NCBI GenBank assembly: GCA_021809325.1
Contig: JAKBAE010000007.1
Span: 1-33,976 of the forward strand
Length of the DNA stretch: 33,976 nt
Direction: 5' to 3'
Origin: a bacterium
GTDB lineage: Bacteria > Chlamydiota > Chlamydiia > Chlamydiales > SM23-39
Part shown: positions 1 through 33,976 of the stretch, one piece after another
How the letters are laid out: every line of letters begins with the position of its first letter
Position numbering within the stretch: position 1 is the first letter of the stretch
The notes under the pieces: generated by a model
What the model was told of the DNA's origin: nothing
What the model saw: the letters and a program-made list of their open reading frames with translations, nothing else
The model's database searches: none
Position numbers and translations under genes: made by a program

Positions 1-43
1 CAACTGCCCATTCTTGATCGTTCAGTCCTGTAAATTTACCCAT
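1..43 (-). CDS. IS transposase, 5' end only (runs off left edge)
   Basis: Read on the minus strand, an ATG at 43 (a second in-frame ATG lies directly upstream at 46) opens a frame that begins MGKFTGLNDQEWAV and continues past the window edge. This opening resembles the N-terminus of IS5/IS4-group DDE transposases of the DUF4096 type, where a K-F-x-G-L-x-D-x-x-W pattern is common. An AAGGAG Shine-Dalgarno lies at 47-52, only three bases from the ATG at 43. Only about 14 residues are visible, so neither integrity nor family can be confirmed. The right end of the element, with its terminal inverted repeat, would fall between about 55 and 132, downstream of the neighbouring epimerase gene. Confidence 0.5.
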   Translation of the reverse strand, partial: MGKFTGLNDQEWAV

Positions 44-132
44 CATCTCCTTCAGCTAAAATGAGGGAAATACGATGCCACATAAAGATTTTAGTGGCTA
101 GTCAAAGATATGTTCAGGATTTGGACTTTGTC

Positions 133-1113
133 TTATTGCTGAGTTGCTTTGAGATGGTATTCGCTGTACCACTCGAGAAACAGCTTGATCCCTTCTTCGA
201 TCGCCGTTGTTGGCTGAAAGCCGAGCAGTCTTTGACTTTTCTCAATGTCCGCGTAGGTTTGCGTCACTTCTCCCATCTGCATCGGGAGAAATTCTTTGAC
301 TGCTTTTTTTTGCAGTCCCTTCTCGAGCAGCTCGATCAGATAGAGTAGGTCGGCAGGGCGGTTGTTGCCTAAATTGAACGTCTCAAAAGGGGCGCCCAAA
401 TCAATGGCTGCCGCAGTTCCCTTAACGATATCATCGATATAGGTGAAGTCGCGCCGCATCTGGCCGTGGTTGAAGACCTGGATCGGCTGTCCTTCGCAGA
501 TCTGCGTCGTAAAACGGTAGTAAGCCATGTCGGGTCTGCCCCACGGGCCATAGACCGTAAAATAGCGCAGCGCTGTTATGGAAAGGCCGTAGAGATGGTG
601 ATATGCATGTGCCATCGCTTCATTCGCTTTTTTCGTCGCCCCATAGAGATTTGCCGGTTTGTCCGTCGGATCGTCGACGCTAAAGGGTGTTTTGCGGTTC
701 AGCCCATAGACGGATGAGGAGGAAGCGAAAATGAATTTAAGGCCGGGAAATGTGCGGCACGCTTCGAGGATGCTGACAAAGCCGTGGAGGTTCGAGGCGA
801 TGTAGTCGTCCGGCTCGTAGAGCGAATGGCGGACGCCTGCTTGAGCGGCCAAGTGAACGACGTGGGTAATTTCATTGCGCAAAAGCAGCAGGCGGAGAAA
901 ATCGCGGTCGCGGATATCGGCAGTCAAAATCTCAATTCCCTCCTGCACAAGACGATCTCTTCGGTCGCGCTTGAGCATCGGGTTGTAGTAGCCGTTGAAA
1001 TTGTCAATTCCTACGACCAAGTCTCCCCGCCTCTTGAGATACAAAGCGAGATGGTAGCCGATGAATCCGGCAGCGCCGGTTACGAGAATTCGTTTTGCAG
1101 CAGCTTTTTGCAT
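133..1113 (-). CDS. UDP-glucuronate 4-epimerase (NAD-dependent extended SDR)
   Basis: Predicted cytoplasmic enzyme interconverting UDP-glucuronate and UDP-galacturonate for surface polysaccharide. The 326-residue protein has the NAD-binding GAAGFIG motif at residues 13-19, a serine-rich SSSSVYG segment at 131-137 and the catalytic YGATK (Tyr157, Lys161). The segment GIDNFNGYYNPMLKRDR near residue 35 is typical of the UDP-GlcA 4-epimerase group (LpsL/CapI/WbnF) rather than GalE. Length is normal for the family. The ATG at 1113 has an AAGGG four bases upstream. It diverges from the polysaccharide-export operon starting at 1188, which ends with a UDP-glucuronate decarboxylase, so both enzymes draw on the same precursor. 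The exact substrate is inferred from family resemblance. Confidence 0.85.
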   Translation of the reverse strand: MQKAAAKRILVTGAAGFIGYHLALYLKRRGDLVVGIDNFNGYYNPMLKRDRRDRLVQEGIEILTADIRDRDFLRLLLLRNEITHVVHLAAQAGVRHSLYEPDDYIASNLHGFVSILEACRTFPGLKFIFASSSSVYGLNRKTPFSVDDPTDKPANLYGATKKANEAMAHAYHHLYGLSITALRYFTVYGPWGRPDMAYYRFTTQICEGQPIQVFNHGQMRRDFTYIDDIVKGTAAAIDLGAPFETFNLGNNRPADLLYLIELLEKGLQKKAVKEFLPMQMGEVTQTYADIEKSQRLLGFQPTTAIEEGIKLFLEWYSEYHLKATQQ

Positions 1114-1187
1114 TTTCCCTTAAAAAAAGATCTGCTATACATGACCGTTATACTCACTATCTTAAAAGAGAATCGGGCTTAATTGCC
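1114..1187. promoter_or_regulatory. Divergent promoter region between two polysaccharide transcription units
   Basis: This 74-base gap separates two divergent genes and should carry promoters for both. On the + strand there is an extended -10-like element TGCTATACA at 1133-1141 and a TATACT hexamer at 1149-1154; neither has a convincing -35 at standard distance. On the - strand TATAAC is present in the same stretch (complement of 1147-1152). Exact start sites cannot be assigned by eye. Confidence 0.35.
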
Positions 1188-2237
1188 ATGAGAAATCTGA
1201 TCTTTTTCTCCTTAGTGGTCGCGCTGGCCTCGTGCGGATCTCCGTACATGGGCAAAGATGTGTATGGCGCAGATGAGTTTGTCCTCGACTCGTATAAAAT
1301 TCGAGAGGGAAAATTTTCCATCCTCGAGCTGGAAGGCAAATGCTATGAAGAGCTCGATGAAAACCTTCTTGCGGAATACCAGGACTGCATCCACGAAGAC
1401 GATCTTTTGGAGATTGCTCTCTATCACCCGAAAAGGCTCGATCTCGTCACTGCTGTCCAAGAGATTGGAAAATCCGTTGGCTTCCGGGTCGTGGATGGGC
1501 AGGTCGCCTTGCCTGATTTGCCTTCCGTGGAAGTCAAGGGACTCACTCTCGAAGAGGCGCGGCAGAAAATTCAAGAGTGCTACAGAAAAGAGATCCGCGA
1601 TATGTCGGTCTTTCTCACTTACCGCGACCGTTTCAGCCGAAAAGTAGAGCTAGCGGGGCTGGTCGCCATGCCGAGCATCCCGGTCGACGGCAAGATCCGG
1701 CTCTTCGATGTGCTTGCCAAAGCGCGCGTACCAACCGATGCGAACCTCTTCAAGAGCTATCTTTTGCGAGACGGCCTCATGCTCTCCGTCGATCTCCATA
1801 AGCTCCTCAAAGAGGGGGATATGTCGCAAAACATCGTGATGCGCGGCGGAGACAAGGTCTATATCGCCGAAACATCTGCCGCCTCTTTGATGGTGATGGG
1901 CGAAGTAGGCGTAGAGCGGGTCATCAGCCTTCCCAACGGGTATATGCCGCTTCGGCATGCTCTGGCGGAAGCCAGAGGAATCCCTTACACCGGGGACAAG
2001 TCGTATATCCAAGTCATCCGCGGCAATATCGTACGGCCCAAAATCTATACCCTCAATTGGGAGCACGTCATCCATTTGCCCAACGACGCGCTTCTTCTCA
2101 TGCCGGGCGATATCATTTACGTAGCAGCCAAGCCGATCACCGAATGGAACCGCTTTATCTCGCAGCTTCTCCCGAGCTTTACAACGGTTGACGTGCTTAG
2201 CAACAGCTGTGGAAAATTCGGGTTAACGTTCCCATGA
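1188..2237 (+). CDS. Wza-like polysaccharide export lipoprotein (Poly_export/SLBB)
   Basis: Probable outer-membrane polysaccharide export component. The ATG at 1188 is preferred over an upstream in-frame ATG at 1095 because it places a lipoprotein signal at the very N-terminus: a hydrophobic run followed by the lipobox LASC with acylated Cys16. The upstream alternative would also overlap the divergent epimerase. The body shows a polysaccharide-export (PES) type domain, with a DLLEIALYHP-like segment near residues 70-80, followed by two SLBB-like repeats (around VELAGLVAMPSIPVDGK and VMGEVGVERVISLPNG). At 349 residues it is near Wza size. Its stop overlaps the next start as ATGA (2234-2237), implying translational coupling with the chain-length protein. 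Confidence 0.8.
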   Translation: MRNLIFFSLVVALASCGSPYMGKDVYGADEFVLDSYKIREGKFSILELEGKCYEELDENLLAEYQDCIHEDDLLEIALYHPKRLDLVTAVQEIGKSVGFRVVDGQVALPDLPSVEVKGLTLEEARQKIQECYRKEIRDMSVFLTYRDRFSRKVELAGLVAMPSIPVDGKIRLFDVLAKARVPTDANLFKSYLLRDGLMLSVDLHKLLKEGDMSQNIVMRGGDKVYIAETSAASLMVMGEVGVERVISLPNGYMPLRHALAEARGIPYTGDKSYIQVIRGNIVRPKIYTLNWEHVIHLPNDALLLMPGDIIYVAAKPITEWNRFISQLLPSFTTVDVLSNSCGKFGLTFP

Positions 2238-5077
2238 AGCCTCTAGATCCGGATGAAAAGATCTTTTCCTTAAGCGATATCGCCCGCCTGTTCCGGCAGC
2301 AAAAAAAAGGGATGTGTAAAGCAGCTTTACTTTGCGCTGCGCTTGCTGTTTGTTATTGTCTGATCCAGCCGGTGAAATATCGGGCGGAAGCGACGTTTAA
2401 GGAGCGCGCAGAGAAAAGAGAAGGCGAGGGTCTGCTAGGTGCGTTGGGTAGCTTTGGCGTCTCTTTAGACGGATCTCCCCAGGCAGCCGCGCTCATGAAA
2501 TCGAATCTGGTGTTAAAGCCGCTCGTTTCGGAGTTTGGCCTTCAAATCGCACTTGCCCCTCCTCATAAGCTCTTTCGAATCCAAAGGAGGCTGAGGGAAA
2601 ACTTTCGCATTGCCAGGGGCGTCCCCTTAGAAGATTCCGACCCCTTCCGTTTTTCCGATGTCGTCTACGAGGGGGAGCGGTCCAAAGGCTTTCAAATCCG
2701 CTTTTCGAGTCCATCTGCATTTATTGTTTTGTGCGCCGGCAAAGAAATCCCGGCCCGGCTAGGCGATCTAGTGAAGTTGGGTGAGGGGATTCAGTTTCGA
2801 TTGACGCGCACTCCCGAATCGCTGCGGATGGAAACCGATTACTTTTTCTCTCTCTCTCCTTGGATAGGGGCGGTGGAAGATCTGCGGGGAGCCCTGCAGA
2901 TTGCGCAGGATAAAGTCAACCGCTCGCTCTGTACGCTTTTTTTCTTCCATCGGGATCGCCAGCTGGCCTCCGATCTTCTCAATGCCTTGATGGCCGGATA
3001 CCAGCGCTATCTTAAGAGCGAGCACGACAGCATAGCCGAAGCCCAACTCGCTTTTCTCGCTAAACGGCAGAACGATCTCTATGGGATGCTCCAGCAGACC
3101 ATGGATGAGCATATGGGCTATTTGCGCAGCAACTTTACGGAGGGAGGGGTTCTCTCCCTTGAAGACGAGATGAAGCTTTTTTGCGATCCGCATGCAGATC
3201 TCTATAAGAGCGCATTCAATACCGATTTCGCTCTTGAGCTGCTCTCCCACTCTCTCGAGGGCAATGTGGAGCCTGAAGATCTTGTCGATCAAAACCTGAG
3301 GGCGTTGAATCAAGAGATCTTCGCGATGGAGAGCCAGCGGGATCTTTTGCTCGCATCGCGTTCTCTATCTCAGCAAGAAAGGGGCCCTTTTGAAAAAGAG
3401 GAGAGGCTTTTTGATTTAGAAAAGATCCGGGTGGATCTTGGCCAAGCGAGGACGGCTTTATCGAACCTGGAAAAAGGCGAGCTGCCTTTCTTTGTCGATT
3501 TGCGGCTCGACCCCAATCGGATCGTTCAGTCTTGGGCCAAACGGATTGCAGAAGGAGGGGGGCAAAGAGACGATCTCGAGATCTATTTACGCAACCTGGT
3601 CCGTCTCTATTCCGTGCAGGAAAAAATTCTCTTTGAGAGGCAATTTCAAGAGAGGCTGTTTCCCGAATTCGACGATCTCGATCTTGAGGGGGCAAAGCAG
3701 TTGCTCGTTTCTGCCCGCCAGGAGTTAGATCAGAGCCGGGCGATGGTTGAAAAATATGGCCACTTTTATAAAAAACTAGAAGATCCCAGCTTCGAGATCG
3801 CTACTCTCAATGCTGTCTTTCACGATGCAGTCAGCCAGAGCCTTTTGAAGAGGTCCGCAGATCTCCATTTTGCTTTGAGCGATGAAGAAAATTATAGTGG
3901 AAAAGAAGAAGAGCGGTATTTGCGTGAAAGATCGCTTCTCAGAGATCTTTTGTCGCAGCATTTGAAACAGATGGGCGAAATGGAAGAGATGCTTTTTTCT
4001 CTTTGCCAAGACAAGATCGCAGCCTTGCAGCAAGTAGGCATCGATAAGATGCAGCATCAGATCTCCGTCAATCAGGAAAAGATCGGCGAGCTTGTCGAAG
4101 AAAAAAAGAAGACATTGAGAATCCGGAAGGGTCTTCTCGAAAACAAAATGGGCGAGCTGCGAAGCCAAATGGCGAAAACTCTTCCGGAAAAATGGCGTGC
4201 GGAGCAGCTTTTGGAGTTTAAGGCGGAGATGGGGGCGAAGATGATGGAGTCGATCGGCCAGCTCGTCGAGTCGAAGACGATCGGCCACCATCTCCACCAT
4301 GTCGAGTCAAAGCCCCTCGATAGCTCATTTGCCCCAACCTCTCCTCAAGAGCCAAAATTCGCCCTCCTGATGGCAGCCGGAGCTTTCCTTGGCGCATTCG
4401 GCTCTTTTTCCCTCTCCTTTTTCCGGGGGCTCTATAGAGGGTTTTCCGCTACCATCGACACGCTGCAAGCTCTTCATTATCCTGTTTTAGGGACTATCTC
4501 CTTCGCAACAGACGGCCCCTCGATGGAGCCGGCCGAGGCGGATGATCTCGAGACGCTCCGCAAGGGGATTTTAGCCATCGGCCAGCCGCATGAGGGTAAA
4601 ATTCTTTCGCTTCTTGGATCCAAAGGCCCTGATTATTCGTATACCTTGGCAAAGCTCCTCTCTCAAAGCGGCCGGAGGGTGCTTTTGGTCCGCTGCGATT
4701 TTTCTTCGCCGTTTCAAGGATCTCCAAGGCCCGGCCTCTTGCAATTTTTAGACGGCTCGATCGACTCGCTGCCGATTTGCCTAGAAAGAGGGTATGCGCT
4801 CCTCCCGAGCGGAGGCTATACCCGCTTTGGAATGGAGCAGATAGCCTCTATGAAATTTGGACAGCTGCTGAAAGATCTTAGCGCTAGCTATGACCATTTG
4901 CTGCTTTATTCGCGCGCAGAAATCCTCAGCGCCGAGAGCGAAACACTGCTGGATTTAAGCGGCAAAGCCCTAGTGACGATTACAGGAGAATCAATAGAAA
5001 TGTTGACACCGTTATTGCAGAGGTCTTACCATGAAGGCCGAACTCGTATACTATTTCTCGTGTCCAGTCGTTTATGA
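2234..5077 (+). CDS. Wzz/GumC-like chain-length protein with degenerate BY-kinase domain
   Basis: Inner-membrane polysaccharide co-polymerase expected to control chain length and bridge to the Wza-like exporter encoded just upstream. The 947-residue protein has an N-terminal membrane helix (about residues 27-46), a long periplasmic part rich in charged helical, coiled-coil-like sequence (about 230-690), a second membrane helix (about 708-730) and a C-terminal cytoplasmic domain. That domain has the layout of a bacterial tyrosine kinase, but the Walker A position reads [10 protein letters not shown] (residues 795-804), without the Gly-Lys-Ser/Thr needed for ATP binding. The following Walker A' strand, VLLVRCDF, is also altered, and there is no C-terminal tyrosine cluster. 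It is therefore probably a pseudokinase. The 3' end overlaps the next gene by four bases. Confidence 0.8.
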
Positions 5078-6081
5078 TGAAGAATTTAACTCGGAAGAGG
5101 ATTCTTGTCGCCGGAGGGGCGGGCTTTTTGGGCTCGCATCTATGCGATCGTTTGTTGAAAGAAGGCCATGAGGTTCTCTGCGCGGACAATTTTTTCACCG
5201 GCAAGAAGGAAAATTTGGCCCAGCTCTCTTCGCACCCTCGATTTGAGATTTTGCGCCACGATGTTACGCAGCCCTTGTTTGTTGAAGTTGACGAGATCTA
5301 TAATTTTGCATGTCCTGCATCTCCTCTGCACTATCAGCATGACCCCGTGCAGACGCTCAAGACGAGCGTCCTTGGCGCGATGCATCTTTTAGGTCTTGCT
5401 AAGCGCCTCGGCGCTAAGATCTTCCAAGCTTCGACGAGCGAGGTCTACGGCGATCCGACCCTCCACCCACAGACCGAGGAGTATTGGGGCAATGTGAACC
5501 CGATCGGTTTTCGCTCCTGTTACGACGAGGGAAAAAGATGTGCGGAAACTCTTTTTTTTGATTACTGGCGAAGCTACAAAGCGCGAATCAAAGTGGGGAG
5601 GATATTCAACACCTATGGCCCTCGCATGCATCCCAACGACGGCCGCGTTGTCTCCAACTTTATCGTCCAGGCCCTCACGAACGAGCCGATTACGATCTAT
5701 GGCGACGGAAAGCAGACCCGCTCATTCTGTTATGTTGACGACTTGATTGAAGTGATCGTCCGCCTCATGCAATCGGACGATACGCTCGTCGGTCCGATCA
5801 ATATCGGCAATCCCGCCGAATACAAAATCGCAGAACTGGCACACCAAATCCGCGAGCTCACCGGATCTCGCTCGCCTATTATCACAAAGCCGCTTCCCTC
5901 AGACGATCCCAAACAGCGGCGCCCCGACATTAGCAAGGCCAGAGAGTTTCTTGGCTGGGAGCCGAAAGTTCCCTTGGAAGCCGGTCTCAAAGCGACGATC
6001 GCCTATTTTGAGGGGGCTCTTTCTTTACGAACCGTTTCCGGCCCGGATCTCGCGCCATTTCTGGATCACCTGCGCAGCTAG
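5074..6081 (+). CDS. UDP-glucuronate decarboxylase (UDP-xylose synthase)
   Basis: Predicted to convert UDP-glucuronate to UDP-xylose with bound NAD. Motifs visible are GGAGFLG at residues 14-20, the STSEVYGD segment at about 120-127 with the family's conserved Glu, and catalytic Tyr150/Lys154 in YDEGK. The segments [13 protein letters not shown] and RSFCYVDDL are hallmarks of the UXS group. The 335-residue length matches bacterial UXS. It is the third gene of an operon in which each start overlaps the preceding stop by four bases. With the divergent 4-epimerase it gives two outlets from UDP-GlcA. Its last 57 bases overlap the convergent PBP2 gene. Confidence 0.9.
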
Positions 6082-9000
6082 AGGGGCGGCCTCTTTCCCG
6101 CCTGAACCATACCGAAGATAGACGGCGACGACGATTTCGGGCTTGGCCCAGGGGTCTTTTTTCGATGCCGGGCTAAAACCTATCCCTCCGAACCAAATGT
6201 GTTTGTAAAGAGCGCCGGCGCATCCGGGATTTACGCTTGCTTTGCCCAGGATCTCTGCCGTACTGGTCTTTCCCACCATCTGATGCTCTAGCTTAAGGAA
6301 GTCCTTTAAAAGAACCGGCTTCGCATAAAATTCTCTAATGATGCTCGGGCGGGCGCTCCCTTTAGGGCCCCAGACGACGCGGTCCATCGCATCCAAAAGC
6401 GTATTGCGGCTCGATTGGGGGAGCGGGATCTCGCGGCGCGGACGGGGATTGGAAGCGGAGCGCTTGATCTCTTGGCTGCTCCTCTCCTGGTTGCCAAAGA
6501 GGGGGAAGTCGATGCCGAGAAAGGCGAGTTCGGCCTGGTTGGGAAAAGAAGGCTCGCTCTGTTCGGAGCTCACCCCTTCAATGGAAGCGACGAGTTTGGG
6601 TGTAAAGAGTTTGCCCCCATTGGCTAGCGCGCCGAGCATGCAGGCGGTCTGCAGCGGCGTGACGACGAGCGTATGCTGGCCGATTGCAAAGGAATAGAGT
6701 CCCGTCCGGTTTTGGGCAAGGTCGTCAGGCAGCCGGCCCTTGATTTCGCCCGGAAGATCGATGCCTGTACGCTCTCCAAACCCAAAGGTTGCAGCGGCGC
6801 GGAGGAGGTCTTGCGGGTCTTGGAGAAGATCTCCTGCCATGAGGGAAAAATAGGGGTTGCTCGACTGCTCGATGGCGCCGATGAGATCGAGTTTGCCCAT
6901 ATTGGGCGCATGGCTGCGGGGGAGCCTGCCGCCCTTGTAGTGGCGGGGAATGGGCTTGCGATCGAGTGTTGATCCTACGGTGCAGCTGCGCCGCTGGCGG
7001 TTGATGCGCACCTCGTCGATGATGGTAAAGTCAGCCGCAGAGATCCCTTTTTGCTGCAGCGCCTCATAGCCGACGATCAGCTTGAAGATAGAGCCGAGAG
7101 GGGCTGCGCACTGCAGGGAGTGGGACCTGGTATAGGCAAAGCCTCCGATCGGATAGAACGCTTGGGCGAGATGCTGCTCCGTCTGCTCGCCCTTTTTGCC
7201 GCGCAAAGAGGCGTAGCTGCCCCAAAGAGGGCGGCTGAGCTGGCGAAAGAAGCGCATGGTTTTGATCCACTGGATGCACTCTTCGTGCGTCAATTCGGAC
7301 GCAGAAGGGCGAAGCGGCAGCCAAGAACTGGAGCCAAGAAGGTCATAGTCGAAGTAGGGCGCCGCCCTCTCGTCGAGATGGGAGGCATTTTCTTTGAGAT
7401 AGGCGCAAAGGAGGGGAGCGCGGATCTCGTCCCAGAGAGCTGAAAATTGCTCGCTCTCTTCTTTGTCGATGTAGTCGAGATAGGGGCGGGGATAGAGATT
7501 TTTTTTCTGCTCCTCTACCCGTTTTTGCTGGAGGAATTCTTTGAGGCAAGAGCGCCGCCAATCCCTGAACTCGCCGGCATGAAACCGCTCTTTAGTCTTT
7601 GCGAGCAGCGCCTCTTCCGCCTTTTTTAGCGACTGGACAAGCGCGCGGTATGAAGAGAGTTTGACCGTCCCCATTTTAGCGATGAGCTCGTCAGTGAACG
7701 CAGGGCTGTAAACAGCCATGCGGCAGAGGTCTAGGCAAAAGAGCTTGTCCCCATTTTGGGGGATACCCCCGAGGAGCGCTTCAATACGGCGCTTATAAGG
7801 CAAAGCGTCCGGGCTTTGGAGCGCGGGAAGAAGGGCCGCATCTCCCTTATTTGGGAAGATCGCATCCATCAGGAGGGAGGGGGCCGGATTTCCCGTGAAA
7901 TAGAGGAGCGCTTCAAAATCTTCTTGAAGTTGGATGGCACTCTTCAAATCAAGCTCTCGGTTGGACCAGAACGCCTTCAAAGGCCCGTTCAAAGGCAGTA
8001 CCCATTGCAAATAGGCATCCCAAGAGAGAAAGGAGGGCTCTTCCCGAGAGTCCTTCTCCCGATAGAGGGGCTCTAGTCCGTCGAAGATCGCGCCGATTTG
8101 GTTTTCTCCCTCTTGCCAGCGCCGGACCCGCTTGGCTTTCTCCTCGCGGTTCGAGGCCAAAATAAAGTCGTTGGGATCAAAGCGCGGCGTGCTCGCCATC
8201 GCAAGGATCTCTCCGTTATTGGGATCGAAAGCGACGATAGCGCCTCCTTTGATCCAAGGCTGTTTGAGAGCAGCCCTCTGTTTGGTATCAGGATCGATCC
8301 CCAAACTGCGGCCATCGCGCGTCTTTTCGTTTTGGATGAGGAGCATTTCGCAAAACTCTTGCAGCTCGGCCGAAAGGGAAAGGACGAGCTTTTGGCCGCA
8401 AACAGGCTCCCTTCCCCCGGCAAGCTCGCGCAGGATCTGCCCTTTGCGATCGATCTCGTACGTCTTTTTTCCCGAAAAGCCCCGCAGCTCCTTTTCATAC
8501 TGCTTTTCCAGCCCCATCTTCCCGACGGAGTCGTTGATCGTATACGCCCTCTCCTGCAGCTCCCTAAAGCGGGCGGCAAGCGAGCTCTCGTCCAGACTCA
8601 TCTGCCGGAGCAGCTCAAGCTCTTCGGCAATCTCAAGATATTCTTTCTGACTGATCGCCCCAAGATGGCCGAGCAGGTGCGACGCCGTCTTTCCCATCGG
8701 ATAAAAACGCTCCGAGGCGCTCTCGGCGAGAAGGCCGGGCCACAGCCGCTCGAGTCCCTTGAGCCGGTAATACTGGCTTTCAGTGAGGTTCGACTCAATC
8801 ACAAAAGGCGTATGGGGAAAGAGCGAAGCTTTCGAGTGGATCAAATCCTCGATCCGCTCCGGCTCCAAAGAGAGTTCTTCGCCAAGCATGCAGGCGAGCT
8901 TGCGGATATACGCTTTTCGCGGGAATGAGCGGACCCGCTTGCCGTCCTCTCCCGTCTTCCACCCAAGGGAGGGGATCTCCGCAATCTGGCTGTAATAAAT

Positions 9001-9225
9001 CGACGCGTTGTAGCGGATCCGGTTTTGCGCCAGAGGAATCCCAAAGCGGTCTACGATCAGCCCCCTGTCCGCTCTTTGGACAAACGTCTTTTCCCTCGGC
9101 TTTTGCGACTCGATCAGCCTCTCTTCCCTCTGGATGATAGCGAGATGCCAGATGCGGAACGCAATCAGGAGAAACGCGCCGAGAAAAATCTGGAGCAGGC
9201 GATTTGTTTTTTGGAGAACAGACAT
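6025..9225 (-). CDS. pbp2: Penicillin-binding protein 2 (transpeptidase), long chlamydial type
   Basis: Class B peptidoglycan transpeptidase anchored by one N-terminal membrane helix (about residues 10-28). The catalytic SxxK is SIFK at 712-715, the SxN motif is SSN at 788-790, and the third motif reads KTS at 986-988 where most PBPs have KTG. The N-terminal dimerisation region is recognisable ([17 protein letters not shown], then [10 protein letters not shown] near 350). About 330 residues separate it from SxxK, several times the usual PBP2 spacing, giving 1066 residues against about 630 in E. coli. From memory, chlamydial PBP2 is likewise about 1080 residues. The ATG at 9225 has no strong Shine-Dalgarno. 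It is the divergent neighbour of the tRNA-Gly/rpsB unit, as in Chlamydia, where ompA lies between them. Confidence 0.9.
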
Positions 9226-9265
9226 GCTCTTATTGAAAATCGCTTTCGCATTTTTCGCGAGAGGA

Positions 9266-9411
9266 ATTAAGGGCTCCGCCCTTAAAAACCCGCCAAAGGG
9301 GCAAGCCCCTCTGGACTCCCTTTGTTTTTTCTACGGGCGCAGAAAAAAATAATAAGGGGTTCCAAGAGGACTTGTCCCCTTGGCGGGATTCTTAAGGGCG
9401 GAGTCCTTATT
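9266..9411. repeat. Large imperfect palindrome (about 65-base arms)
   Basis: The left arm (about 9266-9331) and right arm (about 9340-9411) are near-complementary across their length. The blocks TTAAGGGCTCCGCCCTTAA and CTTAAGGGCGGAGTCCTTA pair at the outside, AACCCGCCAAAGGGG pairs with CCCCTTGGCGGGATT further in, and TTTTTTCT pairs with AGAAAAAA around an eight-base loop. Inner sub-palindromes (for example AAGGGCTCCGCCCTT) are also present. It occupies the gap upstream of PBP2 and before tRNA-Gly, with no plausible gene inside. It could be a dispersed intergenic repeat, a MITE-like element or a strong bidirectional transcription barrier. Confidence 0.75.
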
Positions 9412-9564
9412 GATAGTTGATAGATAATTGTTTATTTGATATGTTTGTTCTCGTTTTGTTTTGCTGCGTATGGGATGCGGTAAAATGAAAAATGGGGATT
9501 TTTGATGGAGCGAGCGAAGCTCTTGCAAAAAATCGCTGTTCGGTGTAAAACAGATGGCTTTAGC
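9412..9564 (+). promoter_or_regulatory. Intergenic stretch upstream of tRNA-Gly with weak promoter candidate
   Basis: No coding potential is seen. A weak sigma70-like pair lies just before the tRNA: TTGCAA at 9523-9528 and TAAAAC at 9546-9551 with a 17-base spacer, each matching four of six consensus positions. Initiation would fall around 9558, a few bases before the tRNA. A small GAGC-GAA-GCTC hairpin lies at about 9512-9522. This is the position where Chlamydia carries ompA and its promoters, but no porin remnant is visible. Confidence 0.3.
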
Positions 9565-9635
9565 GCGCCTGTAGTTCAATGGTAGAACAGTAGCCTTCCA
9601 AGCTACGAGCGTCAGTTCGATTCTGACCAGGCGCT
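9565..9635 (+). tRNA. tRNA-Gly (anticodon TCC)
   Basis: A full cloverleaf can be drawn. Acceptor GCGCCTG (9565-9571) pairs perfectly with CAGGCGC (9628-9634), the D-arm contains TAGTTCAATGGTAGAAC, the anticodon loop is CTTCCAA with TCC, and the T-arm is GTCAG-TTCGATT-CTGAC. The discriminator is T at 9635 and no CCA is encoded. It lies about 105 bases upstream of rpsB and may share its transcript. Confidence 0.96.
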
Positions 9636-9663
9636 TCTTGTTGAGACCTCTCCCCGGCCCTTC

Positions 9664-9713
9664 AGCCGTAGGGGCGGCTCAGTTAAACAGTAAGGCAGCG
9701 GGATTCCCGCCGC
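9664..9713 (+). promoter_or_regulatory. Two consecutive hairpins in the rpsB leader
   Basis: Between tRNA-Gly and rpsB two short GC-rich stem-loops can be drawn: AGCCG/CGGCT (9664-9668 with 9675-9679, six-base loop) and GCGGG/CCCGC (9698-9702 with 9706-9710, three-base loop), the latter extendable by two pairs past one mismatch. Ribosomal protein S2 leaders are often structured and autoregulatory. Such a role here is inference only. Neither hairpin is followed by a U-run, so they do not look like terminators. Confidence 0.3.
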
Positions 9714-9740
9714 TTGAACCCAGCACAAAAGAGGAATAGT

Positions 9741-10529
9741 TTGGCTACAGCACAGCATCCCTACGAAGCAGCCGTCACAATTAAAGACCTGCTTGAAGCC
9801 GGCGCCCATTTTGGTCACCAGACCCGGCGTTGGAATCCCAAGATGAAGCGATTCATCTACGAAGAGCGCAATGGCATCTACATCATCGACTTGGCAAAAA
9901 CACTCCAGCAGATCCGCGCGGCGGTGCAGATCGTCCGTTCTGTTGTAGGCAAGCGCAAATCGATCCTCTTTGTCGGCACGAAAAAGCAGGCGAAGGCCGT
10001 CGTGAAAGAGTGTGCCGAAGATTGCGAGGAGTTTTATATCTGCGAGCGCTGGTTGGGCGGTACTCTGACCAACCTGACGACGATCCGACAGTCCGTCAAG
10101 ACGATGGAGCGGATCGAAAAGCGGATTGCATCCGGCGGCGAAGGTCTTACGAAAAAAGAGATTTCTCTTTTGACAAAAGAGCAGGCGAAGCTGAGCCGCA
10201 ACCTTTCGGGGATCCGTGCGATGCGTAAACCTCCGGGGCTGCTCATTGTCGTCGATCCGAGTCGCGAACACATCGCCGTAGCGGAAGCGAATAAGCTGGG
10301 TATTCCGGTCATGGCCCTTGTCGATACGAACTGCGATCCGGACCCGATCGATCATGTGATTGCTTGCAACGACGACGCGCTGAAGAGCATCAAAGTGATC
10401 TTGTCTGCATTGATGCAGGCGGCGATCGATCGCAAAAACGATATGAACGTTCCTTCGTCGAAAGGTGATGATGAGGCTGAAGAAGCCGAAGGTGATGAAA
10501 CGAACGAGGGTGAGGAAGAAGGGCAATGA
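9741..10529 (+). CDS. rpsB: 30S ribosomal protein S2
   Basis: Small-subunit ribosomal protein. The frame carries the S2 signature run LLEAGAHFGHQTRRWNP and the C-terminal half motif GIPVMALVDTNCDPDPIDHVI. The TTG at 9741 is chosen because GAGGA at 9731-9735 sits five bases upstream and the product starts close to the conserved core; another in-frame TTG at 9714 lacks such a site. The 262-residue product ends with an acidic tail of about 20 residues (rich in Glu/Asp), longer than in most S2 proteins. Its stop overlaps the tsf start by four bases (ATGA), so the two are coupled. Confidence 0.96.
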   Translation: MATAQHPYEAAVTIKDLLEAGAHFGHQTRRWNPKMKRFIYEERNGIYIIDLAKTLQQIRAAVQIVRSVVGKRKSILFVGTKKQAKAVVKECAEDCEEFYICERWLGGTLTNLTTIRQSVKTMERIEKRIASGGEGLTKKEISLLTKEQAKLSRNLSGIRAMRKPPGLLIVVDPSREHIAVAEANKLGIPVMALVDTNCDPDPIDHVIACNDDALKSIKVILSALMQAAIDRKNDMNVPSSKGDDEAEEAEGDETNEGEEEGQ

Positions 10530-11377
10530 AAGAGATCACAGCGGACATGATTCGTGAATTGCGCGAGCGCACAGGCGTTGGCATGGGTAAGTGCAAAGAG
10601 GCGCTCGTCCTTGCTGAGGGCGATATGGAAAAAGCGATCGATATCCTTCGAAAAGCCGGCATGGCTGCCGGTGTGAAGAAGGAGGGGCGCGAGACGAAAG
10701 AGGGCTTGATCCTGACTGAAGAAGATCAGCATACCCTTGTTTTGGTCGAGGCGAATGTCGAGACTGATTTCGTCGCTCAAAACGATCGTTTCAAGCACTT
10801 CATCCACGACTGCGCAAAGCAAGCGCTCGAGACGAAGCCTAAATCGCTTGAAGAGTTCGTGGCGCAGCCCTACTACAAAGACAAGTCGATCTCAATCGAC
10901 CAGTACCGCAACCTGGTTATCCAGGCGCTGGGGGAAAATATCCAGCTGCGGCGCATGGAGCTGATCCACAAGCATGAGAACTGCTCTTACGGCATCTACT
11001 CCCACATGGGCGGCAAGCTGGTCGTCGTCGTGGAAGTGGAAGGGGCTGCTGACCAAGGCGCCGTTGCGAAGGAAATCGCGATGCACGTTGCGGCGGAGAA
11101 TCCCGAATATCTCAATCCCGAAGAGATCCCTCCGCATGTTTTGGCGCGGGAAGAGGAGATCGCAAGATCTCAAGTGCAAGGGAAGCCGGAGAACATTGTC
11201 GACAAGATTGTGTCCGGCAAGATGAAGGCCTTTGCCGACCAAGTTTGTCTGATCCACCAGAAGTATGTGAAAGACAACACGGTAACGGTCCAGCAGTTTT
11301 TGGACTCTTGTGCGAAAAAGTTGGGCAAAACCCTCTCCATCCGCTGCTTTTGGCGCTGGAAAGTTGGACAATCCTAA
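10526..11377 (+). CDS. tsf: Translation elongation factor Ts
   Basis: Guanine-nucleotide exchange factor for EF-Tu. The N-terminal UBA-like domain (residues 1-50, with RELRERTGVGMGKCKEAL) and the EF-Tu-contacting NVETDFVAQND segment near residue 75 are clear. The 283-residue length fits the family. It overlaps rpsB by four bases and is followed 12 bases later by pyrH, the usual rpsB-tsf-pyrH-frr order. Confidence 0.96.
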   Translation: MKEITADMIRELRERTGVGMGKCKEALVLAEGDMEKAIDILRKAGMAAGVKKEGRETKEGLILTEEDQHTLVLVEANVETDFVAQNDRFKHFIHDCAKQALETKPKSLEEFVAQPYYKDKSISIDQYRNLVIQALGENIQLRRMELIHKHENCSYGIYSHMGGKLVVVVEVEGAADQGAVAKEIAMHVAAENPEYLNPEEIPPHVLAREEEIARSQVQGKPENIVDKIVSGKMKAFADQVCLIHQKYVKDNTVTVQQFLDSCAKKLGKTLSIRCFWRWKVGQS

Positions 11378-11389
11378 AACTGCATCCTG

Positions 11390-12112
11390 ATGCAACCCAC
11401 TCCATTTTATCGGCGCATTCTCCTGAAGCTTTCAGGAGAGGCGCTGATGGGACAGCAAAAATTCGGAGTCGAACCTTCTGCTTGCGCTAAGATAGCTGCA
11501 GAAGTAGCCGAGCTTTCTATGGCCGGAGTGCAAGTTGGGATTGTGATCGGGGGCGGAAATATTTTTCGCGGGATCAAAGCCCATCAAGCCGGAATGGCCA
11601 GAGTCCCGGCAGATCATATTGGGATGCTCGCAACGCTGATCAACGGCATTTCACTCCAACAATCTTTTGAAAAGCTCCGGCTAGAGAGCCGAATTATGAG
11701 CGCCATCTCGTGTGAGCCTATGGCGGAGCCTTACGCTTGGAAAAAGGCCATCGCTTATCTTGAGAATGGGGCCGTTTTAATTTTTGTGGGCGGCACGGGA
11801 AATCCTTATTTCACAACTGATTCGGCTGCCGCGCTAAGAGCCTTTGAGATCCAAGCTGAAGTGCTCATCAAGGCGACGAAGGTAGACGGGATCTATAGCA
11901 AAGATCCGATTGCGCATCCCGACGCTGTCAAATATAGCCGGGTGAGCTATTCGGAGGTTCTTGCGAAAGAGCTGAACGTGATGGATGCGGCGGCGATAGC
12001 GCTTTGCAGGGAAAACCGCCTTCCGATCCGGGTGATGAATATTTTTAGCGATCAGACCTTGAAAAGGGCTGTTTTTGGAGAAAACGTAGGAACACTAGTT
12101 GAGGAGAGGTAA
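11390..12112 (+). CDS. pyrH: UMP kinase
   Basis: Phosphorylates UMP to UDP, which feeds the UDP-sugars used by the polysaccharide genes elsewhere in the window. Typical PyrH features are seen: the N-terminal RILLKLSGEALMG, the glycine-rich VIGGGNIFRG segment, VGGTGNPYFTTDSAAALRA, and KATKVDGIYSKDP. Length (240 residues) is standard. No clear Shine-Dalgarno precedes the ATG at 11390, which lies 12 bases after the tsf stop, so reinitiation from tsf is likely. It is followed after three bases by the frr start. Confidence 0.96.
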   Translation: MQPTPFYRRILLKLSGEALMGQQKFGVEPSACAKIAAEVAELSMAGVQVGIVIGGGNIFRGIKAHQAGMARVPADHIGMLATLINGISLQQSFEKLRLESRIMSAISCEPMAEPYAWKKAIAYLENGAVLIFVGGTGNPYFTTDSAAALRAFEIQAEVLIKATKVDGIYSKDPIAHPDAVKYSRVSYSEVLAKELNVMDAAAIALCRENRLPIRVMNIFSDQTLKRAVFGENVGTLVEER

Positions 12113-12115
12113 ATC

Positions 12116-12670
12116 ATGAGCGGAATCGAAGCGCAAGTCAAAGCGGCCATGCACGCGGTGTTGGAGCATCTGAAGCAAGAACTGAAATCTCTCAGGACGG
12201 GCCGTGCGAGCTCAGGGATGCTGGACAAGGTCCAGGTTGAGGTATATGGCAGCCATATGCCCATCAAGAATGTGGCAAGTGTAACAGTGCCGGAGTCAAG
12301 GCAGATCCTCGTCACTCCGTTTGATGCGGGGTCGGTCCACGCGATTGCGAAGGGGATCGAAGCTGCGAACCTGGGCATCCATCCGATGGTGGACGGCAAG
12401 GTGATCCGGGTCAATGTGCCGCCGATGGACGAGACGATCCGCAAGCAGATTGCGAAGCAGTGCAAGGAGCTTGGCGAAAAGTCGAAAATTGCGATGCGCG
12501 AAGTGCGCCGCAAGTTCAACGACTTGGTGCGCAAGCAGAAAAACGATGGCGATCTTCCTGAAGATATGATGAAAAAATATGAGAAGACGATCCAGGACCT
12601 CACCGACCGTTTTTGCAAAGATATAGACTCTGCGTGTGCGGAAAAAGAAAAAGAGATCATGACGGTTTAA
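12116..12670 (+). CDS. frr: Ribosome recycling factor
   Basis: Splits post-termination ribosomes together with EF-G. The 184-residue protein shows the RRF pattern: ELKSLRTGRASSGMLD near residue 25, VTVPESRQILVTPFD, and the long C-terminal helix with KKYEKTIQDLTD. A GAGGAGAGG Shine-Dalgarno precedes the ATG and lies inside the 3' end of pyrH. It is the last gene of the translation operon. Confidence 0.96.
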   Translation: MSGIEAQVKAAMHAVLEHLKQELKSLRTGRASSGMLDKVQVEVYGSHMPIKNVASVTVPESRQILVTPFDAGSVHAIAKGIEAANLGIHPMVDGKVIRVNVPPMDETIRKQIAKQCKELGEKSKIAMREVRRKFNDLVRKQKNDGDLPEDMMKKYEKTIQDLTDRFCKDIDSACAEKEKEIMTV

Positions 12671-12676
12671 AAAATC

Positions 12677-12750
12677 TCTTAGCGAGACTCTCATGGCCAA
12701 AAAAAATGGACATTTTTCAATTTGCCAAAAATGGGAGAAATTCGCTAAGA
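12677..12750 (+). repeat. Inverted repeat downstream of frr (possible terminator)
   Basis: TCTTAGCGA (12677-12685) and TCGCTAAGA (12742-12750) are perfect inverted copies; inside them TCTCAT and ATGGGAGA continue the stem with mismatches, and A/T-rich runs fill the loop region. It lies seven bases after the frr stop, so it may end the rpsB operon transcript, although no clean U-run follows the outer stem. A small CTGAT/ATCAG hairpin (12774-12789) lies further on, before tRNA-Glu. Confidence 0.45.
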
Positions 12751-12806
12751 TATCAAACGTTTTTCATTGAGTGCTGATGGAAAAATCAGTATCTTAATGT
12801 AGTCCT

Positions 12807-12881
12807 GGCCCCATCGTCTAGTCAGGTCTAGGACACCGGATTTTCATTCCGATAACAGGGGTTCGAATCCCCTTGGGGTCA
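12807..12881 (+). tRNA. tRNA-Glu (anticodon TTC)
   Basis: Acceptor GGCCCCA (12807-12813) pairs with TGGGGTC (12874-12880) with one G-U pair. The D-arm is TCGTCTAG...CTAGGAC, the anticodon arm CCGGA-TTTTCAT-TCCGA contains TTC, and the T-arm is AGGGG-TTCGAAT-CCCCT. The discriminator is A at 12881 and no CCA is encoded. tRNA-Lys follows after eight bases, so the two are probably one transcript. Confidence 0.96.
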
Positions 12882-12889
12882 GTTTTTAT

Positions 12890-12961
12890 GAGACTTTAGC
12901 TCAGCGGTAGAGCATCTCACTTTTAATGAGAGGGTCGATGGTTCGAATCCATCAAGTCTCA
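12890..12961 (+). tRNA. tRNA-Lys (anticodon TTT), likely integration target
   Basis: Acceptor GAGACTT (12890-12896) pairs with AAGTCTC (12954-12960). The D-arm is TAGCTCAGCGGTAGAGCA, the anticodon loop CTTTTAA carries TTT, and the T-arm is GATGG-TTCGAAT-CCATC. The discriminator is A at 12961. The next gene, 166 bases downstream and on the same strand, is a tyrosine recombinase, the classic arrangement of an element inserted into a tRNA 3' end. No second copy of the tRNA 3' end was found by eye in the rest of the window. Confidence 0.95.
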
Positions 12962-13004
12962 ACTTTCTATCCCACACAATCTTTTGCACATCAGCTCAAA
13001 GCAA

Positions 13005-13064
13005 CTTGACTCAAAAGATATTTTGAGCGCAAGATTTTAGGCAAACGGTGCAAGCGCGGTGCAA
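13005..13064 (+). repeat. Inverted and direct repeats upstream of the integrase
   Basis: Two patterned sites lie between tRNA-Lys and the recombinase gene. First, CTCAAAA-GATA-TTTTGAG (13010-13027) is a perfect seven-base inverted repeat, extended by CTTG (13005-13008) and CAAG (13030-13033). Second, CGGTGCAA occurs twice in direct orientation (13046-13053 and 13057-13064) with an 11-base period, about one DNA turn. They could be recombinase arm or core sites or a repressor operator. The rest of 12962-13127 shows no gene. Confidence 0.5.
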
Positions 13065-13127
13065 CGAAGAACAAAATTACTCAGCACCTCTTCCAATCGC
13101 TCCAACCCTGCAACCAAAGGTTAGAGC

Positions 13128-14198
13128 ATGGCTTCCATTTACAAGCGCAAATCCAAAGATGGTAAGACAGCCTGGCGTGCTGTCATCCGCATCAAAGGCT
13201 ATCCCACCGTCTGCAATCACTTCGATCGTAAGCAAGAAGCCGACGATTGGGCGAAAGAAACCGAACGCCGCATCAAACTCGGCCAGTTCAATTTTGAAGC
13301 CCACAACCAGCATCATACCTACGCAGAGCTCATCGACCGCCTGATCGCTGACGGCGCGCTTTCCCATCACCGCTCTCTTAAGAACTGCCAATCCCAGTTC
13401 GACTATTGGAAGGGGCGTCTAGGAGCTTACGCCCTGGTACATATCACCCCCGAGCTCATTTCTCAAGAGCGTAAACTCCTCATCGATTCACCTCTGCCTG
13501 ATGGCCGCAAGCGCAGCGCCTCGACGATCAACCGTTATACGGCCACTCTGTCCTCGACCTTGAGCTATGCCGTCAAGAAGCTCCGCTGGATCATAGAAAA
13601 TCCTTGCAAAAACCTGCTCAAACTCAAAGAAGATCCAGGCCGTGACCGAATCCTCACCGATGCCGAGGTCGCCTGTCTTCTCAAAGCCTGTAAGCAAAGC
13701 AAATCCTCCCTCCTCTATCCTATCGTTCTCTTTGCCCTGACTACCGGTGCGCGTCGCGGAGAGATCCTCAGTTTAGAATGGCGACATGTCGACCTCGAAA
13801 AAGGCATCGTTTTTCTCAAAGAGACGAAGAATGGGCGCCCTCGCAGTGTTGCCTTGGCTGATCCCGTGATCGATCAACTCAAGGCTTTATACGCAGCCCG
13901 TCAATCTGCGAAGCCGCTTGTCTTTGCCAGCAAGACCGCTTTTGGGCGGATTGATATCAAAAAGGCGTGGATGCAAGCGGTTAAACGAGCCGGAATCGAA
14001 GACTATCACTTTCATGATCTCCGACATCAATTCGCCACCCTTGCCGCCAGCACGGGAGCTTCCAATTTAGAATTGGCCACCGCGATGGGTCATCGTACAC
14101 TTGCCATGCTTCAGCGCTACACTCACCTCGATGCTCAGACGACCAAGAAATTCAGCAATCATATCTCAGAAAAATTTTTCCAAGGAGAAATCCGATGA
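13128..14198 (+). CDS. Tyrosine recombinase / integrase
   Basis: Site-specific DNA integrase. The 356-residue protein has an N-terminal arm-binding region starting MASIYKRKSKDG, a SAM-like core-binding domain (about 65-165) and a catalytic domain with all signature residues: Arg209 (TGARRGE), His296-x-x-Arg299 (HDLRH), His322 (MGHRT) and nucleophile Tyr331 (RYTHL). It is therefore probably active. It starts 166 bases after tRNA-Lys on the same strand. Its stop overlaps the dinD start as ATGA, so three genes (integrase, DinD, zeta-like) form one coupled unit, an unusual arrangement because integrases are normally transcribed alone. Confidence 0.93.
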   Translation: MASIYKRKSKDGKTAWRAVIRIKGYPTVCNHFDRKQEADDWAKETERRIKLGQFNFEAHNQHHTYAELIDRLIADGALSHHRSLKNCQSQFDYWKGRLGAYALVHITPELISQERKLLIDSPLPDGRKRSASTINRYTATLSSTLSYAVKKLRWIIENPCKNLLKLKEDPGRDRILTDAEVACLLKACKQSKSSLLYPIVLFALTTGARRGEILSLEWRHVDLEKGIVFLKETKNGRPRSVALADPVIDQLKALYAARQSAKPLVFASKTAFGRIDIKKAWMQAVKRAGIEDYHFHDLRHQFATLAASTGASNLELATAMGHRTLAMLQRYTHLDAQTTKKFSNHISEKFFQGEIR

Positions 14199-15079
14199 AT
14201 TCAAATACACCGGTTCCAGCTAATCCAACGTTTGAGTCTCTTAAAAAGGTGAACCAATTCGGTGTCGAGTATTGGAGCGCAAGGGATTTGCAGTCTTGTT
14301 TGGGATATACAAAATGGCAGCGATTTGAACTTGCAATCAAAAAAGCCATAGAGTCTTGCAAGCAATCTGGCAACGATCCTTCGAACCATTTTGCCGGCGC
14401 CGGTAAAATGGTCGAGATTGGAAGCCAGGCAGATAGGAAGATCGACGATTACCATCTTTCCCGTTTTGCCTGTTATTTGATTGCTCAGAACGGAGATCCG
14501 AGAAAGCCGGAAATTGCTCAAGCTCAGCAGTATTTTGCCTTTCAAACCCGACGGCAAGAGATTTCAGACCAGATGGCGGCGGATCTTGAGAGAGTAGAAA
14601 CGCGGGAGCAAACTACTGTAGAGTTCAAAGCTCTTTCAGGAGCTGCCCGTGATGCAGGAGTTCAAAATAAGATGTTCGGTATCTTCCATGATGCAGGATA
14701 CAAGGGACTCTATGGTGGGTTGGGCGTGGATGCAATTAAGAGCCGCAAGGGCATCCCCCATAATGAAAACTTGATGGATCGAATGGGGACAACCGAGTTG
14801 ATTGCGAACCAATTTCGGATGTCGCAGACCCGAGAGAAACTTAAGCGGGATAACATCAAAAATCAAAGAGATGCGATGGACACCCACTGCATGGTTGGAA
14901 AGGAAGTTCGGGCAGCCATTGAAAAAATCGGAGGGACACCTCCTGAAAATATCCCTCCCGAAGAACACATCAAGAAAGTGAAGCAAAGGCTAAAAATATC
15001 CAAGCCCTTGCCAAATCTCGATTCCGTTGATGTGAGAGGTTTGATCCCATCCGTAAGCAAGGAAGGACTAGAAGAATAA
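14195..15079 (+). CDS. dinD: DNA damage-inducible protein D (DinD-like)
   Basis: DinD is an SOS-induced protein in E. coli reported to antagonise RecA filaments; homologues are widely scattered on mobile elements. The 294-residue product matches the family: an N-terminal BRO-N/antA-like segment (VEYWSARDLQSCLGYTKWQRF, about residues 22-42), the GAGKMVEIGS and DYHLSRFACYLIAQNGDPRKPEIA block near 70-105, and the VQNKMFGIFHDAGYKGLYGGLG segment. Such domains often sit in phage and transposon genes. The start overlaps the integrase stop by four bases, and the stop overlaps the next start by one base (TAATG). Regulation is unknown; no obvious LexA operator was seen upstream. Confidence 0.85.
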   Translation: MNSNTPVPANPTFESLKKVNQFGVEYWSARDLQSCLGYTKWQRFELAIKKAIESCKQSGNDPSNHFAGAGKMVEIGSQADRKIDDYHLSRFACYLIAQNGDPRKPEIAQAQQYFAFQTRRQEISDQMAADLERVETREQTTVEFKALSGAARDAGVQNKMFGIFHDAGYKGLYGGLGVDAIKSRKGIPHNENLMDRMGTTELIANQFRMSQTREKLKRDNIKNQRDAMDTHCMVGKEVRAAIEKIGGTPPENIPPEEHIKKVKQRLKISKPLPNLDSVDVRGLIPSVSKEGLEE

Positions 15080-15990
15080 TGAGCGACCCTATCAAGGAGA
15101 TCTATTGCCTTCTCGATGAATTCGAAGCCGAAATCACTCAGGAAAGATCCTTTTGGAACGAAGTTAAAGAGAATAATCCGGAATTCGAGCCGGTGTCTGA
15201 GGAAAGCTGTCAAGAAAAGATCACACGCATGTGGCTCCATGGTGAAACCGAGACATACAAGTGCTATGAACTGGAGCGATGGCTATATGGGGATCCTCCG
15301 GCTACGAAGATCGCGCAGTCGCCAGCTCTGAGCGTGTACAAAGATTGGAGGAAATGGTTGAAAATTGCGGGGATTCCGAAATTTACAACTCGTTATGACT
15401 ACGACAAAAGGACTAGATGGTATCGAGAAGTTAAATCGGAAGAACCATCAGATATGTATTATGTAGCTGATAAACGGTTTGACATAGAAGAACCCACCAA
15501 AGATTTGCGATTCGGCGATAATAAACTCATCATTGACGAAATGAAGATTGATTCCTATCTGGCTTCTGCTGCAACTGATTTTATCCGACACAAGCTAATC
15601 CAAATGGGAAATTCTTTTACGTTTGAAACGGTCATGTCTCATCCTGGGAAAATAGAGATTCTACAAAAGGCTCAGGAAAAGGGATATCGAACTTATCTTT
15701 ATTTTATCGCAACAGAAGATCCTGAAATCAATATTACGCGTATTCAGCATCGGATCAAAACTGGAGGTCATTCGGTTCCTAAGAATAAAATCCGGAATCG
15801 CTATGATCGTTCATTGGCTCTACTGAGCCAAGCTATTCAATTCATCAATCGAGCCTATATCTTTGATAATTCACGTCAGGAGCCGATTTGGTTGGCGGAA
15901 ATTACCGATGGAAAAATATTGGAAATGAAAAGTGAATGGGTGCCTGACTGGTTTGAAAAGGCGCTATTGAAGAAATTAAAAAGCATGTGA
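15079..15990 (+). CDS. Zeta-toxin-like protein lacking the P-loop
   Basis: The C-terminal half (about residues 155-275) closely follows the zeta-toxin-like P-loop kinase family (COG4185 type): SYLASAATDFIRHKL, SFTFETVMSHPGKIE, GYRTYLYFIATEDPEIN, then RYDRSLALLSQAI and AYIFDNS. In that family a GxxGxGKS/T Walker A motif normally precedes this block. Here the first 150 residues contain no such motif in any frame and instead form a Trp- and charge-rich segment I do not recognise. The protein may be an inactivated kinase, a fusion with a new N-terminal domain, or a nucleotide-free regulator. It is coupled to dinD by a one-base overlap. No separate antitoxin gene is seen next to it. Confidence 0.65.
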   Translation: MSDPIKEIYCLLDEFEAEITQERSFWNEVKENNPEFEPVSEESCQEKITRMWLHGETETYKCYELERWLYGDPPATKIAQSPALSVYKDWRKWLKIAGIPKFTTRYDYDKRTRWYREVKSEEPSDMYYVADKRFDIEEPTKDLRFGDNKLIIDEMKIDSYLASAATDFIRHKLIQMGNSFTFETVMSHPGKIEILQKAQEKGYRTYLYFIATEDPEINITRIQHRIKTGGHSVPKNKIRNRYDRSLALLSQAIQFINRAYIFDNSRQEPIWLAEITDGKILEMKSEWVPDWFEKALLKKLKSM

Positions 15991-16055
15991 CTATACAGTT
16001 TCCTTTAATTCGTTTTGCGTGGCTGCTATTGAGGTGAAAGGGGTATGGGTTCTCC

Positions 16056-16085
16056 TTGACATAAAATATTTTAGAGCATTATAGC
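16056..16085 (+). promoter_or_regulatory. Sigma70-like promoter of the electron-transfer operon
   Basis: A perfect -35 hexamer TTGACA at 16056-16061 is followed after 17 bases by TTATAG (16079-16084) or after 18 by TATAGC (16080-16085). This is the best promoter seen in the window. Initiation is expected at about 16091-16093, which coincides with the GTG start codon of the downstream gene. Confidence 0.65.
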
Positions 16086-16092
16086 ATAGCGT

Positions 16093-17640
16093 GTGTTTAC
16101 GAAATGGAATCAATGGTTTCGAGATCGTCTTCCCCTTTCTTCAATTAAAAAGGCGCTTTTTGAAGAAGGGATTCCCGGAGGGGCCAAGTATTCTTATGCG
16201 TTAGGAAGTGCAGCCCTCTTTTTGCTGGTCCTTCTCGTCTTGACAGGCATCTGGCAAATGTTTGTCTACGTTCCAACCGTTGACCATGCATATACTAGCC
16301 TCTCCTACTTAAGAATCGATGTTCCCTTTGGATGGCTGGTCCATGGGCTGCATTATTGGGGCGCAGCTGCTTTTGCAGTTGTCGTAGGAGTGCATATCAT
16401 TCGAGTCTTCATTTGGGGCGCTTATAAAAAGCCAAGAGAGCTCGTTTGGTTTTCAGGAATTTTCCTTTTATTGTTGACAGTCCTTTTCATGTTCACAGGC
16501 CCAATCCTTCCTTGGGATAAAAAAGGGTATTGGGCTTGCAAGGTTGGGTTTGACATGATTGGAAGTTTGCCGTGGATCGGATCACTTCTTCAATCCATAT
16601 TTTGGGGATCCGAATCCATGGGGCAGGCCATTCTTAGCAGAATGTTTGCGTTTCACGTCGTGATCCTCCCGGCTCTTATTGGGGTGTTTGTCGTTTTACA
16701 TGTGCTTTTATTTCGAAGATATGGAAGTGCGGGCACTTGGAAAAAGGAGAAGCAAAATAGTGAAGGCCGATTCTGGCCGGATCAGATTTTCAAAGATACG
16801 ATTGTATCTTTAGCTATTTTTGTTTTGTTGGTTTCTTTAACCGTCTTTGTCCCTCCTCCATTTTCCGGAGCGGCAGATCCTTTAGATACTATCTACATCC
16901 CTAAGCCCGAATGGACCTTTTCTTTTTTTTACCAACTTTTAAAATATTTTCCCGGCCCTTGGGAGCCGCTTGGCATCGCGGGGATTCCTCTTCTCATTCT
17001 CCTTTTTTTTGCCTCTCTTCCCTTTATCGATCGATCGGAAGAGCGTCATCCGCTCAAACGCCCGTTTATCGTTTTTTTTGGCTCCCTCTTTTGCGCCTTT
17101 ATTGCAGCAATGACGATTCTAGGCCTTCTCAGCAAACCAAAAGAGGCAGCCATTCCCGTATCTCAAAATTTTATCGCAAGCCCCTCGCATGAAAAGTCTC
17201 TAACAAAGAAAGTTTTGCCCAATGGCGAAGCAATTCACATTGTTGGCAATGAAGAAAATGGAGAACGGTTATATGAGGCCTATTGCATGAATTGCCATGG
17301 CCCGCAAGGAAAACCGGTGATCCCCATTATTCCGAGTTTAAATCCGATCAGCCCAGCCTTTTACAGCCAAACTGTTTCCACTTTTGTTAAAAATATCGAC
17401 ATGATCATTCAACATGGCGGGGCCTCAAAGGAAATTGAGATGCCAGCTTTTGGAGATACGGAAGTTCTCACGCAGCAGCAAATCGCAGATATCGAAGCCT
17501 ATATCCTTCAAATCAATGGAGTTGACCGAGGCCAAATCCAACACCCCGGTGTTTCGCCGCATCGCTTCTTTTATTATTTTATAGGAGTGTTGGGGTGTTT
17601 GGTTGTTTTGAATTTTATTTTCATTAGACGCAAAAGATGA
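16093..17640 (+). CDS. Cytochrome b fused to a C-terminal cytochrome c (bc-type quinol oxidoreductase)
   Basis: Core of a menaquinol/quinol-oxidising bc complex in the inner membrane. Haem b ligands are visible as His87-x13-His101 and His188-x14-His203; the x14 spacing and the GYWACKVG...PWIG region resemble b6f-type cytochrome b. The Qo-site motif reads PEWT (272-275) instead of PEWY. After further helices (to about 340) comes a periplasmic cytochrome c domain with CMNCH at 398-402 and a final membrane helix. The start is the GTG at 16093: an in-frame TAG lies at 16087 and no later ATG fits. No Shine-Dalgarno is present and the promoter lies immediately upstream, so the message may be leaderless. 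The next gene starts four bases before this stop. Confidence 0.9.
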   Translation: MFTKWNQWFRDRLPLSSIKKALFEEGIPGGAKYSYALGSAALFLLVLLVLTGIWQMFVYVPTVDHAYTSLSYLRIDVPFGWLVHGLHYWGAAAFAVVVGVHIIRVFIWGAYKKPRELVWFSGIFLLLLTVLFMFTGPILPWDKKGYWACKVGFDMIGSLPWIGSLLQSIFWGSESMGQAILSRMFAFHVVILPALIGVFVVLHVLLFRRYGSAGTWKKEKQNSEGRFWPDQIFKDTIVSLAIFVLLVSLTVFVPPPFSGAADPLDTIYIPKPEWTFSFFYQLLKYFPGPWEPLGIAGIPLLILLFFASLPFIDRSEERHPLKRPFIVFFGSLFCAFIAAMTILGLLSKPKEAAIPVSQNFIASPSHEKSLTKKVLPNGEAIHIVGNEENGERLYEAYCMNCHGPQGKPVIPIIPSLNPISPAFYSQTVSTFVKNIDMIIQHGGASKEIEMPAFGDTEVLTQQQIADIEAYILQINGVDRGQIQHPGVSPHRFFYYFIGVLGCLVVLNFIFIRRKR

Positions 17641-19955
17641 AATTTTTTTCGTCAATCAAGCTGGCGATCGTTAACATCGTTCTTTTCATGATCTTAGTTG
17701 TGTTTGGAACAATCGCACAAATCTATTGGGGATCGCTCGAAGCTCAAGAAAAAATCTTTCGTGCTTTTTTTATCTTTTGGCAGTTTGATTTTTTGCCGAA
17801 AGAAGTTCCTGTTTTCCCGGGCGGATATGCAATAGGGGTTTTGTTTGCTCTCAATCTCTTCAGCTCCATGCTTACTTTTTCGGGGAAAAGGCTGGGCATC
17901 TATTTGATCCACTTCGGAATTCTATTTTTGTTAGTAGGCGAGGTGCTTTCGGGGATTTTTTCTTCGGAATCATTTCTTTCGCTCAAAGTAGGCGAAAAGA
18001 AAAGCGTAGGAAATCAGGCCCCGTTTCAAGTCGAGCTTGTTGAATTTCGTCAAGAGCTACACCCAGGCACGAATATTCCTAAACACTATTCGAGCTATCT
18101 ATTGGTTTTTACCCCTGAAGGCAAGCTCCTTCGAGTTGCATTTATCTCCATGAACCAGCCTTTCAGATTTTTAGGACAAACACTGTATCAAGCAGGGTTT
18201 ACAGAAGACGAATCGATTTTAAAAGTTGTATCCAATCCCTTTGCACTCTCCCCCTATCTCTCTTGTCTTTTGGTCCTCTTAGGATTTCTCACCCACTTTT
18301 TCACTCGTTTCTTTGTTTCTAGAAGAGTGCAAATAGCCGTTGCTTGCATGGTGTTTCTCCCCATTTTTGCAAACGCTGCGTCTCTTCAATACTTACCCGT
18401 TCAGCAAGACGGTCGCATCAAACCGCTCGATACCGTTGCCCGGAACTCCCTCTTGATGCTTCATGGATCGCAATCGCTAAAATACGAGCAGCAAACAATT
18501 GCTCCCATCGACTGGCTTCTCGATGTCTTGATGAATTCTAAGAAATCTAAAGAGATGAAATTGATCCGTGTCGAAAATTTAGATCTTTTAAGATTACTTG
18601 AAAGCAAAAGCAATGCAAGAGCTTATTATTCGATTAGTGAGCTGCAGCCGAAATTTAATGACCTGTTTGCTTTGTCTTCTTTGGCTCTGCAAATAGAAGA
18701 AAAAGCAAGAGATTCTTTTCAGAGGGCCGTCATCACTTTATGGCAGCAGATTGAGATCTATTTGCGATTGGCGAATAGCTTTTGGATTGCGGAAATTACT
18801 AATATTCCCGAGGAATTTTTAGATTTTCAAAATCACTATAGCGATCCCTGGCATCAAGAACGGTATCAATTTCTCTCGAATGTTGCTTACTTTCAAATGA
18901 TTCCTTTTGAGGGGCAATGGTTGAACATGGGAGAAGCTCTTCTCTCTAGCGATAAAGACAAAAGACTTTTGGGTCCGATTGAAAAGTTTGTCCGGCTCAT
19001 TTCAGATTATCAGCAAGGAAACCCGATCTCTATTTTAAAGCCGTCCTCAAAAATTTCTTTTGAGGTCTTCTTTAATCGGCTCCAACCTTTCTACATTGGG
19101 ATTTTCTGCTACCTATCAGCCATTTTACTGTCGGCCATCTTGAAAAATAAGATTCCGCTTTGGGTATTTGTAGGCGGGTTTCTCATTCATACTTTTGGGC
19201 TATTTGCTCGAATGTATCTCGAAGGACGACCTCCGGTGACAAATCTTTATTCCTCGGCGCTCTTTGTCGGTTGGGCAGCCGTGTTGATGAGCCTTGGCAT
19301 TGAATTTTTCTATCGCAATCGCTTGGGGTTGATTGCCGGAGCAGTGGTCGGCTCTTTGACATTGCTTATCGCACACCACTTTTCCTTTACCAGCGATACC
19401 ATGCAGCCGCTTCGAGCTGTGTTGAACTCGAATTTTTGGCTTTCGACGCATGTGGTGGCCATTACTTTAGGCTATAGCGCAACTTTTTTAGCCGGAACTT
19501 TTGGCACCATCTGGATTCTTGGGACGCTTTTTTCTCGAAAATTTTCCGGAGGCCGCACTCTTGAGACGCTCGTTTATGGGATCATTTGTTTTAGTGCATT
19601 CTTTAGCTTTCTGGGTACTGTTTTAGGCGGGTTTTGGGCAGATCAGTCTTGGGGCCGTTTTTGGGGGTGGGACCCAAAAGAAAACGGGGCCCTTTTAATC
19701 ATTTTGTGGAATTTGTTGATCCTTCATGCCCGGCTAGGCGGACTCATCCAAGCGCGAGGACTGATGGTGCTCTCCGTATTTGGAAATGTCGTGACAGCCT
19801 TTTCCTGGTTCGGCGTGAACTTCTTGAGCATCGGTTTGCACTCTTATGGATTTACAAGCGGATCTTTTTTACTCCTCTTTCTATTTGTGCTCTCTCAGGG
19901 AGTTGTTGTGGCGCTGGGTGGGTTTGTAAAAAAATCCTTGATTGTTTCTGGGTAA
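17637..19955 (+). CDS. ccsBA: Fused ResB-CcsA cytochrome c haem lyase (System II)
   Basis: Exports haem and attaches it to CxxCH motifs of c-type cytochromes. The N-terminal part (to about residue 225) is ResB/CcsB-like with several membrane helices. A long extracytoplasmic segment follows (about 245-475, opening with LQYLPVQQDGRIKPLDTVARN, typical of fused forms). The C-terminal part is CcsA-like with the Trp-rich haem-binding WGRFWGWDPKE motif (from Trp672) and several conserved His residues (THVVAITLGYS, LHSYGF). At 772 residues it is somewhat short for a CcsBA fusion but has both halves. It overlaps the cytochrome b-c gene by four bases, and every c-type substrate visible in this window is in the same operon. 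Confidence 0.9.
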   Translation: MKFFSSIKLAIVNIVLFMILVVFGTIAQIYWGSLEAQEKIFRAFFIFWQFDFLPKEVPVFPGGYAIGVLFALNLFSSMLTFSGKRLGIYLIHFGILFLLVGEVLSGIFSSESFLSLKVGEKKSVGNQAPFQVELVEFRQELHPGTNIPKHYSSYLLVFTPEGKLLRVAFISMNQPFRFLGQTLYQAGFTEDESILKVVSNPFALSPYLSCLLVLLGFLTHFFTRFFVSRRVQIAVACMVFLPIFANAASLQYLPVQQDGRIKPLDTVARNSLLMLHGSQSLKYEQQTIAPIDWLLDVLMNSKKSKEMKLIRVENLDLLRLLESKSNARAYYSISELQPKFNDLFALSSLALQIEEKARDSFQRAVITLWQQIEIYLRLANSFWIAEITNIPEEFLDFQNHYSDPWHQERYQFLSNVAYFQMIPFEGQWLNMGEALLSSDKDKRLLGPIEKFVRLISDYQQGNPISILKPSSKISFEVFFNRLQPFYIGIFCYLSAILLSAILKNKIPLWVFVGGFLIHTFGLFARMYLEGRPPVTNLYSSALFVGWAAVLMSLGIEFFYRNRLGLIAGAVVGSLTLLIAHHFSFTSDTMQPLRAVLNSNFWLSTHVVAITLGYSATFLAGTFGTIWILGTLFSRKFSGGRTLETLVYGIICFSAFFSFLGTVLGGFWADQSWGRFWGWDPKENGALLIILWNLLILHARLGGLIQARGLMVLSVFGNVVTAFSWFGVNFLSIGLHSYGFTSGSFLLLFLFVLSQGVVVALGGFVKKSLIVSG

Positions 19956-19974
19956 GTGTCCTATACCCTCTTCT

Positions 19975-20472
19975 ATGAAACAGTCTCGTTATTTTAAAGC
20001 AGTTGTAACAGTCGTTTCACTATTTATCATTGCTGCCTTAGGCTGGTCTTTTGGCTCTTATCTCGTAAGCCCTTTCTATAACACTAGCAGAAAACAACGT
20101 CTTTTTGAGGTGGACGGCTTTAAGACCTTAGTTGAAGAACATCCAACTCAGCTTTCTTTCCAAATGATTGCTCAGGATGAATTTATTAAGGAGAATAAGA
20201 TCCAACAAGTATGGGTGGTGAAGCATGCAGGGGATAAAGTGACGGTTTTTTCTCCGTTTTGTCCTCACCTAGGATGCCGCTACAATTGGGACCCGGCCTT
20301 GAAGAAATTTTTCTGTCCTTGCCACGCCAGCATTTTTAATATTAAAGGACAGGTGTTAAGCGGGCCTGCTCCCAGGTCGTTGGACACTTTGCCTTATGTG
20401 ATCAAGGACGATCAGTTGTACGTACAGTGGGAACAGTTCAAACCGGGAGTCAGTCAAAAAATTGAAATCTAG
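19975..20472 (+). CDS. Rieske [2Fe-2S] iron-sulphur protein
   Basis: Electron-transfer subunit of the bc complex, tethered by an N-terminal membrane helix (about residues 9-30) with the cluster domain outside. Cluster ligands are Cys96, His98, Cys114 and His117, in CPHLGC and CPCHAS. Cys101 and Cys116 form the expected disulphide, and the SGPAPRSL loop is present. The ATG at 19975 is preferred over an in-frame TTG at 19942 because it gives a normal N-terminus, though neither has a strong Shine-Dalgarno. The gene starts 19 bases after the haem-lyase stop. Its 3' end overlaps the small cytochrome c gene by 11 bases. Confidence 0.93.
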   Translation: MKQSRYFKAVVTVVSLFIIAALGWSFGSYLVSPFYNTSRKQRLFEVDGFKTLVEEHPTQLSFQMIAQDEFIKENKIQQVWVVKHAGDKVTVFSPFCPHLGCRYNWDPALKKFFCPCHASIFNIKGQVLSGPAPRSLDTLPYVIKDDQLYVQWEQFKPGVSQKIEI

Positions 20473-20779
20473 AATTTTGGCTGTCCTCTTTTTTAGCGGG
20501 CTCTTCGCTTCTCTTTACGGACAAAATGGACAACAGCTCTTCAACAATAACTGCGCTGTATGCCATGGGACTGAGGGCCATGGAAATACCCCCATGGGCA
20601 AAGCGATTTCCAATTTGCCCGATTTGGCCAGCCCGTCCACCGATCAGCTCTCCGATGAAGAAATATTCGATATCATTACGAACGGCAAAGGAGTAATGCC
20701 CGCATTTCAGCAAAAACTGAGCGATGCGGATCGCAAGGCATTAATCAAGTATGTGCGTTCATTGTCAGAAAAGAAATGA
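20462..20779 (+). CDS. Small periplasmic monohaem cytochrome c
   Basis: Probable soluble electron carrier. The 105-residue product has a signal peptide (about residues 1-20), haem motif CAVCH (31-35) and the distal Met79 in GVMPAF, as in class I cytochromes (cytochrome c-553/cbb3 type). The start is a TTG at 20462 inside the end of the Rieske gene, with GGGAG some 12 bases upstream. An alternative TTG at 20477 would still leave a signal peptide. The stop overlaps the next gene start as ATGA. Position suggests it takes electrons from the bc complex and passes them onward. Confidence 0.9.
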   Translation: MKSRILAVLFFSGLFASLYGQNGQQLFNNNCAVCHGTEGHGNTPMGKAISNLPDLASPSTDQLSDEEIFDIITNGKGVMPAFQQKLSDADRKALIKYVRSLSEKK

Positions 20780-21891
20780 GATTTTATTTAGCTCTTTTTC
20801 TTCTTCTTTGTAGTAAAACACTTGAAGCGGTGCCGAGTTTTGCAAGAAATCTTGGGGTTGATTGCAATGTTTGCCATACGGCCTATCCGCAGTTAACCGA
20901 ATATGGGAAGATATTTTTGGAAACCGGCGGGGAAATTCTAATTCAAAAGGATTATGGAAAGCTCGCTATGACGCCGGAAGTGATTTCCGGCCATGTATAT
21001 TTGCTCCCTGTAGATAAGCATTTTTCTGCCGATTCGACTACAGCGCTTACAAATGAAGATAAGCAATTGCAGTTAAGGGCCTACAGTGAAGTCAATGCCT
21101 ACCTCGCCGGTCGTACGGGAAAAGTGTTTTTCTTTACCGTTTTTTCCGCGACTGACGACAACGGCTTTTCTGTGACCTTCGATGAAGGGTTTGCTATGCT
21201 CAATCTTTTGAGTAACAGCCTAAATATCTTTGGCGGTTTTGATTCCCCCTACATCACAGATGGCAACGATACCGTTCAGCATCATAACGTATTGAATCGA
21301 CAGTGGAAAGCCGCCGAATACACGCCTGATACAAGCCAGATGGTTGGCCTCAATGGAATGCTGGGTGGTTTTTATTGGATTGCTACATGGAATGGCGCCC
21401 CTCAAGTTACTATGGGAAATGATGCGCAAGGATACAGTTTAAGGGCCGCCTACGAAGTTTCCAATCAAACCTTTGGCGCTTATCTCTCTCATAACGCTTT
21501 CTATGACGACAATGCTGAATACTCGATTGACCCTTTTTTATTTTATGGATTGGATGGGCACTTGCGATTTTGGGATACAAATATCCTGATGGTCCTTGGT
21601 TTTAGGAAATTGCATCACTATGAAACGGATTGGGATTTTTCTATAGAAGCAAATAAGATTTTTACGACCAACTGGAAATATCTTACTGAGATCATTCCTA
21701 TTGCCAATCTCGATATCTTTGTCGATCGACCTAAAAGCAATGGACTATGGCTGCAAGGCTCTGCCGGAGTTGCATTCAATATCAACCCCTCTGTTCGTTT
21801 TTTGCCCCAAGTTTCGGGAACTCTCTATTCTCCATCGGAATACAAGCATAAGGCATTCTCCGTGCTTCTCTCCGCAGATATCGGTTTATAG
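20776..21891 (+). CDS. Outer-membrane barrel-like protein with N-terminal haem c motif
   Basis: Exported 371-residue protein. A signal peptide (about 1-18) is followed by PSFARNLGVDCNVCHTAYP, with a c-type haem motif at Cys30-Cys33-His34. From about residue 60 onward the sequence alternates polar and hydrophobic residues with aromatic girdles and many Gly/Asn/Asp turns, as in an outer-membrane beta-barrel, ending in VLLSADIGL. Proteins with this N-terminus joined to a barrel occur in many respiring bacteria. It is the last gene of the operon, overlapping the small cytochrome c by four bases. I infer that it carries haem at the periplasmic mouth of an outer-membrane barrel. The length fits about 14-16 strands, but this is not computed. 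Confidence 0.75.
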   Translation: MRFYLALFLLLCSKTLEAVPSFARNLGVDCNVCHTAYPQLTEYGKIFLETGGEILIQKDYGKLAMTPEVISGHVYLLPVDKHFSADSTTALTNEDKQLQLRAYSEVNAYLAGRTGKVFFFTVFSATDDNGFSVTFDEGFAMLNLLSNSLNIFGGFDSPYITDGNDTVQHHNVLNRQWKAAEYTPDTSQMVGLNGMLGGFYWIATWNGAPQVTMGNDAQGYSLRAAYEVSNQTFGAYLSHNAFYDDNAEYSIDPFLFYGLDGHLRFWDTNILMVLGFRKLHHYETDWDFSIEANKIFTTNWKYLTEIIPIANLDIFVDRPKSNGLWLQGSAGVAFNINPSVRFLPQVSGTLYSPSEYKHKAFSVLLSADIGL

Positions 21892-21892
21892 A

Positions 21893-21924
21893 GGGAGATA
21901 TCCGCAATCTGCGAATACCTCCCT
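21893..21924. terminator. Hairpin between convergent genes
   Basis: GGGAGATATCCGCA (21893-21906) and TGCGAATACCTCCC (21910-21923) pair around a three-base loop. In the + transcript two positions mismatch (A-C). In the - transcript the same positions become G-U pairs, so the stem is complete there. It lies just after the haem-barrel stop and 24 bases beyond the end of the convergent repeat protein. No long U-run follows on either side. Confidence 0.5.
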
Positions 21925-21947
21925 AAATGAACCCATTTCACTTTTAG

Positions 21948-24176
21948 TTAGTAGGTCCAGTTGCCTACAGATGAGGTCACCAGCCAGTCTGCATTATCGG
22001 CTATGCAAACCATGTTGAGCGTGTCTCCTTGGTTATTCGAAGTAATACTTCCGCTAACCGGCACTAGTACATCTCCAAACTGGACCGTTTGCGATCCGCT
22101 TTGTTGAACTGAAATTTGATTGCCTCCTTTCAGAGAAACCGTCAACAAGTCGCCAAAAGCAGAGCTGGCCGGAAGAGAAACCGAGACCGTGCCCGAAACT
22201 CCAAGGTAGGCGTGATTAGAGGTCGCCGCCGTGTTGGTGGAAACGGTTCCCCAAACAACTCCTGCAGCAGTCGACGCAATCGTAATCCCTCCCGCAGAAT
22301 TAGTAATCACAATACCGTTTCCAGGAGTCAGGGTGGCTGCTGCCGGATTCGCGCCGGTAGATCCAATGAGAACCTGGCCATTTGTCATTGGCCCGATTGT
22401 TCCAAGCTGCCCGTGCGGGTCGATCACTACTGGCGCGCTCACCGTGCCTGCCGTTGAAACCGTGCCATAGATGCCGCCGATGTAGCACTGCGTCATTGAG
22501 GCTGTCGCGCCGATACGAGTGACATTCGATTCGCCTGCTATCCCCAAAACGTTCGCGCCGATCAAGATATTGTTCGACTCGCTGCCACTGTAATTCGCAC
22601 CTACCTGATAGCCAATTGCTGTATTCTCAGTTCCGGAGAAGCCGAAAAAGGGTATGGCGCCTGCACCGAAGGCCGTGTTATTATCACCTGTATTGCCGGT
22701 GAGAGCATTCATCCCCATCGCTGTGCAAGAACCGTAAGTTCCCCCATTGGCTAAAGCCGAGTAGCCTACGCCGCAATTATTATTGCCATTAGTAGCATTT
22801 AGAGAATAATGTCCTACAGCCGTGTTGTTGAGTGGTACGACCCCCCCCTGACCGGTGAATTGCATGGCATATGATCCTACAGCAACATTTTCGCCGCCAT
22901 CCACTAGGGTGTATAAGGCCTGAGTTCCAATCGCGATATTCATACTGCCGCTTAAGTTGCTATACATAGCTGAAGTGCCCATGGCGACGTTTTGGTTCCC
23001 GCCTCTATTTGAAAACATAGCGTTTGATCCAACAGCGGTATTTGCGATGTTATCATTGGCATAAAGCGCTTGATAACCGACGGCGACATTATCATGCCCT
23101 ACAACATTAGTATAAAGGGCCTGGTAGCCCATAGCGACATTAAAGCCGGCTGCTACATTAGAGGTAAGCGCTTGGTATCCTACGGCTGTATTGCTATCTC
23201 CCGTAGTATTGCTCTGCAAAGCGCCGGCTCCAAATGCTGTGTTGTAAGGGTTGGTGTTGGCATAGAGAGCATTACAGCCCATTGCTGTACAAGAGCCGCC
23301 TATCACATTGCTGTAAAGCGCATTAAACCCAACTGCTGCGTTATAAGCGCCAGTTGTATTGGCCTGGAGCGCAAAGGATCCCACGGCAGTGTTGCCGAGG
23401 CCTGTTGTATTGGAAGACAGAGTCCAATGTCCTATGGCGGTGTTGTCATCAGCTATACTGGCGGTTTCAAGCGCAATATTTCCTATGGCAGTGTTTCTAG
23501 ATCCTGTCGAGCTGTTCCTAAGAGCTTGGTTTCCTACAGCGGTGTTGTTAGCGCCTGTCGTATTACTGCTAAGCGCGCTATATCCTACGCCGGTGTTACT
23601 GTCCGTCGTATTGCTGGCAAGAGCACCTGATCCTATAGCGGTGTTAAAGCTGCCCGTCGTATTGCTGCTAAGAGCAAAATATCCTATGCCGGTGTTCTCT
23701 CCGCCTGTTGTATTGGCATTAAGTGCGGAAGATCCTACAGCGACGTTATCATAGCCTGACGTATTGGTAGCGAGCGCATCATTCCCTAAGGCGGCATTTT
23801 CATAGCCGTCTAGATTTGCAGCAAGCGCATTAGCGCCCACAGCGGTGTTGTGGTCCCCGCTCGTATTGGCAGAGAGCGCATATGCCCCTATGGCAGTAAT
23901 GGAGTCTTGCGTGTTGGCACCAGAGAGCGCATGAGCTCCTACGGCTGTGTTAAAACTGTGTGTTGTATTCGAGGAAAGCGCACCGGCTCCTAAGGCGGTG
24001 TTGAAATCACCACTCGTATTAGAAGAGAGCGCTTGGTGGCCGATAGCTGTGCAGCTGGCCCCTGTTGAGCTTGTCGAGAGAGCGCCTGCTCCCATCGATG
24101 TGATATAAGGGGACGAATTTTGAGTGACTATTGTGTCCGATACGGTGTCTTGATTAGTAACGTTTATTAAGTTCAT
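21948..24176 (-). CDS. Large repeat protein with about 30 seventeen-residue N-T-A-V-G repeats
   Basis: A 742-residue protein. Residues about 30-540 consist of about 30 tandem copies of a 17-residue unit, roughly N-T-A-V-G-x-x-A-L-x-x-N-x-T-G-x-x, giving a 51-base DNA periodicity. This resembles the left-handed beta-roll heads of trimeric adhesins and phage-type tail fibres. The remaining 200 residues include IGGIYGTVSTAGTVSAPV, reminiscent of the stalk before S74 endosialidase-chaperone domains, then a Ser/Thr-rich beta domain ending VGNWTY. No signal peptide and no YadA-type membrane anchor are visible, so the export route is unclear. A surface or secreted adhesin is inferred. Extended AT-rich sequence (24177-24317) precedes it. 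Confidence 0.75.
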   Translation of the reverse strand: MNLINVTNQDTVSDTIVTQNSSPYITSMGAGALSTSSTGASCTAIGHQALSSNTSGDFNTALGAGALSSNTTHSFNTAVGAHALSGANTQDSITAIGAYALSANTSGDHNTAVGANALAANLDGYENAALGNDALATNTSGYDNVAVGSSALNANTTGGENTGIGYFALSSNTTGSFNTAIGSGALASNTTDSNTGVGYSALSSNTTGANNTAVGNQALRNSSTGSRNTAIGNIALETASIADDNTAIGHWTLSSNTTGLGNTAVGSFALQANTTGAYNAAVGFNALYSNVIGGSCTAMGCNALYANTNPYNTAFGAGALQSNTTGDSNTAVGYQALTSNVAAGFNVAMGYQALYTNVVGHDNVAVGYQALYANDNIANTAVGSNAMFSNRGGNQNVAMGTSAMYSNLSGSMNIAIGTQALYTLVDGGENVAVGSYAMQFTGQGGVVPLNNTAVGHYSLNATNGNNNCGVGYSALANGGTYGSCTAMGMNALTGNTGDNNTAFGAGAIPFFGFSGTENTAIGYQVGANYSGSESNNILIGANVLGIAGESNVTRIGATASMTQCYIGGIYGTVSTAGTVSAPVVIDPHGQLGTIGPMTNGQVLIGSTGANPAAATLTPGNGIVITNSAGGITIASTAAGVVWGTVSTNTAATSNHAYLGVSGTVSVSLPASSAFGDLLTVSLKGGNQISVQQSGSQTVQFGDVLVPVSGSITSNNQGDTLNMVCIADNADWLVTSSVGNWTY

Positions 24177-24317
24177 AACTCTACTCTGTGTTTGTTTGTT
24201 TAATGGGCGGAAAACTTATTCCCGCTACAAAAATACAAATAAATATTTTTAATATTAAATACAAACGAAAAAAGAAGATAATTTTTTTATAGAACAGTAA
24301 TATTTGTTATAAATATA
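24177..24317 (-). promoter_or_regulatory. AT-rich upstream region of the repeat protein
   Basis: This 141-base gap between two minus-strand genes is strongly A/T-rich, with long T and A runs and no coding frame. It probably contains the promoter of the repeat protein and perhaps an UP-like element, but no confident -35/-10 pair can be picked out. The outer-membrane gene upstream ends at 24318, so a separate transcript is likely. Confidence 0.3.
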
Positions 24318-25190
24318 TTAAAACTGAAGTGCCGCGCCCAGGTTATAGGCAATTGAATAGGTCGACTTATCTTGCTTTCCATTCAAATTCTGTATTAGGG
24401 GAAATCCGATGCCCCATTGAAAAATCCAGCGGTTGGATGAGAGCCAAATGCTTGGCGTCACAAAAAGCGAATTCCCTCCGGAATCGGGATCGGTTTTGCC
24501 ATCGATCCTGTCCCTCTCAACATACTGTCCGTCAAATTCGACCATCAAATCGAAAACCCAGCCCGGCGGGCTCAAGGGGCCGATATACCGGGCAAAGCCC
24601 CATTGATAGAGATAGGAGTTGCCGAATTTAGTGCCGTGACGGGTAGTAGTGATTAGGGCGCCCGGAGATGCGAATGCGTACCAATTTGGCGTAAGATAGG
24701 CAAAGGTTGTCCCTAAAAAGTAGCTACACGATCCGTTGCCTGTCGGAGGATTTTTTATGCTCGATCCGGTAGGGAACTGGATGGCCCCGACGACGGTAGT
24801 CTGAAAAATCGCCTCTCGGTAGGTCAGGTTGTAGTACCCATACTCCGCCTGTAAGAGAAGATCTCCCACCCCTGATGAATGCAAGGGGCCGGAGCGGTTT
24901 TTTAAATTGTATGGGACAAAAAGGGCGAGGGAAAGGTCGTCCAAAATCCCATAGATGACGTTTGGGACGAGCAAATTTGAGCTGCTTTTTCGCCCTTGCG
25001 TGTAGGATCCCGACAGCTCCGGAAAGAGAACTTGTTTGCCGATCAGCAGTTGTCCAAAGCTGATGAGCGGGGAAACCTGCGTTGCGGGCGGAACGGAGAA
25101 ATTGCCGATGGGAACAGGTTTTTTTTCCTCTTCTTCAATCGCAAAAAGAGAGGCGCTTAAGGCCACTATGCAAAGACACTTTCCTCTCAA
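24318..25190 (-). CDS. Outer-membrane beta-barrel protein (transporter-like)
   Basis: Exported protein of about 290 residues. A short signal peptide (RGKCLCIVALSASLFA) leads into a sequence with alternating hydrophobic strands (for example YGILDDLSLALFVPYNL and VGDLLLQAEYGYYNLTYREAIFQTTVV) and a terminal Phe, as expected for a BAM-folded barrel. It resembles the loosely defined MetA/phenol-pathway outer-membrane family, but I cannot name a substrate. The TTG at 25190 is preferred: it overlaps the stop of the uracil glycosylase as TTGA, and AGAGAGGG lies just upstream. The alternative ATG at 25223 would overlap that gene by 37 bases and lacks a Shine-Dalgarno. Confidence 0.7.
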   Translation of the reverse strand: MRGKCLCIVALSASLFAIEEEEKKPVPIGNFSVPPATQVSPLISFGQLLIGKQVLFPELSGSYTQGRKSSSNLLVPNVIYGILDDLSLALFVPYNLKNRSGPLHSSGVGDLLLQAEYGYYNLTYREAIFQTTVVGAIQFPTGSSIKNPPTGNGSCSYFLGTTFAYLTPNWYAFASPGALITTTRHGTKFGNSYLYQWGFARYIGPLSPPGWVFDLMVEFDGQYVERDRIDGKTDPDSGGNSLFVTPSIWLSSNRWIFQWGIGFPLIQNLNGKQDKSTYSIAYNLGAALQF

Positions 25191-25849
25191 AGAGCCCTCT
25201 CTTGGATTTTTTTTAAAAGGCATTGGAAGCTTTGGTCTGTGAGCACCCCTGTATTGGTGTTTTGGGGGCTGGGGTGATAGCTCGCATAGAGAAGAGGGAC
25301 TCCTTCACATTCATAACAGGCGCCGTGGGCGAACTTGAAGGAGCGGCAGGCAATGTTTCGACGCAAGAGATGGGATTTATAGGCTTGAAACGCGATCTGC
25401 CCAAGCGCAAGGACGGATTTCAAGCGGGGCAGGAGTGTGAGCTCTTCTTCCAAATAACGGCTGCATCGCTCGATTTCAATAGGCAGCGGTTTATGCTTCG
25501 GCGGGACGCATTTGACCGCTGCGGTAAGGTAGCAGCCGATGAGCTTGAGCCCATCTTGTCTATGCAATGAATCAGGCTGGTTGGCAAATCCTGCAGCGTG
25601 GAGATTGCGGATCAAAAACTTTGCAGAAGGGTCGCCCGTAAAGATCCGCCCGGTGCGGTTTGCACCGTCCGAGGAAGGGGCGAGTCCCAAGATCAACAGC
25701 CACGCCTCGGGATCTCCAAATCCCGGGATCGGTTTTCGCCAATGGGTCTCCGATGCATAGCATTTTCGCGAGGGGACTGACTCACGGTGCTCGACGAGCC
25801 TCGGGCAAAGGCGGCACTCGATAATGGCGTCGTTTAAGCTTTTTTTCAA
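25187..25849 (-). CDS. Uracil-DNA glycosylase, family 5 (UdgB) type
   Basis: Removes uracil and some other deaminated bases from DNA. Motif 1 reads GLAPSSDGANRTGRIFTGD (residues 55-73), close to the UDGb pattern, and the HPSPQNTNTG motif is near residue 190. Four cysteines (12, 15, 114, 129) fit the [4Fe-4S] site of iron-sulphur glycosylases. The start is a TTG at 25849 with AGGAG six bases upstream. At 220 residues it is normal for the family. It shares a coupled junction with the outer-membrane gene downstream and diverges from the hydrolase gene. Confidence 0.87.
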   Translation of the reverse strand: MKKSLNDAIIECRLCPRLVEHRESVPSRKCYASETHWRKPIPGFGDPEAWLLILGLAPSSDGANRTGRIFTGDPSAKFLIRNLHAAGFANQPDSLHRQDGLKLIGCYLTAAVKCVPPKHKPLPIEIERCSRYLEEELTLLPRLKSVLALGQIAFQAYKSHLLRRNIACRSFKFAHGACYECEGVPLLYASYHPSPQNTNTGVLTDQSFQCLLKKIQERAL

Positions 25850-25885
25850 TTCTCGCTCCTTTCCCTATCCGATTATCAATTATTT

Positions 25886-25894
25886 TGGCATAAT
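25886..25894 (+). promoter_or_regulatory. Extended -10 element for the alpha/beta hydrolase
   Basis: TGGCATAAT (25886-25894) matches an extended -10 (TGn plus CATAAT, five of six). There is no matching -35. Initiation would fall near 25901, leaving about 20 bases of leader that includes TTTGGAG at 25908-25914 before the ATG at 25922. Confidence 0.4.
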
Positions 25895-25921
25895 CTTCCC
25901 CTCAAATTTTTGGAGTTTGCC

Positions 25922-26836
25922 ATGAGACTTTTTCGTTGGATCGCTTCGCTTTTTTTGATGTTGCCCGTTTTGGTGTTTTCAGAAACTCCAAGGAGATTTT
26001 TTTTCGATGAAAACCGCGTGCGCTACGAACTGGTCCAAACAAACGGCTCCAAGCCTTATAACTGGCTCTTTTTGCCGGGAGGGCCCGGCTCGGATTCGAG
26101 CTATCTCCAAAGTTTAGTGGACCTGCTCAACTTGCCCGGCAACGTCTGGTTCATTGATCTGCCCGGCTCAGGTACGAATAAAGTGGAGGATGAGGCTCAA
26201 GATTATAATCAGTGGTTGGAGATCTTTCCTCAGGTTATCGATAAGTTTTCCAATCCGATCCTCGTCGGCCACTCCTTTGGCGGGATGTTCCCCCTTCTTT
26301 TTCCTCAGCTCGAACAGAGCCTCAAAGGATTTATAGTCCTCCATTCGACCCCTTCTCTTTGGCAAGAGGCGGCGCTTGAGTATGCCAAGCGATTTTCTTT
26401 GCCTTCATTCGATGCCGAGATTGCAGCATTTTCCGCCAATCCCAGCAAAGAAACATTCGAGGCGGCGCTAGAAGCTTGCACGCCTTACTACTTCCCTCCC
26501 TCCGGGATCGAAGCCGGAAGAAAATTATTCGCCCAAACAGTTTGCCAATATGAGCCGGCGCTTTGGTGGCTCAAAAAAGCTACCGAGATGAATTTTACGG
26601 CAAAGTGGGTTCCCGAGAGAGTCCCTGCACTGATCATCGGCGGGAAATACGATTGCATGTGCCCCTTTTCCGTCTATCAAAACGACTCTCGCTTTGACCG
26701 GGAAAACGTGACGCTTCTTTTCATCAAAAACGGGGGGCATTGCAGCTGGCTCGACAATCCTAAAGCGATTCAAAAAGCCTTTGCAAAATTTATTCGAGGC
26801 CTTGATCTCAAACGGAAAAAGGAGGTTGGGCGATGA
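25922..26836 (+). CDS. Exported alpha/beta-hydrolase
   Basis: Secreted or periplasmic serine hydrolase of unknown substrate. A signal peptide (about residues 1-20, MRLFRWIASL...VFS) precedes the hydrolase fold. LPGGPG at 51-56 forms the oxyanion-hole turn as in proline iminopeptidases, GHSFGG carries nucleophile Ser118, KYDCMCP likely supplies the acid, and the histidine is in NGGHCSW. The ATG at 25922 has a Shine-Dalgarno (TTTGGAG) seven bases upstream; an upstream TTG at 25910 is less likely. The 3' end overlaps the convergent FkbM gene by 29 bases. Peptidase, esterase and lipase roles cannot be separated by eye. Confidence 0.82.
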   Translation: MRLFRWIASLFLMLPVLVFSETPRRFFFDENRVRYELVQTNGSKPYNWLFLPGGPGSDSSYLQSLVDLLNLPGNVWFIDLPGSGTNKVEDEAQDYNQWLEIFPQVIDKFSNPILVGHSFGGMFPLLFPQLEQSLKGFIVLHSTPSLWQEAALEYAKRFSLPSFDAEIAAFSANPSKETFEAALEACTPYYFPPSGIEAGRKLFAQTVCQYEPALWWLKKATEMNFTAKWVPERVPALIIGGKYDCMCPFSVYQNDSRFDRENVTLLFIKNGGHCSWLDNPKAIQKAFAKFIRGLDLKRKKEVGR

Positions 26837-27470
26837 GTCTGGAATTTGATTTGACAAAGAGGTAGTCCACCTCATTGAGCTCCCCTGTTTGCAGATAGTG
26901 GAGCTCTAAAATATCGAGGATCCGGTACCCTAGCTCGGACATATAGGCGATGAGCTCATGTCCTAGAGGCGCTCCCAGGTTGTACTCCAAAATTTTCGTC
27001 TCTAAGATCACTGCCTCCGCACTTTGGATCAGCTCTTTACTGCCTTGAAGGATCGCTAATTCCGCTCCTTGTACATCCACCTTGACGAGATCGGGTTGGG
27101 GAAGCTTGTTGGCCTCAACTACAGACGCAAGGGTTTTCATTTTGACTCGGCGAACGACTGGGTTTTGTTGAAAATAAGAGCTTTGCTCGCAAAAGATACT
27201 CTCTCCTGTGCAAGGACTCTCTTTGCAATAAAACGCCATTTCTTTTTCTTCATCCCCCAGAAGCTCTAAAAAGAACGGAAAAGGCTGTTTCTCTAGGATC
27301 GGCCGATTCTCTGTATTTGCTTCGAAAAGATAAAACTCGCTTTCCTGAAAGGTCTGGCTTACGGCATGGCTCCAATGTCCTTGAAAAGCGCCGATATCGT
27401 AAATTACTTTGGGGTAAAAACCTTTGTTTTTAAGAAGCGCTAATCTTTTTGATAAAAACTGATTGTTCAT
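26808..27470 (-). CDS. FkbM-family methyltransferase
   Basis: SAM-dependent O-methyltransferase, often acting on sugars of surface glycans. The 220-residue protein shows the SAM-binding start VIYDIGAFQGHWS (about residues 22-34), FYLFEANTENRP, and the family-typical LVKVDVQGAELAILQG, followed by VILETKI. It lies 62 bases downstream of umuC on the same strand and may be read through from that operon; no terminator is visible in the gap. A role with the polymer genes to the right is possible but is only inferred from proximity. Confidence 0.83.
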   Translation of the reverse strand: MNNQFLSKRLALLKNKGFYPKVIYDIGAFQGHWSHAVSQTFQESEFYLFEANTENRPILEKQPFPFFLELLGDEEKEMAFYCKESPCTGESIFCEQSSYFQQNPVVRRVKMKTLASVVEANKLPQPDLVKVDVQGAELAILQGSKELIQSAEAVILETKILEYNLGAPLGHELIAYMSELGYRILDILELHYLQTGELNEVDYLFVKSNSRLIAQPPFSV

Positions 27471-27532
27471 GGTAGGTCTCGTTTTTATTTATTATGGATA
27501 CTAACTGTCGGGGGTTTTGTAAGTCAAGATTT

Positions 27533-28771
27533 TTAATCTCGGATAACAGGAATGTCGCTCCAGGATGTCGTAAAGTTCGGCGTTGCGCTAGATCTGGCGC
27601 TTCGCCACTGCCGTTTAAGCCCCATCGCAGCGGAATGGACTTGCTCTTTGTCATAGCGGCGGTTGATCCGGTCGATTGTTTGCATGAGCGCGTTTTTTTT
27701 GGGGTTGTCCTGAGAGGGCGCAAAGAGATCTGTTTGAAGCGAGCCGGCATCTGAAAAATCGCCGAGCATCACCCCGGCCTTTTTGTAGGCGACGCCCGGC
27801 GTCAAGATGCGGGCGAGCGCCTCTTTAGACAGACGGATGAGCTCCGGCGTGTAGTCGCTTGGAATTGGCAGTGTGACGTGGCAAGAGCGCGACTCAAAGG
27901 GCTTTGCAAAAGGGCTTGTCCGGATAAAGACCGAGAGAAACGCCGCCCGGCTCTCTTGCTCGCGCAGCTTTTCGGCGGCGCGGCTGGCAAAGGCCGCAAT
28001 CGCTTCTTCAAGGACGGCCCTATCCGTAACTTTTTCGCTAAACGAGCGCGAGCAGACGATCGATTGGCGCTTAGAGATTTCTTCTTCCAAGGGAAAGCAG
28101 GGGATGGAGCGAAGCTCGAGGGCCGTCTTCAAGCCCATGAGGCCAAGCGCGCTTTGGATTAAACTGTCAGGAGCATCTCTGAGCTGGGCCGCGGTATAGA
28201 TCTGCTTGGCCCTGAGCCTCTCTTCGGAGGCTTTTGCCAGGCCCCAAATCTCATGGGGGGCCGTTTTTTCCAAGATTTCTCGGATCTTTTCCGGCTCTGT
28301 CAGGACAGAGACGCCGGTTTGATTTTTTTTTGCCGAATGATTGGCTAGCTTGGCGAGCGTTTTTGTCGGGGCGACGCCGATGGAGATCGGAATCCCCGTC
28401 CACTGCTTGACTTTGCTGCGCATACGGAGGCACTCCTCTTCAAAGGCGAGGTTTTCTTCCAAAAGAAAAAAGGCTTCGTCGATCGAATAGATCTCCATAT
28501 TGGGAGAAAAGGACTCCAGCGTCTGCATGACGCGCTCCGACATGTCCGCATAGAGGGCGAAATTAGAAGAGAGCATCCGGATCTCTTTGCGGTCTTTATA
28601 GAGGAAGGCCGGATCGCCCATCTTGATGCCGAGCTCTTTGGCTTTTTTTGAGCGGGCGATCACGCAGCCGTCATTATTCGAGAGGATCACCAGCGGATGC
28701 TTGGCAAGGGAGGGGGTGAAGACCTCTTCGCAAGACGCGTAGAAGTTGTTGCAGTCGACAAGGGCAAACAT
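27533..28771 (-). CDS. umuC: Error-prone DNA polymerase V catalytic subunit
   Basis: Y-family translesion polymerase. Catalytic residues are Asp6 (FALVDCNNFYASCEE) and Asp98-Glu99 (YSIDEAFF); the helix-hairpin-helix, little-finger and UmuC-specific C-terminal region (MGLKRQWRSARSSATPNFTT) are all present. The 412-residue length is typical. The start overlaps the umuD stop by one base (TGATG), as in umuDC operons. Confidence 0.96.
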   Translation of the reverse strand: MFALVDCNNFYASCEEVFTPSLAKHPLVILSNNDGCVIARSKKAKELGIKMGDPAFLYKDRKEIRMLSSNFALYADMSERVMQTLESFSPNMEIYSIDEAFFLLEENLAFEEECLRMRSKVKQWTGIPISIGVAPTKTLAKLANHSAKKNQTGVSVLTEPEKIREILEKTAPHEIWGLAKASEERLRAKQIYTAAQLRDAPDSLIQSALGLMGLKTALELRSIPCFPLEEEISKRQSIVCSRSFSEKVTDRAVLEEAIAAFASRAAEKLREQESRAAFLSVFIRTSPFAKPFESRSCHVTLPIPSDYTPELIRLSKEALARILTPGVAYKKAGVMLGDFSDAGSLQTDLFAPSQDNPKKNALMQTIDRINRRYDKEQVHSAAMGLKRQWRSARSSATPNFTTSWSDIPVIRD

Positions 28772-29202
28772 CAGTGTGCTTGATGGATGATGTAGGTGAC
28801 GACGCCCCAGACCTGGAAGTCTGAGTCGGGATCGATGCGGATCGGGGCGTAGCGCGGGTTTTCCGGCTCGAGGACAAGGGCCCCATTCCCAAAGCGGATC
28901 CGCTTCACGGTAAACTCTCCATTGATCACGGCGACGACGATCTTACCGTCTTGCGCCTCAAGGGAGCGGTCGATGATGAGGATGTCGCCTCGGTGGATGC
29001 CGGCGCCTTGCATCGAGTCTCCGTCGACGCGCACGAAAAAGGTCGCTGCCGGATGCCGAATCAGATGCTCGTTCAAATCGAGCTTTTTCTCTAGAAAGTC
29101 GTCGGCAGGAGAGGGAAATCCCGCTTTGACGGATGCAAGAAAAAGGGGCAGCGGGCAGGGGGTGGTTATCTTTGGCGTGAAAAAAGTCAGCTCTTTGGTC
29201 AT
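28771..29202 (-). CDS. umuD: UmuD-like self-cleaving S24 peptidase, DNA polymerase V subunit
   Basis: Converted to UmuD' by RecA-stimulated self-cleavage and then binds UmuC. The 143-residue protein has the cleavage pair Ala27-Gly28 (A-G as in LexA, not C-G as in E. coli UmuD), nucleophile Ser63 in GDSMQGAG and Lys100 in EFTVKRI. Its ATG overlaps the stop of the upstream cyclase gene as ATGA, so it is translated within that operon rather than from its own SOS promoter. No LexA-type operator is evident. Confidence 0.95.
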   Translation of the reverse strand: MTKELTFFTPKITTPCPLPLFLASVKAGFPSPADDFLEKKLDLNEHLIRHPAATFFVRVDGDSMQGAGIHRGDILIIDRSLEAQDGKIVVAVINGEFTVKRIRFGNGALVLEPENPRYAPIRIDPDSDFQVWGVVTYIIHQAH

Positions 29203-29891
29203 AAGCTTTTTGGGGTTAGTGCGAGGAGGCGGATGGGGGCTTCTGCCGCCTCTTCGGCAAAGAGAGGGAGGGCCATCGCAAAGCTTCCTTTGGGAGGCAC
29301 GGCCGCACAGTCTGCCACATTTTCAATGAGGTATTTGCCTGCGCCTAAAAGGAGCCGGTGCACGGGAAAGTCCGAATCGGGGCGGTCCGGGGAGAGCGTA
29401 TCGATCCCCAGGCCTACGACGTTTCTCTCGAGCAAAAGCCGGGCCGCTTCTTCGGAGACGGCCGGGTAGCGCATCCTATTGCTGTATGACTCCGGGTTCG
29501 TCCAAAAACGGCTCCAGCCGGTATAGGCGATGACAAGGGAGCCGGGTGCAATCTGGCCATGCAGCGATTCATACGCTTCGATCTCTTCTCTGGAGAGGAG
29601 ATAGGTTTCTCCGGCTTTGCCTGAGACATCGAGAAGGGCCAAGGGGGCAATGAGCTTTTCGAGTGGAATCTCGGCAATCGAAAGCCCCCCTTCGAAGCGG
29701 TGGGCGGGGGCGTCCATGTGCGTGCCGACGCCTGCATGCAGCTTTATCTGCTGGACGCGAAAGACCCGGTCGTAGTCTCTCTTAATCTCCAGGCAAAACC
29801 CGCAGGAGCCGCTCCAAGTGGGGACGTTTGGATTCAAGCGATGCGTGAGGTCGGCAAAATTAAATTGATCTAGAAGCATGTTTTCCATCAT
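29199..29891 (-). CDS. Cyclase-family (kynurenine-formamidase-like) metal hydrolase
   Basis: Member of the Cyclase family (PF04199), metal-dependent amide or ester hydrolases. The signature HAGVGTHMDAPAH (residues 52-64) supplies metal ligands, and DLTHRLNPNVPTW lies at the N-terminus. Start choice: the frame extends upstream to 30017, but ATG at 29891 has an AAGAGAG site upstream and gives a normal 230-residue protein; ATGs at 29888 and 29879 are also possible. The substrate is unknown. It heads a coupled cyclase-umuD-umuC unit, an unexpected pairing, and diverges from the phosphotransferase gene. Confidence 0.82.
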   Translation of the reverse strand: MMENMLLDQFNFADLTHRLNPNVPTWSGSCGFCLEIKRDYDRVFRVQQIKLHAGVGTHMDAPAHRFEGGLSIAEIPLEKLIAPLALLDVSGKAGETYLLSREEIEAYESLHGQIAPGSLVIAYTGWSRFWTNPESYSNRMRYPAVSEEAARLLLERNVVGLGIDTLSPDRPDSDFPVHRLLLGAGKYLIENVADCAAVPPKGSFAMALPLFAEEAAEAPIRLLALTPKSL

Positions 29892-29931
29892 GATCTCTCT
29901 TGATGTTCTTGTGAATGCAAAAATTAGCTTT

Positions 29932-30960
29932 ATGATTTCAAAATCTTGTGCTTTAAATGTTAGTTTTCGAAGCTCCTTCATCGACCACATTACGCCTCTC
30001 GCCTCGCTTCTCGGCATTCCGCTTATCGTCAGCGACGAAAAGAACGCAAGTCTGAGCGCTCACTATTATCCCGAAGCGAAGATCCGTTATTGGCCTGATT
30101 ATGAATTTAGGATGAAAGAGCTTGCGGATGAGTTTGACGCTCTTATTAGTTGCGACTATTGGGGGCCGGTAAACAAAGCTTCCTTCCGGCTCCATAACCA
30201 AAAGGAGATGAAGTTCATCTTTTGCCCTCATGGACAATCGGACAAGGGGTATCACTCTTCGTTTCTCTCTCCTTATGCGCAGCAAGAGGCGGTGCTTCTC
30301 TATGGAAGCCTTCTCAAGGAGATGCTGGTTGACTTGCAGATATGGGACAAAATTCCAAGGAGCGCTGTCGTGGGCAATTACCGGAGGCGCTATTACGAAG
30401 ACAATCGTGAAAGGCTCCTCAAACTCGCAGACGATGAAGTTTTTTCGCGCCTCCGGCCCGGACAGCGCACTTTGCTCTATGCCCCTACTTGGAATGACCT
30501 AGAGCGTTCGGGAACGTTTTTTGAGCAGGGAAAGAGGCTTTTAGAGGCTGTCCCCTCAGATTGGAACCTTCTCATCAAAGTGCATCCGGACTTGGCGCAG
30601 CTCGATCCTGTTCTCTATTACCGGCTTTCGCTTTTTGAAGAAAAGCGCTCCAATTTTCTTTTGATCGAAGAGTTTCCTCCCATCTATCCTCTTTTGGAGA
30701 GGGCCGATGTGTATTTGGGGGACTATTCATCCATCGGATACGACTTTTTAGCCTTTCAAAAGCCGATGTTTTTCTTGCAAAAGCCCCATCTTGAGCGTCC
30801 TAGGCTCCACTTTTGCGGAAGGGCGCTCGATTCGGTGGACGATCTATTCAAAATGGTGGAAGGGGATGTCAATTCATTTCAAGAGGCGCAAAAAGAGCTG
30901 TATGGAAAGGCCTTTGCCCCTGTCGAGGATTTGCGGCTCGCTTTAGAAGGGTGTTTATGA
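29932..30960 (+). CDS. CDP-glycerol/CDP-ribitol phosphotransferase-like protein (TagF/TarL family)
   Basis: Probably transfers glycerol- or ribitol-phosphate from the CDP-activated form to a surface polymer. Family features: CPHGQSDKG (HG motif), RTLLYAPTWND, LLIKVHPDLAQ and the catalytic GDYSSIGYD segment. About 342 residues, without the N-terminal extension of long TagF proteins. The ATG at 29932 begins just before the conserved region; ATGs at 29878 and 29890 would overlap the divergent cyclase start region. No strong Shine-Dalgarno is seen for any. The stop overlaps the following glycosyltransferase start (ATGA). A cytidylyltransferase-SDR fusion at the right edge could supply CDP-ribitol. 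Confidence 0.78.
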   Translation: MISKSCALNVSFRSSFIDHITPLASLLGIPLIVSDEKNASLSAHYYPEAKIRYWPDYEFRMKELADEFDALISCDYWGPVNKASFRLHNQKEMKFIFCPHGQSDKGYHSSFLSPYAQQEAVLLYGSLLKEMLVDLQIWDKIPRSAVVGNYRRRYYEDNRERLLKLADDEVFSRLRPGQRTLLYAPTWNDLERSGTFFEQGKRLLEAVPSDWNLLIKVHPDLAQLDPVLYYRLSLFEEKRSNFLLIEEFPPIYPLLERADVYLGDYSSIGYDFLAFQKPMFFLQKPHLERPRLHFCGRALDSVDDLFKMVEGDVNSFQEAQKELYGKAFAPVEDLRLALEGCL

Positions 30961-31706
30961 AAAGTGATCGCGGCATCCTTGTCGGCGCCGATGCGCGGCA
31001 GGAGTGGCTTCTTTCTTGGTGGTGGGAAAATTATAGGCGGCATAATGCCTATCCAGTCTCTTTTGCCGATTTCGGGCTCTCGGAAGAGATGCGGTCTTGG
31101 TGCAAAGAGAGAGGCGAGCTGATCGACCTTCGCGCGGCCTCCGAATTTGTGAAGAGGCAAAACGAGGTCGATCCACTTCTTGCGAAGGAATGGGAAGGCC
31201 GTTACCCTCCTGAGTTTTGGGAATCGCGCGAGGCGTGGTTTAAAAAACCGTTGGCTTGCCGGGAATTCCCCTACGACTGGACGCTTTGGGTCGATCTCGA
31301 CTGCGAGATTATAGGATCTTTAGAGGAGGTGTGGAGTTATCGGGAGTTTGGCGTTGCGCTCGCTAAAGATCCGGTTGCTAAGACAGCGCAGTATCCAATC
31401 TATAATTCAGGGGTGATCCTTTTTCAAAAAAACCATCCGCTCATTTTGGAGTGGGCTAAAGGATCGCCCGAGGAAAATGGTCTATTTCGAACAGACCAGG
31501 ACCTGCTTTCTCATCTCATAGCAATGGGCGGCTATGTACTGAACGAGCTGCCATCCATATATAACTGGAGCGTCGGACAGGAAAAAAAGGAAGAGAAGGC
31601 TGTCGTTTTTCACTTCTCCGGTGAGTTCGCTAAGTCGTATCTTCAACAGAGGCTGAAATTCGATAGTTTGGTAAAAAGACTTTCTTTGAGTTTAGAGGAT
31701 CAGTGA
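30957..31706 (+). CDS. Glycosyltransferase-like protein, copy 1
   Basis: The 249-residue product looks like a GT-A-fold sugar transferase: ILVGADARQEWLLSWWW at the start, a DxD metal motif in WVDLDCEIIGSL (Asp113, Asp115), YNSGVILFQKNHP, a TDQDLLSHL segment and a late VFHFSG. No transmembrane segment or signal peptide is seen. The true start is the ATG at 30957, overlapping the phosphotransferase stop as ATGA; an open frame extends upstream to 30813 but lies inside that gene. It shares very high identity with copy 2 at 31774. Sugar donor and acceptor are unknown. Confidence 0.68.
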   Translation: MKSDRGILVGADARQEWLLSWWWENYRRHNAYPVSFADFGLSEEMRSWCKERGELIDLRAASEFVKRQNEVDPLLAKEWEGRYPPEFWESREAWFKKPLACREFPYDWTLWVDLDCEIIGSLEEVWSYREFGVALAKDPVAKTAQYPIYNSGVILFQKNHPLILEWAKGSPEENGLFRTDQDLLSHLIAMGGYVLNELPSIYNWSVGQEKKEEKAVVFHFSGEFAKSYLQQRLKFDSLVKRLSLSLEDQ

Positions 31707-31717
31707 TTCATTATCTT

Positions 31718-31777
31718 CATAGAAAGGCATTTTCCCCTGCCGAGGATTTGCGGCTTGCTTTAGAGGGGTGTTTATGA
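31718..31777 (+). pseudogene. 3' remnant of the phosphotransferase gene (duplication scar)
   Basis: Translated in frame this stretch gives RKAFSPAEDLRLALEGCL and a stop, nearly identical to the end of the phosphotransferase (GKAFAPVEDLRLALEGCL at 30904-30960). It keeps the same ATGA junction with the second glycosyltransferase copy. It marks the left end of a tandemly duplicated unit of 817 bases. Confidence 0.85.
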
Positions 31778-32553
31778 AAAATGATCGCGGCATCCTTGTC
31801 GGCGCCGATGCGCAGCAGGAGTGGCTTCTTTCTTGGTGGTGGGAAAATTATAGGCGGCATAATGACTATCCAATCTCTTTTGCCGATTTCGGTCTCTCGG
31901 AGGAGACGCGGTCTTGGTGCAAAGAGAGAGGAGATCTGATCGATCTTCGCGAGGCCCCCGAATTTGTGAAGGGGCAAAACGAGGTCGATCCACTTCTTGC
32001 GAAGGAATGGGAAAGCCTTTACCCTCCCACGTTTTGGAAATTGCGCGAGGCGTGGTTTAAAAAACCATTGGCTTGCCGGGAATTTCCCTACAACTGGACG
32101 CTTTGGATTGATCTCGACTGCGAGATTATAGGGTCTTTAGAAGGGATATGGAGCTATCGGGAGTTTGGCGTTGCGCTCGCTAAGGATCCGTTTGCTAAGA
32201 CAGCGGAGCATACAATCTACAATTCAGGAGTGATCCTCTTTCAAAAAAACCATCCGCTCATTTTGGAGTGGGCCAAAGGATCGCCCGAGGGAAATGGTCT
32301 TTTTCGGGGAGACCAGGACCTGCTTTCTCATCTCATAGCAAAGGGAGGCTACGCTCTGTCTGAGCTGCCGCCTATATACAACTGGTGCGTCGGACGGGAA
32401 AACAAGGAGGGGGGGAAGCCCTTCGTTTTTCACTTCTCCGGTGATCTCGCTAAGTCGTATCTTAAAATGAAGCTGCGGGCCGATAGCTTGGCAAAAGGAC
32501 TCCCCTTGGAGGCAATTGCAAAACTGGGGCGCCCAGCAAAATCGCCCTTTTGA
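31774..32553 (+). CDS. Glycosyltransferase-like protein, copy 2
   Basis: The 259-residue paralogue of the preceding gene has the same DxD (WIDLDCEIIGSL), YNSGVILFQKNHP and VFHFSG features, with mainly conservative differences spread along its length. The start at 31774 overlaps the stop of the phosphotransferase remnant as ATGA. The last 15 or so residues (EAIAKLGRPAKSPF) have no counterpart in copy 1 and are encoded by the large palindrome that begins at 32508, so the repeat has replaced the original C-terminus. Both copies look intact. They may have diverged in acceptor use. Confidence 0.68.
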   Translation: MKNDRGILVGADAQQEWLLSWWWENYRRHNDYPISFADFGLSEETRSWCKERGDLIDLREAPEFVKGQNEVDPLLAKEWESLYPPTFWKLREAWFKKPLACREFPYNWTLWIDLDCEIIGSLEGIWSYREFGVALAKDPFAKTAEHTIYNSGVILFQKNHPLILEWAKGSPEGNGLFRGDQDLLSHLIAKGGYALSELPPIYNWCVGRENKEGGKPFVFHFSGDLAKSYLKMKLRADSLAKGLPLEAIAKLGRPAKSPF

Positions 32554-32690
32554 GCCATTTTGCCACCCTGCCCCCGAGCCCTACTCACCTCGAGTATGTG
32601 CTCGGGGGCAGGGCTTCGGCCGCTTCGCGGCTGCCAAACTGGCTCAAAATCATCGATTTTTCTTGGTGCCCGAGTTTTGCAACTGCCTCC
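32508..32690. repeat. Large imperfect palindrome (183 bases)
   Basis: GGAGGCAATTGCAAAACT (32508-32525) pairs with AGTTTTGCAACTGCCTCC (32673-32690). Further blocks pair inward (AAAATCG/CGATTTT, TTTTGAGCCA/TGGCTCAAAA), ending in a 13-base perfect stem CCTGCCCCCGAGC/GCTCGGGGGCAGG around a loop of about 20 bases. A GC-rich insert (GCCGCTTCGCGGCTGCC) sits in the right arm only. It lies between convergent genes and contains the stop codon of glycosyltransferase copy 2. No transposase-like frame is inside. Together with the palindrome at 9266 it suggests that this genome carries large hairpin-forming intergenic elements, though the two differ in sequence. Confidence 0.8.
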
Positions 32691-32706
32691 TTGAAAAAGG
32701 GTGAAA

Positions 32707-33976
32707 TTAGACTAGAGAGCCGGTTTGTTGATAAGAGGATTTGACTTCAACCAAGAAGCCTGTCGACGTTTCTCCTAAAAGAGAAAGGGCTGCATCAGCC
32801 ACTGCTTCAGGATCGAGCAAAAGGCATGTCTCTTCTTCAGGAAAATTGAGGCGGCGCATGGGCGTATTGGTTCTTTGAGGGATGAGGGCGTGGATGTGGA
32901 GATCAGGCCTCTCTTGCGCCCAGCCCTGGGTGAAGTTGACGACGCCGGCTTTTGCTGCCGAGTAGACGCAAGTCCCCGCGCGCCCTCTGGAAAACGAGGA
33001 AGAGGCGATATTGATGACATGCGCTCTCTTTTTGAGCGGAGCGAGCTTGCAGGAAAGGATCAATCCTTGCAGGTTTACGGAGAGCATCTCCTCAATGGTT
33101 TCTCTGCTTTGGCTTGCAAGGGGGCCGGCAAATAGCATTCCTGCACAGTTAATTAGACCGTCGAGAGGGGGCATGCGGGAAAATGCTTTTTGGATCGAGG
33201 CGGGACTGCAGAGATCGAGGGGAGGCTCCGTTCTTCTTGATAGGAGGATCGGACGGGCGCCCTTTTCTCTTAATTTTTTCGCGATTGCACATCCGATGCC
33301 GCCCGTGCCGCCAACGAGCGCATAGCGCTTGCCTTGCAGATGGATATGCGCCCCGGACTTTACTTGATGCAGGCGCAAGCGGAAGAGGTGCTCTGCGAGC
33401 AAAAGGTCGGTTTCCGTTGTGATCTTGATGTTTGATTCGGAGCCGTTGACGATATAAACCTGGTGGCCTGCTTCAATGGCCAGCCGGCAGTCGTCGGAAG
33501 AGTCTCTTTGCCGGGTGCTTCGATGGGCGCCCAGGATGAGGGGGTAGGAAAAGCTCTGCGGCGTCTGGCCCCGGAGAAAGTGGGATCTTTCGGGGATTGA
33601 GTCGATCCGGCCCCTTTCTGGAGCATAAACCAAGGTGTCTGCCGAAGGGATGCAGGTATCGACGGCCCCGTGGGTGAGGGCCATCGAGGCATTTTCCCGC
33701 AAAATCTCTTCCGAGACGAAGGGGCGGACGGCATCGTGGATCACGACCGCTCGGGGAGGGCGGCTTTTCAGCTCCAAAAGACCTAAAAAGGAAGATTCTT
33801 GCCGGGTTGCCCCGCCGGCGACGATTCGGATGGGGCAGGAGGCTCCAGGCAGGCTTTTTCGAACGGCGCCGATCCAGTCGGGATGACAGCTGAGGACGAT
33901 CTCGTCGAAAAAACCGGTGCTCAAGAAGGCTTCAAGGGTGTGGAGATAGACGCTTTTTCCGGCCAGCCGGTGGAAT
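32707..33976 (-). CDS. Cytidylyltransferase-SDR fusion, probable CDP-ribitol synthase (N-terminus beyond right edge)
   Basis: Bifunctional protein cut by the window edge; about 422 residues are visible. The N-terminal part is an IspD/TarI-type cytidylyltransferase: FHRLAGKSVYLHTLEAFL, IRIVAGGATRQES, VVIHDAVRPFV, GQTPQSFSYPLI and DDCRLAIEAGH. The C-terminal part is a short-chain dehydrogenase with GGTGGIG, NIASSS and YSAAKAG (Tyr/Lys pair). The same order occurs in Haemophilus Bcs1/Acs1, which reduces ribulose 5-phosphate and forms CDP-ribitol; that function is inferred here from architecture. The frame continues past 33924 to the edge, so the TTG at 33924 is not the start. It faces the phosphotransferase cluster and could supply its substrate. 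Confidence 0.82.
   Translation of the reverse strand, partial: FHRLAGKSVYLHTLEAFLSTGFFDEIVLSCHPDWIGAVRKSLPGASCPIRIVAGGATRQESSFLGLLELKSRPPRAVVIHDAVRPFVSEEILRENASMALTHGAVDTCIPSADTLVYAPERGRIDSIPERSHFLRGQTPQSFSYPLILGAHRSTRQRDSSDDCRLAIEAGHQVYIVNGSESNIKITTETDLLLAEHLFRLRLHQVKSGAHIHLQGKRYALVGGTGGIGCAIAKKLREKGARPILLSRRTEPPLDLCSPASIQKAFSRMPPLDGLINCAGMLFAGPLASQSRETIEEMLSVNLQGLILSCKLAPLKKRAHVINIASSSFSRGRAGTCVYSAAKAGVVNFTQGWAQERPDLHIHALIPQRTNTPMRRLNFPEEETCLLLDPEAVADAALSLLGETSTGFLVEVKSSYQQTGSLV

Follow-up and report, generated by a model that had tools for sequence, protein, structure and literature searches.

A mobile operon for a bc complex, a cytochrome c and a Cyc2-like porin in a chlamydial genome: a possible link between the quinone pool and the outer membrane

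Five co-directional genes within a genomic island of a chlamydial genome may constitute a self-sufficient respiratory branch of c-type cytochromes, acquired horizontally, that wires the outer membrane to the quinone pool, with outward electron flow favored; we consider the chances of this reading to be about evenly balanced. The genes lie in a window of 33,976 nucleotides, the whole stretch of DNA that was analyzed. What is observed here is the gene content, the intact motifs, a Cyc2-like N-terminus on the last protein, a cytochrome c/porin pair that recurs in four genomes, the island itself, and the lack of another recognizable sink for cytochrome c. The features are as follows.

12806–12963, forward strand: tRNA-Glu and tRNA-Lys, the left border of the island (ARAGORN).
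13128–14198, forward strand: tyrosine integrase of the island (PF00589).
14195–15990, forward strand: island cargo, a Bro-N domain gene and a zeta-toxin-like kinase gene (PF02498, PF06414).
16057–16086, forward strand: putative promoter-like TTGACA-18-TATAGC, read by eye.
16093–17640, forward strand: cytochrome b (b6-type, with N- and C-terminal parts in one chain) with a fused C-terminal monoheme cytochrome c domain (Pfam PF00033, PF13631, PF00032, PF13442).
17637–19955, forward strand: CcsBA fusion, a System II cytochrome c heme lyase (Pfam ResB and Cytochrom_C_asm, TIGR03144).
19942–20472, forward strand: Rieske [2Fe-2S] protein with one N-terminal membrane anchor (PF00355); the start codon is probably the ATG at 19975.
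20462–20779, forward strand: small soluble monoheme cytochrome c with a signal-like N-terminus and a TTG start (PF13442, PF00034).
20776–21891, forward strand: Cyc2-like fused cytochrome-porin, with a signal peptide, AVPSFARNLG..CNVCH..PQL and then about 16 predicted beta strands (N-terminal homology and a low-confidence model).

In the scheme that we propose, a b6-type quinol:cytochrome c oxidoreductase, made up of the cytochrome b-c fusion and the Rieske protein, would exchange electrons between the quinone pool and the small periplasmic cytochrome c, with CcsBA attaching heme to all three c-type cytochromes. The small cytochrome c would in turn exchange electrons with the one-heme cytochrome-porin in the outer membrane, whose partner beyond the cell would be a soluble electron donor or acceptor. 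Flow in the outward direction would take electrons from quinol out of the cell and, alongside the quinol oxidases, would serve as an overflow or give access to an acceptor under anaerobic conditions. We infer the outer-membrane location of the porin, the pairing of the proteins and the favored outward direction. The first-pass annotation had already traced the electrons from quinol across the periplasm as far as the outer membrane; the Cyc2-like porin, the confinement of all c-type cytochromes to the operon and the lack of a cytochrome c oxidase support this route and make it more precise.

Chlamydiae are described as relying on host energy and on oxidases of the quinol and cbb3 types, and our literature search found no report of a link between respiration and the cell exterior for this phylum. 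The parts of the operon are known; their combination and their host are new. A transferable module that, on this reading, passes electrons across the outer membrane and encodes the enzyme for maturing its cytochromes would provide an intracellular phylum with a further energy route, and Cyc2-like cytochrome-porins would extend beyond their known range. That some obligately intracellular Chlamydiae carry out extracellular electron transfer via a mobile conduit of bc complex, cytochrome c and Cyc2-like porin is a tentative proposition, whose probability we place somewhat below even; if it is true, respiratory electrons are exchanged with the vacuole, the host or, in the case of extracellular forms, the environment.

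All five operon genes are real and intact. They overlap or lie 19 bases apart and harbor the domains first ascribed to them, and every heme and iron-sulfur motif can be read in the five translations. The cytochrome b-c fusion contains heme-b histidine pairs at 87/101 and 188/203, the Qo-site PEW at 272 and a lone CxxCH at 398 (CMNCH), and the Rieske protein, which has a single hydrophobic segment, provides its ligands in CPHLGC and CPCHAS; the pair thus has the histidine pairs, PEW, Rieske C-x-H and C-x-C-H motifs and c heme of a Rieske/cytochrome b complex. The heme motif of the small cytochrome c is CAVCH. CcsBA comprises ResB and CcsA domains with a WWD domain and flanking histidines, the WWD motif in the CcsA part being WGRFWGWDPKENG, and LHSYG is also present. 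In its fused ResB-CcsA architecture with a WWD motif the protein resembles System II, but, unlike in that system, no CcdA or DsbD was found in three of the four porin-bearing genomes. Specifically, a DsbD/CcdA-type reductant was not found in the genome under study, DsbD_TM was not found there or in the chlamydial genomes G194 and G161, and DsbD_2 was found in none of the four; a periplasmic-type thioredoxin with a CPPC motif is encoded near a Cyo operon (L049, 6744–7541). The strong promoter that had been claimed for the operon is unsupported. A perfect TTGACA lies near position 16057, and the sole -10-like hexamer at a spacing of 18 nucleotides, TATAGC, precedes the GTG start by a few bases; a consensus promoter scan returned no site at 16057 and a total of 9 sites in the region, where chance alone would give 9.7.

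The fifth protein is, as judged from its sequence, a Cyc2-like fused cytochrome-porin that deviates from the strict Cyc2 motif. Sequence searches of Pfam, NCBIfam and the PDB with this protein gave nothing significant, and its N-terminus aligns with three proteobacterial Cyc2-like proteins (hhalign 97.7%, E 2.4e-12, 48 columns), indicating a homologous cytochrome domain, with homology confined to the first ~50 residues. Cyc2 in the strict sense has AXPXFAR[Q/K][T/Y] five residues before CXXCH, followed by PXL, on a 16-stranded porin of at least 365 aa (PMC8406198). The chlamydial sequence AVPSFAR-NL-GVD-CNVCH fits the first seven positions and not the last two, and N-L replaces [Q/K][T/Y] in all four chlamydial homologues; all four also have the single CXXCH followed by PXL (CNVCHTAYPQL and equivalents). 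The predicted structure of the 371-aa porin has 16 strands at low confidence (pLDDT 50; 38 for a second model, of a homologue), and its nearest solved folds are OmpU/OmpF-type porins (E 6.5e-5 to 1e-3). Like the Cyc2 of iron-oxidizing bacteria, the protein has a signal peptide, AxPxFAR, a lone CxxCH five residues on, PxL, a porin part that the low-confidence model predicts as 16-stranded, and a c-type cytochrome gene in its neighborhood; unlike Cyc2, most examples of which have 400 residues or more, it is short, its barrel part cannot be aligned, and its operon brings it together with CcsBA and a bc complex rather than with a cytochrome c oxidase (PMC8406198). Outside the Chlamydiae homologues were sought among plasmids only, where the six records that were read carry proteobacterial Cyc2-like genes with a c-type cytochrome gene adjoining or within about 3 kb, among them a plasmid of Acidithiobacillus ferrooxidans.

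The porin family is found in 4 of 234 chlamydial genomes, which belong to two families, with 54–58% identity between the porin studied here and those of the other three; a cytochrome c gene lies beside the porin gene in all four. The small cytochrome c has orthologues in these three genomes (G194, G122 and G161). G194, from another genus, is the only further genome of the 234 with all five genes, and there the cytochrome b-c and ccsBA genes are convergent with the Rieske, cytochrome c and porin genes, so what is conserved is the gene set and not its arrangement. Its cytochrome b-c fusion is 54% identical to the one described here. In G161 (94% complete) the cytochrome c, porin and CcsBA are present, the last split as ResB and CcsA, a gene for a DUF2231 protein lies upstream of resB-ccsA, and neither cytochrome b nor Rieske protein was found; in G122 the Rieske protein has lost both histidine ligands. 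The cytochrome c/porin pair can therefore persist without this bc complex, which counts against the reading that we prefer, as do the N-L deviation in the porin motif, the low confidence of the porin models and the failure to find a DsbD/CcdA-type reductant.

Statements on the whole genome rest on searches of a 97% complete draft. A profile search combined with a genome-wide CxxCH scan recognized three c-type cytochromes, all within the operon, and CcsBA apparently serves only proteins of its own operon; the other long CxxCH open reading frames were, by inspection, RtcB-like, DCC-type and HemN-like radical SAM proteins or frames out of register with real genes. The operon does lack a terminal oxidase gene, as had been noted, and three oxidases are encoded elsewhere, two bo3-type without CuA and one bd, all of them quinol oxidases. 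A cytochrome c oxidase as the sink was rejected, as each of the two COX1 genes is accompanied by a gene for a CyoA-like subunit devoid of CuA cysteines and the third oxidase is of the bd type. No CuA (aa3) or cbb3 oxidase was found in this 97% complete draft, from which, being incomplete, an oxidase could be missing. The peroxidase-type sink once envisaged is unlikely, since a search of the genome found no CCP-type cytochrome c peroxidase.

Outward flow is favored because it would run downhill and every part that it requires is present in the genome, whereas inward flow would, to judge from known Cyc2 pathways, run the bc complex backwards (PMC7029218). Counting against this, the Cyc2 proteins that have been tested biochemically oxidize Fe(II) and carry electrons inward (PMC8406198). 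It is possible, if unlikely, that the porin oxidizes Fe(II) or another extracellular donor, with electrons passing via cytochrome c and a reversed bc complex to quinone and then to bo3 or bd. The Cyc2 homologues of iron oxidizers have been demonstrated to be iron oxidases (PMC8406198), reverse electron transport in such organisms runs through bc1 (PMC7029218), the A. ferrooxidans plasmid has a c-type cytochrome gene along with its Cyc2-like one, and pumping bo3 oxidases are present in the genome. In known Cyc2 pathways, however, the downhill branch runs through a cytochrome c oxidase, an enzyme that was not found in this genome; the porin motif deviates from the Cyc2 consensus, and obligate intracellular life would offer no obvious steady supply of Fe(II).

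Less probable still is that the bc complex and cytochrome c serve a soluble periplasmic acceptor, with the porin heme used for sensing, redox-gated transport or the handling of heme or iron. The limited extent of the Cyc2 homology and the retention of the porin in genomes lacking the bc complex would fit such a role; the failure to find another c-type cytochrome, CCP or cytochrome c oxidase in the genome speaks against it, as do the constant adjacency of cytochrome c and porin and the location of Cyc2-like genes elsewhere beside or near a cytochrome c gene.

Behind tRNA-Glu/tRNA-Lys lies the island that houses the operon, 13 kb long, poor in GC and carrying an integrase; it is absent from the congener G196, the nearest sequenced relative, whose alignment ends at 12972 and picks up again at 25997, leaving 12973–25996 missing. 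An integrase beside a tRNA, an empty site in a congener and a deviating composition (GC3 of 0.43–0.51 in the operon versus 0.53–0.71 for most flanking genes) mark a tRNA-borne island. In G194 and G199 this tRNA site is likewise occupied by an integrase, 72–79% identical, and the module-bearing contig of G194 also carries a Bro-N homologue; no second exact copy of at least 12 bases of 12781–13130 was found elsewhere in the window that could represent att direct repeats. The insertion, the low GC, the patchy distribution and the damaged Rieske protein of G122 could also suggest mobile cargo that is decaying or not expressed, without present function, but this is very improbable given that none of the five frames and no cofactor motif is damaged either here or in G194, although the two sets have diverged to 43–55% identity, and that cytochrome c and porin (with ResB/CcsA in G161) are intact in the other genomes. 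A chimeric or contaminated contig, as might be suspected from a draft of 159 contigs with internal GC shifts, is hardly credible, given that both flanks align with G196, related integrases share the tRNA site, and homologues occur in three further chlamydial assemblies, one of them beside pepF and groES. This last neighborhood we take to be the usual chlamydial gene order. The order of the flanking genes is conserved in the congener and the family, so the contig belongs with its chlamydial relatives.

With regard to the origin of the operon, the cytochrome b tree places its protein with Omnitrophota and, with full support, apart from the usual chlamydial bc1. The closest cytochrome b and Rieske proteins come from two Omnitrophota-type assemblies (L037 and L038), in which an operon encodes a Rieske protein, a triheme cytochrome b-c and a CuA oxidase; identity is 51–52% over the fused protein and 40–41% for the Rieske protein. 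There, too, a cytochrome c domain is fused to cytochrome b, but with three hemes instead of one, and the CuA oxidase lies directly upstream with no CcsBA or porin adjoining. The objection that a neighboring canonical oxidase always takes the electrons from this cytochrome c thus applies to these relatives; to the chlamydial forms it does not. Among Chlamydiae, the canonical bc1 complex is widespread (PMC9816063). It belongs to the same functional class, but its operon begins with the Rieske gene and has no fused cytochrome c of this type, and its cytochrome b is only 25–29% identical over long alignments; vertical descent from it was rejected on the strength of this identity and of the tree. 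Cytochrome b (PF00033) occurs in 52 of the 234 chlamydial genomes, and the presence of a bc complex as such is thus not unexpected for the lineage; what does remain unexpected is a horizontally acquired type with a cytochrome-porin, which suggests that genes were exchanged with Omnitrophota or other little-known bacteria that may depend on hosts.

The window is contig C27 in full, from a draft genome of 2.19 Mb that is 97% complete. It carries five co-directional genes at 16093-21891 (+) separated by overlaps or a 19-base gap, as the first-pass annotation had described, and every haem and iron-sulphur motif that it considered intact was found to be so. Its claim of a strong promoter was not supported; a consensus scan gave no site there, and the number of sites was not above that in shuffled sequence. 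The genes, all on the (+) strand, are:

Gene 1, cytochrome b with a one-haem cytochrome c domain at its C-terminus
Gene 2, ResB-CcsA fusion
Gene 3, Rieske protein with a single membrane anchor
Gene 4, small cytochrome c
Gene 5, 20776-21891, protein of 371 residues that has a signal peptide and a single CxxCH

The last of these proteins has no family matches. Its first 50 residues match proteins of Caballeronia and Methylocystis (E 4e-4 to 1e-3, best plasmid hits) that are annotated as 'cytochrome C' or hypothetical; when profiles were compared, using three of these proteins, the N-terminal 48 columns aligned at 97.7% probability (E 2.4e-12). With one of these plasmid matches as query, homologues were found on plasmids of Acidiphilium and Acidithiobacillus ferrooxidans, and a c-type cytochrome gene adjoins the Cyc2-like gene, or lies no more than ~3 kb from it, in all six plasmid records examined. 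Cyc2, the fused cytochrome-porin of iron-oxidising bacteria, has the published signature AxPxFAR-(5)-CxxCH-(3)-PxL followed by a porin (PMC8406198); the chlamydial proteins have AVPSFARNLG or close variants and so miss the [Q/K][T/Y] part. The low-confidence structure model (pLDDT 50) has 16 strands, the number stated for Cyc2, and its closest solved folds are OmpU/OmpF-type porins; the model of a homologue was poorer still. The protein is therefore called Cyc2-like here and is kept apart from Cyc2 proper.

A profile search and CxxCH scan of the genome found no c-type cytochromes beyond the operon's three. The genes for both haem-copper oxidases lie in CyoABCDE-like clusters, two divergent bo3-type quinol oxidase operons (L049 120-4745 and L050 4088-7807). 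Subunit II lacks the CuA cysteines in both, and the third oxidase is of the bd type; all three are quinol oxidases. No CCP-type peroxidase was found in this genome or in three other chlamydial genomes (G194, G122 and G161). The porin and the small cytochrome c are therefore the only recognisable partners left to the bc complex. Most likely the bc complex and then the small cytochrome c link the quinone pool to a haem that sits at the outer-membrane porin's base, within reach of a small redox-active molecule. Electron flow in the inward direction, known from iron oxidisers, would force the bc complex into reverse, since the cytochrome c oxidase branch usual in that pathway (PMC7029218) is missing from the genome; outward flow would run downhill and needs no gene beyond those present. 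We regard the wiring as likely, and give the wiring together with the outward direction an even chance.

The porin profile matches only four chlamydial genomes, this one and G194 from the same family, and G122 and G161 from another. G194 has all five genes (43-55% identity), split into two convergent groups of two and three. At a contig end, G122 retains the porin, the cytochrome c and a Rieske protein (L052 1974-2507) with other residues in place of both histidine ligands (CPNEDC / CPCDAS) and the rest conserved; its sequence indicates a Rieske fold without its former cluster ligands. In G161 the genes for porin, cytochrome c, ResB and CcsA persist next to one for a DUF2231 membrane protein, and the genome lacks cytochrome b and Rieske. 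As these two genomes retain the cytochrome c/porin pair while other parts are lost or altered, the pair is the conserved core of the module; in three of the four genomes its maturation enzyme is encoded next to it. The persistence of the pair in two genomes that lack a working bc complex points to a different inner-membrane partner in them. The G161 DUF2231 gene (L053 5044-5709), which immediately precedes separate resB and ccsA genes and lies opposite the pair, encodes a possible substitute partner in this genome without cytochrome b.

Of the phylum's 234 genomes, 52 have a cytochrome b (PF00033), and bc complexes in Chlamydiae are already known (PMC9816063). Apart from the genes of the window and G194 and a b6-type gene in G232, every cytochrome b gene compared is of a canonical type, distinct from the fusion (25-29% identity over long alignments). 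G232 has three different cytochrome b genes (L032, L033 and L034); one of them, for a 369-residue b6-type protein, lies beside a Rieske gene and stands closest to the fusion type among its chlamydial relatives. In a single genome-collection scan, the nearest non-chlamydial cytochrome b-c proteins came from one Omnitrophota assembly and one further assembly. In the tree these form one fully supported group with the chlamydial fusions, on long branches far from canonical chlamydial cytochrome b; the Omnitrophota type has three haems rather than one and lies directly behind a CuA oxidase operon, whose subunit II has the CuA cysteines. The open-access literature, which leaves most subscription journals outside its coverage, yielded no paper linking Chlamydiae with Cyc2 or extracellular electron transfer. 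The operon's parts are of known kinds; their combination, mobility and host appear to be new.

The alignment of the window to a congener (G196) breaks off after base 12972 and resumes at 25997, and the congener has no sequence in between. The 13-kb insert in the window begins directly behind tRNA-Glu and tRNA-Lys and contains, starting with the integrase:

Tyrosine integrase gene
Bro-N gene
Zeta-toxin-like gene
The operon, 16093-21891 (+)

The operon has a low GC content, its GC3 being 0.43-0.51 where most of the flanking genes have 0.53-0.71, and related integrases occupy the same tRNAs in G194 and G199; att repeats were sought for the island and none found. Also within the island, 21948-24176 (-) encodes a 742-residue protein without a Pfam match, made almost wholly of NTAxGxxAL-type repeats and resembling an adhesin head or tail fibre. 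Elsewhere in the window, the neighbouring genes 30813-31706 and 31768-32553 match one same congener gene and are probably a tandem duplication.

Follow-up and report, generated by a model that had tools for sequence, protein, structure and literature searches.

The window, by which we mean the whole stretch of DNA analysed (33,976 nucleotides), contains a cluster of five genes with overlapping ends, all of them on the plus strand. The cluster starts with a cytochrome b carrying a fused C-terminal cytochrome c domain (16093..17640, 515 aa), followed by a ResB-CcsB fused haem lyase of cytochrome c maturation (17637..19955, 772 aa), a Rieske protein with the sequences CPHLGC and CPCHAS (19942..20472) and a periplasmic monohaem class I cytochrome c (20462..20779, 105 aa). 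The preliminary description had given the remaining gene the last place in the operon, and it is indeed the final one of the five. It encodes a Cyc2-like fused cytochrome-porin of 371 aa plus stop, its open reading frame coincides exactly with positions 20776..21891 of the plus strand, and it is present as a single copy in the genome.

Analysis of the DNA preceding the cluster indicates that the tRNA-Lys gene (12889-12963) is directly followed by a tyrosine integrase gene (13128..14198, plus strand), and then by two further genes, of DinD and zeta-toxin-like type. The position of the integrase directly downstream of tRNA-Lys suggests that the cluster sits on a genomic island, and the low GC content of the genes from DinD to the Cyc2-like gene (0.42–0.46 for positions 14195-21891, against 0.50–0.57 in the measured flanking genes) suggests that it arrived horizontally. 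A repeat of the tRNA-Lys end, which would mark the far end of the island, was searched for downstream and was not found. The integrase, DinD-type and zeta-toxin-like genes (13128-15990) stand directly after tRNA-Glu/tRNA-Lys and head the low-GC stretch. Beyond the cluster, two minus-strand genes convergent with it (21948-24176 and 24318-25223) encode proteins of 742 and 301 aa with no Pfam match, and a Y-family polymerase (IMS and DUF4113, UmuC-like) is encoded at 27533-28771, also on the minus strand, beside a 143-aa open reading frame.

The Cyc2-like protein begins with a hydrophobic leader that, read by eye, is a probable signal peptide (residues 1-18, 20776..20829). The leader is followed by AVPSFARNLGVDCNVCHTAYPQL, which carries the single CxxCH of the protein, a haem c site formed by C30-N-V-C33-H34 (20863..20877). 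Upstream of this site lies the AXPXFAR part of the Cyc2 motif, here AVPSFAR (residues 18-24, 20827..20847), with NL as the next two residues, and downstream of it lies a PXL motif (P38-Q-L40, 20887..20895) in the local sequence TAYPQL. The protein contains three Cys in all its 371 aa, and a CxxCH arises in 53 of 100000 shuffles of its residues. A further segment, DGNDTVQHHNVLNRQW (21259..21306), pairs in the MAFFT alignment with a motif that other Cyc2-like proteins carry, NNNPTVQDxWN, and overlaps a helix (167-180) predicted, with low model confidence, between strands. No fitting model for the protein was found in Pfam or NCBIfam, and sequence searches of the PDB returned weak, unconvincing matches only.

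To compare the protein with Cyc2, we used the features given in the available portion of Keffer et al. 2021 (PMC8406198), namely a single CXXCH, the motif AXPXFAR[Q/K][T/Y] 5 aa upstream of it, PXL 4 aa downstream of it, and a fused 16-strand, OprO/OprP-like porin, with a pipeline minimum of 365 aa. The window protein has one N-terminal CXXCH at residues 30-34, PXL at the same distance of 4 aa, AXPXFAR at a spacing equal to that of the Cyc2 proteins of Acidithiobacillus, Mariprofundus and Leptospirillum (Cyt572), a leader and a predicted 16-strand OprO/OprP-like barrel. It differs from them in having NL in place of [Q/K][T/Y], in its length, just above the published cut-off, in a very divergent barrel sequence, in its chlamydial host and in the lack of a detected cytochrome c oxidase in the genomes that carry it. 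Since FARNL misses one defining feature, we name the protein Cyc2-like and not Cyc2, and regard it as a divergent fused cytochrome-porin of the Cyc2 type, a variant in an unexpected chlamydial host. Among 81 proteins, comprising the window protein and the best 80 of 442 loci (of these 80, six are truncated at a contig end), the full Cyc2 motif is present in 60, AXPXFAR in 65 and PXL in all 81.

In profile-profile comparison (hhalign), the match of the family to 22 Cyc2-like proteins (E 3.4e-17) extends over only 45 columns, at the N-terminus, and that to a proteobacterial group bearing FARKH (L015, L017 and L021; E 5.7e-17) over 211 columns. Members of the FARKH group are similarly short (390 aa) and align end to end by MAFFT, whereas their identity is about 20–22% and they carry KH where the window protein has NL. 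The profiles suggest the FARKH group as nearest kin, and we did not retain it as such because it is not the sister group on a midpoint-rooted, long-branched tree. In two of the FARKH loci (L015 and L021) a gene for a multi-CxxCH cytochrome lies downstream, and in two (L015 and L017) genes judged by eye to be metal-efflux-like lie upstream. The MtrAB, MtoAB and PioAB porin-cytochrome complexes, as described in the available portion of PMC8406198, also pass electrons across the outer membrane through a barrel. They differ from the window protein, in which one haem motif is fused to 16 predicted strands, by combining a 26-strand barrel with a decahaem cytochrome that is a separate protein, and the separate multihaem cytochrome and 26-strand porin of MtrAB/MtoAB are therefore not features of the window protein.

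The structure model, built from 22 sequences of which 18 came from outside the four chlamydial members, has 16 strands, a mean pLDDT of 58.3 and a pTM of 0.60, with the barrel predicted at residues 79-367 (21010..21876). Residues from about 188 to 360 of the barrel mostly reach a pLDDT of 65–80, and the N-terminal region that bears the haem (residues 13-91 and 94-104) stays below 50. Foldseek searches with this model gave 111 matches at E <= 0.001, and the best 50 of these are, judged by title, nearly all outer-membrane porins. The matches by VIA-align include 6ehe (OmpT, Z 21.3), OprO (4rjw, rmsd 3.3 over 293, Z 21.0) and OprP (2o4v, rmsd 3.8 over 302, Z 20.8), and further porins are level with these three at about Z 19–20. 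OprO and OprP also served as templates for Cyc2 in Keffer et al. 2021. An earlier model from four sequences (pLDDT 42.9) already matched mostly porins and was dropped as a sole basis owing to its poor quality. The present model contains Cyc2-like alignment rows and thus is not a fully independent test of the barrel, and with its moderate confidence it predicts the fused 16-strand porin expected of Cyc2. These data agree with the preliminary description of a haem c motif joined to an outer-membrane barrel, which structure prediction could have contradicted, and the compact layout, claimed there to suit electron passage, is that of published Cyc2 as given in the available portion of PMC8406198. 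The same source assigns the Cyc2 cytochrome to the periplasmic side. Given the low pLDDT of the haem region, the haem position rests on analogy with Cyc2, by which the haem would lie at the periplasmic end of the pore; its placement at the cell surface in the preliminary description found no support, and neither did the proposed role in haem or redox sensing.

The family is present in four of the 232 genomes of its phylum (G000, which is that of the window, G037, G093 and G173), taken to be Chlamydiota because the window genome belongs to the order of the named relatives, and in three of 147 genomes of an order-wide sample. A profile made from 22 other Cyc2-like proteins recovered the same four of 232 genomes and no others, with E from 2e-16 to 7.6e-12. 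The scan of a contig collection matched 541 stretches, of which 442 were confirmed; among the best 80 of these 442, three are full-length relatives, corresponding to G093 (L009, Chlamydiae bacterium SZUA-160), G173 (L010, Candidatus Rhabdochlamydia JOPF242) and G037 (L011, titled Verrucomicrobiota bacterium REEB163), and in the other 77 the match ends by query residue 151. The relatives are 54–58% identical to the window protein. CxxCH and PXL are invariant in the four members, which also bears out the haem motif under the check on close homologues, and the upstream motif reads AVPSFARNL in the window and AVPSFSKNL, AVSSFTRNL and AVPAFARNL in the relatives. A single-protein peptide-pattern scan of the contig collection yielded no confirmed relative, and none was found in viral contigs.

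In the tree of 78 proteins, which is midpoint-rooted, has long branches and omits three short, cut rows of the 81, the four chlamydial proteins group together as a single clade, whose branch measures 2.81 changes per column, and the window protein pairs with that of a genome of the same family (support 96/67). This grouping bears on the explanation that the cluster is not chlamydial and entered these assemblies by contamination during binning. The relatives do lie on contigs of metagenome-assembled genomes and the GC content of the cluster is below that of its flanks, but the cluster was found in four different genomes within a single order, three of them with named records, and their proteins share one clade, with the pairing just mentioned, and the window contig also bears pyrH, frr and a tsf-like gene (the last identified by eye), so that we regard contamination as very improbable.

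The gene order around the relatives was compared with that of the window. The cytochrome c gene lies directly upstream of the Cyc2-like gene in all four genomes, and the haem lyase adjoins the cluster in three of them. Cytochrome b was found in two genomes and a Rieske protein in three, the pair being intact in the window genome and G037 only. In G037 (L011) an arm with the Rieske, cytochrome c and Cyc2-like genes stands tail to tail with an arm of haem lyase and cytochrome b genes. In G093 (L009) the pair of cytochrome c and Cyc2-like genes is bordered by genes for CcsB, ResB and a DUF2231 protein, and neither cytochrome b nor Rieske was found. In G173 the Rieske, cytochrome c and Cyc2-like genes lie close to the contig end (L010), cytochrome b was not found in the 74% complete assembly, and the Rieske-like protein (L010:7139-7672), whose frame is intact, reads CPNEDC and CPCDAS, with both His ligands of the iron-sulphur cluster replaced. 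An ABC ATPase gene and the DUF2231 gene near the L009 copy were considered as partners and set aside, being seen at that locus only. The fused cytochrome b of the window is 56% identical to that of G037 over nearly its full length. It has matches in 51 of the 232 genomes, the next best (G033) being 34% identical over residues 5-340 and the others covering mainly residues 33-212 at about 30–39%, so that G037 holds the only near-full-length relative among the 232 genomes.

The invariant partner of the Cyc2-like protein is thus the small cytochrome c. The bc genes are absent or decayed in G093 and G173, and the link to the bc complex is not universal: the tie drawn in the preliminary description stands for the window genome and G037 and is not seen in the other two assemblies. 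One explanation that draws on this decay is that the porin haem is structural, vestigial or redox-sensing and that no electrons flow through it, and the large divergence of the protein and the low-confidence N-terminal model also point that way. We consider it improbable, although less so than contamination, since the haem site and PXL have been kept in all four proteins in spite of their divergence, beside cytochrome c in every genome and haem lyase in three.

We consider it probable (roughly 0.6) that the protein is a Cyc2-type outer-membrane electron conduit, whichever way the electrons run. The motifs and their spacing, the profile matches, the 16-strand model, the constant cytochrome c neighbour and the restriction of terminal-oxidase matches to quinol oxidases speak for this reading, and the FARNL variant, the confinement of the match with ordinary Cyc2 to the N-terminus, the very long branch and the two genomes lacking an intact bc complex speak against it. 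The position of the haem, iron as the substrate and the path of the electrons are what we infer, as follows. A small redox couple in solution, with Fe(II)/Fe(III) as the likeliest candidate, would enter the 16-strand pore and swap single electrons with its one haem c, which would sit at the periplasmic end, on the N-terminal plug. The porin haem would in turn swap electrons with the product of the adjacent upstream gene, the monohaem cytochrome c. In the organism of the window, the bc complex encoded in this operon would tie that cytochrome c to the quinone pool, and the ResB-CcsB protein would attach the haems. The resulting wire would connect the outside, the porin cytochrome, cytochrome c, the bc complex and quinone, and could be read from either end.

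The direction of flow was considered together with the other respiratory genes of the four genomes. COX1 matches number two in G000, one in G037, one in G173 and none in G093, and each of these four is best interpreted as a quinol oxidase of the Cyo type (the leading NCBIfam models are those of the cytochrome o ubiquinol oxidase, with one CyoA over its cut-off and the others below theirs); the CxxxC copper motif is absent from their subunits II. CydA is present in all four genomes, and the terminal oxidases found in them are quinol oxidases only. No CCP/MauG match was obtained in any of the four, and the PF13442 (CBB3-type cytochrome c) domains over the cut-off lie only inside the cluster in all four genomes. 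A weak PF13442 match on contig C29 of G000 was rejected, as it does not reach the cut-off and the long frame containing it looks by eye like that of an unrelated protein. Components of the bc, bd, bo and cbb3 types are described for Chlamydiae in the available portion of PMC9816063.

The three Cyc2 proteins whose biochemistry has been tested are Fe(II) oxidases according to the available portion of PMC8406198, and by analogy with them we lean weakly towards an inward flow of electrons, with oxidation of Fe(II), a reading to which we give somewhat less than even odds. The outward path, in which the bc complex would oxidise quinol and cytochrome c and the porin-cytochrome would pass the electrons on to an acceptor outside the cell, for instance a ferric chelate, is nearly as coherent, since no cytochrome c oxidase was detected, and we rank it slightly lower. 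With no CCP/MauG match and with every PF13442 domain over the cut-off inside the cluster, no other acceptor was found for a bc complex running forward, in a search that covered cytochrome c oxidase, CCP/MauG and PF13442 in incomplete metagenome-assembled genomes. The characterised Cyc2 proteins, however, act as oxidases, and G093 retains the cytochromes without the bc complex. In the G093 and G173 assemblies the pair of cytochrome c and Cyc2-like protein persists even though an intact bc complex is lacking, and this is explained by neither direction.

A literature search of titles and abstract openings found no report of Cyc2-like proteins in Chlamydiae, and the available portions of PMC9816063, PMC8242063 and PMC9723776 mention no outer-membrane cytochrome. 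For the organism of the window, we tentatively propose that the tRNA-linked island bears a self-contained respiratory module, composed of the bc complex, haem lyase, cytochrome c and one-haem porin, in which electrons could leave or enter only outside the cell and which, with no cytochrome c oxidase, might represent a minimal wire from quinone to the exterior. As no cytochrome c oxidase was found in them, these genomes could then serve as a naturally occurring minimal system for studying the direction of Cyc2-type electron flow. These data suggest that some mostly intracellular chlamydial bacteria may pass electrons across the outer membrane and, if the wire is true, extracellular electron exchange, described for iron bacteria, would reach a phylum known for host-dependent life.
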